Below, piece after piece: positions 1 through 64,000 of a DNA stretch of 64,000 nucleotides (its first letter is position 1; each line of letters opens with the position of its first letter). The stretch spans positions 1 through 64,000 of the forward strand of contig NZ_VDMA02000018.1 of assembly GCF_006334915.2 (NCBI RefSeq), read 5' to 3'. The DNA comes from Microbispora catharanthi. Its GTDB lineage: Bacteria; Actinomycetota; Actinomycetes; Streptosporangiales; Streptosporangiaceae. The position numbers were made by a program, and so were the translations under genes. Under the pieces are notes generated by a model. It did not search any database and was not told the DNA's origin. It saw nothing but the letters and a program-made list of their open reading frames with translations.

Positions 1-2
1 GC

Positions 3-641
3 GTCACGACCGTCGTCGGCTTCACCGGCTCGTCGATCTGGCACACGCTGGCGATGTTCCCGCCGGTGCCGCCGTCGATGATCGAGGCGGGTTACCAGGA
101 CTTCGCCGACCGGTGGCACCCGATCCTCGACGTCTTCGACGAGGTGGGGGTGCGCTTCGCGCACGAGGTGCACCCCAGCGAGATCGCCTACGACTACCAC
201 ACCACGGTGCGGACACTGGAGGCCATCGGGCACCGGCCGGCTTTCGGGCTGAACTGGGACCCCTCGCACATGGTGTGGCAGGGCCTGGACCCGGCGAACT
301 TCATCCTCGACTTCGCCGACCGGATCTACCACGTCGACTGCAAGGACGCCCGGGTCGCCACCCGCGACGGCCGGCGGGGCCGCCTGGCCTCCCACCTGGC
401 CTGGGCCGACCCCCGCCGCGGCTGGGACTTCGTGTCCACCGGCCGGGGCGACGTGCCGTGGGAGGAGTGCTTCCGGGCGCTCAACCACATCGGCTACGAC
501 GGCCCGATCTCCATCGAGTGGGAGGACGCGGGTATGGACCGGCTGCACGGCGCGCCGGAATCCCTCGCCTACATCCGCTCGCTCAACGCCATCACCCCAC
601 CGGCCGCAGCCTTCGACGCCGCCTTCTCCTCCGAGAGCTGA
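3..641 (+). CDS. Sugar phosphate isomerase/epimerase, C-terminal part (cut by window edge)
   Basis: The reading frame is open from base 3, so the N-terminus lies outside the window. The visible 212 codons resemble the xylose-isomerase-like TIM-barrel family (IolE/hydroxypyruvate isomerase type): the HEVHP segment, the NWDPSHM segment and HVDCKDA are typical metal- and substrate-binding strands. The C-terminus ISIEWEDAGMD also fits. Such enzymes isomerise or epimerise keto-sugars or inososes and often sit beside Gfo/Idh dehydrogenases. An inositol catabolism block lies at the other end of the window, but 60 kb away, so a link is only a guess. The substrate cannot be told from sequence. Confidence 0.8.
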   Translation, partial: VTTVVGFTGSSIWHTLAMFPPVPPSMIEAGYQDFADRWHPILDVFDEVGVRFAHEVHPSEIAYDYHTTVRTLEAIGHRPAFGLNWDPSHMVWQGLDPANFILDFADRIYHVDCKDARVATRDGRRGRLASHLAWADPRRGWDFVSTGRGDVPWEECFRALNHIGYDGPISIEWEDAGMDRLHGAPESLAYIRSLNAITPPAAAFDAAFSSES

Positions 642-715
642 CCTCTCTCTCCCCAGCTCTCGCGAGGCCAAGGGCCGGGTGCTCCGTCAGGTGCGCCCGG
701 CCCTCCGGCGTGGCC

Positions 716-2161
716 TCACCCCCACGCCGCGACCACGTCGTCGGCGTCCCACGCCAGGCCGACGCCCTCCACCGAGGGATGGACCCCGGACAGCGACACC
801 ACCACGAGGCCGCCCGCCTCCGCGTCGAAGCCCGGCACCTGTACGGCGTCGCGGCGCAGCGCGGCCAGGTCGTGGCCGTCGAACGGCGTGCCGAGCCACT
901 TGATCGAGCCCGCGAACAGCACCCGCCGTGCCACCGGTGCCCGGTCCGCGCCGACCAGGTCCACCTCGGGGGAGAACCGGCGGTTCCACCATCCGCCGAC
1001 GGCCTCCGCGTCCGGCCAGGGCAGTTCTCCCGCCGCGGCGGCCATGCCCAGCGCCTGTCTGACGATCGGTTCGACGGCCCGCCCCCGCAGGCTCGCCCAG
1101 CGTCGCCGTACGAGTCCGAAGGCGAGATCCGGCCGCCCTCGATGCGAATGTTCCGCCGCGGCGCGCAGGACGCCCAGGTACATCCGCAGGTTGTGATCGC
1201 GGATGCGGTACAGCGCCGGTTTTCCCGGCTGGACGGACAGCGGCTCGTCCATCGCCAGGACGCGCTTCTCGTCGGTGAGCCTGCGCAGGAGAGGAGAGAG
1301 CGAACCGGACTGCAGCGGTCCCTCGCGCCCGCCCGCCGTCGCGGCGACGGCGGCGTGCGTCCTGTCACCGCTGCCGACCGCTTCCAGCACCCGGCGGGCC
1401 TGGTCGGGCGACGGGAATTCCGCGAGCAGGACGGATTCGGGCACGCCGAACAGGGCGGACGCCGGATCCTCGCACTCCTGCCGGATGAACTCCAGCGGTG
1501 GAGTGCCGTGCGGCCAGGCGCGCAGGATCCCGGGCAGCCCTCCGCTGGCGAGGTACGCGTCGATCGCGTCACCTCCGGTCAGGCCCAGCGCCCCGGCGGT
1601 CTCTGCGGGATCGAGCGGGTCGAGCGCCATGGTGTCGGCGCGCCCGTAGAACGGCCGGTCGTAGGCGGTCAGCCGCTCCATCATGTGCAGGTCGCTGCCG
1701 AGCAGGAGCAGGAGAACGGGCTTGGCCGACAGGAGTCGGTCCCAGGCCGTCTGCAGCGCGCCGTCGAACAGGTCGTCCTGTTCCGCCAGCCAGGGCATCT
1801 CGTCCACGACGACGATCGAGGGGGTCTGCGGGATCGCCGAGTGCAGCACGCGAAAGCCCTCCGGCCAGCTTCCGCTGGTGACGTGGACGACCTGCTCGGG
1901 ATCGGTGGGCAGGCACGACTCCTTGAGTTCGGCGCAGAACGCCTCGACCGCCTCGACCGGCGACATCCCCTTGGTCGCGGTGAAGAAGAGGTACGGCACC
2001 TCGGCCTTGTCGCAGAACTCCTGCACGAGCCGGGACTTGCCGACCTGGCGGCGTCCCCTTATGGCCATGGCGGAGCCGGCGCCCGTCCGGCGGACCCGGT
2101 CGAGGCGCTTGGTCAGGGCGGCCAGCTCCCGCCGCCTGCCGATGAAAGGAACCGCACTCAT
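716..2161 (-). CDS. AAA-family ATP-binding protein with C-terminal DUF234-like region
   Basis: 481 residues from an ATG giving MSAVPFIGRRREL. The N-terminus has the FIGRRREL box and a Walker A motif (GRRQVGKS, near residue 38); VVVDEMPW is the Walker B. The C-terminal half resembles the DUF234/nuclease-like part of archaeal-type ATPases (EVDLVG, KWLGTPF). The family's function is poorly defined; proposals include DNA-related and toxin-like roles. It is a lone gene preceded by two palindromes that probably bind a regulator, possibly the protein itself. An upstream in-frame start would place the palindromes inside the coding region, so I prefer this ATG. Confidence 0.75.
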   Translation of the reverse strand: MSAVPFIGRRRELAALTKRLDRVRRTGAGSAMAIRGRRQVGKSRLVQEFCDKAEVPYLFFTATKGMSPVEAVEAFCAELKESCLPTDPEQVVHVTSGSWPEGFRVLHSAIPQTPSIVVVDEMPWLAEQDDLFDGALQTAWDRLLSAKPVLLLLLGSDLHMMERLTAYDRPFYGRADTMALDPLDPAETAGALGLTGGDAIDAYLASGGLPGILRAWPHGTPPLEFIRQECEDPASALFGVPESVLLAEFPSPDQARRVLEAVGSGDRTHAAVAATAGGREGPLQSGSLSPLLRRLTDEKRVLAMDEPLSVQPGKPALYRIRDHNLRMYLGVLRAAAEHSHRGRPDLAFGLVRRRWASLRGRAVEPIVRQALGMAAAAGELPWPDAEAVGGWWNRRFSPEVDLVGADRAPVARRVLFAGSIKWLGTPFDGHDLAALRRDAVQVPGFDAEAGGLVVVSLSGVHPSVEGVGLAWDADDVVAAWG

Positions 2162-2173
2162 CGTGCCCCTTAT

Positions 2174-2203
2174 GTAGATGACATCTACGTAGATGCAATC
2201 TAC
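2174..2203. promoter_or_regulatory. Twin palindromic operator before the AAA ATPase
   Basis: Two adjacent palindromes with the same half-site: GTAGATG-A-CATCTAC (2174-2188) and GTAGAT-GCA-ATCTAC (2189-2203). They start 13 bp upstream of the ATPase start codon on the minus strand. The repeat period is 15 bp. The position suggests repressor binding over the promoter or 5' UTR. The binding protein is unknown. Confidence 0.6.
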
Positions 2204-2345
2204 ACACTGACGGTGGGGCGACGGTGCGCGCACCACCGGCGCAGGCACCGTCAACTGCAGCCCACGCTCGTCGAGCTCGAAGAAGCATGGTGATCAGCGC
2301 GAGGTCTCCCCGTGCGACCTCCGAGACCAGGATGGTGTCCAGGAC

Positions 2346-2840
2346 TTACACACTGCGGCGGGGTGGGAGCAGGGCGTTGACCCGGTCGGAGTCGGGCCAG
2401 ACGTAGGGGAGGTCGTCGGGGTCTCCGGGGAACTTCGGGCCGTAGAACTCCGGGTCCTTGCGCAGCAGGGCCGAGCGGTGGCTGAGGTGGAGGGCGGGAT
2501 CGCCGAGCCACGGCGGCAGTTCGCCCGCCTCCGCGAGTGCCGCCTGGGTGCGGGGCGTCGCGATGCCCCGGCAGTCGAGCAGTTCTCCGGTCATCGTGGC
2601 GGCGCAGGTGTCGGCGCGGCCCAGGTCGCACCAGACCATCACGATCTCCAGTCCGTAGCGGACCAGCGCCTCCTCGTATCCGGCCCACATGTGCGCCACC
2701 GGATGGTGCCGCCAGCCGTACCCGGGAACGGTGAGCGTGCGCAGGACCTGCAGGGCCTCGACCCGCTGCTTGCCGAGGCGGAGCGGGTCGAGGACGCGGG
2801 CGGTGGCCGCGAAGTCCGGGTACGGCAGGAACGTCTGCAT
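2346..2840 (-). CDS. MSMEG_6728-family protein (pyrimidine dimer DNA glycosylase-like)
   Basis: 164 residues starting MQTFLPYPDF. The segment LDPLRLGKQRVEALQVL is characteristic of the MSMEG_6728 family, which resembles T4 endonuclease V-type pyrimidine dimer glycosylases; HHPVAHMWAGYE is the second conserved block. A role in DNA repair is assumed from the family, not proved. Length is normal. It is transcribed alone, downstream of a strong hairpin that ends the alcohol dehydrogenase operon, so it likely has its own promoter. Confidence 0.7.
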   Translation of the reverse strand: MQTFLPYPDFAATARVLDPLRLGKQRVEALQVLRTLTVPGYGWRHHPVAHMWAGYEEALVRYGLEIVMVWCDLGRADTCAATMTGELLDCRGIATPRTQAALAEAGELPPWLGDPALHLSHRSALLRKDPEFYGPKFPGDPDDLPYVWPDSDRVNALLPPRRSV

Positions 2841-2862
2841 GTCGCCGCTCGGGTTACCCCGG

Positions 2863-2904
2863 CCCGCCGGAGATATCCCCCGCGCCGGGGAGATCTCCGG
2901 CGGG
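2863..2904 (-). terminator. Hairpin terminator after the alcohol dehydrogenase operon
   Basis: A perfect 12-bp stem, CCCGCCGGAGAT (2863-2874) with ATCTCCGGCGGG (2893-2904), encloses an 18-nt loop that can itself pair (CCCC/GGGG). It lies 7 bp past the dehydrogenase stop codon on the minus strand. No U-tract is present, as is common in actinomycetes. Confidence 0.7.
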
Positions 2905-2910
2905 GCGGTG

Positions 2911-3996
2911 TCAGTCGAACAGCACGATCTGCCGGAGCACCTCGCCGCCGCGCAGGGCGTCGACGGCGTCGTTCAGGTCGCCGATCCGGATACGGGAGCT
3001 GATCATGCTGTCCAGGTCGAGCTTGCCCGCCTTGTAGAGGTTCACGAAGCGCGGGAAGTCCCTGCGGACGTCGGCGTCGCCGTACAGCGAGCTGAGGATG
3101 TTCTTGCCCTCGAACAGCAGGTTGAAGGCGGTCAACGGCACCTGGTCGTCCATGGCGCCCGCGCCGACGACGATGACGTCGCCGCCGCGCCTCGTCGCCT
3201 GCCAGGCCGTCATGATCGCGGCCGACTTGCCGACCACCTCGAAGCCGTGGTCGAAGCCTTGGCCGCCGGTCAGCGTGCCGATGGCGTCCATGAGCTGGTC
3301 GGGGGTGCAGGCGTGGGTGGCGCCGACCTTCTTCGCGAGCGCGTGCTTGGACTCCAGCGGGTCGATCGCGAGGATCGTGGTCGCGCCGGAGACGCGGGCG
3401 CCCTGGATCACCGACAGGCCGACGCCGCCGCAACCGACGACCGCGACGGTCGCGCCGGGGCGCACCTTCGCGGTGTTGAGCACCGCGCCGACGCCCGTCG
3501 TGATGCCGCAGCCGATCAGCGCCGCCACCTCGTACGGCACGTCGGGATCGACCTTGATCGCCCCCTGCCACGGCACGATGATCTCCTCGGCCCAGGTGCC
3601 GCACCCGGCCATGCCGAACGCCGGGGTCTCGCCGCCGAACAGGAAGCGCGGCTCGGTGAAGCTCTTCATCATGTACGTCATGCAGAGGTTCGGCTGGCCG
3701 CCCACGCAGCTCGGGCAGTCGCCGCAGGCGGGCGTCCAGTTGATGATGACGTGGTCGCCCGGCTGCACGGTGGTCACGCCGTCGCCCACCTCGACGACCT
3801 CGCCCGCGCCCTCGTGACCGGGGATGATCGGGAGCGGCATGGGGAGCACGCCGGTGAGCACCGAGAGGTCGGAGTGGCAGACGCCGGTGGCCTTCACCCG
3901 CACGCGGACGTCACCCGGGCCCACCGGCGTCAGCGTGAAGTCGTCTCTGATGTCGAGCTTTTCGTCGCCGACCGCGTGGAGAAGCGCGCCGCGCAT
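2911..3996 (-). CDS. Zinc-dependent alcohol dehydrogenase (MDR family, NDMA-dependent type)
   Basis: 361 residues, usual length for the medium-chain dehydrogenase family. GVCHSDL and GHEGAG carry catalytic zinc ligands; CGDCPSC with a later NLC forms the structural zinc lobe; VGCGGVG is the nucleotide-binding loop. It oxidises an alcohol to an aldehyde with a nicotinamide cofactor, which is tightly bound in the NDMA-dependent subgroup. It is the last gene of an operon with a ferredoxin (37 bp upstream) and an F420-type oxidoreductase. The operon starts beside a KstR-like site, so a steroid side-chain alcohol is a reasonable but unproved substrate. Confidence 0.85.
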   Translation of the reverse strand: MRGALLHAVGDEKLDIRDDFTLTPVGPGDVRVRVKATGVCHSDLSVLTGVLPMPLPIIPGHEGAGEVVEVGDGVTTVQPGDHVIINWTPACGDCPSCVGGQPNLCMTYMMKSFTEPRFLFGGETPAFGMAGCGTWAEEIIVPWQGAIKVDPDVPYEVAALIGCGITTGVGAVLNTAKVRPGATVAVVGCGGVGLSVIQGARVSGATTILAIDPLESKHALAKKVGATHACTPDQLMDAIGTLTGGQGFDHGFEVVGKSAAIMTAWQATRRGGDVIVVGAGAMDDQVPLTAFNLLFEGKNILSSLYGDADVRRDFPRFVNLYKAGKLDLDSMISSRIRIGDLNDAVDALRGGEVLRQIVLFD

Positions 3997-4033
3997 GGGG
4001 ACCTCCTGGTCTTTCAGTGTTGGGTGCCGCGCG

Positions 4034-4228
4034 TCACTCGTCCTCGAGCGACAGCGCGGCCTTGGGGCAGGACCGGACCGCGTGGCGGACCCGGTCGAGC
4101 AGTTCGGCGGGCGGCTCGGGCATCAGGACGTGGAGGTTGTCCTCGTCGTCGACCTCGAAGACCTCGGGCGCCAGGCCCATGCAGACGGCGTTGGCCTCAC
4201 ACACGTCGTAGTCGACCTTGATCTTCAT
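4034..4228 (-). CDS. [3Fe-4S] ferredoxin, probable P450 electron donor
   Basis: 64 residues. Three cysteines (C10, C16, C54) in the pattern C-x5-C-x37-C; the position of a fourth ligand is taken by non-cysteine residues (Asn13/Ala14), as in [3Fe-4S] ferredoxins that feed actinobacterial P450s. The acidic surface is typical. It sits 21 bp from the F420-type oxidoreductase and 37 bp before the alcohol dehydrogenase on the same strand. The P450 at 12898-14106, also preceded by a KstR-like site, is a plausible partner, though in mycobacteria the pairing of ferredoxins with P450s is not always local. Confidence 0.85.
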   Translation of the reverse strand: MKIKVDYDVCEANAVCMGLAPEVFEVDDEDNLHVLMPEPPAELLDRVRHAVRSCPKAALSLEDE

Positions 4229-4249
4229 GGCGCGTCCTCCTCCTGTGCG

Positions 4250-5444
<1,195 letters not shown>

Positions 5445-5466
5445 CGGCGCGTCCCGCCGGGCGTTC

Positions 5467-5874
5467 TCAGTCGACGACCGCGGTGGCCTCGACCTCGACC
5501 AGATGGTCGGGTACGTCCAGCGCCGCGACGCCCAGCAGCGTGGCCGGCGGCACGGGCGTGATCCCCAGCTTCGCGGCCGCCCGGGCGATCCCCTCCAGCA
5601 GCAGGGGCATCTTACGGGGAGTCCAGTCGACGACGTGGACGGTCAGTTTCGCCACGTTCTCGAAGGAACCGCCGGCCGCGGCCAGTGCGGTGGCGACGTT
5701 GAGGTAGCACTGCTCGACCTGCGCGGCGAGGTCGCCTTCGCCGACCGTGACCCCGTCGGCATCCCAGGCGACCTGTCCGGCGATGAAGACCAGTTTCGAC
5801 CCGGTCGCGATCGACACCTGCCGGTAGGCATCGATCTGCGGCAGTCCATCGGGGTTCACCAGAGTGACGGTCAT
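5467..5874 (-). CDS. RidA/YjgF-family deaminase-like protein
   Basis: 135 residues, normal for the family. IAGQVAWDADGVTVGEGDLAAQ and the C-terminal VPDHLVEVEATAVV strand are RidA signatures. Members hydrolyse reactive enamine/imine intermediates to ketones, but subfamilies that lack the key Arg do other things, and the usual Arg near the C-terminal third is not obvious here (PPATLLGVAAL instead of a PxRxx pattern). Divergent from an HxlR regulator, which probably controls it. Confidence 0.8.
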   Translation of the reverse strand: MTVTLVNPDGLPQIDAYRQVSIATGSKLVFIAGQVAWDADGVTVGEGDLAAQVEQCYLNVATALAAAGGSFENVAKLTVHVVDWTPRKMPLLLEGIARAAAKLGITPVPPATLLGVAALDVPDHLVEVEATAVVD

Positions 5875-5890
5875 GCGTCCGCCTCCTTCA

Positions 5891-5927
5891 CACTCTCTTG
5901 CGGTTACTCGGGAACTGTAGGAGAGTG
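5891..5927. promoter_or_regulatory. Inverted repeat between RidA and HxlR
   Basis: CACTCTC (5891-5897) and GAGAGTG (5921-5927) form a perfect 7-bp inverted repeat separated by 23 bp in the 98-bp divergent promoter region. A likely HxlR binding site, from position only. Confidence 0.4.
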
Positions 5928-5972
5928 GCCGCTGACAAGGAAGAACGCACTTTTCAGTGACTGGGGAACCTC

Positions 5973-6353
5973 ATGGTGACCAAGCAGTTCACGGGCTCGC
6001 CGGAGGAAGCGGACCTGACGCGCGCGGACTCCCTGGCGCGGGAGATCTTCTCGGACATCGCCAACAAGTGGGCTCTGCTGATCATCGAGTCCCTGGGGGA
6101 ACGCACCCTGCGCTTCAGCGAGTTGCGGAGCGAGATCGAGGGCATCAGCCACAAGATGCTCACGCAGAATCTGCGCATGCTGGAGCGCAACGGCCTGGTC
6201 GAGCGGACCGTGCACCCCACCGTGCCGCCGCGGGTCGACTACGTCCTCACCGAGCCGGGCCGGGCCCTGCGGGCGGTCGTCGACGGAATGTGTGACTGGA
6301 CCCACCGCTACCTCGGTGACATCGAGGTCTCCCGCAGCCGCTTCGACGCCTGA
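5973..6353 (+). CDS. HxlR-family transcriptional regulator
   Basis: 126 residues with one winged helix: WALLIIESLGERTLRFSELRSEIEGISHKML is the recognition region and GLVERTVHPTVPPRVDYVLTEPG the wing, both classic HxlR. The N-terminus lacks the cysteine used by redox- or aldehyde-sensing HxlR members, so the signal is unknown. It is divergent from RidA and probably regulates it and itself. It ends 24 bp from the convergent toroid protein gene. Confidence 0.85.
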   Translation: MVTKQFTGSPEEADLTRADSLAREIFSDIANKWALLIIESLGERTLRFSELRSEIEGISHKMLTQNLRMLERNGLVERTVHPTVPPRVDYVLTEPGRALRAVVDGMCDWTHRYLGDIEVSRSRFDA

Positions 6354-6376
6354 CAAGTGGCGCGGGCGACCGGCTG

Positions 6377-7438
6377 TCAGGCTCGGGCGCGCTCGCAGCC
6401 GCACTCGCCGGTGATGCGGGCCTCCCGGCCGCCGGCGTCGCGGAAGATCCCCGAGCCGGGGGTCGCGCGAGCGAGGGCGTCCGCGGCGAGCACCACCGCG
6501 GCGGCCGTGTATCCCGAGCGCTCGTTGGGGAAGTGCCGCTCGTTCACGAACTGCCAGCCGGTCCAGTAGGAGCCGTCCTCGTGGCGCAGGTGCTGCATGT
6601 CGGCGAACACCGCCAGCGCGCGGTCCCGCTGCCCGGCGGCGTCGAGCGCGAGCACCAGTTCGCACGACTCCGCGCCGGTCACCCAGGGCTGGTCGGAGAC
6701 GCAGCGCGCGCCGAGGCCGGGCACGACGAAGGTGTCCCACTCCAGGTCGAACCGCCGGGCCGCCGCCGCCCCGCGCACGGCGCCGCCGAGCACGGGGTAG
6801 TACCAGTCCATCGAGAACCGGCTCTTGTCGGCGAACGCCTCCGGATGGTCGGCGATCACGTGGCCGAGCTGGTCGGCGGCGAGCTCCCAGTCGGGCTGCG
6901 GGTCGCCCAGCCGCTCGGCGAGCAGCGCCCCGCACCGCAGGCCCTGGTGGATGGACGAGCACCCGGTGAGCAGGGCGTACTCCGCCGGACGCCCTTCGGC
7001 GTCGCGCTGCCAGAGGATCTCGCCGCGCGCGGTCTGCAGGCCGATGACGAAGTCGAGGGCCCGCGCCACCACCGGCCACATCGACCGGGCGAAGTCCTCG
7101 TCGCCGGTCACCAGCAGGTCGTGCCAGACCCCCACGGCGATGTACGCCGCGTGGTTCGACTCGCCGGCCGCCTCGGCGGGCTCGCCGTCGCGGACCTTCA
7201 TCGGCCAGGAGCCGTCCGGGCGCTGGTGCCGTACGAGCCAGTCGTAGCCCTTGCGGGCCTCCTCGCGCAGCCCGGCCACGGTCAGCGCCATCAGGCACTC
7301 GATGTGGTTCCAGGCGTCGATGTGGCCCTCGGGCCAGGGCACGCCGCCCTGGTCGTCCTGGATCGCGACGATGCTCTCGGCCGTACGTACGACCTGTTCG
7401 GCGGTGATGATCCCTGGAACGTCCGGCACCCGCCTCAT
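6377..7438 (-). CDS. Alpha/alpha-toroid protein, prenyltransferase/terpene-cyclase-like
   Basis: 353 residues. Repeated helical segments (WLVRHQRPDGSWPMKV, DGSYWTGWQFVNERHFPNERSGYTAAAVV) match the alpha-alpha toroid superfamily often labelled prenyltransferase. The DxDD motif of squalene cyclases is not seen and I do not recognise prenyltransferase metal ligands with confidence; it could equally be a sugar-acting toroid enzyme. Its ATG overlaps the stop codon of the methyltransferase by 4 bp, and a glycosyltransferase follows upstream, so it belongs to a glycoconjugate operon. The C-terminus carries a CGCE pair that may be structural. Confidence 0.55.
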   Translation of the reverse strand: MRRVPDVPGIITAEQVVRTAESIVAIQDDQGGVPWPEGHIDAWNHIECLMALTVAGLREEARKGYDWLVRHQRPDGSWPMKVRDGEPAEAAGESNHAAYIAVGVWHDLLVTGDEDFARSMWPVVARALDFVIGLQTARGEILWQRDAEGRPAEYALLTGCSSIHQGLRCGALLAERLGDPQPDWELAADQLGHVIADHPEAFADKSRFSMDWYYPVLGGAVRGAAAARRFDLEWDTFVVPGLGARCVSDQPWVTGAESCELVLALDAAGQRDRALAVFADMQHLRHEDGSYWTGWQFVNERHFPNERSGYTAAAVVLAADALARATPGSGIFRDAGGREARITGECGCERARA

Positions 7439-8148
7439 GCGGGCTTCCGGACGTAGACCACCACGCTCTTGCCGATCAGGGGGTTGAGCACGGCCTCGGC
7501 CAGCCGGGTGGCGAGGGGGCGCTTCATGATGTCCCAGACGAGAAGCTCGTGGTAGGCCTTGGCCAGCGGGTGCTGGTCGTCGTTCACCCCGACCGCGCAC
7601 TTGATCCACCAGTACGGCGAGTGCAGGCCGTGGGCGTAGTGGTGGCCGCCGACCTCAAGTCCGGAGGACTTCAGCTTCGCCTGGAGCTCCGCCAACGTAT
7701 AAATCCGGATATGTCCGCCGGGGGCGGTGTGGTAGTCCTCCGACAGGGCCCAGCAGATCCGCTCGGGCAGGAAGCTCGGCACCGTGATCGCGGCCCGGCC
7801 GCCCGGCTTCAGCACGCGCACGATCTCGCGCATCGCGGCCATGTCGTCGGGGATGTGCTCCAGCACCTCGGCGGCGATGACACGGTCGAACGACGCGTCG
7901 GGGAACGGCATGTCGAGGGCGTCGCCGACGACCGTGTCCCCGGTCGCACCCGACGGCACCTCGCCCTCCTTGTCCATCGCCGCGAACATGGCCGCCACGC
8001 TCTCCATCTCGGCGGCGTCCATGTCGAAGGCGACCACGTCGGCGCCCCGCCGCAGCACCTCGAAGGCGTGCCGGCCACCGCCGGCCCCGAGGTCGAGGAC
8101 GCGGTCGCCCGGTCCGACGGGCAGCCGGTTGAAGTCGACGGTCAGCAC
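7435..8148 (-). CDS. Class I SAM-dependent methyltransferase
   Basis: 237 residues. VLDLGAGGGRHAFEVLRRG is motif I, VVAFDMD motif II, and FDRVIAAEVLEHIPD motif III, a standard Methyltransf_11 layout. It sits between a family 4 glycosyltransferase (77 bp upstream) and the toroid protein (4-bp overlap downstream). In mycobacteria a similar methyltransferase sits beside a similar glycosyltransferase (Rv0224c/Rv0225, recalled from memory). The likely acceptor is a glycolipid or its lipid part, but this is inference. Confidence 0.8.
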   Translation of the reverse strand: MLTVDFNRLPVGPGDRVLDLGAGGGRHAFEVLRRGADVVAFDMDAAEMESVAAMFAAMDKEGEVPSGATGDTVVGDALDMPFPDASFDRVIAAEVLEHIPDDMAAMREIVRVLKPGGRAAITVPSFLPERICWALSEDYHTAPGGHIRIYTLAELQAKLKSSGLEVGGHHYAHGLHSPYWWIKCAVGVNDDQHPLAKAYHELLVWDIMKRPLATRLAEAVLNPLIGKSVVVYVRKPA

Positions 8149-8225
8149 TCGGTGCCTGCCTTTCGTGAGTTCTGGGGAGTCACCGGTCGTCGAGACGTCA
8201 CCGGGAGACGCTCATGGGGAGACGC

Positions 8226-9467
8226 TCATCGGGAGACGCGGCGTGCGGCGATGGCCTCGTGGTAGGCCTCGACCGTGCGGCGGGCGACGACCGGCCACGC
8301 GTAGCGCTCCATCACGCGGTCGTAGCCGCGCCGGCCGAACTCCGCGCGCTCCTGCGGGGAGTCGAGCAGGCGGCGCAGCACGGCGGCCAGCTCCTCGGGG
8401 TCTCCCGGGGTGACCTGCACGGCCGCGTCGCCGACCACCTCGGGCAGGGCGCCCGTACGCGAGGCGACCAGCGGCGTGCCGCACGCCATGTGCTCGACGG
8501 CGGGGAGCGAGAACCCCTCGTAGAGCGAGGGGACCACCGCGACCTCGGAGGTGGCGATCAGCTCGGCCAGCTCCTCGTCCGGGATGCCGTGCACGAACCG
8601 CACACGGTCGTGCAGCGACAGCTCGTTGACGAGCTGTTCCGTGGGTCCTCCGGGGGTGGGCCTGCTCACCACGGTGAGGTTGACCTCGCGCTCGGTGGCG
8701 AGCTTGGCGACCGCCCGCAGCAGGGTCGCCACGCCCTTCATGGGCGAGTCGGCGCTGGCCACGGCCACGATCGAGTTCTCCCGCTTCGGCAGCTCCGGCC
8801 GGGGGTGGAAGAACCGCGTGTCGACGCCGAGCGGGATCAGCCGCATGTTGGACTGCGGCACGTTGAAGTCGCGGTGGATGTCGGCGAGCGACGACTCGCT
8901 GACGGTCAGGATCGGGCTCAGCCGGGGCGCGACGATGCTCTGCATGCGCACGAAGCCGTACCAGCGGCGCATCGACAGCCGCTTCCAGCCCTTGGCGGCC
9001 TTCAGCTCGATCCGCCGGTCCACGCTGATGGGGTGGTGGATGGTGCCGACCACGGGGAACAGCCGCTGGATGCCGAGCAGGCCGTAGCCCAGCGTCTGGT
9101 TGTCCTGGACGACGTCGAAGTCGCCCCGCCGCCTCTTCAGCTCCCGGTAGGCCCGCAGGCTGAACGTCAGCGGCTCGGGGAAGCCCGCCGTCCACATCGT
9201 GGCGACCTCGAGCGCGTCGATCCAGTCGCGATATTCGTCGAGCTTCGGCGTGCGGAACGGGTCCTCGTCGCGATAGAGGTCCAGGCTCGGCACCTTGTTG
9301 AGGATCACGCCGTCGTCCAGCTCCGGGTAGGGCTGGCCGGAGAGGACCTCGACGTGGTGGCCCAGAGCGACGAGCTCGCGGCTTATGTGGCGCAGGTACA
9401 CCCCCTGGCCGCCGCAGGTGGGCTTGCTGCGGTAGGACAGCAGCGCGACTCGCAGCCTCTCCGCCAA
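8226..9467 (-). CDS. GT4-family glycosyltransferase
   Basis: 413 residues from a TTG that follows a GGAAAGGGG ribosome-binding site; the open frame extends further up but lacks family similarity there. RVALLSYRSKPTCGGQGVYL is the N-terminal acceptor-domain signature, and the C-terminal donor domain has VVPSLYEGFSLPAVEHMACG with the EX7E motif of GT-B retaining enzymes. It transfers a hexose from a nucleotide sugar at the cytoplasmic face. The neighbours (methyltransferase, toroid protein, divergent GDP-mannose dehydratase) suggest a methylated surface glycoconjugate. It resembles mycobacterial Rv0225. Confidence 0.85.
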   Translation of the reverse strand: MAERLRVALLSYRSKPTCGGQGVYLRHISRELVALGHHVEVLSGQPYPELDDGVILNKVPSLDLYRDEDPFRTPKLDEYRDWIDALEVATMWTAGFPEPLTFSLRAYRELKRRRGDFDVVQDNQTLGYGLLGIQRLFPVVGTIHHPISVDRRIELKAAKGWKRLSMRRWYGFVRMQSIVAPRLSPILTVSESSLADIHRDFNVPQSNMRLIPLGVDTRFFHPRPELPKRENSIVAVASADSPMKGVATLLRAVAKLATEREVNLTVVSRPTPGGPTEQLVNELSLHDRVRFVHGIPDEELAELIATSEVAVVPSLYEGFSLPAVEHMACGTPLVASRTGALPEVVGDAAVQVTPGDPEELAAVLRRLLDSPQERAEFGRRGYDRVMERYAWPVVARRTVEAYHEAIAARRVSR

Positions 9468-9627
9468 GAGGCACCCCTTTCCAGCCGGTTTCCAGCCGTG
9501 CCCCCGCGGGGCTGCTGCCAGGAACACTACCATTTGACCTTAGATGGGGTAGGTGAGGTGGAAAGGGTCCTCGATCGACTCTCACCCTGCCCGACCTGGG
9601 GTGTTAGCTTACTCGAACGAGATTCGG

Positions 9628-9641
9628 TGTAACACGTTCTA
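9628..9641. promoter_or_regulatory. Weak KstR-like site TGTAACACGTTCTA
   Basis: Fits TnnAACnnGTTnnA but has a poor left half. It lies in the 255-bp divergent region between the glycosyltransferase and the GDP-mannose dehydratase, 82 bp before the latter. A steroid link for these genes is not obvious, so this may be a chance match or a promoter element. Confidence 0.3.
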
Positions 9642-9722
9642 GCGGCGCCTATGTGGGCACGGCCGGGCAGGGCGGTACATTCGCCTCTCATAGGCCAAGT
9701 TGGGCGCTACGAGGAGGATCCG

Positions 9723-10748
9723 TTGGCCAGGCGTGCGCTGATCACCGGCATCACCGGTCAGGACGGCTCCTATCTCGCAGAGCACCTGCTGAGCGAGGGA
9801 TACGAGGTCTGGGGCCTGGTCCGCGGGCAGGCCAACCCGCGCGTCCCGCGCGTGCGCCGGCTCCTGCAGGACGTACGGCTGGTCCGCGGCGACCTGCTCG
9901 ACCAGGGATCGCTGATCTCGGCGGTGGAGAAGGTGCAGCCGGACGAGGTCTACAACCTGGGGGCCATCTCGTTCGTGCCGATGTCATGGGAGCAGGCCGA
10001 GCTGACCGCCGAGGTGACCGGCATGGGTGTGCTCCGCGTGCTGGAGGCCATCCGCGTCTGCTCGGGGATCACCGCCTCGCGCGGCTCGTCGGCCGGGCAG
10101 ATCCGCTTCTACCAGGCGTCGTCCTCGGAGATGTTCGGCCAGGTCAGGGAGACGCCGCAGACCGAGCGCACGCCCTTCCACCCCAGGTCGCCGTACGGCG
10201 TGGCCAAGGCGTACGGGCACTTCCTCACGCAGAACTACCGCGAGTCGTACGGCATGTTCGCGGTGTCGGGCATCCTGTTCAACCACGAGTCGCCCCGGCG
10301 GGGGGCCGAGTTCGTCACCCGCAAGGTCTCGCTCGGCGTCGCGCGGATCAAGCTCGGCATGGCCGCCGAACTTCGCCTGGGCAACCTGGAGGCGCGCCGC
10401 GACTGGGGGTTCGCCGGCGACTTCGTCCGCGCCATGCACATGATGCTGTCGGCCGCCGGGCCCGAGGACTACGTCATCGGCACCGGGCGCACGCACTCGG
10501 TGCGCGAGCTGGTCGAGGCGGCGTTCGCCGCCGCCGATCTGGACTGGGAGCGGTACGTCGTCTGCGACGCGTCCCTGCACCGTCCGGCGGAGGTCGACCT
10601 GTTGTGCGCGGACCCGAAGAAGGCCCGCACCCAGCTCGGCTGGGAGCCGACGGTGTCGTTCGAGGAACTCGTGGCGATGATGGTCGAAGCCGACCTGCGC
10701 CTGCTCGCCGACGGCGGCGACCCCGAACAGGACTCCTCCTGGGCCTGA
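9723..10748 (+). CDS. gmd: GDP-mannose 4,6-dehydratase
   Basis: 341 residues from a TTG preceded by GAGGAGG at proper spacing; no ATG or GTG fits as well. GITGQDGSYLAEHLL is the NAD(P)-binding GxxGxxG of GMD, YQASSSEMFG holds the catalytic Ser/Glu region and SPYGVAKAYGH the YxxxK pair. It converts GDP-mannose to GDP-4-keto-6-deoxymannose, the branch point to 6-deoxyhexoses such as fucose or rhamnose-type sugars. No reductase or epimerase partner is adjacent. Divergent from the glycosyltransferase, which may use the product. Confidence 0.9.
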   Translation: MARRALITGITGQDGSYLAEHLLSEGYEVWGLVRGQANPRVPRVRRLLQDVRLVRGDLLDQGSLISAVEKVQPDEVYNLGAISFVPMSWEQAELTAEVTGMGVLRVLEAIRVCSGITASRGSSAGQIRFYQASSSEMFGQVRETPQTERTPFHPRSPYGVAKAYGHFLTQNYRESYGMFAVSGILFNHESPRRGAEFVTRKVSLGVARIKLGMAAELRLGNLEARRDWGFAGDFVRAMHMMLSAAGPEDYVIGTGRTHSVRELVEAAFAAADLDWERYVVCDASLHRPAEVDLLCADPKKARTQLGWEPTVSFEELVAMMVEADLRLLADGGDPEQDSSWA

Positions 10749-10774
10749 CACCCCCGGGAGGGGGCTGGCGGGGG

Positions 10775-11577
10775 CTACGGCGGAGTGAGAGCCCGGCTCA
10801 CCGCCTCCGCGACCTTGCCGATGCCGTGTTCGAGACGGCGGAAGTAGGTGGCCCTGGACAGGTGGAGGCGATGCGCGAGGAGGTCGTGGCCTCCGGCGCG
10901 GGCGAGGTAGTACAGGCGGAGGATCTCCCCGGCTTCGGCGTCCACGGCGGACGCCGACGACGCGAGTGCCTCCACGGCCTGCCGCAGGAGGTCGGCGAGC
11001 GCGGGCGCCGGCCCCGGGCCTGAGACGGCCGTCCGGGCCGGCGTGTGAAGGTCCCGCAACGCGGCGCGGACGAGTTCGGCCGTCCGGCCGGGTTCCTCGG
11101 CGCGGGGGTCCTGCATCCGCCGCAGCCACGCGGGCAGGTTCCGTGCCGTGAACGTGCGGGCGAACAGGGCGCTCGGCCGGCCGCACCGATAGAGATCGTG
11201 CCTCGTGTCGCCCATGCGGCGCAGGCCGAAGCGCGCCGCCACAGATCGCGCATCCGCACCACCTGGCGTTCCGCCAGGCCCTCGGCGTCGCCCCACAACC
11301 GGATCAGGCGGCCGATCGCCTCGTCGTCGCCGTCGCCGGCGCGCCGGACCGAGAACTCGCCGCGCTCGTCGGCGTACAGGTCACGGCGCGCACGCCGGCT
11401 CCCCGACAGGTAGAGGACCTGGTCGGCGAGCCGGGCCCGCAGCGGTGGGTCGGCGGTGCGGGCCAGCTGGCGGTGCCGATGCTCGACGGCCCGCGCGGCC
11501 ATGTCGTCGCGCAGGACCGGGTGGCGCCAGCGATAGGCGAGATCGAAGAGCGTGCGGTAGGGCTCGGCGACGGTCAG
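10775..11577 (-). pseudogene. Frameshifted, probably N-truncated regulator with C-terminal helix-turn-helix
   Basis: Two frames together make one protein. The upstream part runs from LTVAEPYRTLF through LAERQVVRMRDLWRR; near 11225-11235 the frame must shift to continue FGLRRMGDTRHDLYR to the stop. The junction falls in a run of GC dinucleotides (a GCGCGC tract), a classic slip site. No convincing start codon precedes LTVAEP in frame, and the ROK gene begins only 60 bp away, so the N-terminus also looks lost. The end (HRLHLSRATYFRRLEHGIGKV) resembles a sigma-region-4 or LuxR-type helix-turn-helix. A sequencing error is the alternative to decay. Confidence 0.5.
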
Positions 11578-11633
11578 CCCGTGACGCCCTCGCCGGGGTC
11601 GTCCAAGATTGACATAAAACCTACCAAGTGTGC

Positions 11634-12911
11634 ATGCTTTTCCGCATGTGGCAACCCAGGCCAGATGTCGTGTCTCCGGTGCGGCGCGGGCACGAGCAGA
11701 CCGTGCTCGGCCTGCTGCGCGCGCACGGCCCGCTCAACCGGGGCGAGCTCAGCCGGCGGTGCGGCCTGTCGCGCACGACCCTGCACGACACTCTCAGCGG
11801 ACTGCTGGCCACGGGCGCGGTGGTCACGGCGATGCCGGACGAGGCGCCGCGCGGCCGGGGCCGTCCCGCCGAGCGACTGGCCCTCAATCCCGCGGTCGGC
11901 CAGGCCCTCGGCATCGACTTCGCCCGCCGCGCGGTGCACGTCGCGGCCGTCGGCGTGACGTACGAGATCGTGGGCGCGGCGGGGGAGGCGCACCCGCCCG
12001 GCCTGCCGTGGCCCGACCGGGTGGCGCTCGCCGAACGGCTCGTCCGCGGGCTCGTCGGCGGCGGGTTGTGGCACAGAGCGCTCAAGGGCGTGGGCGTGGG
12101 CGTCGTGGGCCCGCTGGCAGGGGCGCGGGACGGGACCCTCTCCGGTGTCGAGGCCCTGCTCGGGGAGCGCTTCGGCGGGCCGGTGCTGCTGGACAACAAC
12201 ACCAGGCTCGCGGCACTCGCCGAGTCGACGTGGGGCGCGGCCGCCGGTGACCGGGACGCGCTCTACCTGCGGCTGTCGTACGGCGTCGGCGGCGGGGTGG
12301 TGGCCGGAGGGATGTTGCACCGCGGCGCCGACGGAGTGTCGGGGGAGATCGGGCACATCCCGGTGGACCCGGCTGGGAAACCCTGCGAGTGCGGCGGCAC
12401 GGGCTGCCTGGAGACCGTCGCCTCGATCAGGGCGGTGCTCGACGCCTACCGCGCCCGGGGCGGCCGCGGCGACGACCTGCCCGCGCTGACGGCCGCCGTG
12501 GAGGCGGGCGACCCGATCGCCCTCGGCCTGCTGTCCGACGTGGGCGGCCAGATCGGCCGGGTGCTCGCGGCGCTGTCCAACGCGATCGGGCCCAGGGTGA
12601 TCGTCGTCGGCGGCGAGCTGGCCGAGATCGGCGCTCCGCTCCTGAGGCCCGTCCGGGAGGCCCTGAACGCGGGCGCGGTGCCGATCTCGCGCCATCGGCT
12701 GACCCTGCGCAGGGCGGCGCTCGGCGACGTCGCGGGCGCGCTCGGCGGCCTCGCCCTGGCGCTCGGGGAGTCTCCGCTGCTGTCGCGCTACCCGGCCGCG
12801 GAGCCGGAGCCCGGCCCCGCGGATTCACGCGCCGCCGGGTGCGGCAGGGCGCCGGCCCGGCCGCGCCCGGCCCTGACCCCGCTGCCGTCGCTGCCCGTCA
12901 GCCGAGGGTGA
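11634..12911 (+). CDS. ROK-family transcriptional repressor
   Basis: About 425 residues. An N-terminal winged helix (HGPLNRGELSRRCGLSRTTLHDTLSGLL) precedes a ROK sugar-kinase-like domain with the zinc motif CECGGTGCLE, the GEIGHIPV loop and DNNTRLAALAE. GTG 11628 and ATG 11646 are other possible starts. ROK repressors bind carbohydrates and control sugar genes; the target here is not evident because the upstream divergent gene is decayed and the downstream one is a convergent P450. The 3' end overlaps the P450 stop by 14 bp within a strong hairpin. The last 50 residues are Pro/Ala/Arg-rich and probably disordered. Confidence 0.85.
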   Translation: MLFRMWQPRPDVVSPVRRGHEQTVLGLLRAHGPLNRGELSRRCGLSRTTLHDTLSGLLATGAVVTAMPDEAPRGRGRPAERLALNPAVGQALGIDFARRAVHVAAVGVTYEIVGAAGEAHPPGLPWPDRVALAERLVRGLVGGGLWHRALKGVGVGVVGPLAGARDGTLSGVEALLGERFGGPVLLDNNTRLAALAESTWGAAAGDRDALYLRLSYGVGGGVVAGGMLHRGADGVSGEIGHIPVDPAGKPCECGGTGCLETVASIRAVLDAYRARGGRGDDLPALTAAVEAGDPIALGLLSDVGGQIGRVLAALSNAIGPRVIVVGGELAEIGAPLLRPVREALNAGAVPISRHRLTLRRAALGDVAGALGGLALALGESPLLSRYPAAEPEPGPADSRAAGCGRAPARPRPALTPLPSLPVSRG

Positions 12912-12920
12912 CGGGCAGCG
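12889..12920. terminator. Bidirectional terminator hairpin in overlapping gene ends
   Basis: A perfect 12-bp stem, CGCTGCCCGTCA (12889-12900) with TGACGGGCAGCG (12909-12920), and an 8-nt loop. It spans the stop codons of both the ROK gene and the convergent P450, so it is coding in both directions and likely ends both transcripts. Confidence 0.75.
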
Positions 12921-14106
12921 TCTTGATGCCGTTGATGAAGTTGGACCTCAGCCGCGTGGCCTCGCCGGCCTGCCGGATGCCGGGCAGGCGCTGGGCCAGC
13001 ACCTCGAACAGCACCCGAAGCTCCAGCTTGGCCAGGTGGTTGCCGAGGCAGAAGTGCGCCCCGCCGCCGCCGAAGCCGATCTGCGGGTTGGGGTCGCGGC
13101 CGATGTCGAACTCGTCGGGCCGCTCGAAGATCTCCTCGTCGCGGTTGGCCGACGCGTAGAAGACCACCACCTTGTCGCCCTCGGCGATCTTCTGGCCGCG
13201 GATCTCGGTGTCCGCCGTGGCCGTACGCCGGAACAGGTTGACCGGGGACACCCAGCGGACGATCTCGTCGGCGGCCGTCCTGGCGAGGGAGGGGTCGTCC
13301 ACCAGGCGCTTCCACTGGTCCGGGTGCTCGAAGAGGGTCAGCATGCCTCCGGAGGCCGCGTTCCTGGTGGTCTCGTTGCCCGCCACGATCAGCAGCAGGA
13401 CGAACAGGTCGAACTCGTCCTCGGTCAGCGTCTGCCCGTCCTCGTCGGGCTGCAGGAGCTTGGTGACGATGTCGTCGCGCGGGTCCTGCCTTCGTGCCGC
13501 GGCCAGCGCGTGAGCGTACGAGTAGACCTCGAAGGCGGCGGCCTGCCCCTCCTCCGGGCTGGCGGAGTAGTCGGGGTCGTCGCTGCCGATCATGCGATTG
13601 GACCACTCGAAGATCTTGTCCCGGTCCTCGACCGGCGCGCCGAGCAGCTCGCAGATCACGTACAGCGGGAGCGGCGCGGCGATGTCCCGCACGAAGTCGA
13701 CCTCGGGCTTGCCCTGGACCTCGTCGACGAGGGCGTGGCAGATGTCCCGGATGTGCTCCTCCAGCCGTCCGATCTGGCGCGGGGTGAAGCCGCGGTTGAC
13801 CAGCGAGCGGCGCCGGGTGTGGTCGGGCGGGTCCTGGTTGAGCATCATCAGCCGCTGGAACTCGCGCTGCTCCTCGGGCATCTCGTCGAACAGCGCCAGT
13901 TTCCGCGCCGAGGAGAACAGGTCGGAGTGACGGGAGACGTGGACGACGTCGGCGTGCTTGGTGACCGCCCAGAATCCGGGCCAGTCGCCTTGTCCCTCGT
14001 GCCGGTAGACGGGCGCGTTGTCCCTGAGCCAGCGGAGCTGGTCGTGCGGCACCCCGCTGTGCGCGTAGCGGTCCTTGTCGACGAGGTTGATTTCCATGGC
14101 ACTCAC
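12898..14106 (-). CDS. Cytochrome P450, CYP124/125/142-type sterol side-chain hydroxylase
   Basis: 402 residues. The I-helix is AGNETTRNAASGG, the ExxR helix EIVRW, and the heme loop FGGGGAHFCLGNHLA with the thiolate Cys. The AGNETTRN helix, the SPVNLFRRTAT segment and the C-terminal RSNFINGIKTLPV match the mycobacterial CYP124/CYP125/CYP142 group, which oxidises the terminal methyl of sterol side chains or methyl-branched lipids. A KstR-like operator lies about 90 bp upstream. Needs a ferredoxin, for which the gene at 4034-4228 is a candidate. An ATG nine bases downstream is an alternative start. Confidence 0.8.
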   Translation of the reverse strand: MSAMEINLVDKDRYAHSGVPHDQLRWLRDNAPVYRHEGQGDWPGFWAVTKHADVVHVSRHSDLFSSARKLALFDEMPEEQREFQRLMMLNQDPPDHTRRRSLVNRGFTPRQIGRLEEHIRDICHALVDEVQGKPEVDFVRDIAAPLPLYVICELLGAPVEDRDKIFEWSNRMIGSDDPDYSASPEEGQAAAFEVYSYAHALAAARRQDPRDDIVTKLLQPDEDGQTLTEDEFDLFVLLLIVAGNETTRNAASGGMLTLFEHPDQWKRLVDDPSLARTAADEIVRWVSPVNLFRRTATADTEIRGQKIAEGDKVVVFYASANRDEEIFERPDEFDIGRDPNPQIGFGGGGAHFCLGNHLAKLELRVLFEVLAQRLPGIRQAGEATRLRSNFINGIKTLPVTLG

Positions 14107-14196
14107 CTAATCGGGTTTGGTTGCCCTTGGTAAGAGGGATGATCGCCCTGCCGGCGCTCGGCGAAAGTGCGGTCAAGCGCTTGTTCGCGTTGATTC

Positions 14197-14210
14197 TGAA
14201 ACGTGTTCTA
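14197..14210. promoter_or_regulatory. KstR-like operator TGAAACGTGTTCTA
   Basis: Fits TnnAACnnGTTnnA; the right half is identical to the mycobacterial KstR half-site. It lies 91 bp upstream of the sterol-type P450 and 87 bp before the divergent MmcQ/YjbR gene. Confidence 0.6.
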
Positions 14211-14296
14211 TTACGTGGGGGACGGCCCGTCAAGCGACCCGCAGGTGACGGATCGTTGCCGCCGCCTTGTCGGTGGGCTCTGGTACGACTGGGCGT

Positions 14297-14638
14297 ATGG
14301 GTGTGAGCGTCGAGGAGTTTCTCGCCATGCTGGACCGGTTGCCCGAGGTGAGCAAGGGCGAGGGCGGCGACTGGGTCTCGGTCAAGGTGCGCGGCAAGGG
14401 TTTCGGCTACCTGTGGGAGCGCACCGAGACGGTGGGCCTCAAGGCGACGATCGAGGAGCAGATCGCGCTGGTGGCCGAGCGGCCCGAGGTGTTCGAGCCG
14501 CAGTTCACCGCCGGACGTTTCGGCTGGGTCGTGGTCCATCTGGCGAAGATCGACGCTGACGAGTTGTTCGAGCTCGTCACCGAGGCGTGGTGCCTCACCG
14601 CGCCGAAGTCCCTCGTCGAAGCGCACGAATCCCGGTAG
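14297..14638 (+). CDS. MmcQ/YjbR-family DNA-binding-like protein
   Basis: 113 residues. The layout LPEVSKGEGGDWVSVKVRGKGFGYLWE, then PEVFEPQFTAGRFGWVVVHLAKID and ELVTEAWCLTAPKSLVE is that of the MmcQ/YjbR family (CyaY-like double-wing fold). Function is unknown; the name DNA-binding is from structure similarity only. It is divergent from the sterol-type P450 and convergent with a FadR-type regulator. An earlier ATG/GTG would add poorly conserved residues, so this start is preferred. Confidence 0.75.
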   Translation: MGVSVEEFLAMLDRLPEVSKGEGGDWVSVKVRGKGFGYLWERTETVGLKATIEEQIALVAERPEVFEPQFTAGRFGWVVVHLAKIDADELFELVTEAWCLTAPKSLVEAHESR

Positions 14639-14651
14639 CGGCGGGGCGCCG

Positions 14652-15323
14652 TCACAGCGAGCGGCGCAGCCACTCCTCGACGCCCGCGATGTGGACGGTG
14701 GCCCAGGCCTGCGCGATCTCCGGCCGGCGGCCCGCGATGGCCTCGTAGATGGCGGCGTGCTGCGCCCGCGTCGTCTCGGCCGCGCCCTCCTGGGTGAGGC
14801 CGCGCCAGATGCGGGCCCGCGCGGTCGGGCCGGAGATGCTCTCGATGAGCGAGCTGAGCACGGGGTTGCCGGCGCCCTCGGCGATCCGCTGGTGGAACCG
14901 CAGGTCGTTGGCGACGAAATCCTCCGTGCTCGGCTCCTCGGGGAACGCGTCCAGGATGTCGCGCAGCTCGGCGATGTCCTCGTCGGTCATCCGGGTCGCC
15001 GCCATCGCGGTGGCCGCGGGTTCGAGGATGCGCCGCACCTCGAAGAACTGCAGGACCGTGTCGTCCTGGTGGAAGCCGACCACGAACGACAGGGCGTCCA
15101 GCAGCAGGCCCGGCTCCAGGCTGGTGACGTAGGTGCCGTCGCCCTGCCGCACGTCGAGCACGTTGATCAGGGCGAGTGCGCGGACGGCCTCCCGCAGCGA
15201 GTTGCGTGACAGCCCCAGCCGCTCGGCCAGGTCCGCCTCCCGGGGCAGCCGGTCGCCCGGGCCCAGCTCACCCGACAGGATCATGTCCTTGATCCTGCTG
15301 ATCGCCGCGTCGGTGACCGCCAC
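14652..15323 (-). CDS. GntR/FadR-family transcriptional regulator
   Basis: 223 residues from a GTG. An N-terminal winged helix (LGPGDRLPREADLAERLGLSRNSLREAVRALALINVL) is followed by an all-helical FCD domain with the metal-ligand pattern D..H (NDLRFHQRIAEGAGNP) and later His in RAQHAAIYEAI. FadR-type FCD proteins bind carboxylic acids or sugar acids with a metal. No obvious target gene is adjacent: the next gene upstream is the TOMM cluster regulator, itself on the same strand and ending 97 bp away. Confidence 0.85.
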   Translation of the reverse strand: MAVTDAAISRIKDMILSGELGPGDRLPREADLAERLGLSRNSLREAVRALALINVLDVRQGDGTYVTSLEPGLLLDALSFVVGFHQDDTVLQFFEVRRILEPAATAMAATRMTDEDIAELRDILDAFPEEPSTEDFVANDLRFHQRIAEGAGNPVLSSLIESISGPTARARIWRGLTQEGAAETTRAQHAAIYEAIAGRRPEIAQAWATVHIAGVEEWLRRSL

Positions 15324-15389
15324 GCCCCGTCCCCCTGCCGCGCGCTTTCGTCCGGGGCCGCGCTCAGCCCGTCTCCCGGGGAATTGTAC

Positions 15390-15448
15390 GGCCGGGCCCT
15401 ATTCCTTCCTGGCCGGGCCCTATTCCTCCTGGCCGTGCCATTCCTCCT
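15390..15448. repeat. Three imperfect ~20-bp tandem repeats
   Basis: Three head-to-tail units of 21, 20 and 18 bp built on GGCCGGGCCCTATTCCTCCT at 15390-15410, 15411-15430 and 15431-15448. The last units encode the repetitive C-terminus (GQEEWHGQEE) of the LuxR regulator and the first lies beyond its stop, so copy-number change would lengthen or shorten that protein's tail. Confidence 0.7.
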
Positions 15449-18275
15449 GGCCGGGCAGGGGGCCGATCCCGGCCTGATGGTCACCGAGCCGCTTGATGAT
15501 CTCGGCCAGCTCGGCGCGGGTGTGGATGCCGAGCTTGCGGTAGATGCGGGCGAGGTGGGTGTCCACGGTCCGTTTGCTGATGGACAGCTCGGTCGCGACC
15601 TGGAGGTTGCTCATGCCGCGCAGCACCAGTTCGGTGACCCGCATCTCCCCGGCCGTCAGGGGCGATGGGCCGTCGGCCTGCCCGCCGCGGGCTCGGCCGC
15701 CGATCGTCGCGAGGTTGCGCTCGGCGAGCGCGGCGAGCCGTACGGCGCCGCAGCCGTCGGCCAGCACGTATGCCTCGTTGAGCGTGTCGTGGGCGCGGCG
15801 CGACTCCCCGGCGGCCTGCAGGGCGATGCCCAGGCGCAGCATCGCTCGGATGCGCTCCATGGCGCCGCCCGGCCCGTCGAGCACTGTCAGCGCCTCGGTG
15901 AGCAGGTCGAGCCTTCGACTGCCTTCGGCGGTCGTGCTCGCGATGCTCAGCGCGCGGCCGAGGCTGTCCGGGGCGCCCCAGGCCCGGGCCAGCTCGAGCT
16001 CCTCCTCCGCCAGGCGGTGGGCGGTCCCGTGCTGGCCGAGCCGCAGGTAGGCCAGCGCCGCCTGGCCCCGCCAGCCCGCGCACGCCGGGTTGACCACCCC
16101 GGCCGACAGCATCTGCCGTCCGGCCTCCAACAGGGCGCGCAGCCCCTCGCGGACGTCACCCCGGGCGATCGACACCCGGCCCCGCGCCTCCAGCAGGGTC
16201 CCCTGCAGGAGGGGGTGCACCGGTTCGCGCGCGACCTCGTCGAACAGCGCGTGGGCGACGTCGAGTTCATCGCGCTCGAGGAGCACGCGGGCCGCGCAGG
16301 ACACGGCGGCGACGTGCAGCCCGGGGGCGTGCGACGCCCGCGCGAAGTGGATGGCCTCGCGGGCGTGCGCCAGCGACGCGCGCAGCTTCCCCTTGCGGTA
16401 GGCGACTTCCGACAGCAGCGTGACGGCGAGGGCCTGCCCGGTCATCGAGGCGTGCGCCCGCGCCTCGGCGGCCGCCTGCTCCGACCAGTACGCCGCCTCG
16501 TCCACCCGGCCCGCCCACAGCAGCGCCATGACCAGCGTCGGCGGGATCGGCCCGCCCCCGTCGAGACAGCGCCGGGCGAGGGCCAGCGTGCGGTGGAGGT
16601 GCCTGCCCCTGGCCGCGCCGGACAACGCGGCGGTGGCGAGGTAGTCCCGCGCCCCTGCGCTCGTGACGGCGCCGGGCTCGGCATTGAGCTGCCGCATCGC
16701 CGCGCGTGAGCCGTACGACTGGCCGGTCAGCAGCGCCTGCGCGCTGAGCCGCAGCAGCACCTCGCGGTCGGGGAGCCGGCCGGTCGGATCGTCGTCGAAG
16801 CCCCGGGCGATGTCGCAGAAGGCCGAGGCCGCTTCCGGGGAGTTGAGCGTGAGCAGAGCGGTGGCGAAGGGCGCCAGAGAGTCCGCCCGCTCGCCGGTGT
16901 CGCCGGCGAGGGCGGTCACGGTGCGGAAGTGCCGCAGACAGGCGGGGATGTCGAGGTGCACCTCGACGGCGCCCAGCTCGGCCGTCACCTGCAGGACGGC
17001 CTGGTCCTTGGCCGTGGCGAGCGCCCGGTGGAGATAACGGGTCGCGTCCTCCCAGGCGTTCTCGGAGACCGCCTCCCGCGCGGCCTCGCGCAGCACGGAA
17101 ACGGCCCACGGGTCGCCGGTGGGGCTCGCCGACAGCAGGTGCCGGGCCGACCGCTTGGGAGGCGAGCCGAGGCGGTGCAGCAGCGAGGCCGCCCGCCGGT
17201 GCAACTCGTCGCGCGCGCGGGGGTCCATCCGCGCGAGGATCGTCGACTGGACGAGGTCGTGCGTGAACCGCTGCGGCGGGCTGCCCTCCAGCAGGCCCGC
17301 CCCGGCGAGCGCGTGGCCCGCCTCCTCGGCCGCGACCGCGCCGTACCCGGCCAGCATCGCCGCCGTCTCCAGCCCGGCGTACGGCGCGATGACGGCCAGG
17401 CTCTGCAGGAGGGCGAGGAGGGACGGATACCTGCCGCTGAGCCATTCGAGGACGGTCTCCGACAGGGCCGTCGCGCCGATCCGCATCACGTGGGGCAGTT
17501 CGGACCTGTCCGGCAGGACGTCGGCGGCGGCCAGCCGTCCCGCCGTCTCCAGCAGGAGCAGTGGATTGCCCTTGGTCAGGCGGTGGCAGGCCGTCACGAT
17601 CTCGTCGTCCACCGGGGCGCCCAGCGCCGACTCCATGAGCGTGGCGGCGCATCTCCGGCACAGCGCCGAGGGCCGCAGCGACCGCGCGTACGGCAACGCC
17701 AGGATGTCCCAGATCGCGTCGCCGGCGCTGCGGTCCTCCACGTCGCAGGTCAGGATCATCGCGATGGGCAGGCCGTCGAGTCGCCTGGCGATGTAGGAGC
17801 ACCACTGCGCCGACTGAGGGTCGGCGTGGTTGAGGTCGTCGACCGCGATGATCAGTGGTTGTCCCGCGGTCAGCGAGCGGGTGGCCCGGTAGAGGTCGTC
17901 GAGCAGCGTGGCGGGCACGACGGGCGCGCTCCCGTCGTACGGCACCGCCGCCAGTGCGGGCGCGCGCACGTTCGCGTCGAGGACGGCGGCGGGGGCGCCG
18001 GGGTCGGCCCGTTTCGAGCCGCTCATCATCGGATCGAACAACTGCCGGACGATGCCGAACGCGAAGGAGCGCTCGTCGGCGTGGCCCCGGGCGCTGAGCA
18101 CGACACCGCCCGGTCTGCGCGCCAGCGCCGCGTGCAGCAGCCGGGTCTTCCCGATCCCCCGCGTGCCCTGAATCACCAGTACGGCCGGTCTCCCTTCGGC
18201 AAGCCCGGCCAGTACCTCGTCGACGACCCCTAGCTCGTTGTCCCGGTGCAGTAGTACCGGGCGCCCTGAGGCCAT
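15420..18275 (-). CDS. Large ATP-binding LuxR-family (LAL) regulator, probable TOMM cluster activator
   Basis: 951 residues. The N-terminal AAA-type domain has Walker A GTRGIGKT (residues 37-44) and VDDLNHADPQSAQW as Walker B; the middle is an alpha-solenoid of TPR-like helices; the last 75 residues hold a LuxR/GerE helix-turn-helix (ELSISKRTVDTHLARIYRKLGI). LAL proteins are typical pathway activators in actinomycete gene clusters. It is divergent from the azole operon across a 420-bp AT-rich region with TACGTA palindromes. It is the best candidate reader of those sites but this is inference. A tandem repeat encodes its final residues. Confidence 0.9.
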   Translation of the reverse strand: MASGRPVLLHRDNELGVVDEVLAGLAEGRPAVLVIQGTRGIGKTRLLHAALARRPGGVVLSARGHADERSFAFGIVRQLFDPMMSGSKRADPGAPAAVLDANVRAPALAAVPYDGSAPVVPATLLDDLYRATRSLTAGQPLIIAVDDLNHADPQSAQWCSYIARRLDGLPIAMILTCDVEDRSAGDAIWDILALPYARSLRPSALCRRCAATLMESALGAPVDDEIVTACHRLTKGNPLLLLETAGRLAAADVLPDRSELPHVMRIGATALSETVLEWLSGRYPSLLALLQSLAVIAPYAGLETAAMLAGYGAVAAEEAGHALAGAGLLEGSPPQRFTHDLVQSTILARMDPRARDELHRRAASLLHRLGSPPKRSARHLLSASPTGDPWAVSVLREAAREAVSENAWEDATRYLHRALATAKDQAVLQVTAELGAVEVHLDIPACLRHFRTVTALAGDTGERADSLAPFATALLTLNSPEAASAFCDIARGFDDDPTGRLPDREVLLRLSAQALLTGQSYGSRAAMRQLNAEPGAVTSAGARDYLATAALSGAARGRHLHRTLALARRCLDGGGPIPPTLVMALLWAGRVDEAAYWSEQAAAEARAHASMTGQALAVTLLSEVAYRKGKLRASLAHAREAIHFARASHAPGLHVAAVSCAARVLLERDELDVAHALFDEVAREPVHPLLQGTLLEARGRVSIARGDVREGLRALLEAGRQMLSAGVVNPACAGWRGQAALAYLRLGQHGTAHRLAEEELELARAWGAPDSLGRALSIASTTAEGSRRLDLLTEALTVLDGPGGAMERIRAMLRLGIALQAAGESRRAHDTLNEAYVLADGCGAVRLAALAERNLATIGGRARGGQADGPSPLTAGEMRVTELVLRGMSNLQVATELSISKRTVDTHLARIYRKLGIHTRAELAEIIKRLGDHQAGIGPLPGQEEWHGQEE

Positions 18276-18530
18276 CCCTACCCCCGGAGCACATACTGAT
18301 TTTTCTCGACATACGGATCATGCCGGACAGGGCCAGCGGGTTGTCAATACTTGAAATCGGGATGAGTAAACACAATATTGCTGACTCGTGAAAGCAACCT
18401 ATTGTCATGATTTCCTGTCTGCCGGATAGGGGAGGCCGCCCGTCCGCGCCGAAACCCCTGCCGCGTCGGCGATGCGGGCGACCGAATTATCGCGGCAGTT
18501 CGGCGGCCCAGGCTCCGGAAGGCGGCGCGC

Positions 18531-18538
18531 ATACGTAT
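18531..18538. promoter_or_regulatory. TACGTA palindrome ATACGTAT
   Basis: A perfect 8-bp palindrome, followed by TC as in the copy at 30948. It is the first of three TACGTA elements before the azole operon, 165 bp from the cyclodehydratase start. Confidence 0.5.
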
Positions 18539-18553
18539 TCCGCCGCGCCGCCC

Positions 18554-18565
18554 CGATACGTATCG
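18554..18565. promoter_or_regulatory. TACGTA palindrome CGATACGTATCG
   Basis: A perfect 12-bp palindrome. Its centre is 25 bp from that of the preceding ATACGTAT, about two and a half helical turns. Confidence 0.55.
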
Positions 18566-18606
18566 CCGTACGCACAGGGCCGGGTCCTGCTTTGTGCGCG
18601 CCATGC

Positions 18607-18619
18607 GTACGTATGCGTC
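18607..18619. promoter_or_regulatory. TACGTA element followed by TGCGT
   Basis: The 13-mer CGTACGTATGCGT overlaps this position and is repeated exactly near 38510, before the small membrane protein gene at 38238-38408. It is the element closest to the cyclodehydratase start. Confidence 0.5.
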
Positions 18620-18695
18620 GGCGCGGCGACAAATACGTCTTTACTTTCTGCGGAATTTGATGGAATTCTCCGCTCATCGGCTAATCGCGCAGTGA

Positions 18696-20966
18696 ATGGC
18701 GGGGGGCATGGAACGGCCACGGCTAAAGGCGCACTTCACCACCGAAGTCCTCGACGACGCGAAAGTCTTCCTTCTGGCGGAAGGCCAGCACTATCTCGTA
18801 CGCGGCGCGGGCTCGGGCCGCGTCCTTCCCTATCTCGACGGCCGGCACACGGTGATGGACATCGTCCAGGCCCTCGCCGGCGAACTGTCCCCGGCCCAGG
18901 CGGTGCTCGCCGTCCGGCGCTACGAGGCCGCCGGTCACCTGGTCGAGGGCCGACCGCCCCTGACCGACCCGGTGCTCGCCTTCTGGGACGCGCAGGGCGT
19001 CGACCCCGCGGCCGTCGTCACGGCCCTGGAGCAGACGTCCTTCCGGCTGTTCGCGGGCGCGGGCGTCGACCCCGGCCCGGTCGAGGCGCTGCTGCGCGAG
19101 CACGGGCTGCGCACGGATCCGGACGGCGACGGCACGGTCGTGGCGGTGGTCGACGACTACCTGGACCCGGGCCTGGAGGAGCTCAACGCCGAGTGCCTGG
19201 CGGCCGGGCGGCCCTGGGTGCTGGTCAGGCCGGCCGGCACCGTGGCCTGGTTGGGACCGCTGTTCCAGCCGGGCAGCACGGGCTGCTGGGCCTGCATGTC
19301 CCAGCGGATCGAGGGCAACCGGCAGGTCGAGCGCTACCTCGCGGGCAAGCGGGGGGACGGGCTGCCGCCGTATCACCCTGTGCGAGAGGCCCTGCAGGGC
19401 GGCGCCGCGGCGGTGGGCGGGCTGCTCGCGGCCGAGCTCGTGCGGACTGCCGCCACGGGCCTGCCGTCGACCCTGCAGGGCAAGATGATCACTGTCGACC
19501 TGCGCACCCTCACCAGCGCCGAGCATCAGCTGATCCGGCTGCCGCAGTGTCCGGTGTGCGGCGACCCCTCGCTGATCCGCGAGCGCGAGCCGAAGGTGAC
19601 GCTCTCCTCCCGGTCCGCCCGGCACGTGACCGACGGCGGCTACCGGGTCGAGCTGCCCTCGGCGACGTACGCACGGCTGGAGCGGCACATCAGCCCCTAC
19701 CTGGGCGCGGTCACCCGGCTGCGCCCGTGGGCCGACGAGGACAACGGCGTGACCTACAGCTTCACCGCCGGTCACAACTTCGCGATGCTCGGCGACAACA
19801 TGGACCTGCTGCGCCGCAACCTGCGCGGGCAGAGCGGCGGCAAGGGCCGGACCGAGATCCAGGCCAAGGTCAGCGCCCTGTGCGAGGCGATCGAGCGCTA
19901 CTCGGGCGTGTGGCGCGGCGAGGAGCCGGTGCTCAAGGCGGCCCACGCCGACCTCGACGAGGGCCTCGCGGTCCACCCGAGTGACCTGCTGCTGTTCTCC
20001 GACAAGCAGTACGGCAACCGGGACGCCTGGAACAGCGACCCCTCGCACCGGCTGCACCTGGTGCCCGAGCGGTTCCGCACCGACCTGCCGCTGGACTGGT
20101 CGCGGGCCTGGTCGCTGACCGCCGACGAGGAGCGGCTGGTCCCCGCCGGCTACGCCTGGTACGGCCATCCCGACCTGGAACGCCACTTCTACTGCGTCGG
20201 CGACTCCAACGGCAGCGCCTCCGGCAACACACTGGAGGAGGCGATCCTCCAGGGGTTCTGCGAGGTCGTGGAGCGGGACGCGGTCGCGCTGTGGTGGTAC
20301 AACCGGGTCCGGCGGCCCGCCTTCGACCTCGACTCGCTCAAGGACCCGTACGTCGACACGCTGCGCGAGTTCTACGCCGACATGGGCCGCGGCCTGTGGC
20401 TGCTCGACCTGACCACCGACCTCGGCGTCCCGGCCTTCGCCGGCGTCTCCCACCGGCTCGACCACCCGGTGCAGGACGTCATCGTGGGTTTCGGCGCCCA
20501 TCTCGATCCCCGGATCGCCGCGCTGCGGACGCTGACCGAGGTCAACCAGTTCCTCCCGTCCGTACGCCGCAGGGACGAGAACGGCGAGACGATCTACCAC
20601 GACGACGACATCGCCACGCTCCGCTGGTGGAAGGAGACCACCCTCGAGAGCGACCCCTGGCTGCTGCCCGACCCCGCGCAGCGCCCCCGCACGCTCGCGG
20701 ACTACCTGGTGTCCGAGGGCGCCGACCTCGCAGCCGACGTGGAGACCTGCGTCGCCCGGGCCGCCGCGTGCGGCCTGGAGGTGATCGTGGTCGACCAGAC
20801 GCGGCCGGATCTGGAGCTCAACGTCGCCCGGGTGCTGGTCCCCGGCATGCGGCACTTCTGGCGCCGGCTCGGCCCGGGCCGCCTGTACGACGTCCCGGTG
20901 GCCCTCGGCTGGCGGACGGAACCGGCTCTGGAGGAGGAGCTCAACCCCACCAGCGTCTTCTTCTGA
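18696..20966 (+). CDS. Fused TOMM cyclodehydratase (E1-like C domain plus YcaO D domain)
   Basis: 756 residues. The N-terminal third is the E1-like leader-binding part with two zinc CxxC pairs (C197/C200 and C285/C288). From about residue 300 it is YcaO: SGGKGRTEIQAKVSALCEAIERYSG (380-404) and the later SNGSASGNTLEEAILQGFCEVVERD supply ATP and metal ligands. It cyclises Cys/Ser/Thr side chains of the precursor to azolines using ATP. The C-terminus ends NPTSVFF, without the PxPxP seen in many azoline YcaOs. An in-frame ATG at 18708 (MERPRLKAHF) is an equally good start. First gene of a five-gene operon. Confidence 0.92.
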   Translation: MAGGMERPRLKAHFTTEVLDDAKVFLLAEGQHYLVRGAGSGRVLPYLDGRHTVMDIVQALAGELSPAQAVLAVRRYEAAGHLVEGRPPLTDPVLAFWDAQGVDPAAVVTALEQTSFRLFAGAGVDPGPVEALLREHGLRTDPDGDGTVVAVVDDYLDPGLEELNAECLAAGRPWVLVRPAGTVAWLGPLFQPGSTGCWACMSQRIEGNRQVERYLAGKRGDGLPPYHPVREALQGGAAAVGGLLAAELVRTAATGLPSTLQGKMITVDLRTLTSAEHQLIRLPQCPVCGDPSLIREREPKVTLSSRSARHVTDGGYRVELPSATYARLERHISPYLGAVTRLRPWADEDNGVTYSFTAGHNFAMLGDNMDLLRRNLRGQSGGKGRTEIQAKVSALCEAIERYSGVWRGEEPVLKAAHADLDEGLAVHPSDLLLFSDKQYGNRDAWNSDPSHRLHLVPERFRTDLPLDWSRAWSLTADEERLVPAGYAWYGHPDLERHFYCVGDSNGSASGNTLEEAILQGFCEVVERDAVALWWYNRVRRPAFDLDSLKDPYVDTLREFYADMGRGLWLLDLTTDLGVPAFAGVSHRLDHPVQDVIVGFGAHLDPRIAALRTLTEVNQFLPSVRRRDENGETIYHDDDIATLRWWKETTLESDPWLLPDPAQRPRTLADYLVSEGADLAADVETCVARAAACGLEVIVVDQTRPDLELNVARVLVPGMRHFWRRLGPGRLYDVPVALGWRTEPALEEELNPTSVFF

Positions 20967-20983
20967 CCCGATAGGGGGAGCCC

Positions 20984-22489
20984 ATGCACACCGTTCAGGT
21001 GCGGCTGCGCCGCGACGCCGGCCTGTCCGAACCGGAGGAGACGCCGGGGGCGGTCACCCTGGCCACGCCGTTCGGCCCCGCCGCGCTGCGGGGCCTGCCT
21101 CCGGGCACGGTCGCCGCGCTGCGCGCGCTCGCCGGCGGCGGCGCGAGCGAGGACGAGCTGGCCAGGACCGTCACCGAGCACGACGGCGACGGCGGGCTGT
21201 TGCGCTGGCACCTGCTGCTGCGCAAGCTGTCGGCCGGGGCGTTGCTGGAGCGGGCCGTCGTGGTGCCGTCCGGCGGGGAGGTCGTGCCGTCCGGCGGGGA
21301 GGCCGTGCCGTCCGGCGGCGAGCCGGTGGCCGTGCTGCGCCCCTACGGCGGCGGCCCGCTGCGCCCGGCCGCGCCGCTCGCCGCGGACGCCCGCGTGCGC
21401 CTGTCGAGGTTCGCCGTCGCGGCGCCGGAGGACGGCAGGCTCGTGGTGCGCGCGCCCCGCAGTCCCCTCGGTGTCGAGCTCGCCCCGGCCGCCGCCCCGC
21501 TGCTCGGCCTGCTCGCGGACTGGACGACCCCGGCCGGCCTCGCCTGCCCGGGCCTGGCGGCCGGGACCACGGCGGCGGTCCTCGGCCTGTTCGCCGACGC
21601 CGGGCTGCTGGTGCGGACGACGCCGGAGGGGGAGGATCCCGAGCGCGGCGCCGCCCCGCTCGCCCAGTGGTCGCCCGCCGACCTGTGGCTGCACACCCGC
21701 ACCCGGGAGCCGCGCATGACCGGGCGCTACGGCGGGACCTATCCGCTGCGGGGCGTGCAGGATCCGCTGCCGGTGGCGCCGCCCGCCTTCGCCGGCCCCC
21801 GGATCGCCCTGGAGCCGCCGGACCTGGACGCGATCGCGAAGACCGAGGCGAGCCTGACCGACGTGCTGGAGGCCCGCCGCTCGACCCGCGAGCACGACGC
21901 CGCCGACCCGATCACCCTGGACCGCCTGGGCGAGCTGCTGTACCGCACGATGCGCCAGCGGCGCACGTTCACGGGGGAGGACGGCCAGGAGCTGGCCGAC
22001 CGGCCTTACCCGTCCGGCGGCGCCGTCCACGAGCTGGAGGTCTACCCCCTCGTCGTCTCCTGCGAGGGGCTGGAGCCCGGGCTGTGGCACTACGCCGCCG
22101 GCGCGCACGCGCTGGAGCGGGTGGCCGATCCCGGCCCGGCGACCCGGACGCTACTCGACCGGGCGAGGTCGGCGGCCATGATGACCGAGGACCCGCAGGT
22201 CCTGCTGATCGTGACCGCCCGCTTCGGCCGGGTGATGTGGAAGTACGAGACCATCGCCTACTCGCTGATCCTCAAGCACGTGGGCGTGCTGTACCAGACC
22301 TTCTACCTGGTGGCCACGGCCATGGGCCTGGCGGTCTGCGGGCTCGGCGGCGGGGACGCGGCGGAGTTCGCCGCGGCCAGCGGGCTCGACCCGAACGCGG
22401 AGGGCAGCGTGGGCGAGCTCCTGCTCGGCAGCAGACGGGGCGGTGCGGCGGGGATGCCGCCGGGATGGTCCCCGGAGGTGCCGGCGTGA
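20984..22489 (+). CDS. SagB-type FMN dehydrogenase (azoline oxidase)
   Basis: 501 residues. The C-terminal nitroreductase-like half has the family pattern EARRSTREHDAADPITLDRLGELLYRTM, the PYPSGGAVHELEVYPLV flavin loop and GLGGGDAAEFAAASGLDP. It oxidises azolines to azoles with FMN, so thiazoles rather than thiazolines are expected. The N-terminal 250 residues are a divergent helper domain; they contain three copies of VPSGGE from a 21-bp DNA repeat. It starts 17 bp after the cyclodehydratase with a GGGGGAG ribosome site, and its stop overlaps the next GTG by 4 bp. Confidence 0.9.
   Translation: MHTVQVRLRRDAGLSEPEETPGAVTLATPFGPAALRGLPPGTVAALRALAGGGASEDELARTVTEHDGDGGLLRWHLLLRKLSAGALLERAVVVPSGGEVVPSGGEAVPSGGEPVAVLRPYGGGPLRPAAPLAADARVRLSRFAVAAPEDGRLVVRAPRSPLGVELAPAAAPLLGLLADWTTPAGLACPGLAAGTTAAVLGLFADAGLLVRTTPEGEDPERGAAPLAQWSPADLWLHTRTREPRMTGRYGGTYPLRGVQDPLPVAPPAFAGPRIALEPPDLDAIAKTEASLTDVLEARRSTREHDAADPITLDRLGELLYRTMRQRRTFTGEDGQELADRPYPSGGAVHELEVYPLVVSCEGLEPGLWHYAAGAHALERVADPGPATRTLLDRARSAAMMTEDPQVLLIVTARFGRVMWKYETIAYSLILKHVGVLYQTFYLVATAMGLAVCGLGGGDAAEFAAASGLDPNAEGSVGELLLGSRRGGAAGMPPGWSPEVPA
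21260..21322. repeat. Three 21-bp tandem repeats inside the SagB-type gene
   Basis: Units at 21260-21280, 21281-21301 and 21302-21322 are nearly identical and in frame, encoding VVPSGGE, VVPSGGE and AVPSGGE (residues 93-113). They probably form a flexible linker whose length can vary. Confidence 0.8.
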
Positions 22490-23298
22490 AGTTCCGGTTG
22501 AAGGCCCTGCAGCGGATGCGGGAGCCCGACGAGCTCGACTCCCCGACCCTGCTCGCCTCCCCGCGAGGCTGGATCGCCACGTTCGTCGTGCTCATCGTGG
22601 TCGTCGCCGCGGGGGCGTGGTCGTTCGTCGGCCGGCTGCCGGTCACCGTCACCGCCAAGGGGCTGCTGACCCATCCGGCGGGCACCGCCCAGCTGCAGAG
22701 CCCGTACACCGGGACCGTGCGGACCATGATGGTGAGTCCCGGCCGGCGGGTGGTGCGCGGGCAGGCGGTGGCGGAGGTCCTGCGGGGCGACGGCACCGTG
22801 CGCACCGTGAGCAGCCCGTTCACCGGCGAGGTCGTCACCGTCTCGGCGAGCGAGGGCGCGATGGTCCGCGAGGGCGACGGGCTGCTCGCGATGGAGAGGA
22901 CCGACGCCCCCCGCGACCGCCTTGTCGCGATGCTGTTCGTGCCGGGCGACCACGCGCTCGGCATCGCCCCCGGCCGTACGGTCGACCTCGCGGTCTCCGA
23001 CGCCCCGCCCGGCGTGTTCGGGCTGCTGCGCGGCAGGGTGACCTCGATCAGCGCCTACCCGCTGATGGCGGAGGGCGTCGCCGGCCTGGTCGGCGGGGAA
23101 CTCGCGGCCCGCGGCTACACCACCGCGGAGCCGCCCCGCCTGGTGGTCGTCGACCTCGTCCCCGACCCCGGGACCACCTCCGGCTACTCCTGGACGACCG
23201 AGACCGGTCCCCCGATGAAGCTGCGGTCGCAGGTCACGGTGACGGGCACTGTCACGCTCAGCAGCCAGACGCCCTTCAACCTGCTCCTCGGACGCTGA
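22486..23298 (+). CDS. HlyD-like NHLM secretion adaptor
   Basis: 270 residues from a GTG overlapping the SagB stop. A single membrane segment (WIATFVVLIVVVAAGAWSFVG, residues about 30-50) is followed by lipoyl-like half domains (QSPYTGTVRTMMVSPGRRVVRGQAVAEV and SSPFTGEVVTVSASEGAMVREGDGLLAM). This is the short membrane-fusion-type protein of NHLM bacteriocin export loci. In a Gram-positive cell it would anchor in the cytoplasmic membrane and assist the two ABC proteins that follow. The SPFTGEV motif is duplicated between the two halves. Confidence 0.85.
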   Translation: MKFRLKALQRMREPDELDSPTLLASPRGWIATFVVLIVVVAAGAWSFVGRLPVTVTAKGLLTHPAGTAQLQSPYTGTVRTMMVSPGRRVVRGQAVAEVLRGDGTVRTVSSPFTGEVVTVSASEGAMVREGDGLLAMERTDAPRDRLVAMLFVPGDHALGIAPGRTVDLAVSDAPPGVFGLLRGRVTSISAYPLMAEGVAGLVGGELAARGYTTAEPPRLVVVDLVPDPGTTSGYSWTTETGPPMKLRSQVTVTGTVTLSSQTPFNLLLGR

Positions 23299-23309
23299 GA
23301 AGGAGACGG

Positions 23310-25562
23310 ATGAGCCAGGTCACGGCCCCCCGCGCCGACGCCTCACCGCCCCGCGCACCGCGCGGACGCGGTCCCCGCAAACGGGGCGGCCGGCGCGGGA
23401 GCACGCCGACCGTCATCCAGATGGAGGCCGTCGAGTGCGGGGCCGCCGCCCTCGCCATGATCCTCGGCCACTACGGCAGGTTCGTGCCGCTGGAGGAGCT
23501 GCGGGCCGCCTGCGCGGTGTCCCGGGACGGCGCGAAGGCGTCCAGCGTGATCGCCGCCGCCCGCAAGTACGGGTTGGAGGCCAAGGGCTTCCAGATGGAG
23601 CTGGACGACCTGCGCGACATCGTCAAACCGGCGATCATCTTCTGGGCGTTCCAGCACTTCATGGTCGTCGAGGGCATCCGCACCCGCTTCGGCAGGCCGG
23701 TGGTGGCGGTCAACGACCCCGCGAGCGGCCCGCGCCTGCTCGACTGGGACGAATTCGACTCGGGCTTCACCGGCATCGTGCTGACCTTCGAGCCCGGGCC
23801 CGGGTTCCGGCCTGGCGGCCGGCCCACCCGCGTGGCCGAGGCGCTGCTGTCGCGCCGCATGCCCTCCGGCCGGGCGCTGCCGCTGGTGCTGCTGGCCAGC
23901 CTGCTGCTGGTCGTGCCCGGGATCATCGCGCCGGCGTTCAGCCGGGTGTTCATCGACCACATCCTCACCGGCCGCGACCCCGGCTTCATCCTGCCGCTGC
24001 TGCTGGCGATGTCGATGACCGCCCTGGCGATGTTCGTGCTGACCTCGGTTCAGCGGCACTATCTGCTGCGGATGGAGATACGGCTGGGGCTGGTCAGCTC
24101 CGCCCGTTTCTTCCGCCATCTGCTGCGCCTGCCGGTGGAGTTCTTCCTGCAACGCAGGCCCGCCGAGGTCGCCAGGCGGGTGTCGGCCAACGACACGGTC
24201 GCCGAGATCCTGTCCAGGGACCTGGCGATCACCGTCGTCAACCTCGTGCTGGTGCTCTTCTACGCGGTCGTCCTGATCCGGTACGACCTGCTGCTCGGCC
24301 TCATCGGCGTGGGCATGGCGCTGCTCAACATCCTGGTGCTGCGGCAGGTGTCCAGAGCCAGGACCGACGCGGTGGCCGCGCTGCGGGCCGATCTCGGCAA
24401 CCTCACGTCGGCCACCTTCAACACCCTGCAGCTCGTGGAGACCGTGAAGGCCACCGGCGCCGAGCCCAGCGCGTTCCAGCGGTGGGCGGGCTTCCTGGCC
24501 AAGGCCGTGACCGCCCGGCAGCGGCTGGGCGTGCCCAGCGCGGTCATCACGGTCGTGCCTCCGCTGATCGCCGGGGTCAACAGCGGCCTCATCCTGCTCG
24601 TCGGCGGCCTGCGGGTGGTGGACGGCGCGGTCAGCGTCGGCCTGCTGGTGGCCTTCCAGAGCCTGCTCGGCGCGCTGTCGCGGCCGGTCACCCAGCTCAC
24701 CAACCTCGGCGGGCGCCTGCAGGACATCTCGGCCGACATCACCCGGCTGTACGACGTGGAGCGTCATCCCCGCTCGCCCGTCTTCGACCGGCCGGACAGG
24801 CCCGCCGGCAGCCGGCTCGACGGGGCGATCACCTTCGAGGACGTGACGTTCGGGTACAACCCGCTGGCCAAGGCGGTGATCAAGGACGTGTCGTTCTCGG
24901 TGGTGCCCGGCCGGCGGGTGGCGATCGTCGGGAGCTCGGGGAGCGGGAAGTCGACCATCGGCCGGCTCGTGGCGGGGCTCTACCGGCCGGCGTCGGGCCG
25001 GGTGCTGCTCGACGGGCGCGACCGCGAGGAGATCTCCAGGACCGAGCTGGCGGCCTCGGTCGCGTACGTCGACCAGGACATCTCGCTGTTCGAGGGCACG
25101 GTGCGCGACAACCTCACGCTGTGGAGCGAGGACGTCTCCGACGAGGTCGTCACCGCCGCGCTGCACGACGCGGCCATATTCGACGTCATCTCCGCCCGCC
25201 CCGGCGGGCTCAACAGCCGGGTGCGCGAGGGCGGGCGCAACTTCAGCGGCGGGCAGCGCCAGCGGCTGGAGCTGGCCAGGGCGCTGGCCACGCAGCCGAC
25301 CCTGCTCGTCCTCGACGAGGCGACCAGCGCGCTCGACCCGGAGACCGAGCGGGTGATCGCCGACAACCTGCGCCGCCGGGGATGCGCCTGCCTGATCATC
25401 GCTCACCGGCTGTCGACCGTACGGGACGCCGACGAGATCCTCGTGCTGTACCAGGGCGAGGTGGTGGAGCGCGGCACGCACGAGGACCTCGTGCGCCTCG
25501 GCGGGCACTACGCGCGGCTGATAGAGAACGCCCAGCCGGGCGGTGAGGGAGCGGACCAATGA
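23310..25562 (+). CDS. NHLM peptidase-containing ABC exporter (C39 peptidase, PCAT)
   Basis: 750 residues with AAGGAGA before the ATG. Residues 35-140 are a C39 cysteine peptidase: C43 (MEAVECGAAA), H116 (FQHFMVV) and D136 (VNDPASG) form the catalytic triad. Six membrane helices follow, then an ATPase with GSSGSGKST, FSGGQRQR and LLVLDEATSALD. It should cut the NHLP leader at its small-residue site and export the modified core. The first 33 residues are Pro/Arg-rich, longer than usual. It overlaps the next gene by 4 bp (ATGA). Confidence 0.93.
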   Translation: MSQVTAPRADASPPRAPRGRGPRKRGGRRGSTPTVIQMEAVECGAAALAMILGHYGRFVPLEELRAACAVSRDGAKASSVIAAARKYGLEAKGFQMELDDLRDIVKPAIIFWAFQHFMVVEGIRTRFGRPVVAVNDPASGPRLLDWDEFDSGFTGIVLTFEPGPGFRPGGRPTRVAEALLSRRMPSGRALPLVLLASLLLVVPGIIAPAFSRVFIDHILTGRDPGFILPLLLAMSMTALAMFVLTSVQRHYLLRMEIRLGLVSSARFFRHLLRLPVEFFLQRRPAEVARRVSANDTVAEILSRDLAITVVNLVLVLFYAVVLIRYDLLLGLIGVGMALLNILVLRQVSRARTDAVAALRADLGNLTSATFNTLQLVETVKATGAEPSAFQRWAGFLAKAVTARQRLGVPSAVITVVPPLIAGVNSGLILLVGGLRVVDGAVSVGLLVAFQSLLGALSRPVTQLTNLGGRLQDISADITRLYDVERHPRSPVFDRPDRPAGSRLDGAITFEDVTFGYNPLAKAVIKDVSFSVVPGRRVAIVGSSGSGKSTIGRLVAGLYRPASGRVLLDGRDREEISRTELAASVAYVDQDISLFEGTVRDNLTLWSEDVSDEVVTAALHDAAIFDVISARPGGLNSRVREGGRNFSGGQRQRLELARALATQPTLLVLDEATSALDPETERVIADNLRRRGCACLIIAHRLSTVRDADEILVLYQGEVVERGTHEDLVRLGGHYARLIENAQPGGEGADQ

Positions 25563-28534
25563 GCGTCTCGACCGTGACGCCGTCCTCGTCGTTCTCGCCG
25601 TTCTTCACCGACGCGGCCACGCCCATCGACTACTCGGCCGACCGGCTGCTCGTGCTGGCCGACCTGCGCGAGGTGCTGCTGGTCGAGCGCGGCGCGGTCG
25701 ACCTTTTCGCCGTACGCCTGGAGAACGGCAGGCCGGTCGGCAGGTGGAACTACCTGTGCCGGGTGCGGCAGGGCGCGCTGGTGCTCGGCTCGCCCCGGGG
25801 GCCCAGGCACAGCATCGTCGGGCGGCCGGTGCTCGGCACCCGCGTGTCGCGCCTGCCGCTGGCCCGGCTGGAGGGCCTGTCGGCCCGGCGCGTCGACGGC
25901 CCGTCGGAGTCGGGGAAGGCGGTCCGCGCCCTGCCCACCCGCGAGTACGGCCTGGCGGTGCGCCAGTTCGTGCGGGGCCTGGAGGCCGGGGTGGTGGCGC
26001 TCGCCGCGTCGATGCGCGACACGCTGCCCCCGCGCGACTTCGTCCCGCTGTCGCCGGACGAGCCCACCGTCGTCCGCAAGGGCGAGGCCGTCCGGTCGGT
26101 CGACGGCGTCCGGTGGATCACCGTAGAGGACGGCGTGGTCGAGATGCCGGAGGGCGTCGCCGGTCAGCTCAGCGCGGGCGCCGAGGTCTGCGTCACCGAG
26201 CGGGACTGGCTGGCGGCGCTCGGCCCGGCCCGGCTGCGCGCCCGGTCGACCCTCGACCTGCTGGGCGCGGGCGAGCTGTGGCACCGGTGGGTCGAGCACA
26301 CCACCCGCTTCCTCTACATGATCGACCGGCGGATCGAACGCCGGAACTCGACCGAGCTGAGGGCGCTGACGAGCCGGGCCGAGCGGGGCGGGGACGTGCT
26401 GCGCACCACCGCCCGCGGGTTCGACACGCTGGTGCGCGACACCGAGGCGCGGGTCCGCCTCGCCGACGTGGCAGGGGATCCGCCCGCGCTGGCCGCCGCG
26501 CGCCTGGTGGCCTCGCACGCCGGCTTCTCGGTGACCGCGCCCCCGCCGGGAGGCGCGCACGGCGGCCGGATCGACCCGCTCCAGGCCATCGCGCTCGCCT
26601 CAGGCGTGCGCACCCGCCGGATCAGGCTGGACGACCACTGGTGGCGGCGGGACATCGGGCCGATGGTGGGCTACCGCTCCTCCGACGGGGCGCCGGTGGC
26701 GCTGCTGCCCATCGGGTCGCGCTACGTCGTGGCCGCGCCGGGGGAGGAGCGCGTCACCCCGGTCACCGCGGCGGTGGCCGGCACGCTGACCCGGCACGCC
26801 GACGTGCTGTACGAGCCGCTGCCGCCGACCGTCACCGGGGTGGGCGGGCTGTTGCGGTTCGGCCTGGCCAAGAACCGCAAGGACCTGTGGACCCTGCTCA
26901 GCCTCGGGACGCTGGTGGCCTGCATCGGCCTGCTGGTGCCCGCCATGACCGGCCTCGTGCTCGGCACGTATGTGGCCAGGGCCGAGCGGGAGATGATCGT
27001 GCAGGGCGCGCTGCTGGTGATCGCGGGCTCGCTCGTGGCGGCCGCGCTGTCGGTGGTGCAGAACTTCGCCGCGCTGCGCATCGAGGGCAGGTCGTCGGCC
27101 CGCCTGCAGGCGGGCGCGTGGATGCGGCTGCTGTCGTTGCCGGCGACGTTCTTCACCAACTACTCCACGGCCGAGCTGGGCACCACGGTCCTCGGCGTCA
27201 GCGCGGTGCAGGAGACGCTGTCCGGCGTCATGACGACGGCGGCCCTCGGCCTGTTCGCCGGCCTGGCCAACCTCGTGCTCGTCTATCTCTACGACGTGCG
27301 GCTGGCGCTGATCGCGACGGCGCTCGTGCTGGCCGGGGTGCTCGTGTGCGCGGTCGCCGGCTACTTCGAGGTGCGGCTGCAACGCCGGATCTACACCCAC
27401 GAGCAGCGGCTGTCGTCGCGGGTCTTCCAGCTTCTGACGGCTGTGCCGAAGCTGCGGGTGGCGGCGGCCGAGGACCGGGCCTTCGGGGTCTGGTCGTCGG
27501 AGTTCCTCAAGGCGCGCGGCATCGGCGTGTCCGCCCGCCGGGTGCAGAACCTCGTCACGACCTTCAACGCAGGCTTCCCGCTGGTCGCGTCGGTCATCGT
27601 CTTCGCCGTGGTGGCCGGGCCGATGCTCGGGGACGTGACCGTCCCCGCGTTCCTGGCGTTCTTCGCCGCGTTCAACCTGCTGCTGGCCTCGGTGCTGCAG
27701 TTCACCGGCGCGGCGATCACCGCGATGAGCGTGGTGCCCATGCTGGAGCGGCTGCGGCCGATCCTGGCGGCCGAGCCGGAGGATCACGACGGCAAGGCCG
27801 ACCCGGGCGAGCTGTCGGGCCGGATCGAGCTGTCGCGGGTGTCGTTCCGGTACGGCGAGGACGGGCCGCTCGTCCTGGACGGGGTGGACCTGTCGGTCGA
27901 GCCCGGCGAGTTCGTCGCGGTCGTCGGCCCGACCGGCAGCGGCAAGTCGACGATCCTGCGGCTGCTGCTGGGCTTCGAGTCGCCGACTTCGGGGACGGTC
28001 CTGCACGACGGCCAGGACCTGGGCGAGCTGGACATCGGTGCGGTGCGCCGCCAGTGCGGGGTGGTCCTGCAGAACAGCGCGCTGCTCGCCGGCGACATCA
28101 AGGCCAACATCATCGGCAGCACCGACCACACGGTCGACGACGCGTGGGACGCCGCCGGCATGGCGGGGATCGCCGACGACATCGCGAACATGCCGATGGG
28201 CATGCACACGGTGCTGTCGGAGGGCACCAACACGCTGTCGGGCGGGCAGCGGCAGCGCATCATGATCGCACGCGCCCTCGTCTCGCACCCCCGCATCGTG
28301 CTGTTCGACGAGGCGACCAGCGCGCTGGACAACCCCACCCAGAAGATCGTCACGGAGAGCACCCGCCAGCTCAACGCCACCCGGATCGTGATCGCGCACC
28401 GGCTCTCGACGATCAGGGACGCCGACAAAATCGTGGTGCTCGACCGCGGGCGCATCGTCCAGCAGGGCAAATACCACGAGCTGCTTGAGGATGCTGACGG
28501 GCTGTTCGCCCGGCTGGCGCGACGGCAGATCTGA
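25559..28534 (+). CDS. NHLM bacteriocin-type ABC transporter, second subunit
   Basis: 991 residues. A long N-terminal region without peptidase residues (about 400 aa, with the RGAVDLFAV segment typical of the NHLM ABC2 family) precedes six membrane helices and an ATPase with GPTGSGKST, LSGGQRQR and IVLFDEATSALD. The family always travels with the PCAT and HlyD-like partners, probably as a heteromeric exporter. The N-terminal region may recognise the leader or regulate transport. Last gene of the operon; a hairpin follows 18 bp after the stop. Confidence 0.88.
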   Translation: MSVSTVTPSSSFSPFFTDAATPIDYSADRLLVLADLREVLLVERGAVDLFAVRLENGRPVGRWNYLCRVRQGALVLGSPRGPRHSIVGRPVLGTRVSRLPLARLEGLSARRVDGPSESGKAVRALPTREYGLAVRQFVRGLEAGVVALAASMRDTLPPRDFVPLSPDEPTVVRKGEAVRSVDGVRWITVEDGVVEMPEGVAGQLSAGAEVCVTERDWLAALGPARLRARSTLDLLGAGELWHRWVEHTTRFLYMIDRRIERRNSTELRALTSRAERGGDVLRTTARGFDTLVRDTEARVRLADVAGDPPALAAARLVASHAGFSVTAPPPGGAHGGRIDPLQAIALASGVRTRRIRLDDHWWRRDIGPMVGYRSSDGAPVALLPIGSRYVVAAPGEERVTPVTAAVAGTLTRHADVLYEPLPPTVTGVGGLLRFGLAKNRKDLWTLLSLGTLVACIGLLVPAMTGLVLGTYVARAEREMIVQGALLVIAGSLVAAALSVVQNFAALRIEGRSSARLQAGAWMRLLSLPATFFTNYSTAELGTTVLGVSAVQETLSGVMTTAALGLFAGLANLVLVYLYDVRLALIATALVLAGVLVCAVAGYFEVRLQRRIYTHEQRLSSRVFQLLTAVPKLRVAAAEDRAFGVWSSEFLKARGIGVSARRVQNLVTTFNAGFPLVASVIVFAVVAGPMLGDVTVPAFLAFFAAFNLLLASVLQFTGAAITAMSVVPMLERLRPILAAEPEDHDGKADPGELSGRIELSRVSFRYGEDGPLVLDGVDLSVEPGEFVAVVGPTGSGKSTILRLLLGFESPTSGTVLHDGQDLGELDIGAVRRQCGVVLQNSALLAGDIKANIIGSTDHTVDDAWDAAGMAGIADDIANMPMGMHTVLSEGTNTLSGGQRQRIMIARALVSHPRIVLFDEATSALDNPTQKIVTESTRQLNATRIVIAHRLSTIRDADKIVVLDRGRIVQQGKYHELLEDADGLFARLARRQI

Positions 28535-28551
28535 GGCCCGGGACGTGCACG

Positions 28552-28583
28552 CCGCCGGCGGACCGGAAACGGCCCGCCGGCGG
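28552..28583. terminator. Hairpin between the convergent azole and tailoring operons
   Basis: CCGCCGGCGG occurs twice (28552-28561 and 28574-28583) and, being self-complementary in sequence, the copies pair as a 10-bp stem around a 12-nt loop. It separates the ABC gene from the convergent small membrane protein gene and can serve both. Confidence 0.65.
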
Positions 28584-28594
28584 TTCTCACGTGT

Positions 28595-28780
28595 TCAGTA
28601 GCGGGGCCTGCGGCTCAACACGATTCCGGCGATGAGGAACACCAGGCCGAGCCCGCCGTACACGAAGGCGTGGGTGGTGGCGGGCGGCTTCACGCTGGCG
28701 TTGGCGACGGCCAGCCCGAGGCCCACGATGCCGCTGATGTAACAGAAGATCGCGACGAAGATTTTCCAGAAGGGGCTCAT
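28595..28780 (-). CDS. Small two-helix membrane protein in the TOMM cluster
   Basis: 61 residues, beginning MSPFWKIFVAIFCYISG. Two hydrophobic helices (about residues 6-27 and 39-57) flank a short polar turn, and the tail RRPRY is basic, placing both ends inside. The ATG overlaps the methyltransferase stop by 4 bp, so it is co-transcribed with the P450 and methyltransferase. I do not recognise a family. Possible roles are self-protection, a membrane scaffold for tailoring enzymes, or an export helper; none is shown by sequence. Confidence 0.75.
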   Translation of the reverse strand: MSPFWKIFVAIFCYISGIVGLGLAVANASVKPPATTHAFVYGGLGLVFLIAGIVLSRRPRY

Positions 28781-29613
28781 GACGTACTCCGTTCGGACTC
28801 GGCGGGACCGCCCGGTGCGGTCCCGGCGACGACGAGGCCGAGCAACATGACCCAGGCGTCGGGGTCGGCGCGGAAACGCCGCCACCGGTCGGCCGCCAGG
28901 GCGAGCTCGGGCAGGGACAGGGCCCCGGAGGCGACCAGCGGCGCCAGCCGCTCCGGGCCCAGGTGGGGGGCGAACGCCTCGGTGGGGCGGTCGTCGTTGG
29001 TGGTGGCGAACGGGCGCAGCACCACGTCGCCGAAGCCCGCACGGCGAAGGAGCCGGGTGAGCTTGCGCCCGATCAGCCGGTCGCCGCCCGCCTGCCGCTG
29101 CGCGCCGGTCATGCGGTTGTGGACGCCGGCCATCTCGGGGTACATCGGGTCGGCCAAGCCCCACAGCATCGCGTCCACCTCGATCACGATCAGCCGCCCG
29201 CCCGGCCGCAGCACCCGCAGGGCCTCGGCCACCACCGTCGCCGGGTCGGCCACGTGCTGCAGTACGTATCGGAGCAGGACGGTGCCCACGGCCCCGTCGG
29301 CGAGCGGCAGCCGTACGGCGTCGCAACCGAGCAGCGGAACCCGCGTTCCGGACGCGTGCGCCAGCAGCGCCGTGTCGATGTCGGCGGCCAGCATGGGCAG
29401 GTCCGGCAGGGCGGCACGCAGCCGCCGCGTGACCGCGCCGGAGCCCGCCCCGAGCTCCAGCAGCGGCGCGGGCAGGCCGACGTCGAGCAGGACCCGCAGT
29501 TCCTCGTCGAAGGAGAGCTCGGCCTGGGCCTCCAGGCGCGCCAGCTCGCCGCGCAGGCCTCCGGCGGTCGTCGTGGCCGGGTCGTACGACCCGGCGCCCG
29601 TCGCGGCGGTCAC
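28777..29613 (-). CDS. SAM-dependent methyltransferase in the TOMM cluster
   Basis: 278 residues from a GTG that overlaps the P450 stop by 4 bp. LLELGAGSGAVTRRLRAAL is motif I, MLAADID motif II, and LRVLRPGGRLIVIEVD motif III of the class I fold. It resembles small-molecule methyltransferases; the likely target is the azole peptide (N-, O- or C-methylation) or a piece attached to it. Second gene of a P450 - methyltransferase - small membrane protein operon on the strand opposite the precursor. Confidence 0.85.
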   Translation of the reverse strand: MTAATGAGSYDPATTTAGGLRGELARLEAQAELSFDEELRVLLDVGLPAPLLELGAGSGAVTRRLRAALPDLPMLAADIDTALLAHASGTRVPLLGCDAVRLPLADGAVGTVLLRYVLQHVADPATVVAEALRVLRPGGRLIVIEVDAMLWGLADPMYPEMAGVHNRMTGAQRQAGGDRLIGRKLTRLLRRAGFGDVVLRPFATTNDDRPTEAFAPHLGPERLAPLVASGALSLPELALAADRWRRFRADPDAWVMLLGLVVAGTAPGGPAESERSTS

Positions 29614-30929
29614 CGCGGCCTCGGGACCATGAGCATGCCGTGCCGGGGGCGCAGCGTGACCAGGGCCTCGGGCTCGACCGGGAAGCCGGGGACGAGCTCC
29701 GGGCGCACGGCGCGCAGCAGCACGGCCAGCACGAGGGTGGCCTCGACCATCGCGAAGTGGCGGCCGACGCACACTCGGGGGCCGCCCCCGAAGGGGAGGT
29801 ACTGGTGGCCCGCGTGGGTGTGCTCGGCCGCGAACCGGTCCGGTGCGTACGTCTCCGGGTCGGGCCAGTACCGCGGATCCCGGTGGAGTACGTACGGGCT
29901 GACGCACACGAGCGTGCCGGGCGGTATCGGGTAGCCGCCGACGACGTCGGCCTCGACGGAGCGCCGGGAGATGAGCCACACGGGCGGGTACAGCCGCATG
30001 GCCTCCTTGATCGCCCGCTGGCAGGTCGTCAGCCGGGGCAGGTCGGCCGCGGTGGGGGTCCGGTCTCCGCCCAGCACCTCGTCCACCTCCGCGCGCACCG
30101 CCCGTGCGGCGTCGGGATGACGGTCGAGGAGGTAGAGCGTCCAGGTCAGCGCCTTGGCCGTGGTCTCGTGCCCGGCCATGACGATCGTCAGCACCTGGTC
30201 GCGCAGGTCGGTCGCGGTCATCGCGTGCCCCGAGGCCAGCATCGCGCCGAGCAGGTCGTGGCCCTCCTGCCCGGTGGCCCGGCGGGCGGCCACGATCGCC
30301 CGGGTGACGCCGTCGAGGAACGCCTTCGCCCGGCGGAACCCCTCCCGGCCCCCTCCCTCGGAGGCGGGGTCGAAGTGGCCGATGAAGCGGTTGACCTCGT
30401 CCACCGCCCGGCCGAAGCCGTCGCCGACGCCCGCGATGTCCGCGCCGAGCATGGCCCGCGCGATGACGGTGAGTGTGAGAGCGGTCAAGTCGTGGTCGAC
30501 CCGGACCGCCGCGCCCTCCTCTCCGGCCCGCCGCCACCGCTCGGTCAGGCCGGCCGCGGCGTCGGTCATGACCTGGTCGAACCGCTCGACCTCGGTCGGG
30601 CGGAAGGCCGGGGCGATCATCTTGCGCTGCCGGGCCCACTCCTCGCCGCCGCTGGTCAGCAACCCGTTGCCGAGCAGGGGGCGCAGCATGTCGTCGTCGG
30701 GCGTGCGGTCCTTGGTGTAGTTGGCGCCGTTGTCCTTCAGCACGTGCCGGGCCAGGTCGGGCCGGTGCAGCATGTAGACGGGCGCTCCCTCGGCCTCGTG
30801 CCTCGTCACGTCGCCGTAGGCGGCCATCTCGGTGACGAAGCGCAGCGGGTCCTCCCGCATGCTGCGCAGGCTCTGGGCGCCGTCCGGACCCGGCGGCAGG
30901 GATACGTAACCGCTGTGCGTATCGGCCAT
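29610..30929 (-). CDS. Cytochrome P450 (CYP102/CYP4-like) in the TOMM cluster
   Basis: 439 residues. I-helix AGHETTAKALTW, ExxR helix KEAMRLYPPVW and heme loop FGGGPRVCVGRHFAM are all intact, so it should be an active monooxygenase. The sequence style is that of the CYP4/CYP102-like group, different from the short soluble P450 at 33387. It probably hydroxylates or crosslinks the peptide. A perfect GAATACGTATTC palindrome sits 18 bp upstream of the ATG, inside what must be the promoter/leader. It heads a three-gene operon divergent from the precursor. An upstream in-frame extension lacks similarity. Confidence 0.88.
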   Translation of the reverse strand: MADTHSGYVSLPPGPDGAQSLRSMREDPLRFVTEMAAYGDVTRHEAEGAPVYMLHRPDLARHVLKDNGANYTKDRTPDDDMLRPLLGNGLLTSGGEEWARQRKMIAPAFRPTEVERFDQVMTDAAAGLTERWRRAGEEGAAVRVDHDLTALTLTVIARAMLGADIAGVGDGFGRAVDEVNRFIGHFDPASEGGGREGFRRAKAFLDGVTRAIVAARRATGQEGHDLLGAMLASGHAMTATDLRDQVLTIVMAGHETTAKALTWTLYLLDRHPDAARAVRAEVDEVLGGDRTPTAADLPRLTTCQRAIKEAMRLYPPVWLISRRSVEADVVGGYPIPPGTLVCVSPYVLHRDPRYWPDPETYAPDRFAAEHTHAGHQYLPFGGGPRVCVGRHFAMVEATLVLAVLLRAVRPELVPGFPVEPEALVTLRPRHGMLMVPRPR

Positions 30930-30947
30930 GCCCACCCTCACTTTTTT

Positions 30948-30959
30948 GAATACGTATTC
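30948..30959. promoter_or_regulatory. TACGTA palindrome GAATACGTATTC
   Basis: A perfect 12-bp palindrome 18 bp upstream of the P450 start and 202 bp before the precursor start. It shares the ATACGTAT core with 18531 and 18556. Confidence 0.55.
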
Positions 30960-30987
30960 GCCGATGAATTGCGCATGCGATTCGGAG

Positions 30988-30999
30988 TGAATACGTACC
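30988..30999. promoter_or_regulatory. TACGTA element TGAATACGTACC
   Basis: Shares TGAATACGTA with the palindrome at 30948, in the same orientation; centres are 41 bp apart, close to four helical turns. It lies in the divergent region between the P450 operon and the precursor gene. Confidence 0.5.
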
Positions 31000-31160
31000 C
31001 GGTGATATTTCCTGATCGGAGCATAGTCTGCGCCGTTCGCGTCCTCAATACTTATGCGAGTGGCCCGGAAATTAAGTCTGTGCGTTCCCGTCCGGCCGTG
31101 TAAGACTTCATTTCGAAAGCAGCGGGACACATTGCCCGCAAAAAAGCCGGGAGGCAGGCT

Positions 31161-31553
31161 ATGTCTTTGGACCCGAGACAGCGCGCGGAATTCGTGAACG
31201 CGTACACCCGCGTTCTGATCACGGCGTGGTCGAGTGAGGAATACTCGGCCCGGCTGGACTCCGACCCCCGCTCGGCTCTGGCCGAGTCCGGTCTGGAGCT
31301 GCCGGCGGGAGCCGAGGTCGTACTCGTCCGCAACATCCCCGAAGGCCACCACGACAGCAACATCGAGGTACAGGTCGCGCTGTGGGAGCGGGGCCTCGAG
31401 ACGGGCCGTTTCGAACTGCACATCCCCGAGACGCCGCAGGTCGACATGGCGGAGCTCAACGAGGGCGACCTCGACTCCATCGCGGCCGGCGTGTCCTCGG
31501 CCGAGTCGATCGACATCAACTGCTGCTGCTGCCCCTGCTGCTGCTGCACCTGA
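31161..31553 (+). CDS. TOMM precursor peptide, NHLP leader with Cys8 core
   Basis: 130 residues behind GGGAGG. The leader is nitrile-hydratase-alpha-like (AWSSEEYSARLDSDPRSALAE, then GLELPAGAEVVLVRNIPEG), the known NHLP type. A distinctive insertion follows before a small-residue stretch (LDSIAAGV, residues about 103-110). The C-terminus SSAESIDIN-CCCCPCCCCT ends in eight cysteines around one proline. With the cyclodehydratase and dehydrogenase in the cluster these should become thiazoles in two tetrads. Cleavage probably falls after AAG, leaving a 20-residue core, but a second protease cut nearer the cysteines is possible. Divergent from the P450 operon. Confidence 0.95.
   Translation: MSLDPRQRAEFVNAYTRVLITAWSSEEYSARLDSDPRSALAESGLELPAGAEVVLVRNIPEGHHDSNIEVQVALWERGLETGRFELHIPETPQVDMAELNEGDLDSIAAGVSSAESIDINCCCCPCCCCT
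31521..31550 (+). other. Core region CCCCPCCCCT of the TOMM precursor
   Basis: Residues 121-130. All eight Cys codons are TGC, so the DNA is four TGC, one CCC, four TGC, then ACC: a near-perfect trinucleotide repeat. Full cyclisation would give two tetrathiazole runs separated by proline. Thr130 could also cyclise only if followed by a residue, so it should stay as a free C-terminal threonine. Confidence 0.85.
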
Positions 31554-31581
31554 CGATCACGACACACTCGGAGGGCAGATC

Positions 31582-32526
31582 ATGTCCACGATCGCCGAGC
31601 AGGCGAACCCCGTACACGTGCGCTCCCTGCGCAAGCGGTACGGTCCGGTGAACGCGGTCGAGGAGGTGGACCTCGACGTGCGGAGCGGCGAGGTGTTCGC
31701 CCTCCTCGGGCCGAACGGCGCCGGCAAGACCACCACGGTCGAGATCCTGGTGGGGGTTCGCCGGCGGACCTCCGGCGACGTGCGCGTCCTCGGCCGTGAC
31801 CCGGCCGAGGACGCGCCCGAGTGGCGCGCGCGGATCGGCGTCGTCCCGCAGACGACGGGGGCGTACACCGACCTGACCGTGCGCGAGGTGGTCGAGCACT
31901 TCGCGGCGTTCTACCCCGCGCCGCTGCCGGTGGCCGAGGTGATCGACATGGTCGGCCTCGGCAAGCAGGCGCGCAAGCAGGCGCAGACGCTCTCCGGCGG
32001 GCAGGCCCGGCGGCTCGACGTCGCGGTCGGCGTCATCGGGGACCCCGATCTGATCTTCCTGGACGAGCCGACGACGGGACTCGACCCCGTCGCCCGCAGG
32101 GAGGCGTGGGACCTCGTCCGCTACTTCACCGACCGTGGCAAGACCACCGTGCTCACCACCCATTACCTGGACGAGGTCGAGGCGCTGGCGCAGCGGGCGG
32201 CCGTCATCGTCGGGGGACGGGTCGTCGAGTCCGGCCCGGTCGCGGAGCTGGGCGGCCGGCGCGCGACACCCGCAGCCGTGAGCTTCGCCAGGGCGGACAG
32301 GCTCGACAGGAGCCTGCCCGCGCTGCCGGGCGACGCCGTGGTGGAGGAGGCGGAGGGTCTGGTGGTCGTACGCACGCACCACCCCACCGAGGCCATGGCC
32401 GCGCTGCTGCCCTGGGCGGCCGCCTCCGGTGTGCGCGAACTGCCGGACCTGCGCATCCACCGGCCGTCGCTTGAGGAGATCTACCTGGACCTCATCCGGA
32501 GCAACCAGGAAGGCGGTGTCGTGTGA
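31582..32526 (+). CDS. ABC exporter ATPase, DrrA-like, in the TOMM cluster
   Basis: 314 residues. GPNGAGKTTTVEIL (Walker A), LSGGQARRLDVAVG (signature) and LIFLDEPTTGLDP (Walker B) define an ABC-2 type drug-export ATPase; the C-terminal domain after GGRVVESGPVAEL is the DrrA-like extension. It begins 28 bp after the precursor gene with GGAGGG upstream, and is followed by its permease with the stop overlapping the ATG. Beside the PCAT pair it is a second exporter, perhaps for self-resistance. Confidence 0.88.
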   Translation: MSTIAEQANPVHVRSLRKRYGPVNAVEEVDLDVRSGEVFALLGPNGAGKTTTVEILVGVRRRTSGDVRVLGRDPAEDAPEWRARIGVVPQTTGAYTDLTVREVVEHFAAFYPAPLPVAEVIDMVGLGKQARKQAQTLSGGQARRLDVAVGVIGDPDLIFLDEPTTGLDPVARREAWDLVRYFTDRGKTTVLTTHYLDEVEALAQRAAVIVGGRVVESGPVAELGGRRATPAAVSFARADRLDRSLPALPGDAVVEEAEGLVVVRTHHPTEAMAALLPWAAASGVRELPDLRIHRPSLEEIYLDLIRSNQEGGVV

Positions 32527-33383
32527 TGAGCGCTCCCAACGCAGCCCTCACCCAGGAGAGGGGCGCGGTGGTGCTCGATCCCGCCCGCTCGATCGTGTGG
32601 CGGTCGGCCGTCTCGCGGTCGTCGGTCGAGCTCAAGTCGTTCTTCCGCAACCGGCAGTCGCTGGTCTTCACGCTGCTGCTGCCCATCGTGCTGCTGGTCG
32701 TGCTCGGCTCCATCTTCTCGGGGACCGTGCCCGGCACCCACACCGACTTCAAGCAGATGTTCATCGCGGGCATCATCGCCTGTGGCGTGATGAGCGTCAG
32801 CTTCAACGGGCTGGCCATCAGCGTCGCCATCGAGCGCGACACCGGGATGATCCGCCGGCTGGCCTCCAGCCCGATGCCGAAGTCCGCCTACTTCATCGGC
32901 AAGGTGGTCAGGGTGGCCGTGACCGGCACCCTGGAGACGCTCCTGCTGCTCGCGGTGGCCGTGCTGGCGTTCGGGCTGCCGCTGCCCTCGACCACCGCCC
33001 GCTGGGAGACGCTCGTGTGGGTGCTGCTGCTCGGCGCGGTGGCCTGCACGCTGCTGGCCGTGGCGTTCAGCTCGGTCATCCCGAACGCCCGGTCGGCCTC
33101 GGCCATCGTCACCCTGCCGTTCCTGGTGCTGCAGTTCATCTCGGGGGTGTTCTTCCCCTACAGCCAGCTGCCGGCGTGGATGCAGACGGTCGCGGCCCTG
33201 TTCCCGCTCAAGTGGATGACCCAGGGACTGCGCTCGGTGTTCCTGCCCAACGATTTCGCCCACGTCGAGCCCGCGGGCGTGTGGGAACTCGACCGCGTGG
33301 CGCTCGTGCTGGCCGCGTGGTGCCTCGCCGGGCTCGCGCTGAGCTTCCTGACCTTCCGCTGGCGCGGGCCCAACGTCCGCTGA
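32526..33383 (+). CDS. ABC-2 type permease in the TOMM cluster
   Basis: 285 residues; GTG 32523 is an alternative start. Six hydrophobic helices, with the ABC-2 features FFRNRQSLVFTLLLPIVLLVVLGSIF, RRLASSPMPKSAYFIGK and FISGVFFPYSQLPAWMQ. Partners the ATPase upstream (1-bp overlap). Ends 3 bp from the convergent P450 stop. Substrate assumed to be the mature peptide. Confidence 0.87.
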   Translation: MSAPNAALTQERGAVVLDPARSIVWRSAVSRSSVELKSFFRNRQSLVFTLLLPIVLLVVLGSIFSGTVPGTHTDFKQMFIAGIIACGVMSVSFNGLAISVAIERDTGMIRRLASSPMPKSAYFIGKVVRVAVTGTLETLLLLAVAVLAFGLPLPSTTARWETLVWVLLLGAVACTLLAVAFSSVIPNARSASAIVTLPFLVLQFISGVFFPYSQLPAWMQTVAALFPLKWMTQGLRSVFLPNDFAHVEPAGVWELDRVALVLAAWCLAGLALSFLTFRWRGPNVR

Positions 33384-33386
33384 CCG

Positions 33387-34550
33387 TCAGGAGAGCCGGA
33401 TCCGGAACTCGCTCAGCCGCCGCGGCACGAGCACAGGCGCCCAGGCGGGCGGGGCGCCGTCCGGGCGGATCGCGGGGAAGCGCTCGGCCAGGCCGCGCAG
33501 CAGCAGCGCGCCGGCCTGCCGGACGAGGGGCGCGCCCAGGCAGAAATGGGTGCCGGCGCCGAAGGCGAGGTGGGGATTGGGAGACCGGGTCAGCACCAGG
33601 TCGCCGGGGCGGTCGAAGACGGCCGGGTCCCGGTTGGCCGCCGCGACCACGGCGAGCACCCGCGCCCCGGCGGGAATGGCCGCGTCCCCGAAGGACACCT
33701 CCGCGGTCGTCACCCTCGCCGTGAAGGGGATGGGCGCCTCCAGCCGCAGCAGCTCGTCGACCGCCGTACGGGCGAGGTCGTCGCCGCCCTCGCGAAGGGC
33801 GGCCAGGGCCTCGGGGCGAGGCAGCAGCCAGAACAGCGCGTTGCCCACCATCTCGGCCAGCGGGCGCCAGCCGCCGACGACGGCCAGCGAGAGGATGCCC
33901 AGCATCTCGGGCCGGGTCAGCCGCTCGTCCGCGGCCAGCCGCCCGATCGACCCGCCGGGCCCGCGCGCCACGTGCGCGTCCAGGAAGCGGGTCAGCTCGC
34001 CCATCGCCACGCGGCCCTCCCGTGCGGCCTGCGGCCCGGCCAGCGGGTCGAGGTTGACCGAGGCCCGCCGCGCCAGGTCCGCGAAGGCCGCCTCGTCCTC
34101 GCGCGGCACGAGCAGCGTCCGGGCCAGCACGCCGGTCGCGAACGGCTCGCCGAGGTCACGGGTGACCTCGGCCGCGTCCGCCAGCCCGTCGAGCAGGCCG
34201 TCCACGACGGCGGCGATGCCGGCGGCGAGCTCGCGTACCGCGGCGGGGCCGAGCAGGGCCATGCCGGGGCCGCGCAGCCGATTGTGCTCGGGCGGGTCGG
34301 TGGTCAGCATCGAGGCGGGCAGGTCGTCGTCGCGCACCCGCTCGCGCTGTCCCAGGGCGGCCGAGAACCGGGGGTCTTTGAGCGCGCTCGCGCAGTGCTC
34401 GTGCGCCGTGAGCAGCCACATCCGGGACGTGACGTCGAAGTGGACCGGATCGTTGGCCCGCAGCCAGTCGTACGCCGGATACGGGTCGGATCTGCCCGCC
34501 GGCGAGAACGGGTGGGCCAGACCGGCCGGAAGCCGGCGGAGAGCGGTCAT
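33387..34550 (-). CDS. Atypical cytochrome P450 lacking the I-helix acid-alcohol pair
   Basis: 387 residues, a soluble actinomycete-type P450. The heme loop FGAGTHFCLGAPLVRQ and ExxR helix (DELLRLEAPI) are present, but where the I-helix normally reads AGxET or AGxDT it has VVGGWRPLAEMVGNAL, with no acid or threonine. Such P450s often do not hydroxylate; known exceptions do crosslinking, cyclisation or peroxygenase chemistry. It is convergent with the exporter permease and divergent from the amine oxidase operon, across a region with a 12-bp direct repeat. Probably tailors the peptide or its biosynthetic partner. Confidence 0.85.
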   Translation of the reverse strand: MTALRRLPAGLAHPFSPAGRSDPYPAYDWLRANDPVHFDVTSRMWLLTAHEHCASALKDPRFSAALGQRERVRDDDLPASMLTTDPPEHNRLRGPGMALLGPAAVRELAAGIAAVVDGLLDGLADAAEVTRDLGEPFATGVLARTLLVPREDEAAFADLARRASVNLDPLAGPQAAREGRVAMGELTRFLDAHVARGPGGSIGRLAADERLTRPEMLGILSLAVVGGWRPLAEMVGNALFWLLPRPEALAALREGGDDLARTAVDELLRLEAPIPFTARVTTAEVSFGDAAIPAGARVLAVVAAANRDPAVFDRPGDLVLTRSPNPHLAFGAGTHFCLGAPLVRQAGALLLRGLAERFPAIRPDGAPPAWAPVLVPRRLSEFRIRLS

Positions 34551-34572
34551 CGGCGGTCCCTCGGTGCTGAGC

Positions 34573-34599
34573 TCACAAGATCACAGGTCACAAGATCAC
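34573..34599. promoter_or_regulatory. 12-bp direct repeat TCACAAGATCAC x2
   Basis: Exact copies at 34573-34584 and 34588-34599, 15 bp apart start to start, in the 132-bp region between the divergent P450 and amine oxidase genes. A plausible activator site; no TACGTA element is present here. Confidence 0.4.
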
Positions 34600-34682
34600 G
34601 GCACGGCCACGCTACTACAGAGCGGTCGCCGCCGGGATGAATGCGAACAACTGCGGACCGAACGGGCCGATGGGAGGCAGCG

Positions 34683-35867
34683 ATGCAGGTCGATGTAGTG
34701 GTCGTGGGCGCGGGCGTCAGCGGCCTGACCGCCGCACGGCGGCTGCGCGCCGCCGGTCTGGCCGTCACGGTGGTGGAGGCCAGAGACCGCGTCGGCGGGC
34801 GGGTGCGCACCTACCGGCCCGGCGACGGCGGCTCCCCGATGGAGCTGGGGGCTCAGGTCGTCCACGGCGACCGCAACCCCGTGTGGGACGTGCTGGAACC
34901 GGACGCGGCCGAGCCGGTGCGGCCGGGCACGGCCCTTGTCGCCGCGGCGGGGCGGGTGCTGCCGCTGGGCGTGCTCGCCCGGCGGGGACGGCCGCCGTGG
35001 GCGGTCGAGCAGAGCCTGCTGCGGGACCCGGGGGAGGACGTGCCCGTCGCAGGGCGGCTCACCTCCGGCGACCAGGCCGAGTGGCTGCGGCAGAACTGGG
35101 CGGCCGACCCCGAGTCCCTCAGCGCGGTGGGCATGGCCGCCGGACACCGAGCCGACGACGTCGGAGAGGGCCGATTCGCCGTCCGCGGAGGGTTCGACCG
35201 GCTGCCCGGCCTGCTGGCCGATGGGCTCGACGTGCGGCACGGCAGCCCGGCCAGGAGCATCGCCTGGTCGCCGGGCCGGGTGGAGACCCGCCTCGACGAG
35301 GGCGCGGTGACGGCCGCGGCGGCGGTGGTGACCGTGCCTCCGCCCGTGGTCGCGGGCGGAGCGCTCGCGATCGCGGACATGCCGGCCCGCAAGCGGGCGG
35401 CGGCCGAGTCGCTGCGCCTCGGCGACGCCTGGTGCGGGGTGGTGACGCTGTCGCGGCCCGCCCCGGAGTCGGCCGTCGTGTTCGACTCCGAGGGCGGGCT
35501 GGGCTTCGTCACCTGCACCGCCGGCAGCACGCGCGTCCTGGTGGTGGCCAAGGCCGGGGCCGCCGCGCGGGCGCGCGAGGCGGCCCGCGGAGGGCCGCCC
35601 CCGCTGGGCCGGGTGCTGCCCTGGGCCGCCGACGCCCGGTGCGAGCACGTCGAGGCGGCCGACTGGGGGGCGGACGCCTGGGCGACCGGTGCGTTCACCT
35701 ATCCCCGGGTCGGCGGCCTGTGGGCGCGGGCGGCGTGGGCGGAGCCGATGGGCGGCACGGTGTTCTTCGCGGGCGAGGCCACGGCGGCCGGTGTCCCTAT
35801 GGTTCAGGCGGCCATGGCCAGCGGTGACCGCGCGGCCGGAGAGGTCCTGGAGGCGGTAGGGCGATGA
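34683..35867 (+). CDS. Flavin-containing amine oxidoreductase
   Basis: 394 residues from the ATG after GGGAGG; an upstream ATG would add 14 residues with no similarity. [21 protein letters not shown] is the Rossmann FAD motif, [18 protein letters not shown] the RhGG amine-oxidase motif, and the C-terminal [21 protein letters not shown] completes FAD binding. It could oxidise an amine or form a C-C or C=N bond on the peptide. First of a plus-strand run with Rieske oxygenase, hydrolase and VOC protein, each overlapping the previous one. Confidence 0.87.
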
Positions 35868-36793
35868 TCGGGAAATTACACACGGGCTGGTATTTGCTGG
35901 CGTTCGAGGAGGAACTCGCCGAAGGGCTGAACCCCCTGCTGCTCGGCGGGCGCAGGCTGCTCGCCGTACGGGACGGGTCGCGCGTCCGCGTGTTCGACGG
36001 GCTGTGCCCGCACCGGGGTGCGGCCCTCGGCCACGGCGGCACCCTGGACGGCGATTGCGTCATCTGCCCCTTCCACGGCAAGCGGGTGGCACTCGGGGAC
36101 ACGGCGCGACGCTGGTCGGTCGCCGAGTACGCGGTCGAGCAGGCGGGCGCGGCGGTGTTCGTGCGGCTGTCCGCGGATGACGACCGGGGCTTCCAGCGGG
36201 CCATCAAGGAGGTGGCCGACGGCAACATCGTCGTGGGCGCGGTGATCCAGCCGGTGGCGGTCCCTTCGGAGTACGTGGTGGAGAACGCCTTCGACGCCGA
36301 GCACTTCCACCAGGTCCATCTCGTGCCCCGGGTGATCGGCATGCGGGTCTCGCCCTGCCCCGACGGCGAGCTGGCGATCGAAGGGGAGTTCCGCACCAAG
36401 GCCCCGCCGTGGGAGCGGGAGCGCCGGCTCGACTTCGCCTCCCGGTTCTACGCCCGGGCCTTCAGTCCCAGCCTCGTCGTGACCGAGCTGGGCACCGCGG
36501 AGGCGCCGTACACGATCATCACGGGCGCCGTGCCCACCTCTGGCGGCTGTGTGGGGCGGGTCGCCATCGCACTGCCGCCGGAGCGCGCCGAGGCGCTCGA
36601 CGCGCTGGTCCACGGCGCGCGGTACGCCTTCGAGCAGGACCGCGTCGTCTGGGACCACCTCGATCCGGACGCGCCGCAGCGCTACGACGCAGGTGACCGG
36701 CCCGTGCTGGCCTTCCGCCGGTTCTGCGCCACCTTCGGCGCCGTTCCACCGGCCGGAACCCCTTCCGCGGCGGTGACGGGGGAGCCGGTGTGA
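35864..36793 (+). CDS. Rieske non-heme iron oxygenase
   Basis: 309 residues, overlapping the amine oxidase stop by 4 bp. The [2Fe-2S] ligands are C48-P-H50 and C68-P-F-H71. The mononuclear iron site is N141-xx-D144-xx-H147-xxxx-H152 ([15 protein letters not shown]). This is the layout of single-component-type terminal oxygenases such as KshA/DAF-36-like or related natural-product tailoring enzymes. It needs a reductase, not encoded nearby. Reactions in the family include hydroxylation, desaturation and oxidative cyclisation. Confidence 0.9.
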
Positions 36794-37578
36794 TGCGGGT
36801 GCACACGAGCGGGAGCGGCCCGGCCGTGCTGTGGCTCCACGGCTACACGATGGACTCCTCCACCTGGCGCGACCTGTGGGCGCTGCTGCCCGGCCGGCGG
36901 CACGTCGGCGTCGACCTGCCGGGCCACGGAGGGTCCGGCCCGATGCGGCCCGGCACGACGCTGCCGGGCCTGGCGGCCGAGATCGCGGCCGTCGCGCGGG
37001 CCGAGGGGGCGCACGACGTCGTGGCCCTGTCCTTCGGGTCGCTGGCGGGGATCCAGCTCGCCGTGGACGCCCCCGACGTCGTACGGCGCCTCGTCGTGGC
37101 GGCTCCCACCATCGCGGGCGCCCCCAGCGAGCCGGGGACGGCTCCGCGTTATCGCGAGCTGATGGCGTTGCGGCGGGCCGGCGCGGACGGCGCCGCGCTG
37201 GCGGACGTCTGGATGTCCTCCCCGCCCGACATCTTCCGCGGCACCCAGGCGCACCCCCGGCTGCGGGCGAGCCTGCGGACGGTCATCGCCCGGCACGGCT
37301 GGGACGAACTGCGCACGGGCGCGATGGCGGCGTTCCACCGGCACACGCACACCGACGAGGCGCTCGGCGCGATCAGGGCCGACACGCTGGTCCTCGTCGG
37401 GGACGCCGAGATGCCGACGTTCGCGGCCAACGCCGACCGGCTGGGCGCGGTCGTCCCCCGCTGCCGGGTGGTCGAGATGGCGGACGCCGGCCACCTGTGC
37501 CTGATCGAGCGCCCGGCGGCCGCCGCGCGGCTCATCTGGTCCCATCTGGAAAGGAGCCGGGTAGGTGCCCAGGCGTGA
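36793..37578 (+). CDS. Alpha/beta-hydrolase
   Basis: 261 residues. LWLHGYTMDSSTWRDLW carries the oxyanion-hole HG, ALSFGSLAG the nucleophile elbow with Ser (Ala replaces the first Gly), VLVGDAEMPT the acid, and DAGHLCLIERP the catalytic His. An intact, active-looking hydrolase. It overlaps the Rieske stop by one base. Possible jobs are ester or amide hydrolysis in peptide maturation, or release of a protecting group; it could also act in trimming the leader remnant. Confidence 0.85.
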   Translation: MRVHTSGSGPAVLWLHGYTMDSSTWRDLWALLPGRRHVGVDLPGHGGSGPMRPGTTLPGLAAEIAAVARAEGAHDVVALSFGSLAGIQLAVDAPDVVRRLVVAAPTIAGAPSEPGTAPRYRELMALRRAGADGAALADVWMSSPPDIFRGTQAHPRLRASLRTVIARHGWDELRTGAMAAFHRHTHTDEALGAIRADTLVLVGDAEMPTFAANADRLGAVVPRCRVVEMADAGHLCLIERPAAAARLIWSHLERSRVGAQA

Positions 37579-38278
37579 GACGTACGCGCAGGGCTCGCCC
37601 TGCTGGGTGGACTACATGGCGGCCGACCCGGAGGGAGCACGGGAGTTCTACGCGAGCCTGTTCGGCTGGACCTTCGACGAGCCCGAGGAGTACGGCTATC
37701 GCCTGGCGCGGCAGGCCGGGGAGGTCGTCGGAGGATTCGGCCGGGTGCCACCGGGACGGGGGTTGACGCCCACCTGGAACACCTACCTGGCGGCGAAGGA
37801 CGCCGACGCGGTGGCCGGGCGGGTGACCGAGCTCGGCGGCACGGTGGTGTTCGGGCCGCTCGGCGCCGGCGAGGACGGGCGGTTCCTGTTCGCGGTCGAC
37901 GCCACGGGCGCGTCGGTCGGTTTCTGGCAGGGGCACTGGGCGGAGGGCATCGTCCTGGTCGACGAGCACGGCGCGACCTGCGGCCACGAGCTGTGGGCGG
38001 CCGATCCCGCCGCCGCCCGCGCCTTCTACGCGGGGCTCTTCGGGGAGGAGCCGGAGCACGGACGGCAGGTGCGCGGCGTGCCGCACGGCGTGTCCCCGCA
38101 GTGGGTGTCGTATTTCCTCGTGGACGACGTGCCCTCGGCGGCCGTGGCCGCGGAGCGGGCGGGCGGCCGGGTCGCCGAGGCGTGGGACGACGGGCGTGAG
38201 GCGGTGGTGCGCGACCCGTGGGGCGCGCTGTTCGGCGTCAGGGACGGCCGGTCCCGCTCCGCGGACGGAACCAGATGA
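37565..38278 (+). CDS. VOC-family protein with two glyoxalase-like modules
   Basis: 237 residues from a GTG behind AAAGGAG, overlapping the hydrolase end by 14 bp. Two related halves (CWVDYMAADPEGAREFYASLFGW and CGHELWAADPAAARAFYAGLFG) make one betaalphabetabetabeta pair set, as in glyoxalase/bleomycin-resistance proteins. Members are metal-dependent isomerases or dioxygenases, or ligand-sequestering resistance proteins. In this cluster, binding of the finished peptide for self-protection is as likely as catalysis. The 3' end overlaps a small gene on the other strand by 41 bp. Confidence 0.82.
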   Translation: MPRRETYAQGSPCWVDYMAADPEGAREFYASLFGWTFDEPEEYGYRLARQAGEVVGGFGRVPPGRGLTPTWNTYLAAKDADAVAGRVTELGGTVVFGPLGAGEDGRFLFAVDATGASVGFWQGHWAEGIVLVDEHGATCGHELWAADPAAARAFYAGLFGEEPEHGRQVRGVPHGVSPQWVSYFLVDDVPSAAVAAERAGGRVAEAWDDGREAVVRDPWGALFGVRDGRSRSADGTR

Positions 38279-38408
38279 AGAACGCGGCCACGAGGAGCGC
38301 CCCGACGATCACGACGACCAGGCCCACGGTCTTGTCGATCATCAGCGACACGACGACCGCGATCGCGTACACCAGCGGCACGATAAGGCGGATGTTGCCC
38401 AGTCCCAT
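38238..38408 (-). CDS. Small two-helix membrane protein at the cluster edge
   Basis: 56 residues, MGLGNIRLIVPLVYA onward. Two strongly hydrophobic helices (about 7-23 and 28-46) with a basic tail RPRSGTGRP. Its 3' end overlaps the VOC gene by 41 bp on the opposite strand, which is unusual, but the codon periodicity and clean hydrophobic pattern support it. A TACGTA element lies about 105 bp upstream, tying it to the cluster. Same size class and topology as the protein at 28595-28780, with no clear sequence similarity. Confidence 0.65.
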   Translation of the reverse strand: MGLGNIRLIVPLVYAIAVVVSLMIDKTVGLVVVIVGALLVAAFFIWFRPRSGTGRP

Positions 38409-38508
38409 GACGGCTCCCCGAGGAAAAAGAATTCGGCGAACGCATCATCGGGCCATGTCCCGGGGGCCGTCCAGGGTGATTCCGGTTATTACGCATCCGG
38501 ATCCCGGG

Positions 38509-38523
38509 ACGTACGTATGCGTA
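38509..38523. promoter_or_regulatory. TACGTA element before the small membrane gene
   Basis: Contains CGTACGTATGCGT, the same 13-mer found at about 18606-18618 upstream of the azole operon. It is about 105 bp upstream of the start at 38408 and just past the M50 stop codon. Confidence 0.5.
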
Positions 38524-38532
38524 TTCCGAGGG

Positions 38533-39381
38533 TCAGATATCCAGGCCGGGCCGCAGCACGAGCAGATAGAACGCGACCACCGCTGCGTAGCCGAAAAACG
38601 CCCACACGGGAAGCCGCCAGCCGGTGCCCGGCCTCTCCTTGCGTTCGTACGGCCGGCCCGCGCCGGGCGTCATGAATCCGACCAGCGCCATTCCCGGCCC
38701 CCAGCAGCCGAGGATGCCGTAGAAGACCACCTCGGGGTCGCCGCCGAGACCGGCGGGCACCAGCAGCGCCAGGCCGATCAGGTAGGGGATCCACAGGCGA
38801 GTCACGGCCGCCTTGCGGGCGCGTGGGGTGTCCAGGGGCACGCTCGCGGGCAGCGAGTCGAGGTACATCCGGCTGAGCGGCCGCGTGACCAGGTAGAGAA
38901 TCGCCATCGCGGCGGCGGCGACGAGGAACTGGACGGCGACGGGCACATGGTAGAGACGGGCCAGAACCCCGGTGTCGCCCACCGCGAGCAGCGGTGTGAC
39001 CACCAGGTAGCCCAGGAACGCCACGACGCCGGTCATCGCCAGCCACATCAGCAGCAATTGCGGATAGGAGGGCCCGCGACGGCGGTACAGCGCCCAGCAG
39101 ACGAGGCCGGTGACGAGGCTGCCGACCGGACCGGCGGCGGCCACCATTGCCTCCAGCGCGCGTTGCGGCGAGGGCACGTGCAGCTCGACGAACTGGCCGA
39201 TGGCAGGATGGAACCCCGCCGCGCGGGCGGCCAGCGCGTGTGATCCCTCGTGCAGGAACACCTCGACGAGTTGCGCCGTCGCGTACGACAGGGAGAGCGG
39301 CCCCCAGGCCGCGCGGGCGGAGGGGATGCGCGGAGCGGCGGCGTCCCGCTGGGCCGCCGGGATCTCGGGGGTGCTCGTCAC
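38533..39381 (-). CDS. Membrane metalloprotease-like protein with HEGSH (M50-type)
   Basis: 282 residues from a GTG. The first hydrophobic helix carries H44-E45-x-x-H48 (VEVFLHEGSHALAARAAG), the zinc motif of M50/site-2 proteases. Five or six further membrane helices follow. The second metal-ligand motif (LDG) of classic site-2 proteases is not seen. It might finish leader removal, process a cluster protein, or be unrelated: KstR-like and other palindromes lie upstream, so it may instead belong with the steroid genes. The tail RPYERKERPGTGWR is basic. Confidence 0.7.
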   Translation of the reverse strand: MTSTPEIPAAQRDAAAPRIPSARAAWGPLSLSYATAQLVEVFLHEGSHALAARAAGFHPAIGQFVELHVPSPQRALEAMVAAAGPVGSLVTGLVCWALYRRRGPSYPQLLLMWLAMTGVVAFLGYLVVTPLLAVGDTGVLARLYHVPVAVQFLVAAAAMAILYLVTRPLSRMYLDSLPASVPLDTPRARKAAVTRLWIPYLIGLALLVPAGLGGDPEVVFYGILGCWGPGMALVGFMTPGAGRPYERKERPGTGWRLPVWAFFGYAAVVAFYLLVLRPGLDI

Positions 39382-39430
39382 CCTGTCATGGAACCAGAAC
39401 CGGCAGGGCCGGTCCAGGCGCTTTCCCGCA

Positions 39431-39449
39431 ATTGGAATTTTGTTCCAAT
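39431..39449. promoter_or_regulatory. Inverted repeat ATTGGAA-N5-TTCCAAT
   Basis: Perfect 7-bp arms around TTTTG, 50 bp upstream of the M50-like gene and next to a KstR-like site. Likely an operator; the reader is unknown. Confidence 0.45.
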
Positions 39450-39454
39450 AAGAC

Positions 39455-39468
39455 TGGAACTCGTTCTA
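39455..39468. promoter_or_regulatory. KstR-like operator TGGAACTCGTTCTA
   Basis: Fits TnnAACnnGTTnnA with one departure from TAGAACnnGTTCTA. It lies 74 bp upstream of the M50-like gene and 105 bp past the end of the KstR-like gene. Confidence 0.5.
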
Positions 39469-39573
39469 GTGGGAGACGACGGCCCGCCCATCTGGCATAT
39501 CCGTCTTACCCGTGGCCGGGGACGTCGTGTCACCGCAGGGTCGCGCGAATTCCATCGCGTGGCCGAGGAAAAT

Positions 39574-40230
39574 CTAGAAACCCGCCAGCAGCCGCTCGGC
39601 GGCGATCTCGATGCGGTGCTGGATCTGCTCATAGGTGCGCCGCCCGCGCAGCATCTCCAGCAACTCCTGCACCCAGACTCCCGACAGGGAGCCGGCGAGC
39701 GCGAGCTGGTCCTCCGCGGGAAGGTTCACCGTGCGGCCGTCGGCGGCGACGCGCAGCAGCAGGCTCGCCATCCGGTCGCCGAACGGCGCCTCCACCTCCG
39801 CCATGATCAGGGAGCGGATGAGCGCGTCGGCGAGTTCCGGCTCGCGCATCAGGCCCCGGGTGGCCCGCATCAGCACGTCGACCGCGCGGCCGGCGGGGTG
39901 GGCGGCGTGTGGCGGGCGCCGCTCGATGCTGGACTCCAGCAGGTCGATCTCCTCACCGACCACCGCCACGACCAGGTCCATCTTCGAGGGGAAGTAGCGA
40001 TAGAGCGTTCCCAGGGCGACGCCCGCGCGCTCGGCGACGGTGCGCATCTGCATCGCCTCGACGCCTCCGCGGGAGGCGAGGGCGGCCGCCGCCTGGACGA
40101 TGCGCCGGCGCCGTTGGTGCTGGCTCCTGGTGCGGACCCCGGGGGTGGCCGGGGCCGGATGGCTGCCCGTGGCGGAGGGCCCTTCGGGAAGCGGCGGTGG
40201 AGCGTCGGCGACTGCATGCGAAGTGCGCAT
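39574..40230 (-). CDS. kstR: TetR-family repressor, KstR-like
   Basis: 218 residues. The helix-turn-helix MRTVAERAGVALGTLYRYFPSK (62-83) closely matches mycobacterial KstR, and the ligand-domain segments LADALIRSLIMAEVEA and LAGSLSGVWVQELLEMLRGRRTYEQIQHRIEIAAERLL keep the KstR pattern. KstR represses cholesterol catabolism and is released by steroid CoA thioesters. It is divergent from a FadE28/29-like pair with a KstR-like site between them, as expected for an autoregulated local repressor. The N-terminal 35 residues are Pro-rich and less conserved; an internal start is possible. Confidence 0.75.
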   Translation of the reverse strand: MRTSHAVADAPPPLPEGPSATGSHPAPATPGVRTRSQHQRRRRIVQAAAALASRGGVEAMQMRTVAERAGVALGTLYRYFPSKMDLVVAVVGEEIDLLESSIERRPPHAAHPAGRAVDVLMRATRGLMREPELADALIRSLIMAEVEAPFGDRMASLLLRVAADGRTVNLPAEDQLALAGSLSGVWVQELLEMLRGRRTYEQIQHRIEIAAERLLAGF

Positions 40231-40362
40231 AGGAACACGTTATCTGATTTCCGCTCCTTCCGGATGGTTACCCGTCAGTCACAAAAGCGCTGGCGGCTAT
40301 ATGACTTTGGCGTTTCAGTCACGTGTCGTCGCCGGTTCGTGAGCCTCCCTCTGGACAGAGAT

Positions 40363-40376
40363 TAGAATCCGTTCTA
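40363..40376. promoter_or_regulatory. KstR-like operator TAGAATCCGTTCTA
   Basis: TAGAA and TTCTA half-sites are perfect; one position (AAT for AAC) departs from the consensus. It lies 61 bp upstream of the acyl-CoA dehydrogenase pair and 132 bp from the divergent kstR-like start. Confidence 0.6.
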
Positions 40377-40437
40377 GTTTGCGGTTCTGGGGGGATCCTG
40401 CCCCGCAGACAGGTCCGTGGAACACGCGGGAGGTCCG

Positions 40438-41505
40438 GTGGACTTCGATCTCGACGAGACCCATGCGGAGTTGCGCGCGCTGGCCGCGTCTGTGCTGGAC
40501 CGAGAGGCGGACCAGGCCAGGATCGAGGCGCACGAGCGCGGCGGCCGGCCGTACGACGCGGGGGCGTGGAAGGCGCTGGCGCAGGCGGGCCTGCTCGGCG
40601 CGTGCCTGCCTCCCGAGGCGGGCGGGGCCGGGCTCGGCCCGCTCGCCATGGCGGTGATCCTGCGTGAGGCGGGGGCCCGCGTCGCGCCGGTCCCCGCGCT
40701 GCCCGGCCTGATCGCCGCGCTGACCGTCGCCGGGCACGGGACGGACGCGCAGCGGCGGGCGCTCGCGCCGTTCGCCGAGGGGGAGGAGGTGCTGACCGTC
40801 GCCTTCCGCGAGGCCGGGGCGGGCCCGGGCGACCCGCCGGCCGCGATCGCCAGGGACGGCAGGATCACCGGACGGCCCGGAATCGTCCCGTACGCCGCCG
40901 AGGCGTCGTCCATCCTCGTGCCCGCGCTCTCCGACGGCGAGGCCGCGCTCTTCCTCGTACGGCCGGGAGCCGCGCGACTGCGGCCGGTCCCGACGGCGGC
41001 CGGGGAGCCCGCGGCCGTGGTCATCCTGGAGGACGCGCCGGGCGAGATGGTGGGGGAGCCGGACGGCGCGGCCGTCGCCGCGCTGCGGCTGAACACTCTG
41101 GCCGCCGTGACCGCGACCGCCTCCGGGGTCCTCGCCGGCGCGCTCGCGCTGACCAAGGGACACATCGCCACGCGCAGGCAGTTCGACCGGGTGCTCGCCG
41201 AGTTCCAGGCCGTGACCATGCAGATCGCCGACGTCTACATCGCCGCACGCGCGCTCGACGTCGCCATGTGGACGGGGGTCTGGCGGCTGGGCGAAGGGCT
41301 GCCCGCGGAGCGGGACCTGGCCGTCGCCGCCTACAACGCGGCCGCGGACGCCGTACGGGCGCTCTACACCTGCCAGCACCTGCACGGCGGCGTCGGCCTC
41401 GACCTGACCTATCCGCTGCATCGCTACTTCGGCCTGGGCAAGCACCTCGCCCATCTGCTCGGCGGCGAGCAGGCGCAACTCGACCTGATCGGAGCCCTGG
41501 TCTGA
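40438..41505 (+). CDS. fadE28: Acyl-CoA dehydrogenase, FadE28/ChsE1-like
   Basis: 355 residues from the GTG after GGGAGG; a GTG 21 bp upstream is less likely. The acyl-CoA dehydrogenase fold is clear: LAQAGLLGACLPPEAGGAGLGPLAMAVILREAG and the C-terminal LHGGVGLDLTYPLHRYFGLGKHL. In mycobacteria FadE28 and FadE29 form an alpha2beta2 enzyme that oxidises 3-oxo-pregnene-20-carboxyl-CoA in cholesterol side-chain degradation, and this gene has the FadE28 position and length. The catalytic Glu is expected in the partner or shared interface. The stop overlaps the next ATG by one base. Confidence 0.75.
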   Translation: MDFDLDETHAELRALAASVLDREADQARIEAHERGGRPYDAGAWKALAQAGLLGACLPPEAGGAGLGPLAMAVILREAGARVAPVPALPGLIAALTVAGHGTDAQRRALAPFAEGEEVLTVAFREAGAGPGDPPAAIARDGRITGRPGIVPYAAEASSILVPALSDGEAALFLVRPGAARLRPVPTAAGEPAAVVILEDAPGEMVGEPDGAAVAALRLNTLAAVTATASGVLAGALALTKGHIATRRQFDRVLAEFQAVTMQIADVYIAARALDVAMWTGVWRLGEGLPAERDLAVAAYNAAADAVRALYTCQHLHGGVGLDLTYPLHRYFGLGKHLAHLLGGEQAQLDLIGALV

Positions 41506-42677
41506 TGTTCATCGAGTTGACGGCGGAGCAGCGGCGGCTCCGCGACGACCTGCGGGACTACTTCGCGTCCTGCCTGACCGGCGAGCAGCGCGCCGAGATC
41601 GCCCGCGACCCGTTCGGCGAGGCGTACATGGCGCACTGCCGCAGGCTGGGCCGTGACGGCAAGCTCGGCCTCGGGTGGCCGAAGGAGTACGGCGGGGGCG
41701 GCTACGGCCCGGTGGAGCAGCAGATCTTCGCCAACGAGGTCACCCGGGCCGAGGTGCCGTACCCACTGATCACGTTGCAGACGGTCGGCCCGACGCTGAT
41801 GCGGTATGGCACGGACGCGCAGAGGGAGTTCTTCCTGCCGCGCATCCTCGCCGGGGAGTGCCACTTCGCGATCGGCTACAGCGAGCCGGAGGCGGGCACC
41901 GACCTGGCCTCGCTGCGGACGACGGCGGTGCCGGACGGCGACCACTACGTGGTCAACGGCCAGAAGGTGTTCACCACGGGCGCGCATCACGCCGATTACG
42001 TCTGGCTGGCGGCGCGCACCGATCCGGCGGCGAAGAAGCACCGCGGGATCACCATGATGATCGTCGACTGCGCGGACCCCGGGTTCTCCTGGACGCCGAT
42101 CATCACGATGGACGGCCGCCACCACACCAACGCGACGTACTACTCGGATGTGCGCGTCCCGCGCGACATGGTCGTCGGCGAGGTGGACAAGGGCTGGGAC
42201 CTGATCGTCAGCCAGCTCAACCACGAACGCGTCACGCTCGGGCCCGCCGGCAACATCGGGCACACCCTCGACCGTTTCGCCCGCTGGGCGAAGACCGGCC
42301 GGGGGCGCGACGGCGCGCCGCTGTGGGAGCACCCCGACGTACGGCGGGCCGTCGCCGAGGTGTACGCGTACTTCCGCACGAACGAGCTGCTGAACTGGCA
42401 GGTCGCGGCGTCGATGGACCTCGGCTGGCTGGGCGCGCCCGACGCGTCGGCCACCAAGATCTACGCCTCGGAGCGGGTGCAGGACGTCGGCCGGATCGTC
42501 GGCGACGCGCTGGCCCGCTTCGGCGATCCGTACGACGAGGAGACGCGCGACCTGATCGAGCGGGTGGACCGGGGCGTCAAGGGCGCGCTCGTGCTCACCT
42601 TCGGCGGCGGCGTCAACGAGGTCCAGCGTGAGTTGATCGCGATGCTCGGGCTCGGGCTGCCCAAACCGCCACGATGA
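41505..42677 (+). CDS. fadE29: Acyl-CoA dehydrogenase, FadE29/ChsE2-like
   Basis: 390 residues. GLGWPKEYGGGGYGPVEQQIFANEV, HFAIGYSEPEAGTDLASLRTTAV, VNGQKVFTTGAHHADYVWLA and WTPIITMDGRHHTNATYYSDVRVP closely follow mycobacterial FadE29 as I recall it. The partner gene starts just upstream, so the two make the heterotetrameric steroid acyl-CoA dehydrogenase. No chsH or ltp2-like genes follow, so the rest of the pathway must lie elsewhere. Convergent with the sigma-like gene 31 bp away. Confidence 0.8.
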   Translation: MFIELTAEQRRLRDDLRDYFASCLTGEQRAEIARDPFGEAYMAHCRRLGRDGKLGLGWPKEYGGGGYGPVEQQIFANEVTRAEVPYPLITLQTVGPTLMRYGTDAQREFFLPRILAGECHFAIGYSEPEAGTDLASLRTTAVPDGDHYVVNGQKVFTTGAHHADYVWLAARTDPAAKKHRGITMMIVDCADPGFSWTPIITMDGRHHTNATYYSDVRVPRDMVVGEVDKGWDLIVSQLNHERVTLGPAGNIGHTLDRFARWAKTGRGRDGAPLWEHPDVRRAVAEVYAYFRTNELLNWQVAASMDLGWLGAPDASATKIYASERVQDVGRIVGDALARFGDPYDEETRDLIERVDRGVKGALVLTFGGGVNEVQRELIAMLGLGLPKPPR

Positions 42678-42708
42678 GCACGCGCCCGGCGGTAGGGGCG
42701 TTCCGGGC

Positions 42709-44613
42709 TCAGGGGGTGAAGACCGTCGGCACGTAGAAGAAGACGATCAGCGCGATGATCAGGCAGATCAGGATGCCGACGACCTCCCACAGCCAGTCGA
42801 AGTGCCGGTCACCCTTGACCCGCCGACCCTTGCTCGTGCCCTTGCTCACGCCGTTGCCGCCGCCGGACGACTTGCCGGCGTGCCTGGTGCCCGTGCTCCT
42901 GCCTGTCGTGTGCTTGCGGCCCGGACGGCGGGAGGCGGCGGCCGGAGGGACGGGGACCGCCGCGGCGGCCGGGTGGACCAGGGCGCCGGTCTCCGTCGCC
43001 GACGCCTCGGCGGCATGCTCGCCGTCCGTCTCCGCCGGCGACTCCTCGGCTGCGGGAAAAGGCTCGGCTGCAGGGAAAGGCTCGGCTGCGACGAAGGGCT
43101 CGGCCGGGAGGAAAGGCTCGGCCGGTCGCTCGGCCTCCTGCGGCGCGGACGCGAACGTGTCCGTGGGGGGAGCGGCCGGGTAAAGCGCCTCGGAGGGCGG
43201 TGTCAGCGGAGATTCGTCGGACGGCTCCTCGATCCGCGGGAAGGCGTCGGTGGACTCGGCCTGCCGGGACGTGCCCGCCGCCTCTGCCGTACGGAACGCG
43301 TCGAAGGGCACGGCGAAGCGGAGCGTGTCGAACAACGCGTCCAGCGGCTCTGCCGGGCGGGGTGTGTCGGCGGTCCCGAAGGCGTCGAACGGCTCCGCGG
43401 GGCGCGGGGCGGTGCCGAAGGCGTCGAAGGGCTCCGCGGGGCGGGGTGTGTCGGCGGTGCCGAAGGCGTCGAACGGCTCCGCGGGGCGCGGGGTGGTCCC
43501 GAAGGCGTCGAACGGCTCCGCCTGGCGGGGTGCGTCGGTGGTGCCGAAGGCGTCGAACGGATCCGGACGGTGGGAGGAAGCGGTGGTGCCGAAGGCGTCG
43601 AACGGCTCGGGGGTGATCTTCGCGACGTCCGGGGCAGGTGGCGGCGTGGCGGGCGCGGTCTGTGCGGATTCCCGCGGGGACGCCTGCGGCTCCACAGGCG
43701 CGGCCAGGGCCGCCGGTCGCTCCGCGGGCGCGGGCCGCCCGGTGCGCTTCCTGCGCAGACGGCCCTCGCCGAGCGAGTTCAGCAGCGCCCCGCGCAGCCG
43801 GGGCATGGGCTCGGTCGTGGCCTCGTGCTTGGCCTTGCGCCGGGGGCCCTGCGGCTGTGCGATGGCGTCGGTGTTGACCACGCACGTGTTGGTGACCTGG
43901 TCGGGGTCGCTCAGCGGCAGCGGCCAGGTCGGAGTGGTCGGCCACAGCCTCTTGGTAACCAGCCCGGAGGACTGTTGCCCGCCCGTCGTGGCGCTCCCCG
44001 GCTCCTCGTACGGCAGCGCCGCCAGCACCCGGTCGCGTACGGACGCGGCCGGTCGGCGCCAGGGCAGCCGGGCCAGCACGTCGCCGACGGGGGAGACGCC
44101 GATGGCGTCGTAGACCTCCGTGACGGAGGCGAGCACGAACGGCGCCGACCTCGCGGCGGTGACCGCCGTCTCCAGTGTCTGGGCGAAGCGGCGCGTCGCC
44201 CCCGCGATCAGCTCCTCGGCGGTGTCGGCCGCCACGTCGAGGACCAGCGCCAGTTCGGGCGCCGTCAGGCCGCATACCTCCGACAGGAGCAGGACCTCAC
44301 GCTGGTGCGGCCGGATGTCCCGGAACACCCGCTCGATCAAGGCGGTGGCGGGGTCGGCGACGGAGTCGACGGCCGGCAGCGCGTAGCTGACGTCCCGGCG
44401 GTAGATCTCCCGGCGCGCCAGCACGTACAGCGCGGCGCGTGCGGGCGGCTCGGCGGTCGGAGCGGTGGTGAAGACGGCCACCACGGCGTCGGCGGCGGAC
44501 GCGGTCTCACCGAGCTGGTCGTGGCAGTACGCGAACAACCCCGCCGCGTGACGCTCGTAGAGCTCGGCGATCAGCTCGCTCCTGGAGCGCTGACCGGTGA
44601 GCGGTGCAGTCAC
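42709..44613 (-). CDS. Sigma-like protein with repeat linker and C-terminal membrane anchor
   Basis: 634 residues. Residues 12-50 (ELYERHAAGLFAYCHDQLGE) resemble sigma-70 region 2 and residues 95-150 (IRPHQREVLLLSEVCGLTAPELALVLDV) region 4 of ECF sigma factors, but in weakly conserved form. A long Pro/Ala-rich linker follows, with PFDAFGT repeats (337-442) and AEPF repeats (498-522), then a Ser/Gly/Lys-rich stretch and one membrane helix at 609-628. A DNA-binding head tethered to the membrane by a disordered tail suggests a membrane-held regulator released by proteolysis. Function is inferred. Confidence 0.7.
   Translation of the reverse strand: MTAPLTGQRSRSELIAELYERHAAGLFAYCHDQLGETASAADAVVAVFTTAPTAEPPARAALYVLARREIYRRDVSYALPAVDSVADPATALIERVFRDIRPHQREVLLLSEVCGLTAPELALVLDVAADTAEELIAGATRRFAQTLETAVTAARSAPFVLASVTEVYDAIGVSPVGDVLARLPWRRPAASVRDRVLAALPYEEPGSATTGGQQSSGLVTKRLWPTTPTWPLPLSDPDQVTNTCVVNTDAIAQPQGPRRKAKHEATTEPMPRLRGALLNSLGEGRLRRKRTGRPAPAERPAALAAPVEPQASPRESAQTAPATPPPAPDVAKITPEPFDAFGTTASSHRPDPFDAFGTTDAPRQAEPFDAFGTTPRPAEPFDAFGTADTPRPAEPFDAFGTAPRPAEPFDAFGTADTPRPAEPLDALFDTLRFAVPFDAFRTAEAAGTSRQAESTDAFPRIEEPSDESPLTPPSEALYPAAPPTDTFASAPQEAERPAEPFLPAEPFVAAEPFPAAEPFPAAEESPAETDGEHAAEASATETGALVHPAAAAVPVPPAAASRRPGRKHTTGRSTGTRHAGKSSGGGNGVSKGTSKGRRVKGDRHFDWLWEVVGILICLIIALIVFFYVPTVFTP
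43288..43605. repeat. In-frame tandem repeat encoding PFDAFGT units
   Basis: Encodes residues 337-442 of the sigma-like protein. Six exact PFDAFGT copies start at residues 337, 352, 367, 380, 395 and 408, with degenerate PLDALFD (423) and PFDAFRT (436). Spacing alternates 15 and 13 residues, so the DNA period is 45 and 39 bp. Intervening residues vary around PRPAE. Confidence 0.85.
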
Positions 44614-44735
44614 GACCGGCTCCTCTGAGTTTCGTGCTGGTCCGTATCGGAGGGACGCGGCGGAGGGACGGGAGAGGTGTGAGAGTAATCATGCCAACAC
44701 ATCACCGCGCCACGCATCATGAGATGCCCTATTGA

Positions 44736-44745
44736 TAGATATCTA
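44736..44745. promoter_or_regulatory. Palindrome TAGATATCTA in divergent region
   Basis: A perfect 10-bp palindrome in the 283-bp divergent region between the sigma-like gene and the osmolyte importer. GGATATC occurs twice more nearby (44751 and about 44813). The region has no convincing gene. Confidence 0.35.
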
Positions 44746-44896
44746 GGCCCGGATATCGGAGGTTCCCACCGTAGGCTGGCCGCCGGGTGGTGTGTCCGGA
44801 ACGGGTCGCGTTGGATATCCGGGGGGTTCACGGGGAAGAGCGAGTGGGCCTCCCGGTGTTGGGTTGATCGCACACTCTTTCGAAGGGCGAGATGGC

Positions 44897-45982
44897 GTGA
44901 TCACGTTCGAAGACGTCACCAAGCGCTACCGGGATGGAACGGTGGCCGTGGACGACCTCAGCCTGGAGGTGCCCACGGGTGCGATCACCGTGTTCGTGGG
45001 CCCCTCCGGCTGCGGCAAGACCACGTCACTGCGGATGATCAACCGCATGATCGACGCCACCTCCGGCCGCATCACCCTGGACGGTCAGGACGTGCGCGAG
45101 ATCGACCCGCCCACGCTCCGGCGCGGCATCGGGTATGTGATCCAGCAGGCGGGCCTGTTTCCGCACCGCAAGATCGTGGACAACGTGGCGACGGTGCCGT
45201 ACCTGCTGGGCTGGAGCAAGAAGAAGGCGCGCACCCGCGCGATGGAGCTGCTCGAGCTGGTCGGGCTCGACCCCGGCCTGGCCGGACGCTATCCCTTCCA
45301 GCTCTCCGGAGGGCAGCAGCAGCGCGTCGGCGTGGCCCGGGCGCTCGCGGCCGACCCTCCGGTGCTGCTCATGGACGAGCCGTTCAGCGCCGTCGACCCG
45401 ATCGTGCGGGCCAGCCTCCAGGACGAGCTGCTGCGGCTGCAGTCGGAGCTGCGCAAGACGATCGTGTTCGTCACCCACGACATCGACGAGGCGGTCAAGC
45501 TCGGCGACACGGTGGCCGTCATGCGCGTCGGCGGTCGGCTGGCCCAGATGGCCGGCCCGGCCACGCTGCTCACCGAGCCCGCCGACGACTTCGTCCGCGA
45601 GTTCCTCGGCCGCGACCGCGGCATCCGGCGGCTGTCGTTCATCTCGGCCAAGGAGGTGCGGCTGAGCCCGTCGCCGTCCGATCTGGTGACCGACGAGGAC
45701 GGCAGGGCGCTCGGCTGGCGGACCGCGGACGGGCTCGCGGCGCACGGCACCTTCAACCCCGAGACCGACTCGCTGCGCGTGGCGCTCGACGCGGCGTTGC
45801 TGTCGCCCAACGGCACCGCGGTCGCCGTGGACGAGGAGGGCCGTGTGCGCGGCGTGGCCGGCCGGGACGCGATCGACGAACTGCTCGCCGAGTACGCGCC
45901 GCCCGCCGCGGGCCGCGCCCCGGGCGGATCGAGCGGCGGCTCCTCCTCCGGCGCCGGCGACTCCGAGGGGGCGCCCGCGTGA
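44897..45982 (+). CDS. Glycine betaine/osmoprotectant-type ABC importer ATPase
   Basis: 361 residues from a GTG. GPSGCGKTTSLRMINRMID, LSGGQQQRVGVARAL and LLMDEPFSAVDP are the ABC motifs; the TSLRMINRMI and FPHRKIVDNVATVP sequences are specific to the OpuCA/ProV group. The C-terminal region after residue 240 has one CBS-like module rather than two and ends in a Gly/Ser-rich tail. It energises import of betaine-, choline- or carnitine-type solutes. First of four genes with GTGA overlaps. Confidence 0.9.
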   Translation: MITFEDVTKRYRDGTVAVDDLSLEVPTGAITVFVGPSGCGKTTSLRMINRMIDATSGRITLDGQDVREIDPPTLRRGIGYVIQQAGLFPHRKIVDNVATVPYLLGWSKKKARTRAMELLELVGLDPGLAGRYPFQLSGGQQQRVGVARALAADPPVLLMDEPFSAVDPIVRASLQDELLRLQSELRKTIVFVTHDIDEAVKLGDTVAVMRVGGRLAQMAGPATLLTEPADDFVREFLGRDRGIRRLSFISAKEVRLSPSPSDLVTDEDGRALGWRTADGLAAHGTFNPETDSLRVALDAALLSPNGTAVAVDEEGRVRGVAGRDAIDELLAEYAPPAAGRAPGGSSGGSSSGAGDSEGAPA

Positions 45983-46653
45983 CCGAGGAGCCCCTGGTCC
46001 GCTGGGACTGGATCGCGCGCAACTGGGCCAACGGAGGCCCCACCGCGATCAGCGCCCTGCTGGAGAACCACGTCGTGATGGCCTTCCTGCCCGTGCTTTT
46101 CGGGCTGGTCGTGGCCCTGCCGCTGGGCCTGGCCTGTGTGCGCTGGCGCTGGCTCTACCAGCCGACGGCCGCGCTGATGAACGTCACCTACTCGCTGCCG
46201 TCCCTCGTGCTGTTCTCGATCTTCCTGTCGGTCACCGGGCTCACCCGGTCGACCGTCGTCATCCCGCTGACGTTCTTCGCGCTCGCGGTCCTGATCCCCG
46301 CCGTGGTGGACGGCCTGGCCTCGGTGCCCGATCCCGTACGGCAGTCGGCGGTGGCGATGGGGTTCCGGCCCGCGCGCCGGCTGCTCCGGGTCGAGTTGCC
46401 GGTCGCGGTGCCGGTGGTCCTGGCCGGGCTGCGGGTCGCGACCGTGTCCAGCATCAGCCTGGTCAGCGTGGGCGCGCTCATCGGCCAGGGCGGGCTGGGC
46501 AACCTGTTCATCGACGGCTGGCAGCGGCAGTTCTACACGCCGATCGTGGTCGGGATCGTGCTCATCGTCCTGCTCGCCGTGCTCGCCGACGGGCTGCTCG
46601 TGCTCGCCCAGCGGCTGCTGACCCCCTGGTCCCGGGCGAGGAGGACGGCGTGA
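45979..46653 (+). CDS. Osmoprotectant ABC importer permease 1 (OpuCB-like)
   Basis: 224 residues from a GTG overlapping the ATPase stop by 4 bp. A five- to six-helix permease with the EAA-type loop PVRQSAVAMGFRPARRLLRVELPVAVP that docks on the ATPase. TYSLPSLVLFSIF and GALIGQGGLGNLFIDGWQ are standard for the OpuCB/ProW group. Works with the second permease and lipoprotein that follow. Confidence 0.9.
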   Translation: MTEEPLVRWDWIARNWANGGPTAISALLENHVVMAFLPVLFGLVVALPLGLACVRWRWLYQPTAALMNVTYSLPSLVLFSIFLSVTGLTRSTVVIPLTFFALAVLIPAVVDGLASVPDPVRQSAVAMGFRPARRLLRVELPVAVPVVLAGLRVATVSSISLVSVGALIGQGGLGNLFIDGWQRQFYTPIVVGIVLIVLLAVLADGLLVLAQRLLTPWSRARRTA

Positions 46654-47312
46654 ACTGGCTGGCCGACTTCTTCGGCGACGCGGGGCACTGGTCGGGCCCG
46701 GACGGCATCCCGGTCCGGCTGCTGGAGCACCTGGAGTTCTCGGCGGCGGCCTTCCTCGTCGCGGCGCTGATCGCCGTGCCGCTCGGCATGCTCATCGGCC
46801 ACACGGGCCGCGGCGCGCTGCTCGTCGTGGTCGCGGCGAACGCCGCCCGGGCGTTGCCGACGCTCGGCCTGCTCGTGCTCGTGGTGCTGCTGGCGGGCGT
46901 GGGGACCGTCCTGCCGGTGCTGATCCCGCTGATCGTGCTGGCGGTCCCGCCCATCCTGGTGAACACGTACGAGGGCGTGCGGGGGGTGGACGCCGACCTG
47001 CGCGACGCCGCGTACGGCATGGGCCTGCGCGGGCGTCAGGTGCTGTTCCGGACGCTGACCCCGGTCGCGCTGCCGCTGATCCTGCTGGGCCTGCGCCTCG
47101 CCGCCATCCAGGTCGTCTCGACCGCCACCGTCGCGGCGTTCGTCGGGCTGGGCGGGCTCGGCCGGTTCATCATCGACGGCCTGGCCACCAAGACCTATGC
47201 GGACGTGATCGGGGGAGCGGTCCTGGTGGCCGCCCTCGCCCTGGCCGTCCAGTTCGCCTTCGTCCTGCTCGACCGGGTGGCCGTCTCACCCGGTGTCCGC
47301 CAGGTCCGCTAA
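46650..47312 (+). CDS. Osmoprotectant ABC importer permease 2 (OpuCD-like)
   Basis: 220 residues, GTG overlapping the previous stop by 4 bp. The docking loop is DADLRDAAYGMGLRGRQVLFRTLTPVALP, and TPVALPLILLGLRLAAIQVVSTATVAAFVGLGGLG the core helices. Heterodimer partner of the preceding permease. A 39-bp AT-rich gap precedes the binding protein. Confidence 0.9.
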   Translation: MNWLADFFGDAGHWSGPDGIPVRLLEHLEFSAAAFLVAALIAVPLGMLIGHTGRGALLVVVAANAARALPTLGLLVLVVLLAGVGTVLPVLIPLIVLAVPPILVNTYEGVRGVDADLRDAAYGMGLRGRQVLFRTLTPVALPLILLGLRLAAIQVVSTATVAAFVGLGGLGRFIIDGLATKTYADVIGGAVLVAALALAVQFAFVLLDRVAVSPGVRQVR

Positions 47313-47351
47313 TTCCGTTATTATCGCCCTAAAATGAAGGGATTTTTTGGT

Positions 47352-48272
47352 ATGAGACGTATCTTCGGCGTCGCGGCGGTCGCCCTGACCGCGGCGCTCA
47401 CGTTATCGGGCTGCGGGGGCTCCGACCCCCTTTCCACGACCGCGTCCGCCGCGCCGTCGGCGTCGGGCTCGGGCGACGCCGCCGCCGCGAAGGTCGTCGT
47501 CGGCTCCTTCAACTTCCCCGAGAGCGTCCTGCTCGCCTCGATGTACGCCCAGGCCCTTCAGGCCAAGGGGGTCACGGTCGAGGAGAAGCCCAACATCGGC
47601 AGCCGCGAGGTCGTCTACGACCAGGTCAAGAGCGGCGGCCTGACCGTGCTGCCCGAGTACGCCGGGTCGCTGCTGGCGTTCGTCGACAAGTCGAGCACGG
47701 CCAGGACCAAGGACGAGATCCTCGCGGGCCTGAAGGCCAAGCTGCCCGCGGAGCTGGAGGTCCTGGAGCCCGCCGCCGCCGAGGACAACAACTCGCTCAC
47801 GGTCACCAAGGCCACGGCCGACAAGTACAAGCTCAGCACCATCGAGGACCTCGCCAAGGTGGCGAAGGACTTCGTGGTCGGCGGTCCGCCGGAGTTCAAG
47901 CAGCGTCAGGAGGAGAACTTCAAGAACGTCTACGGCCTGGAGTTCAAGCAGTGGAAGCCCACCGGGGACACCACCGCTGACGCCATCAAGAGCGGCACGG
48001 TCCAGGTGGGCAACGTGTTCACCACCGATCCCAAGATCGTGCTGAACGACCTCGTGCCGCTGCAGGACAACAAGAACGCCTTCGGCTCGGAGAACGTGAC
48101 GCCCCTGGTCTACAAGGCCGGGGTGAACGACACCGTGACCTCCACCCTGAACGCGGTCTCCGCCAAGCTGGACACCCAGACGCTGGTCTCCCTGATGAAG
48201 CGGATCTCCGTCGACAAGGACGACCCGCCCGTGGTGGCCAAGGACTGGCTCACGCAGAACGGCCTGCTCTGA
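47352..48272 (+). CDS. Glycine betaine-type substrate-binding lipoprotein
   Basis: 306 residues from the ATG (MRRIFGVAAVALT) preceded by AAGGGA; an ATG 18 bp upstream has no ribosome site. The lipobox LSGC places the acylated Cys about residue 22, followed by a Ser/Ala/Gly linker. VVVGSFNFPESVLLASMYAQALQAKG and the later PEYAGSLLAF match the OpuAC/OpuBC family that binds quaternary amines. Completes the importer; a strong terminator follows. Confidence 0.9.
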   Translation: MRRIFGVAAVALTAALTLSGCGGSDPLSTTASAAPSASGSGDAAAAKVVVGSFNFPESVLLASMYAQALQAKGVTVEEKPNIGSREVVYDQVKSGGLTVLPEYAGSLLAFVDKSSTARTKDEILAGLKAKLPAELEVLEPAAAEDNNSLTVTKATADKYKLSTIEDLAKVAKDFVVGGPPEFKQRQEENFKNVYGLEFKQWKPTGDTTADAIKSGTVQVGNVFTTDPKIVLNDLVPLQDNKNAFGSENVTPLVYKAGVNDTVTSTLNAVSAKLDTQTLVSLMKRISVDKDDPPVVAKDWLTQNGLL

Positions 48273-48288
48273 CAGCGAGCATGTAGGT

Positions 48289-48337
48289 GAACGCCTCCCG
48301 GCGGAGCAGGGCTCCTGCTCCGAACCGGGAGGCGTTC
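48289..48337 (+). terminator. Strong bipartite hairpin after the importer operon
   Basis: Outer stem GAACGCCTCCCGG (48289-48301) with CCGGGAGGCGTTC (48325-48337), 13 bp perfect; inner stem CGGAGCAGG (48302-48310) with CCTGCTCCG (48314-48322), 9 bp around a 3-nt loop. Starts 17 bp after the lipoprotein stop. Confidence 0.85.
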
Positions 48338-48376
48338 GTCTGCGCTCACCGGATGGCGATCGGTCCGATGCGGTGT

Positions 48377-48505
48377 CGTGTCAGCGGCCGCGTCAGCACG
48401 GCGACGGCCCGGTGTCAGCGCGGCCGGCGATCGTGGATGCCATGAACGGCTCAGCGATCGCGGCCCCGGGGCCGCGAAAGGCTTCCGAAGACAACGCCGT
48501 GCTCG
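48377..48505 (+). repeat. Promoter/leader duplication, copy 1 (before the P450)
   Basis: 129 bp that align without gaps to the reverse complement of 54627-54755, with 17 mismatches by my count (about 87% identity). The first 26 bp (CGTGTCAGCGG... start) are identical. It includes the other copy's promoter and first codons of the DrrA-like ATPase. Confidence 0.85.
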
Positions 48506-48513
48506 GCGCCTGA
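48433..48513 (+). pseudogene. 26-codon remnant of a DrrA-like ATPase start
   Basis: A GTG-initiated frame, VDAMNGSAIAAPGPRKASED then NAVLGA and a stop. It matches the first codons of the ATPase at 53746-54699 (MNAMNGSAIAASGLRKAYKD). Similarity ends at the Walker A region and is replaced by the P450 gene, which starts 14 bp after the stop. It may still be translated as a leader peptide. Confidence 0.7.
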
Positions 48514-48527
48514 TGAGGGGAATGGCC

Positions 48528-49727
48528 ATGGAACACACCGTCACGACGATGCCGATCACGCGTCAGCCCGGCTGTCCCTTCGACCCGCCGAGGGAGCTGA
48601 TCGACGCCCGCGAGCACGGCCCGATCAGCCGCTTCCCCTTCCCCAGCGGGCACCAGGGCTGGCTGATCACCGGATACGACCTGGTCCGGTCGGTCCTTGC
48701 CGACCCTCGGTTCAGCTCGCGCAAGGAGCTCATGCGCCACCACCCGCTGATCGACTACGGCGAGATCGAGGTCCCCCCGGCGCCGCCCGGCGAGTTCCTC
48801 CTCATGGACGAGCCGCAGCACGGCCGCTATCGCAAGCCGCTGGTGGGCAAGTTCACCGTACGGCGGATGCGAATGCTCACCGAGCGCGTCGAGCAGGTCA
48901 CCGCCGACCACCTGGACGCCATGGAGAAGGCCGGGCCGCCAGCGGACCTGGTGACCGCGTTCGCCAAGCCCATCCCCGCCGTCATCATCTGCGAGCTGCT
49001 GGGCGTGCCGTACGAGGACCGGGGCTCCTTCCAGGACAACATCGACAAGTTCCTCGGCGGGGAGGTCGGCGACGAGGAACTGATCGCGGCCTACACCGCG
49101 ACCCAGCGATATCTCGCGGAGCTGGTGGCCGCCAAGCGCGCCAACCCCACTGACGACGTGCTCAGCGACCTCACCGACAGCGACCTGACCGACGAGGAGC
49201 TGCAGGGGATGGCCCTCATCCTGCTGTCGGCCGGATTCGACACCACTGCGAACATGCTGGCGCTGGGCACCTTCGCGCTGCTGCAGAACCCGGACCAGCT
49301 GGCCGCGCTGCGCGGCGAGCCCACGCTCATCGACCAGGCCGTCGAAGAGCTGCTGCGGTATCTGAGTGTCGCCAAGCAGTTCCACAGGGTCGCGCTGGAG
49401 GACGTCGAGCTCGGCGGCCGGACCATTGCGGCCGGGACGACGGTCATCCTGTCCCTCAACACCGCCAACCGCGATCCCGAGCGCTTCCCCAACCCCCACG
49501 TGCTCGACCTGCGCAGGCAGGACGGCGGCCATCTGGCCTTCAGCCACGGCATCCACCAGTGCCTGGGCCAGCAGCTCGCCCGCGTCGAGATGCGGGTCGC
49601 CTTCCCCGCGCTGCTCAACCGCTTCCCCACGCTGCGCCTGGCCGTACCGGCTGAGGAGGTCGATCTGCGGCCGGAGACCGCGGACATCTACGGGGTGAAG
49701 AGCCTGCCGGTCACCTGGGACGTGTGA
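48528..49727 (+). CDS. Cytochrome P450 (CYP105/CYP107-like)
   Basis: 399 residues from an ATG with GAGGGG seven bases upstream; ATG 48522 is another option. I-helix SAGFDTTANML, ExxR EELLRYL and heme loop FSHGIHQCLGQQLARVEM are intact. The PFDPPRELIDAREHGPISRFPFPSGHQGWLITGYD start is typical of soluble actinomycete P450s for secondary metabolites or xenobiotics. The promoter/leader is a copy of that of the DrrAB-like exporter across the SARP gene, so all may respond to one signal. The substrate is unknown. Confidence 0.88.
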   Translation: MEHTVTTMPITRQPGCPFDPPRELIDAREHGPISRFPFPSGHQGWLITGYDLVRSVLADPRFSSRKELMRHHPLIDYGEIEVPPAPPGEFLLMDEPQHGRYRKPLVGKFTVRRMRMLTERVEQVTADHLDAMEKAGPPADLVTAFAKPIPAVIICELLGVPYEDRGSFQDNIDKFLGGEVGDEELIAAYTATQRYLAELVAAKRANPTDDVLSDLTDSDLTDEELQGMALILLSAGFDTTANMLALGTFALLQNPDQLAALRGEPTLIDQAVEELLRYLSVAKQFHRVALEDVELGGRTIAAGTTVILSLNTANRDPERFPNPHVLDLRRQDGGHLAFSHGIHQCLGQQLARVEMRVAFPALLNRFPTLRLAVPAEEVDLRPETADIYGVKSLPVTWDV

Positions 49728-49872
49728 CCGCTGGATACGGCCGACCCACGACCGACCCACGCCTGACCCGCAGTCGGATCGGACGATCGCGATTTCCCCC
49801 GTCGCCGCAGGTGGGCGGGGTGCGCGCGGTGGCGGTTAGCCGATGTCGCCACGGCTCGGCACAATTGCTGAC

Positions 49873-52800
49873 GTGCGAGTCGAACTGCTCGGACCGTTCG
49901 AGGTCCGCAACCGCGACGGGTCCGTGGTGGAGGTTCCCGGGATTCGGCTGCGCGCACTGCTCGCCGCGCTCGCCCTCGAACCCGGCCGGATCGTCTCGCG
50001 GGCGAGGCTGGTGGACTGGATCTGGGGGCCACGGCCGCCCGCGGACGAAGCCAATGCCCTGCAGGCGTTGGTGTCCAGGCTGCGCAGGGTGTTGCCGGAC
50101 GGTGTGATCGAGGCGGACTCCGGCGGCTACCGGCTGGCCGTGGCGCCTGATGCCGTGGACGTGTGCCAATTCGAGCACCTGGTCGGTCAGGCCCGCGCCG
50201 CCGACCCCGCGGCGCGGGCCGATCTGCTGCGCTCGGCCCTGGCACTGTGGCGCGGTGCGGCCATGGCGGACATCGCGCTGCGAGACAGCGACGCGTTCGA
50301 CGCCGTGGTCGCGCGTCTGGACGAACTTCACGTCGCCGCGCTCGGGGACCGGGTGGACGCGGACATCCGCCTCGGCCGTGGTTCGGAGCTGGTCTCCGAG
50401 TTGACCGAGCTGGTTGCCGCGTATCCCCTGCGGGAGGGGTTCGTGGCGGCCCTGATGCGAGCGCTCGCCGAGGCGGGACGTACGGCTGAGGCGTTGACCG
50501 TGTACCAGCGGACGCGTGAGCGGCTCGCCGAGGAGTTGGGCGCCGACCCGTCGGCCGAGCTCTCCGCGCTGCACACCGCGTTGCTGCGGGGCGAGCTGGG
50601 CGCGCGGGCGGACAACCACAGGACGAACCTGCGCGCCGAGCTGACGAGTTTCGTCGGCAAGGACGACGACGTCTCCGCGGTGGCCGGTCTGGTCGTCAGG
50701 CACCGGCTGGTCACCTTGGCGGGGGCGGGTGGCTCCGGCAAGACGAGGCTGGCCACGGAGACCGCGCGGACGATGCTCGCCGAGCTGCCGGACGGGGCGT
50801 GGCTGGTCGAACTGGCCTCGGTGCGGGCGGGCGGTGACCTGGCGCAGGCCGCCCTCACCGCGATCGGCCTGCGTGACCAGGCACTGCTCGGTGCCGCACG
50901 GGGTGGGGAACCGATGGATCAGCTCGTCGCCGCGGTCCGGGAGCGCGCGATCTTGTTGATCCTGGACAACTGCGAGCACGTGATCGAGGCGGCCGCGGCT
51001 TTCGCGGATCGGCTGCTGGGGGAGTGCCGGAGGCTGCGGATTCTGGCCACGAGCAGGGAACCGCTCGGTATCACCGGGGAGGTGCTGTGGCAGGTCGAGC
51101 CGCTCGCGCTGCCCCCGAAGGGAGTGGACCCCTCCGAGGCCGGGTCCTCGCCCGCGGTGCGGCTGCTGCGGGACCGCGCGGATCTGGTGCGCAAGGACGT
51201 CGGCTCCGACGCGCACACCCTGTCGGCCATGGCGCGGATCTGCCGGGCGCTCGACGGGATCCCGCTGGCGATCGAACTGGCCGCGGCACGGCTGCGCACC
51301 ATGTCCGTCGATCAGCTGGCACGCCGGCTCGATGACCGGTTCCTTCTGCTGACCGGCGGCAGCCGTACGGCGCTGCCCCGGCACAAGACGCTGCGCGCGG
51401 TCGTGGACTGGAGCTGGGATCTGCTGACCGAGGCCGAACGCCGCGTGCTGCGGCGGCTGTCGGTGTTCTCCGGAGGGACGAGCCTGGAGGCGGCCGAGCG
51501 GGTGTGCGGGGACGAGGCGTTCGCCGGGGAGCAGGTGCTCGACGTGCTGACCGCGTTGATCGAGAAATCGCTGCTGCTCGCCGACGGCGAGGGCACGCCG
51601 CGCTACCGGATGCTCGACACCATCAGGGAGTACGCGGCGCACCGGCTCGCCGAAGCCGGGGAAACCGAGTCGGCGCGCCGGGCGCACCTCGCCTACTTCA
51701 CCGAGCTGGCAGAGACGGCCGATCCGCACCTGCGCCGGGCCGAGCAACTGGAATGGCTGGCCAGGCTCGAGGCCGAGCACGACAACATCAGCGCGGCGCT
51801 GCGCGGGGCGATCGCCGAGGGATGGGCCCAGGAGGCGATGCGGCTGGTCGGGGCCGCGGGCTGGTACTGGTACCTCGGCGGGCACAGGGCCGAGGGCACC
51901 GAGTTGAGCATCGCGGCGTCCTCGATGCACGGTGAGGTGTCCGACGAGGTGCGGGCGATGGCGTACCTCATCGTGACGATGTTCCTGACCTCCGGGGTCG
52001 GCGGCGACCAGTATCAGGCGCGGGAGTGGATCCACGAGGCGCACCGGCTCGCCCAGCGCAGTGGGTATCGCCACCCGCTGCTCGGGTTCGTCGGGGTGCT
52101 GGAGCGGATGCTGCAGGGCCCGGCGGAGTTCCTCCCCGCGTTCGAGCCGCTCATCGCCGACGAGGATCCGTGGGTGCGCGCGCAGGCCAGGCTCGCTCGT
52201 GGCCGGCTCCGGCTGATGCTCGGCGGTGACGAGACCGATGTGGACGTCGACGCCGAGATCGCCCTTGCCGAGTTCCGAACGCTGGGTGAGCGGATGGGGA
52301 TCTCGCTGGCGCTGACCTTCCTGGCCGATCGGCTCGCCATGCGCGGCGAGTTGGCACGCGCGTGTGAGCATTTCGAAGAGGCGATCGTGGCGCTGACCGA
52401 GGTGGGCGGGACCGAGGACGTGGTCGGCCTGCTGGCGCGGCAGGCTCAGCTGTACTGGCTGCTCGGCGACGAGCGGTCCAGCGCTCGCGCCATGGCGGAA
52501 GCGCAGCGGTGCGCGGGCGGGATCGCCTGGCCGGACTCGCTTGCCGAGCTGGCGCTTGCGCAGGCGCAGCTGGCGCGCCGGCGCGGCGAGCCGGACCAGG
52601 CACACGAGCATCTGGCCACGGTGCGTGCGGTGCTGAACGACGCGGAAAGGGGCGACTCCGTCCGTGCCGCGATCATGGATCTGTACGGCTACCTCACCGA
52701 GGATCTCGACAAGGCCCGCGCGTATCGGACCGAGGCGCTCCGCGCGGTCATGAAGTACGAGTATCCGCCGGCGATCGCCGAGGTGCTGATCGGTATCGCG

Positions 52801-53016
52801 GATCTCGCGCTGCGCCAGGGAGACTACGAGCAGGCCGCGCGACTGCTCGCGGCGAGCGACGCCGTGCGCGGCACGCCGGATCGTTCGCATCCGGACGTTT
52901 CCAGGATCGCCGCGGACGCGCGGAATCGCCTCGGTGAATCCGTGTTCACCGAGGCGATTCGTGACGGCGGGAGGCGGGACTGGCGCGAGCTGGCCGAGAT
53001 CACGCTCGCTTGTTGA
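49873..53016 (+). CDS. SARP-type regulator with NB-ARC and TPR-like domains (AfsR-like)
   Basis: 1047 residues from a GTG giving MRVELLGPFEVR, the usual SARP start; an ATG 30 bp upstream is possible. Order: winged-helix DNA-binding domain (to about 90), BTAD helices (to about 240), NB-ARC ATPase with GAGGSGKTRLATE (about 290) and ILDNCEHV, then helical repeats. The RLRALLAALALEPGRIVSRARLVDWIWG helix is the OmpR-type recognition region. It is flanked by a P450 and a DrrAB-like exporter, the likely targets. The end overlaps the convergent permease by 17 bp. Confidence 0.88.
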   Translation: MRVELLGPFEVRNRDGSVVEVPGIRLRALLAALALEPGRIVSRARLVDWIWGPRPPADEANALQALVSRLRRVLPDGVIEADSGGYRLAVAPDAVDVCQFEHLVGQARAADPAARADLLRSALALWRGAAMADIALRDSDAFDAVVARLDELHVAALGDRVDADIRLGRGSELVSELTELVAAYPLREGFVAALMRALAEAGRTAEALTVYQRTRERLAEELGADPSAELSALHTALLRGELGARADNHRTNLRAELTSFVGKDDDVSAVAGLVVRHRLVTLAGAGGSGKTRLATETARTMLAELPDGAWLVELASVRAGGDLAQAALTAIGLRDQALLGAARGGEPMDQLVAAVRERAILLILDNCEHVIEAAAAFADRLLGECRRLRILATSREPLGITGEVLWQVEPLALPPKGVDPSEAGSSPAVRLLRDRADLVRKDVGSDAHTLSAMARICRALDGIPLAIELAAARLRTMSVDQLARRLDDRFLLLTGGSRTALPRHKTLRAVVDWSWDLLTEAERRVLRRLSVFSGGTSLEAAERVCGDEAFAGEQVLDVLTALIEKSLLLADGEGTPRYRMLDTIREYAAHRLAEAGETESARRAHLAYFTELAETADPHLRRAEQLEWLARLEAEHDNISAALRGAIAEGWAQEAMRLVGAAGWYWYLGGHRAEGTELSIAASSMHGEVSDEVRAMAYLIVTMFLTSGVGGDQYQAREWIHEAHRLAQRSGYRHPLLGFVGVLERMLQGPAEFLPAFEPLIADEDPWVRAQARLARGRLRLMLGGDETDVDVDAEIALAEFRTLGERMGISLALTFLADRLAMRGELARACEHFEEAIVALTEVGGTEDVVGLLARQAQLYWLLGDERSSARAMAEAQRCAGGIAWPDSLAELALAQAQLARRRGEPDQAHEHLATVRAVLNDAERGDSVRAAIMDLYGYLTEDLDKARAYRTEALRAVMKYEYPPAIAEVLIGIADLALRQGDYEQAARLLAASDAVRGTPDRSHPDVSRIAADARNRLGESVFTEAIRDGGRRDWRELAEITLAC

Positions 53017-53749
53017 ACGACGCGCGTGCCCACAGGTAGCCGACCAGCGTCAGCCCCGCACACCAGGCGATCGCCGTGATGGCCGAGCCCGCAGACGGCG
53101 CGCCGGTCAGCAACCCGCGCAGGGTCTCGATGATCGGGGTGAACGGCTGATACTCGGCGAACTGCCGCGCGCCGGGACCCATCTTGCCGGCCGGCACGAA
53201 CGCGCTGCTCAAGAAGGGCAGGAGCATCAACGGGACGGCGGCGAGGCCCGCGCTCTCCGGCGTCTTCGCCGCGAGACCGAACGCGACGGTCAGCCAGCCG
53301 ATCGCCAACACCGTCAGCGCGACGATGCCGATCACGCCGAGCCATTCCGCGAAACCCGCCGACGGCCGGAATCCCATCAGGAACGCGACCCCGGTGACGA
53401 ACGCGATGGCCACCAGGCTCCGCAGCATGGTGATGATCACGTGTGCGTTCAGCACCGCGGCCCGGGACACGTCCATGACGCGAAGCCGGTTGATGAATCC
53501 GGTCGTCATGTCGGAGTTCACCGCGATCGCGGTGGCGCCGATGCCGTAGCAGATGGTCGTCAGCATCAACCCCGGCGTCGCGTAGTCGGCGTAGTCGACG
53601 CCGACGCTGAACGCGCCGCCGAACACGTAGACCATCAGGAACATCAGAAAGACCGGCATGACGATGCCGTTGAACAGCGCCACCGGATTGCGCATCGTGT
53701 GCCGGAAGTTGCGCCGCAGCATGGTCGTGGAATCCGCGATGACCTTCAT
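53000..53749 (-). CDS. ABC-2 type drug export permease, DrrB-like
   Basis: 249 residues, overlapping the ATPase stop by 4 bp. Six hydrophobic helices with the ABC-2 hallmarks MLRRNFRHTMRNPVALFNGIVMPVFLMFLM, FINRLRVMDVSRAAVLNAH and LSSAFVPAGKMGPGARQFAEYQPFTP. Partner of the ATPase below; together they form a small-molecule exporter. The 3' end overlaps the convergent SARP gene by 17 bp. Confidence 0.87.
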   Translation of the reverse strand: MKVIADSTTMLRRNFRHTMRNPVALFNGIVMPVFLMFLMVYVFGGAFSVGVDYADYATPGLMLTTICYGIGATAIAVNSDMTTGFINRLRVMDVSRAAVLNAHVIITMLRSLVAIAFVTGVAFLMGFRPSAGFAEWLGVIGIVALTVLAIGWLTVAFGLAAKTPESAGLAAVPLMLLPFLSSAFVPAGKMGPGARQFAEYQPFTPIIETLRGLLTGAPSAGSAITAIAWCAGLTLVGYLWARASFNKRA

Positions 53750-54699
53750 CGGGCGTTGACCTCCTTGTTCGCGGTGCCGGTAAGGGCGAGGAAGACGTCA
53801 TCCAGGTCCGGGGTGTGCACCGACAGCTCCTCGACGTCGACGGAGTGCGCGTCGAGCTGTTCGAGCAGCGCGCGCAACGACCTCACTCCACCGTCGCCGG
53901 GCACCTGCAGGGTCAGCTCTTCGTCGTCCCTCGTCGACCCGGGCAGGATCCGTGCCGCGGCGTCGAGTTCGTCCCGGCCGGTGAACCGCAGCCGGACATG
54001 GCTGCCGGGAACCCGGCGCTTGAGCTCGTCGGCGGTGCCCTCCGCGACCAGCCGGCCCTGATCGAGCACCGCGATGCGGTCGGCGAGCTGGTCGGCTTCC
54101 TCCAGATACTGGGTGGTGAGGAAGATGGTCGTGCCGCCGGCGACCAGTTCCCGGATGATCTCCCACATCGTGCGGCGGCTGCGCGGGTCGAGTCCCGTCG
54201 TGGGCTCGTCCAGGAAGATGATCTGCGGCTCGCCGACCAGGGTCATGGCGAGGTCCAGCTTGCGGCGCATGCCGCCGGAGTAGGACGCCGCCGGTTTGCC
54301 CGCCGCTTCGGCCAGATCGAACCGGTCGAGCAACCGGCCGGCGATTCGTCTGCCCTCCGCCTTGGGCAGGTGCAGGAGATCCGCCATCAGCAGCAGGTTC
54401 TCCTCGCCGGTGAGCAGGTCGTCCACCGAAGCGAACTGCCCGGTGACCCCGATCGCCGCCCGCACCGCCTTGGTCTCCGTCGCCACGTCGTGCCCGGCGA
54501 CGACCACCGTGCCGGCGTCGGGGGCCAGCAGCGTGGTCAGCACGTTCACCGTCGTGGTCTTGCCGGCGCCGTTGGGCCCGAGCAGGGCGAAGATCGTGCC
54601 GGACTTGACGTCCAGGTCGATGCCGTCGAGCACGACCTTGTCCTTGTAGGCCTTTCGCAGTCCCGAGGCCGCGATCGCTGATCCGTTCATGGCGTTCAC
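53746..54699 (-). CDS. ABC drug export ATPase, DrrA-like
   Basis: 317 residues from a GTG; ATG three codons on is an alternative. GPNGAGKTTTVNVLTTLLAPDAG, YSGGMRRKLDLAMTLVG and IIFLDEPTTGLDPRSRRTMWE define the daunorubicin-type export ATPase, with the DrrA-specific C-terminal domain (GTADELKRRVPGSHVRL). First codons and upstream region are duplicated before the P450 at 48528. Distinct from the cluster exporter at 31582, which has a shorter similarity only in the ATPase motifs. Confidence 0.9.
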   Translation of the reverse strand: MNAMNGSAIAASGLRKAYKDKVVLDGIDLDVKSGTIFALLGPNGAGKTTTVNVLTTLLAPDAGTVVVAGHDVATETKAVRAAIGVTGQFASVDDLLTGEENLLLMADLLHLPKAEGRRIAGRLLDRFDLAEAAGKPAASYSGGMRRKLDLAMTLVGEPQIIFLDEPTTGLDPRSRRTMWEIIRELVAGGTTIFLTTQYLEEADQLADRIAVLDQGRLVAEGTADELKRRVPGSHVRLRFTGRDELDAAARILPGSTRDDEELTLQVPGDGGVRSLRALLEQLDAHSVDVEELSVHTPDLDDVFLALTGTANKEVNAR

Positions 54700-54755
54700 G
54701 ATCGCCGACCGCTCTGATACCGGCCCGTTGCCGTGCTGACGCGGCCGCTGACACG
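54627..54755 (-). repeat. Promoter/leader duplication, copy 2 (native exporter promoter)
   Basis: The partner of 48377-48505, in opposite orientation and about 6.1 kb away. It covers the promoter side (54700-54755) and the first 24 or so codons of the ATPase. This copy is attached to the complete gene and so is likely the source. Confidence 0.85.
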
Positions 54756-54923
54756 GACTGTATTGCCCGCTGCGCTCGTCGGGGCGCTCTTATCCGCCGT
54801 CTTCCCTCGTCACGTGCTCGCTCGTTCCTCGCTGCGCGCGTTCCTCAGTCCAGACCGGCGGCGCGCCCCTCCGGCTCGCTCGGGTTGCCCGCTTCGCTCG
54901 TCGCGGTGTTCGGTTGCTCCTGC
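54756..54923. other. Intergenic low-complexity stretch with CGCTCGTT-like motifs
   Basis: 168 bp with no gene. Variants of GCTCGTTCCTCGCTGCG and CGCTTCGCTCGTCG recur, forming a REP-like, C/T-rich block between the divergent-side exporter start and the HAD phosphatase end. No clear operator. Confidence 0.4.
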
Positions 54924-55697
54924 TTATCGGGACAGGGCGAGGTTCACCACGTCGGCGACGGCGCCGTCGGCGCAGGCGCCGACCACGACGTCCGCCGCGG
55001 CCCGGACGTCCGGGTGGCCGTCGCCGACCGCGACCCCGAGCCCGGCCAGCGCGATCATGTCGATGTCGTTGGGGTTGTCCCCGACCGCGGCGATCTGCTC
55101 GAGCGGCACGCCGTGGGCCGCCGCCAGAGCGCGGAGCGCGGTGCCCTTGGTCGCGCCTTCGGGCAGCACCTCCAGGTAGGTGGCCTCGGACCGGACCGTC
55201 ACGGTGCCGGGGATCGCCAGGTCGGGGAGCGGGTCGCCGATCAGCATGCACTTGGTGATCCCACCGGGCGGCAGGGCCGACCAGTCGCCCGGATCCCGCA
55301 GGTCGATGCCGTCGCGCCGGGCGTAGTCCCGCAACTGCGGCACGTCGTGCACGGCCAGCGCCTCGCCGCCGCAGAACGCCACCGGATACACGCCCTCGGG
55401 GAGGTCGCCGAACATCTCCAGCAGCGTCCGCCACGCGCCCGGCGGCAGGTGACGGGAGCGCAGCACCGCTCCCGTGCCGAGGTCCACCGTACGGGCGCCG
55501 TTGTAGAGGATCGCCGCCCCGTCGAGCCCCAGCTCGTCGTAGAACGGCCGGGCCGACAGCTCCATCCGCCCGGTCGCGATGACGACCTCCCCGCCCGCGG
55601 CGCGGAAGCGGCACAGCGCGTCCCTGCTGGCGGGCACCATGGCGAGGTCGCGCCCCACGAGCGTGCCGTCCAGGTCGGTCACGATCCAGCGGATCAC
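54924..55697 (-). CDS. HAD-family hydrolase, Cof/sucrose-phosphatase-like
   Basis: 257 residues from a GTG. Motif I is DLDGTL (Asp nucleophile), motif II ATGR, motif III GITKCMLIGD region with conserved Lys in TKGTALRALAAAHG, and motif IV GDNPNDIDMI. A type IIB cap is consistent with the length. It dephosphorylates sugar phosphates or related metabolites. Last gene of a five-gene minus-strand series with an inositol-phosphatase-like gene (4-bp overlap) and an importer. Confidence 0.88.
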   Translation of the reverse strand: MIRWIVTDLDGTLVGRDLAMVPASRDALCRFRAAGGEVVIATGRMELSARPFYDELGLDGAAILYNGARTVDLGTGAVLRSRHLPPGAWRTLLEMFGDLPEGVYPVAFCGGEALAVHDVPQLRDYARRDGIDLRDPGDWSALPPGGITKCMLIGDPLPDLAIPGTVTVRSEATYLEVLPEGATKGTALRALAAAHGVPLEQIAAVGDNPNDIDMIALAGLGVAVGDGHPDVRAAADVVVGACADGAVADVVNLALSR

Positions 55698-56518
55698 GAG
55701 GCCGCTCCCGCCGCGACCGCCGCCGCGATGTCCGGGAAGACCTCGGCCATCACCGACCCGGCGAGGTCGAACCCGCCGACGCACGCGATGTAGCCGCCGG
55801 GGGTGAAGACGCTGCCGGACAGCGGGACGAACACCCCGCCCGCCTGCGCGACCAGGAGCGACCCGGCCGCGACGTCCCAGGCGTTGATGTTCGTGCCGTG
55901 CGCGACGTCGGACCAGCCCCCGGCGACGTGCGCGAGCTTCAGCGCCGCGCTGCCGGGACGGCGGGTGGTGGCGAAGGCGTGCTGGATGCGGGCGAATCGA
56001 TGCAGCGCGTCGTCGCCCCCCGCGCTGATGTCGCGGGGGGTGGGGTAACTCGACAGCAGCACGGCCTCCCGGTCGGTGCGGGCGCCGGAGCTGCGCAGCG
56101 GCACGCCGTTGCAGAAGGCCCCGCCGAGCGAGGCGGTGTACTCGTCGTCGCGCACGGGGTCGTAGACGACGCCCGCCACCACCTCGTCGTCCACGGCGGC
56201 GGCGATCGAGGTGCAGAAGAACGGCAGCCCGGCCGCGAAGTTCGCGGTGCCGTCGATGGGGTCGACGTACCAGCGGACCTCGCCCTCGCCGCGTACGCCG
56301 CCCTCCTCGCCGACCACCACGCTGCCGGGGCACAGGCGGTCGATGACCTCCCGGATGCGTGCCTCGGCCGCCTTGTCGTGCTCGGTCACCGGGTCGTGGA
56401 AGTCGCGCTTGGTGGTGATCTCGGGCCGCGAGCGGAAGGCGTGGCGGAGCATGTCGCCGACCGATCTGGCCGCCCTGACCGCGATGGCGGCCAGCTCACG
56501 TGAGGTGTTCAGATCCAT
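55694..56518 (-). CDS. Inositol monophosphatase-family phosphatase
   Basis: 274 residues. Metal-site motifs are in order: GEEGG, WYVDPIDGTANFAAGLPFF and NINAWDVAAGSLLVAQAGG. This lithium-sensitive phosphatase family hydrolyses inositol phosphate, fructose-bisphosphate, histidinol phosphate or PAP. Overlaps HAD genes on both sides (4 and 10 bp). With the importer, two HAD phosphatases and iolD/iolB nearby, a phosphorylated polyol is a reasonable substrate. Confidence 0.9.
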   Translation of the reverse strand: MDLNTSRELAAIAVRAARSVGDMLRHAFRSRPEITTKRDFHDPVTEHDKAAEARIREVIDRLCPGSVVVGEEGGVRGEGEVRWYVDPIDGTANFAAGLPFFCTSIAAAVDDEVVAGVVYDPVRDDEYTASLGGAFCNGVPLRSSGARTDREAVLLSSYPTPRDISAGGDDALHRFARIQHAFATTRRPGSAALKLAHVAGGWSDVAHGTNINAWDVAAGSLLVAQAGGVFVPLSGSVFTPGGYIACVGGFDLAGSVMAEVFPDIAAAVAAGAAS

Positions 56519-57273
56519 GTCTCCTCCAGAAGGGTCAGCAGGCCGCGCGGGTCCTCCACGGTCGCCTGGGGGCTCTGGCGCACCCGGTAGGGGATCTTGT
56601 CGGTGCTGCCGGAGACCATCAGGACGGTCGCCCCGACTCCGGCGCGGGCGCCGCACACCACGTCGCGGTCGTAGTTGTCGCCGACGTACCAGACCTGGGC
56701 GGGGTCGGCGCCCAGCGCCCGGCAGGCGATCCAGATCATCTCGGGGTTGGGCTTGCGCACGCCGACCTCGTCGCTGTAGACCTGCACGGCCACTTGGCGG
56801 TCGAGCCCGGCCGTCGTCATGAAGTCGCGGTGGACGACGCCGCACAGCGCGTTGCTGACGACCGCCGGAGTGACGCCGTTCGCCCAGCAGGCCTCCAGCA
56901 GCTCCTCCATCCCCGGCCGGAGCTTGCGCCCGCTGCGCAGCTCGCCCATCCGCCGGCACAGCGGGGTCGCCTCGGCGGTCACCAGGGTGCGGGCCTGCTC
57001 GGGCCAGTCGCCCCCGACGTAGTCGGCCCAGAACTCCCGGTGCGTCATCTCCTCGGGCGCGAAGCGCCGGGAGGTCGAGTCCTTCCAGTACTTGTCGGCG
57101 CGCGCGCCCGCCCGGATGTCGGTCTCGACCTCCTCGACGGTGAGGCCGTCGAACCCCGCACGGCGCAGGAGCCCGTGCACCTCGGCGGCGAGCTCGGCCG
57201 CCCAGGACGGGCGGCGGGTGGTCTCCACGATCACACCGCCGAAGTCCAGCAACAACGCCACGGGCCTGATCAC
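56509..57273 (-). CDS. HAD-family phosphatase (haloacid dehalogenase subfamily IA)
   Basis: 254 residues from a GTG. Motif I is LLLDFGGVI, with a helical cap, motif II VVSNAL, motif III VRKPNPEMI and motif IV YVGDNYDRDV, all intact. Typical substrates are small sugar or polyol phosphates. It overlaps the importer ATPase by 4 bp upstream and the inositol-phosphatase-like gene by 10 bp downstream, so is co-transcribed with both. Confidence 0.88.
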   Translation of the reverse strand: MIRPVALLLDFGGVIVETTRRPSWAAELAAEVHGLLRRAGFDGLTVEEVETDIRAGARADKYWKDSTSRRFAPEEMTHREFWADYVGGDWPEQARTLVTAEATPLCRRMGELRSGRKLRPGMEELLEACWANGVTPAVVSNALCGVVHRDFMTTAGLDRQVAVQVYSDEVGVRKPNPEMIWIACRALGADPAQVWYVGDNYDRDVVCGARAGVGATVLMVSGSTDKIPYRVRQSPQATVEDPRGLLTLLEETWI

Positions 57274-58400
57274 GCCACCGCCCCCTTCGCCGGAGACGCG
57301 GCTCCGTCCCAGGCGGACAGCCGCGCGCCGTCCGCGCCGAACAGGTGCATCCGCTCGGTCCAGCAGGTCACCACGTCGCCGGGGGCCGCCTCGACCGGGG
57401 TGTAGGACACCGCGTAGAGCTCGGTGTCGAGCACGCGCAGCCGTACGGTCCAGGACGACCCGGCGGGCAGCACGGCCTCGACGACGGCCTCCTCGCACCA
57501 GGTGGCGCCGGGCGGCGGCCCGAGGCGCAGCGCCTCGGGCCGGATGCCGACGGCCGTCGGCGAGCACTGCGCTCCTTCAAGACTCCCGGGCACACGGGAC
57601 TCGGCGAAGCGCAGCAGCGACCCGGCCAGGCCGGCGGGGGAGGGCCCGACGTCGACGATCGCCATCGGCGGGCTGCCGACGAACTCGGCGACGAAGCGGT
57701 TGGCGGGCCGGTCGTACATGTCCATGGGCGCGGCCACCTGCTGCAGCTCGCCCTCGTTCATCACCGCGACGTCGGTGGCCATGGTGAGGGCCTCCAGCTG
57801 GTCGTGGGTGACGAAGACGATCGTCGCGCCGGACTCCTCGTGGATGCGCTTGAGCTCGGCGCGCATCTCCAGGCGCAGCCGGGCGTCGAGGTTCGACAGC
57901 GGCTCGTCGAGCAGCAGCACCGACGGGTTGACGGCGAGCATGCGGGCGAGCGCGACGCGCTGCTGCTGGCCGCCGGACAACTGGGAGGGATAGCGGTCCA
58001 TGGCGGCGTCGACGTGCACCATCTTCAGCGCGGCCTCGGCCCTGGCCCTGCGCTCGACGGCGGGCACCTTGCGCATGCGCAGGCCGAACTCCACGTTGTC
58101 GCGCACGGACAGGTGGGGCCACAGCGCGTAGTTCTGGAAGACCAGGCCCATGCCGCGCTTTTCCGGCGGGACGTACAGGCCGCGCTCGACGGAGTCGAGC
58201 ACCCTGTCTCCCACGGCGATGGTGCCGGCCGTGGGCTGTTCGAGACCGGCGATCATGCGCAGGGTCGTGGTCTTGCCGCAGCCGGAGGGCCCGAGGAGGC
58301 ACATGAACGCGCCGTCGGGGACGGTGAGGTCGAGGTTCCTCACGGCGTGCTCGCCGCCGCCGTAGCTCTTGGCGACTCCGGTCAACGTGATGGCTGGCAT
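57270..58400 (-). CDS. ABC importer ATPase, FbpC/AfuC/PotA-like
   Basis: 376 residues. GPSGCGKTTTLRMIAGLEQPTAG, LSGGQQQRVALARMLA and LLLDEPLSNLDARLR are the motifs of the CUT1-like/iron/polyamine ATPase group; TOBE-type regulatory sequence (VGIRPEALRLG) fills the C-terminus. It begins directly after the permease stop. The AfuABC group imports hexose phosphates, FbpABC iron. The phosphatase neighbours favour a phosphorylated substrate. Confidence 0.9.
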   Translation of the reverse strand: MPAITLTGVAKSYGGGEHAVRNLDLTVPDGAFMCLLGPSGCGKTTTLRMIAGLEQPTAGTIAVGDRVLDSVERGLYVPPEKRGMGLVFQNYALWPHLSVRDNVEFGLRMRKVPAVERRARAEAALKMVHVDAAMDRYPSQLSGGQQQRVALARMLAVNPSVLLLDEPLSNLDARLRLEMRAELKRIHEESGATIVFVTHDQLEALTMATDVAVMNEGELQQVAAPMDMYDRPANRFVAEFVGSPPMAIVDVGPSPAGLAGSLLRFAESRVPGSLEGAQCSPTAVGIRPEALRLGPPPGATWCEEAVVEAVLPAGSSWTVRLRVLDTELYAVSYTPVEAAPGDVVTCWTERMHLFGADGARLSAWDGAASPAKGAVA

Positions 58401-60227
58401 CTATCCTCCTAGCCCGGACGCCAGGCTGCTCTTGGTCAGCCGCTGGGTCAGGTACGTCATGGTGAAGGAGACCAACGCGATGACGAGGACGACCGCGTTG
58501 GCGAGCTGGGTGTATCCGTAGTCCACGAGGCCGATCGACAGCGTCGTGAGCAGTTCGGTGCCGGTCGTGGTGAGCATGACCACGATGCTGAGCTCCTTGA
58601 GCCCGGAGATGAACGGCAGCACGATCCCGGTGACGAGCGCGCCCTTCTGGATCGGGAAGATGATCCGCCCCATCCGCTGGAACCAGGGCGCGCCGGCGAT
58701 CTGCGCCGCCTCCTCCGGCTCGCGGCCCAGCTGCGTCATCGCCGCGATGCCCGAGCGCGAGCTGTACGGCAGGTGGGTCACCGCCATGACCAGGATCAGC
58801 AGGAACGTCGTGCCGTACAGCGCGGGGATCGGGCCGCGGGCCACGGCGAACAACGACAGCGACGCGGCGGCGAACGCGATGCCGGGGACGAGATAGGGCA
58901 GGAAGGAGACCTGGCGGAGGAAGAAGGCGACGCGCGGTGCCGTCCCGCGCACCACGACATACCCCACCAGCAGCCCGGCGACCGCGCAGATCACCGAGGC
59001 CAGGCCGACGATGCGCAGGGAGTTCCACGCCGCCGCCCACAGCTCGGAGCCGCGGAAGACGCCGTGCGGGAACCCGACCGCCCCGGGCAGCCGCTCGGCG
59101 AGCCAGTAGTCGAGGGTGAAGGTCGACAGGTCCAGCGGCGTACGGGTGACCGTGGACAGCAGCAGCGTGAGCACCGGGACCAGCACGCTCACCCCGAAGA
59201 CCACCAGGCCGAGCGCGAACGCCGGCCAGCGCACCCGGCGCAGGTCGCTCAGCCGGTCCATGCCGCCCTTGCCGCCGACGGTGACGAACCGGCGGTGCTC
59301 GCGGGTCATCCGGGTGTCGGCGAGCACGATCACCACCCCGATGACCACGATGACCGTGGCGAGCACGGACGCCACGCCCGTGCTGCGGTCGCGGATCGAC
59401 TGGAACAGCCCCGTCGACAGCACCCGGAAGTCGGCGGGCAGCCCCAGCACGTACGGCGTGCCGAACGTGCCGAGCACCCGGCCGACCACCAGCAGCACGG
59501 CCGACGACAGCGCGGGGAGCATCAGCGGGATCACGATGCGGCGCACGACCGTGCGCTGCGGCGCGCCGAGGATGCGCGCCGAGTCCACGAGTTGCGCGTC
59601 GATGCGCCGCAGCGCGTTGCCGACCAGGAGCAGCACGAACGGGTAGTAGTGCAGCCCGAGGGTCACGATGATCGGCAACGCGCCGTACGCCAGCCAGTCG
59701 GGCGTGTGCACGCCCTGCGCCTGGAGGAACCCGACCTGACCGCCCGCGCGCTCGTTCTTGAACAGCGTGAGCCACGCCAGCGAGAAGGTCCACGACGGCA
59801 GCATGTAGGGGACCACCAGCGCGCCCGCCAGCCACTTGCGCCCCGGCACGTTGGTGCGGGTCACCAGCCACGCCATGCCGCCGCCGAGCACCAGGGCGAA
59901 CAGCACGGTGCCCAGCGCGACCACCAGCGTGTTGAGCAGCGGCTGCCAGAACAGCAGCCCGCTGATCTGGGAGCGGAAGACCCGCCAGAGGTAGTAGCCG
60001 GTCCACTCGCCGGCCGCCTGCCCGGCGTGCACGTCGTCGCCGTACTGCAGGCGGAAGGCGTCGGACAGCACGGCGACCAGCGGCGCCACGACGAGATAGC
60101 CGAGCACGACGACGAGGATCAGCCCGAGCGCGGCGGTCGGGTCGTGGCGCAGGACGCGGAGCCGATAGAGCAGCCTGCGCGATCTGGGTGGTCGGGGCGG
60201 TGTCTCCGCCTTGGTGACAACAGCCAT
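58401..60227 (-). CDS. Fused double-domain ABC importer permease, AfuB/FbpB-like
   Basis: 608 residues, about 12 membrane helices in two similar halves, each with an EAA loop (AQLVDSARILGAPQRTVVRRIVIPL and LGREPEEAAQIAGAPWFQRMGRIIFPI). This fused arrangement is standard in iron(III)- and sugar-phosphate-type importers. No substrate-binding protein lies nearby on the visible side; it must be elsewhere. First gene of the series with the ATPase and phosphatases. Confidence 0.9.
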   Translation of the reverse strand: MAVVTKAETPPRPPRSRRLLYRLRVLRHDPTAALGLILVVVLGYLVVAPLVAVLSDAFRLQYGDDVHAGQAAGEWTGYYLWRVFRSQISGLLFWQPLLNTLVVALGTVLFALVLGGGMAWLVTRTNVPGRKWLAGALVVPYMLPSWTFSLAWLTLFKNERAGGQVGFLQAQGVHTPDWLAYGALPIIVTLGLHYYPFVLLLVGNALRRIDAQLVDSARILGAPQRTVVRRIVIPLMLPALSSAVLLVVGRVLGTFGTPYVLGLPADFRVLSTGLFQSIRDRSTGVASVLATVIVVIGVVIVLADTRMTREHRRFVTVGGKGGMDRLSDLRRVRWPAFALGLVVFGVSVLVPVLTLLLSTVTRTPLDLSTFTLDYWLAERLPGAVGFPHGVFRGSELWAAAWNSLRIVGLASVICAVAGLLVGYVVVRGTAPRVAFFLRQVSFLPYLVPGIAFAAASLSLFAVARGPIPALYGTTFLLILVMAVTHLPYSSRSGIAAMTQLGREPEEAAQIAGAPWFQRMGRIIFPIQKGALVTGIVLPFISGLKELSIVVMLTTTGTELLTTLSIGLVDYGYTQLANAVVLVIALVSFTMTYLTQRLTKSSLASGLGG

Positions 60228-60370
60228 GGGGGGTACTTCCTTCGAGGTCGGGGACCGCCGCGGTGCGGGGCCCCGCTTTCAGGGTTGGCGGGAAGTCGGG
60301 AAGGGGCGGGGAACGGGCCGTCGGGGTTTCGGGCGCGGCGGAGCGGGGTTTCCGCCTGGTGGGACGCGGC

Positions 60371-61030
60371 TCAGTGGCTGCGTTTGAGCATGGCGTCGGC
60401 GAGCGCGTCGGCGGCCTCGCCGAGCCGCCGGCCCACCGCGTCGAGGCGGCCCAGCAACTCGCGCTCGCGCAGCGTCTCCATCCGCAGCGGGCCGCTGAAC
60501 AGCTCGGCGAGCCGGGCCTGGCACAGCTGCCGCAGGCGGTTGCAGCACTTGCGGGTGGCGAGCACGGCGACGGTCACCGACCCGGGGTCGTCGAGCATCT
60601 TCAGCACGGCCGCGTCCAGCTCGGCCAGGCCGTCGATCACCGCCTGCAGCGGCTCGACCGCGAAGCCGAGGTCCTCCGGCCCGAACAGGTCGGTCTCGCG
60701 TACGTAGTCGCGGAGGTGGTCGAGGACGTCGTCGATGGACCGGGAGAGCCGGAACAGGTCCTCCCTGTCGATGGGGGTGGCGAGCACCCGGCGCAGGGTC
60801 TCCACGAGCTCGCCCCGCGCCGCGTCCCCCTCGTGCTCCACCTCGGTCATCCGGGCCCGCGCGGCCGGCCGGTCCGTCGCGCCGGTGGCGGTGGCGCGGG
60901 CGAGCCCGGCTCCGTCCCGCGCGACCGCGATCTGCCCGCGGACCAGGTCGACCACCCGCCGTGCCGACCGCCCCCGCAGGTCGTCCCAGGCCCGCGAGAA
61001 CCGGCGGGCGCGCCCGCGCACGCCGGTCAC
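60371..61030 (-). CDS. DUF47/PhoU-like partner of a phosphate transporter
   Basis: 219 residues from a GTG overlapping the PiT stop by 4 bp. A helical bundle with EVEHEGDAARGELVETLRRVLATPIDREDLFRLSRSIDDVLDHL, the DUF47 signature. Such PhoU-like proteins sit beside PiT and regulate phosphate flux. Co-transcribed with the PiT gene. A 143-bp gap separates it from the importer permease. Confidence 0.87.
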   Translation of the reverse strand: MTGVRGRARRFSRAWDDLRGRSARRVVDLVRGQIAVARDGAGLARATATGATDRPAARARMTEVEHEGDAARGELVETLRRVLATPIDREDLFRLSRSIDDVLDHLRDYVRETDLFGPEDLGFAVEPLQAVIDGLAELDAAVLKMLDDPGSVTVAVLATRKCCNRLRQLCQARLAELFSGPLRMETLRERELLGRLDAVGRRLGEAADALADAMLKRSH

Positions 61031-62007
61031 AGCAGCCTGAGCGTCAGCCCCGCGAGGCAGCCCAGCGCCAGCGACGACGGCAGCGTGACCAGCCACGCCG
61101 TTCCCATGTTCACCACTGCCTGCCATCGCACCCTCCGTGCTCCTTCGCTTGCCGCCACGCCGACCACACCGGCCGTGATGGACTGGGTCATGCTCACCGG
61201 GCTGCCGAGGGCCGAGCTGCCGAGCACGGCGCCGGTGGCCGCCGTCTCCGCCGAGACGACGTGCAGCGGCCGGGTGATGACCAGGCCGCGCCCGAGCCGG
61301 GCGCCGACCCGGGGGAGACCCGCCAGCGCCCCGGCGAGGAAGAGCGCCGCGAGGACGGCCATCCACACCGGCGGGACGTGGACGGGGCCCACCCGGCCGA
61401 GCCCGCCGCGGCCCACGCCGATCGCCACGCTCGCGACCGCGATCATCTTCTGGCCGTCGTTCACCGCGTACGCCAGGCACTGGGCCGCGTACGCCAGCAG
61501 GTGGGCGGTGCCCACGAGCCGGGGCATCCGCTGGTAGGACGGCACCCGGCGGGACGCCGTCCCCAGCAGGTAGCCGAGGACCAGCCCGGCCAGGGGCGCC
61601 CCGGCCCCGACCGCGAGGACGGTGGCCACCCCCCGCCACGCCACCGGCAGCCCCGCGCCGAGCCCGGCGCCGGTGATGCCGCCGATCACGGCGAGCGTGA
61701 GGCTCGTGGGCAGGCCGCGGCCGGTCAGGATCGCGACCACCGTCACGGCGACCACCACTCCGGTGAGGAACGCCGTCGCCCCCTGCCCGGTGTCCAGCCC
61801 CGCCAGCCGTTCCGTGAACGTCCGGGCGACCGTGACGCCCAGCACGTACGGCCCGGCGAACAGGGCCGCGGTGAGCAGGGCGGCGGCCGTCCAGCCCGGT
61901 GAGCGGGGGAAGCGCAGCCCGAGCCCGATCAGGGTCGCCCCGTCGTTGGCCCCGCTGATCAACGTGAAGAGCACCGCCGCCGCGGCGAACGCGAGCGTCC
62001 ACCCCAT
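61027..62007 (-). CDS. PiT-family inorganic phosphate transporter
   Basis: 326 residues, about 10 membrane helices. The two PiT signatures are GANDGATLIG (near residue 20) and VNDGQKMIAVASV (about 190), related by internal duplication. Low-affinity phosphate/metal symporter in the cytoplasmic membrane. It directly follows iolD (stop and start share a base) and precedes DUF47. It could handle phosphate released by the phosphatases downstream. Lacks a long cytoplasmic loop. Confidence 0.9.
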   Translation of the reverse strand: MGWTLAFAAAAVLFTLISGANDGATLIGLGLRFPRSPGWTAAALLTAALFAGPYVLGVTVARTFTERLAGLDTGQGATAFLTGVVVAVTVVAILTGRGLPTSLTLAVIGGITGAGLGAGLPVAWRGVATVLAVGAGAPLAGLVLGYLLGTASRRVPSYQRMPRLVGTAHLLAYAAQCLAYAVNDGQKMIAVASVAIGVGRGGLGRVGPVHVPPVWMAVLAALFLAGALAGLPRVGARLGRGLVITRPLHVVSAETAATGAVLGSSALGSPVSMTQSITAGVVGVAASEGARRVRWQAVVNMGTAWLVTLPSSLALGCLAGLTLRLL

Positions 62008-63857
62008 CAGAGGTAGGGCCGCTGGTCACGCTTGGCCTCGTCGTAGCGCTCGCGCGCGGCGCGTGCCTCGGCGAGCCCCGACACCTCGGCCACCGGCACG
62101 TCCCACCACGCCTCGGCGGCGGGCGCGGGGCCGGGGACCGTCTCGACGTAGACCACGGTCGTGCGGGGCGACGCGACGGCCTTGGCGAGCGCGGTGCGCA
62201 GGGTCTGCGGATCGGCCGCCGTCAGCACGTCGGCGCCGAGGCTGGCGGCGTTGGCGGCGAGGTCCACCGGCAGCCGCTCCCCGTCGAGCCGGCCGTCCGG
62301 GCCGCGCTTGCGGTAGGCGGTGCCGAGCCGGAGCGCGCCGACCGACTCGCTCAGCGCGCCGATCGAGGCGAAGCCCTGGTTGTCCACCAGGACGATGACG
62401 AGCTTGACGCCCTCCTGCACGGCGGTGGCGATCTCCTGGGCCATCATCAGGTAGGAGCCGTCGCCGACGAGCACGAACACCTCACGCTCCGGAGCGGCGA
62501 GCTTCACCCCCAGCCCTCCGGCGATCTCGTAGCCCATGCAGGAGTAGCCGTACTCGACGTGGTACTGCCCGGGGTCGGAGGCACGCCAGAGCCGGTGCAG
62601 GTCGCCCGGCATCGACCCGGCCGCGTTGACCACCACCCCGCCCGCGGCGACCTCGTTGAGGACACCGAGCACCACCGGCTGGGTCAGCTCGGTCCCGCCG
62701 TAGAACCGGTCGGTCTCGGCCTGCCACCCGGCCGCCAGCTCGGCCGCCCGGCCCGTCCAGTCGGGGTCGGCCCGCCAGTCCACGTCGTCGAGTGCCTTCA
62801 GGGCCTCCCGTGCGTCGGCGACGAGCGTCTCGGCCGCGTGCTTGGCCGCGTCGAACGCCGCCACGTTGACGTTGAGGAACCCGGCCTGCCGGAACAGCGT
62901 CCGCGAGGCGGTGGTGAAGTCGCTGTAGCGGGTGCCGATCCCGATGACCAGGTCGGCCTCGCGGGCCAGGGTGTCGGCCGCGCGGGTCCCGGTGTGCCCG
63001 ATCGCGCCCACGGCGCACGGGTGGTCGTACGGCAGCGCGCCCTTGCCGGCCTGGGTCTCGGCCACCGGCACGCCGTGGCGTCCGGCGAAGCGGGCCAGCT
63101 CGGCGCAGGCGCCGCTGTACCTGACCCCGCCCCCGGCGACGATCAGCGGGCGGCGCGAGCCGCGCAGCAGCTCGGCGGCCCTGGCCAGGGCGGCGGGTTC
63201 GGGGACCGGCCGGGCCACGTGCCAGACCCTGCGGGCGAACAGCTCCTCGGGCCAGTCGTACGCCTCGGCCTGCACGTCCTGCGGCAGCGCCAGCGTCACC
63301 GCGCCGGTCTCGGCGGGGTCGGTGAGCACCCGCATGGCCCCCAGCAGCGCCGCCGGAAGCTGCTCGGGCCGGTTGACCCGGTCCCAGAAGCGGCTGACGG
63401 GCTTGAGGCAGTCGTTGACGCTGACGTCGTACGACCGGGGGTCCTCCAGCTCCTGCAGCACCGGCGAGGCGACCCGGGTGGCGAACAGGTCGCCGGGCAG
63501 CAGCAGCACCGGCAGCCGGTTGATCGTGGCCAGCGCGGCCCCGGTGACCATGTTGGTCGCGCCCGGCCCGATCGAGCTGGTGCAGGCGAGTGTGGACAGC
63601 CGGTCGGACTGCCGGGCGTAGCCGACGGCCGTGTGCACCATCGCCTGCTCGTTGCGGGCCAGATAGTAGGGCAGCGGGTCGTGGGTGCCCGCGCCCTGCT
63701 CGGCCAGGGCCTGGCCGATTCCCGCGACGTTGCCGTGCCCGAAGATGCCGATGCAGCCGGCGATCAGCCGGTGCTCCACGCCGTCGCGCTCGGTCCACTG
63801 CTGCGCGAGGAAGCGCACCAGCGCCTGCGCCACCGTGAGCCTCGTCGTGTTCGTCAT
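62007..63857 (-). CDS. iolD: 3D-trihydroxycyclohexane-1,2-dione hydrolase (IolD)
   Basis: 616 residues. ThDP-enzyme layout: an N-terminal Glu site (ARNEQAMVHTAVGYAR), a central NAD/FAD-like domain, and the C-terminal ThDP motif GDGSYLMMAQ with VDNQGF 25 or so residues on. KPVSRFWDRVNRPEQ and the SMPGDLHRLW segment match IolD. It opens the ring of 3D-trihydroxycyclohexanedione to 5-deoxyglucuronate in myo-inositol catabolism. The start overlaps the end of iolB by 4 bp, and PiT follows at once. Confidence 0.93.
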   Translation of the reverse strand: MTNTTRLTVAQALVRFLAQQWTERDGVEHRLIAGCIGIFGHGNVAGIGQALAEQGAGTHDPLPYYLARNEQAMVHTAVGYARQSDRLSTLACTSSIGPGATNMVTGAALATINRLPVLLLPGDLFATRVASPVLQELEDPRSYDVSVNDCLKPVSRFWDRVNRPEQLPAALLGAMRVLTDPAETGAVTLALPQDVQAEAYDWPEELFARRVWHVARPVPEPAALARAAELLRGSRRPLIVAGGGVRYSGACAELARFAGRHGVPVAETQAGKGALPYDHPCAVGAIGHTGTRAADTLAREADLVIGIGTRYSDFTTASRTLFRQAGFLNVNVAAFDAAKHAAETLVADAREALKALDDVDWRADPDWTGRAAELAAGWQAETDRFYGGTELTQPVVLGVLNEVAAGGVVVNAAGSMPGDLHRLWRASDPGQYHVEYGYSCMGYEIAGGLGVKLAAPEREVFVLVGDGSYLMMAQEIATAVQEGVKLVIVLVDNQGFASIGALSESVGALRLGTAYRKRGPDGRLDGERLPVDLAANAASLGADVLTAADPQTLRTALAKAVASPRTTVVYVETVPGPAPAAEAWWDVPVAEVSGLAEARAARERYDEAKRDQRPYL

Positions 63858-64000
63858 GAGACACCTCCCAGCCGGGGATCGACGGGCTGGTCGGCCCACG
63901 AGTCGCGGATCCAGGCGTGCCTCGGGTCGTCGGAGAAGGCCATGGACCGCTTGTCCGCCGGGCCGGCCAGGACGTTCAGGTAGTAGAGGTCGTAGCCGGG
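63854..64000 (-). CDS. iolB: 5-deoxy-glucuronate isomerase (IolB), C-terminal end (cut by window edge)
   Basis: The last 48 codons only. GYDLYYLNVLAGPADKRSMA followed by DDPRHAWIRDSW and DPRL is the conserved IolB C-terminus (cupin family). Isomerises 5-deoxyglucuronate, the product of IolD, to 2-deoxy-5-keto-gluconate. Its stop overlaps the iolD ATG by 4 bp, confirming an iol operon running in from the right. Confidence 0.85.
   Translation of the reverse strand, partial: PGYDLYYLNVLAGPADKRSMAFSDDPRHAWIRDSWADQPVDPRLGGVS

Follow-up and report, generated by a model that had tools for sequence, protein, structure and literature searches.

The window, meaning the whole 64,000-nucleotide stretch of Microbispora catharanthi DNA analysed here, encodes a 130-aa precursor peptide on the plus strand at 31161-31553. 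The peptide ends in SIDIN-CCCCPCCCCT immediately before the stop codon; ORF position and ending were both as a sequence-only reading of this DNA had claimed. By eye, a GGAGG lies a few bases 5' of the ATG. The gap from the stop codon to the next gene, of the DrrA-type ABC kind, is 28 bases. Scanning for promoters and terminators gave no hits. The cluster is listed below in genomic order, with homologues counted in 12 loci (L002-L013) obtained from a contig scan for relatives.

15420..18275, minus strand: large LuxR-type regulator, probably that of the cluster; homologue beside the cluster in G293, G378, G269, G395, G1124, G1283, and G1231
18696..20966, plus strand: fused leader-binding and YcaO cyclodehydratase, 756 aa (TIGR03604, TIGR03882; LynD, 4v1t)
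20984..22489, plus strand: SagB-type azoline oxidase, 501 aa (TIGR03605 over cut-off; CyaGox, 5lq4, E 6e-67)
22486..23298, plus strand: HlyD-type secretion protein of the NHLM kind (TIGR03794, 149.1 bits, just below the cut-off of 156.2)
23310..25562, plus strand: C39 peptidase ABC exporter, NHLM ABC1 (TIGR03796, 971.9 bits, cut-off 853.3; Peptidase_C39)
25559..28534, plus strand: second NHLM ABC exporter (TIGR03797, 836.6 bits, cut-off 709.4)
28595..28780, minus strand: small protein, 61 aa, membrane-type as judged by eye (homologue in 11/12 relatives)
28777..29613, minus strand: SAM methyltransferase (Pfam Methyltransf_11; 12/12)
29610..30929, minus strand: cytochrome P450 a (Pfam p450; 11/12)
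31161..31553, plus strand: precursor peptide, 130 aa (ORF; relatives from the contig scan and genome searches)
31161..31490, plus strand: nitrile-hydratase-like leader, residues 1-110, with L(X)4L (L99, L104) and AAG site
31491..31520, plus strand: variable linker VSSAESIDIN (length and sequence differ among 29 Cys-core precursors)
31521..31550, plus strand: core CCCCPCCCCT (sequence and conservation)
31582..32526, plus strand: DrrA-type ABC ATPase (family match; homologue adjoins the precursor in 11/12)
32523..33383, plus strand: DrrB-type ABC permease (family match; 11/12)
33387..34550, minus strand: cytochrome P450 b (family match; 12/12)
34641..35867, plus strand: FAD amine oxidase family protein (Pfam Amino_oxidase; 12/12)
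35864..36793, plus strand: Rieske oxygenase (Pfam Rieske; 12/12)
36790..37578, plus strand: alpha/beta hydrolase (family match; 12/12)
37565..38278, plus strand: glyoxalase/VOC-fold protein, KbpA-like (homologue in 8/12 within the flanks compared)

The one miss for P450 a, the membrane protein, DrrA, and DrrB was in each case L013, within the stretch compared. The VOC protein resembles the AfsK-binding KbpA at 111 bits (cut-off 250), and could perhaps tie the cluster to development or act in self-protection. Further downstream (42709-44613, minus strand), a 634-aa protein carries repeated EPFDAFGT segments behind a start that looks sigma-factor-like by eye, and tandem DNA repeats occupy 43337-43608 within its ORF.

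The leader had been called NHLP type in the sequence-only reading, and homology bears this out. Against NCBIfam leader_NHLP (TIGR03793) it scored 36.5 bits (E 3.1e-9), below the curated cut-off of 50.9; hence, the leader is of NHLP type, yet is not a scored member of that family. In a whole-genome search, the NHLP leader family gave a single match, at 26.7 bits. A profile built from 12 precursors matched the solved NHLP leader 8tb1 at E 8.8e-9 and nitrile hydratase alpha at E 1.8e-11, homology that places the leader among the wider NHLP-type (proteusin) leaders. The AlphaFold2 model of the precursor was confident over residues 1-90, bar about 61-70, with pLDDT below 50 at residues 110-125 and 127-130. 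Foldseek matched the leader model to 8tb1 with a probability of 0.99 and an rmsd of 1.6 over 43 columns, but the E of 0.07 was weak, and none of the matches to this model was at E 0.001 or better. AAG at residues 108-110 is a predicted Gly-Gly-like, export-cleavage-type site and, combined with the NHLM C39 exporter (TIGR03796 and TIGR03797 both over cut-off), would fit the wider proteusin arrangement. The L(X)4L segment was present in 28 of the 29 Cys-core precursors described below, the remaining one having L(X)4M; in another system, according to excerpts of the report, L(X)4L and helix 1 are required for NHLP-YcaO engagement (PMC12455567).

Family searches upheld the placement of a cyclodehydratase and a SagB-type oxidase in the precursor's cluster. 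The cyclodehydratase scored 252.6 bits against TIGR03604 (cut-off 219.25) and 136.4 bits against TIGR03882 (36.9), and TIGR03605 identified the oxidase. Best solved-structure matches of the two enzymes were the cyanobactin proteins LynD, TruD, and CyaGox: cyclodehydratase residues 9-754 aligned with LynD (E 2.6e-182) and TruD (E 1.4e-179), both of which act on Cys, and the oxidase also aligned with McbC, more weakly than with CyaGox. The NGxAxG...ExxERD segment of the cyclodehydratase was kept in 23 of 23 full-length homologues and SxxxExxER in 22 of the 23 (identity at least 46%), G1089 having Gly for Ser; the C-terminus, NPTSVFF, is unlike that of LynD. The oxidase W-K-Y was kept in 32 of the 32 rows listed, some of which represent one gene in two loci. 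Three YcaO proteins are encoded in the genome, and the window holds one, the cluster cyclodehydratase. Each of the other two (L139, L140; C7, C33) lies no more than about 8 kb from a radical SAM gene, which suggests other RiPP clusters.

In addition to the contig scan, leader homologues were found in 15 of 394 genomes in a class-level search at E 1e-3 (7 with a Cys core), in 10 of 392 in a single-genus search at E 1e-9 (Streptomyces by inference, G293 being on the contig of L012; 7 with a Cys core), and in 11 of 200 in a family-level search (10 with a Cys core). These samples overlap, L002, L003, L005, and L006 being the loci of G291, G1279, G1271, and G1285. Six of the 10 Microbispora genomes in the family-level sample encoded the precursor, and that of M. 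siamensis, the closest named relative, was identical to the window's across 130/130 residues. A plasmid search returned one record, a Streptomyces cadmiisoli homologue without a Cys core.

The search for NHLP precursors with a CCCCPCCCC-type end, which had been put forward as a check of the original observation, came out in its favor: 29 of 34 distinct leader homologues ended in a Cys-Pro-Cys block, which was absent from five. The criterion for a Cys-core ending did not include proline, and proline was present in all 29. Across the three positions either side of it, 162 of 174 cells were Cys, with 8 Ser, 3 Thr, and 1 Asn. The last core residue was Thr in 26 of the 29 precursors, Ser in two, and Ala in one; this terminal Thr, also heterocyclisable and conserved, had no place in the sequence-only reading. 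In the window itself, 9 of the last 10 residues are heterocyclisable (Cys or Thr). Core variants among the relatives included CNYCCCPCCCCT, GCCCCPCCSCT, YCCCCSPCCCCT, CCCCCPCCTCT, CCCCCSSPCCCCT, CACCCPCCCT, CCCCTPCCCA, and YCCNPCCCQS. Non-heterocyclisable edge replacements included Ala at the last residue (G1231) and Asn plus Gln (G1089), and the G095 core has Ala inside the N-terminal Cys run.

The Cys-Pro-Cys block is better conserved than the leader. In pairs with a leader identity of 0.3 to 0.5, core identity was 0.74-0.76, or 0.92 when Cys, Ser, and Thr were pooled, and the two pairs with leader identity below 0.3 gave core values of 0.65 and 0.88. The linker running from the AxG site to the block was variable, with L007 and L013 each encoding two precursors that have like cores and unlike linkers. 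Excerpts of earlier work describe NHLP cores as hypervariable after the cleavage site (PMC2887384). The Cys-Pro-Cys family runs against this rule, its core being kept in 29/34 homologues while the linker varies.

The core DNA of the window is a TGC repeat, and a CCCPCCC codon pattern, taken by itself, is not unusual; such a pattern turns up by chance in unrelated places, with 17 occurrences in 13 of 396 phylum genomes compared with 10 for a reversed control (own count). The Cys run could thus be a microsatellite or frame accident without a product, an explanation to which we give next to no weight. Frame and near-length were kept across several families although some codons had changed, and the run stands behind a conserved leader. 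Core codons of some relatives differed from the window's (TGT, CCT, TCG, TCA, ACA; 26 of the 29 Cys-core precursors examined). When all 17 pattern sites were translated, only two fell at the end of a leader-type ORF and in its frame (the window and G095); the other 15 had no leader-type ORF, and no second leader type with a Cys-Pro-Cys core was found in the 396 phylum genomes. It is position, frame, and conservation that make the ending significant, and the Cys-Pro-Cys ending is no chance repeat.

A cyclodehydratase was encoded in 25 of 25 Cys-core genomes examined, namely that of the window, 11 and 9 genomes of two sets, and 4 regions, with the genome of L004 left out. In the first set, 12/12 Cys-core handles had a close cyclodehydratase, at 57-64% identity, or 48% in G122 and G095; as G399 duplicates G293, these handles represent 11 genomes. 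In the second set it was found in 9/9 Cys-core genomes (57-98% identity), and the four regions were those of G1099, G1069, G1089, and G1124, the gene of the last being truncated where the region ends. Of the 25 genomes, 24 had the cyclodehydratase on the same contig as the precursor, at a distance of about 20 kb or less. In the genome of L011 it was on a 47,420-base contig, about 1.4 kb from the end, and the precursor was on a 62,960-base contig, which a split assembly likely explains. More distant cyclodehydratases (39-42% identity) were also found elsewhere in four Cys-core genomes (L049, L050, L051, L052).

At E 1e-60, no close cyclodehydratase was found in 4/4 Microbispora genomes without the precursor, nor in G1043 and G1248, which encode leader homologues without a Cys core. 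The sole copy in G795, also without a Cys core, was 40% identical and 1.5 Mb away; the end of its precursor is similar to that of G143. The G1043 leader homologue ends in VKINCQIL and has a YcaO of 30% identity about 8 kb from it, and YcaO matches of 30-39% were found elsewhere in the genome of G143. In the G143 region (L112, about 7125-15089), the leader homologue itself has the Cys-free end HPALSDIAR and is adjoined by a SagB-type oxidase and NHLM exporters, with no close YcaO in the region. Because of the distant YcaOs in G1043 and G143, and of a Cys-free precursor in the G095 cluster, the presence/absence contrast of cyclodehydratase and Cys core is not clean.

Contiguous cysteines could bind soft metals, and the core might remain as thiols in a metal-binding or disulfide peptide. 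We consider this very improbable, given that Cys was replaced almost only by Ser or Thr, which are poor for thiols and tolerable for azoles, and that a cyclodehydratase accompanied every Cys core examined, as did the oxidase in the regions compared. The Ser and Thr swaps fit an azole-forming rather than a thiol constraint, with the caveat that they are partly shared by descent and, by our own reading, go back to only some six or seven independent events. With the core kept as heterocyclisable residues, azoles are favored over thiols, in support of the expectation first drawn from the window alone.

Surroundings of the Cys-core precursors fell into three classes, and all regions compared shared precursor, cyclodehydratase, and oxidase where the covered stretch reached them. 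Class I comprised the window, other Microbispora loci, L007-L013, G269, G378, G1124, and G1283, and carried the methyltransferase, P450 a, DrrAB, P450 b, amine oxidase, Rieske, hydrolase, and small membrane protein genes, often also with the VOC protein and LuxR regulator. Microbispora and Streptomyces differed in how the azole/export block is placed relative to the tailoring block. Class II (G1099, G1069) had two precursors, the methyltransferase, P450 a, DrrAB, and a B12 radical SAM protein. Class III (G1089, G095) had the cyclodehydratase, oxidase, and exporters, and in the 40 kb compared no homologue of the window's tailoring enzymes was found. Ten Cys-core Streptomyces had their surroundings compared (L007, L010, L011, G293, G269, G378, G1124, G1099, G1069, and G1089), of which seven were class I, two class II, and one class III; for G917 and G937 the search covered the cyclodehydratase alone. 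In G122, the methyltransferase, P450 a, oxidase, and cyclodehydratase were found on a 26-kb contig from which NHLM exporters were absent. G1231 encoded P450 b, the amine oxidase, Rieske, and hydrolase proteins, a DrrA-like protein, and a luciferase-like monooxygenase, and homologues of the methyltransferase and P450 a were not found in its region by tblastn comparison.

In class II, a KedN5-like B12 radical SAM C-methyltransferase gene lies directly 3' of the second Cys-core precursor:

L103:16096-18246 (G1099): KedN5-like radical SAM
L105:4167-6254 (G1069), minus strand: KedN5-like radical SAM

KedN5 was the closest family to these proteins, at 311.5 and 331.1 bits (cut-off 700), and a ParA/MinD-like ATPase lies beyond the radical SAM gene in G1069. 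Radical SAM had no match within the window and was seen only near the class II and G095 relatives. At L070 (G095; about 11738-13863, minus strand), the CACCCPCCCT precursor sits beside a second, Cys-free NHLP-type precursor with the hydrophobic end EVDVNIVVIAIVI. Nearby, G095 also encodes a radical SAM protein and another YcaO protein, shorter than the first, and may use two cyclodehydratases for two precursors.

Six tailoring enzymes are many for so short a core, and hydrolase and amine oxidase homologues occurred in 12/12 relatives. The peptide could hence be cut in maturation, with part of the Cys block (e.g., CCCCT) becoming a small oxidised metabolite and the rest serving as scaffold; the freedom of the linker to vary while the block is fixed, as in the like cores and unlike linkers of L007 and L013, agrees with such processing. 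We regard it as unlikely, however, as the Cys blocks on the two sides of the proline are conserved to about the same degree. The Cys core of G1089, with no homologue of the window's tailoring enzymes found in the 40 kb compared, also speaks against it.

The reading we prefer, and consider likely from sequence comparison, is that the cluster makes a heavily tailored linear azole peptide with up to eight thiazoles in two proline-joined rods, perhaps with a terminal methyloxazole. How many rings form, where the peptide is cut, what the tailoring enzymes act on, how export and regulation work, and what the product is and does are inferred as follows. The folded leader would dock on the leader-binding domain of the cyclodehydratase via helix 1 and L(X)4L, whereupon the YcaO domain, with ATP, would convert most or all core cysteines to thiazolines and the SagB-type enzyme would oxidise these to thiazoles. 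The outcome would be two rods, each of up to four directly joined thiazoles, with proline between them, and the last Thr would perhaps become a methyloxazole. The C39 exporter would cleave after AAG; the two P450s, methyltransferase, flavin amine oxidase, Rieske enzyme, and hydrolase would decorate the peptide or its ends; and export would proceed through the NHLM and DrrAB pumps under control of the LuxR-type regulator.

Proline cannot become an azole and interrupts a conjugated chain. Its presence in 29/29 Cys-core precursors suggests that it is a required hinge. Eight thiazoles would be an upper limit for the cysteines, with an extra ring from the last Thr possible. More than a bare polythiazole is probably made, since P450s, a methyltransferase, an amine oxidase, a Rieske enzyme, a hydrolase, and exporters, all omitted from the sequence-only reading, are encoded alongside. 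The pumps suggest a bioactive metabolite, and our guess is a small secreted antimicrobial or another bioactive compound. Binding of metals or nucleic acid, suggested in the sequence-only reading for contiguous thiazoles, would be a putative property. Not every core Cys need be cyclised; in carnazolamide, according to excerpts of the report, only 8 of 20 candidate residues are (PMC10676384).

A single core recurs in Microbispora, Streptomyces, Yinghuangia, and further actinobacteria beside differing sets of tailoring genes, which points to one valued scaffold. The simple relatives would represent the bare scaffold and the rich clusters additions by P450s, Rieske, and radical SAM enzymes. Eight adjacent thiazoles, if made, would to our knowledge be among the densest thiazole chains of ribosomal origin. 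Tantazole, mirabazole, and thiangazole are polythiazolines, i.e., runs of Cys-derived rings, made as C-methylated thiazolines by cyanobacteria and myxobacteria; tantazole and thiangazole end in a Thr-derived methyloxazole, resembling CCCCT. We know of no established pathway for compounds of the tantazole/thiangazole type. Class II precursors beside the KedN5-like radical SAM genes end in CCCCT or CCTCT. It is a long shot that these clusters form a ribosomal polythiazole family with fixed proline-hinged oligothiazole rods and a methyloxazole end, class II leading to C-methylated polythiazoline-oxazole chains. If true, class II would show that tantazole/thiangazole-type compounds can be ribosomal.

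The core letters had no match in a search of open-access text, and among topical literature (NHLP-thiazole, polythiazole, Rieske/YcaO, Microbispora/YcaO, etc.) no open-access title or abstract opening described the core. Unlike cyanobactins, whose enzymes are the closest of known structure, the window pairs a leader of the NHLP kind with a C39 exporter, and no subtilase match, as expected of a PatA/PatG-type protease, was found among the cluster proteins scanned. Plantazolicin has a mixed core. By description, it shares two azole runs and a hinge with the window; its core, in excerpts of the source, has five heterocyclisable residues, two nonpolar ones, then five or six more, and is associated with a methyltransferase (PMC4603692). 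The hinge is thus two residues in plantazolicin and one proline in the window. Streptolysin S-like cytolysins, as described in the same excerpts, likewise have a contiguous heterocyclisable run (PMC4603692).

The nearest likeness is to the azole proteusins. Carnazolamide, a dehydrazole of the cca cluster, and nostatin A share with the window a nitrile-hydratase-like leader, a YcaO cyclodehydratase, and azoline oxidation, as far as excerpts of both reports describe them (PMC10676384, PMC11583998). Carnazolamide, like the window core, has a Cys-rich C-terminus and, in the portion of the report available, eight azoles (160 Da loss), yet its core is longer and mixed, with 20 Ser, Thr, or Cys, unlike that of the window (PMC10676384). 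The nostatin A core is also described as longer and mixed, at 30 residues, in contrast to the short Cys-Pro-Cys core here (PMC11583998). Both clusters, per the same excerpts, encode a LanM-type dehydratase (PMC10676384, PMC11583998). No such domain was found among the cluster proteins scanned, which sets the window apart from dehydrazole clusters. Azole proteusins, with an NHLP-type leader, a YcaO protein, and azole formation, are the known kind to which this cluster belongs, and the conserved proline-hinged Cys core is a chemically unusual variation on it.
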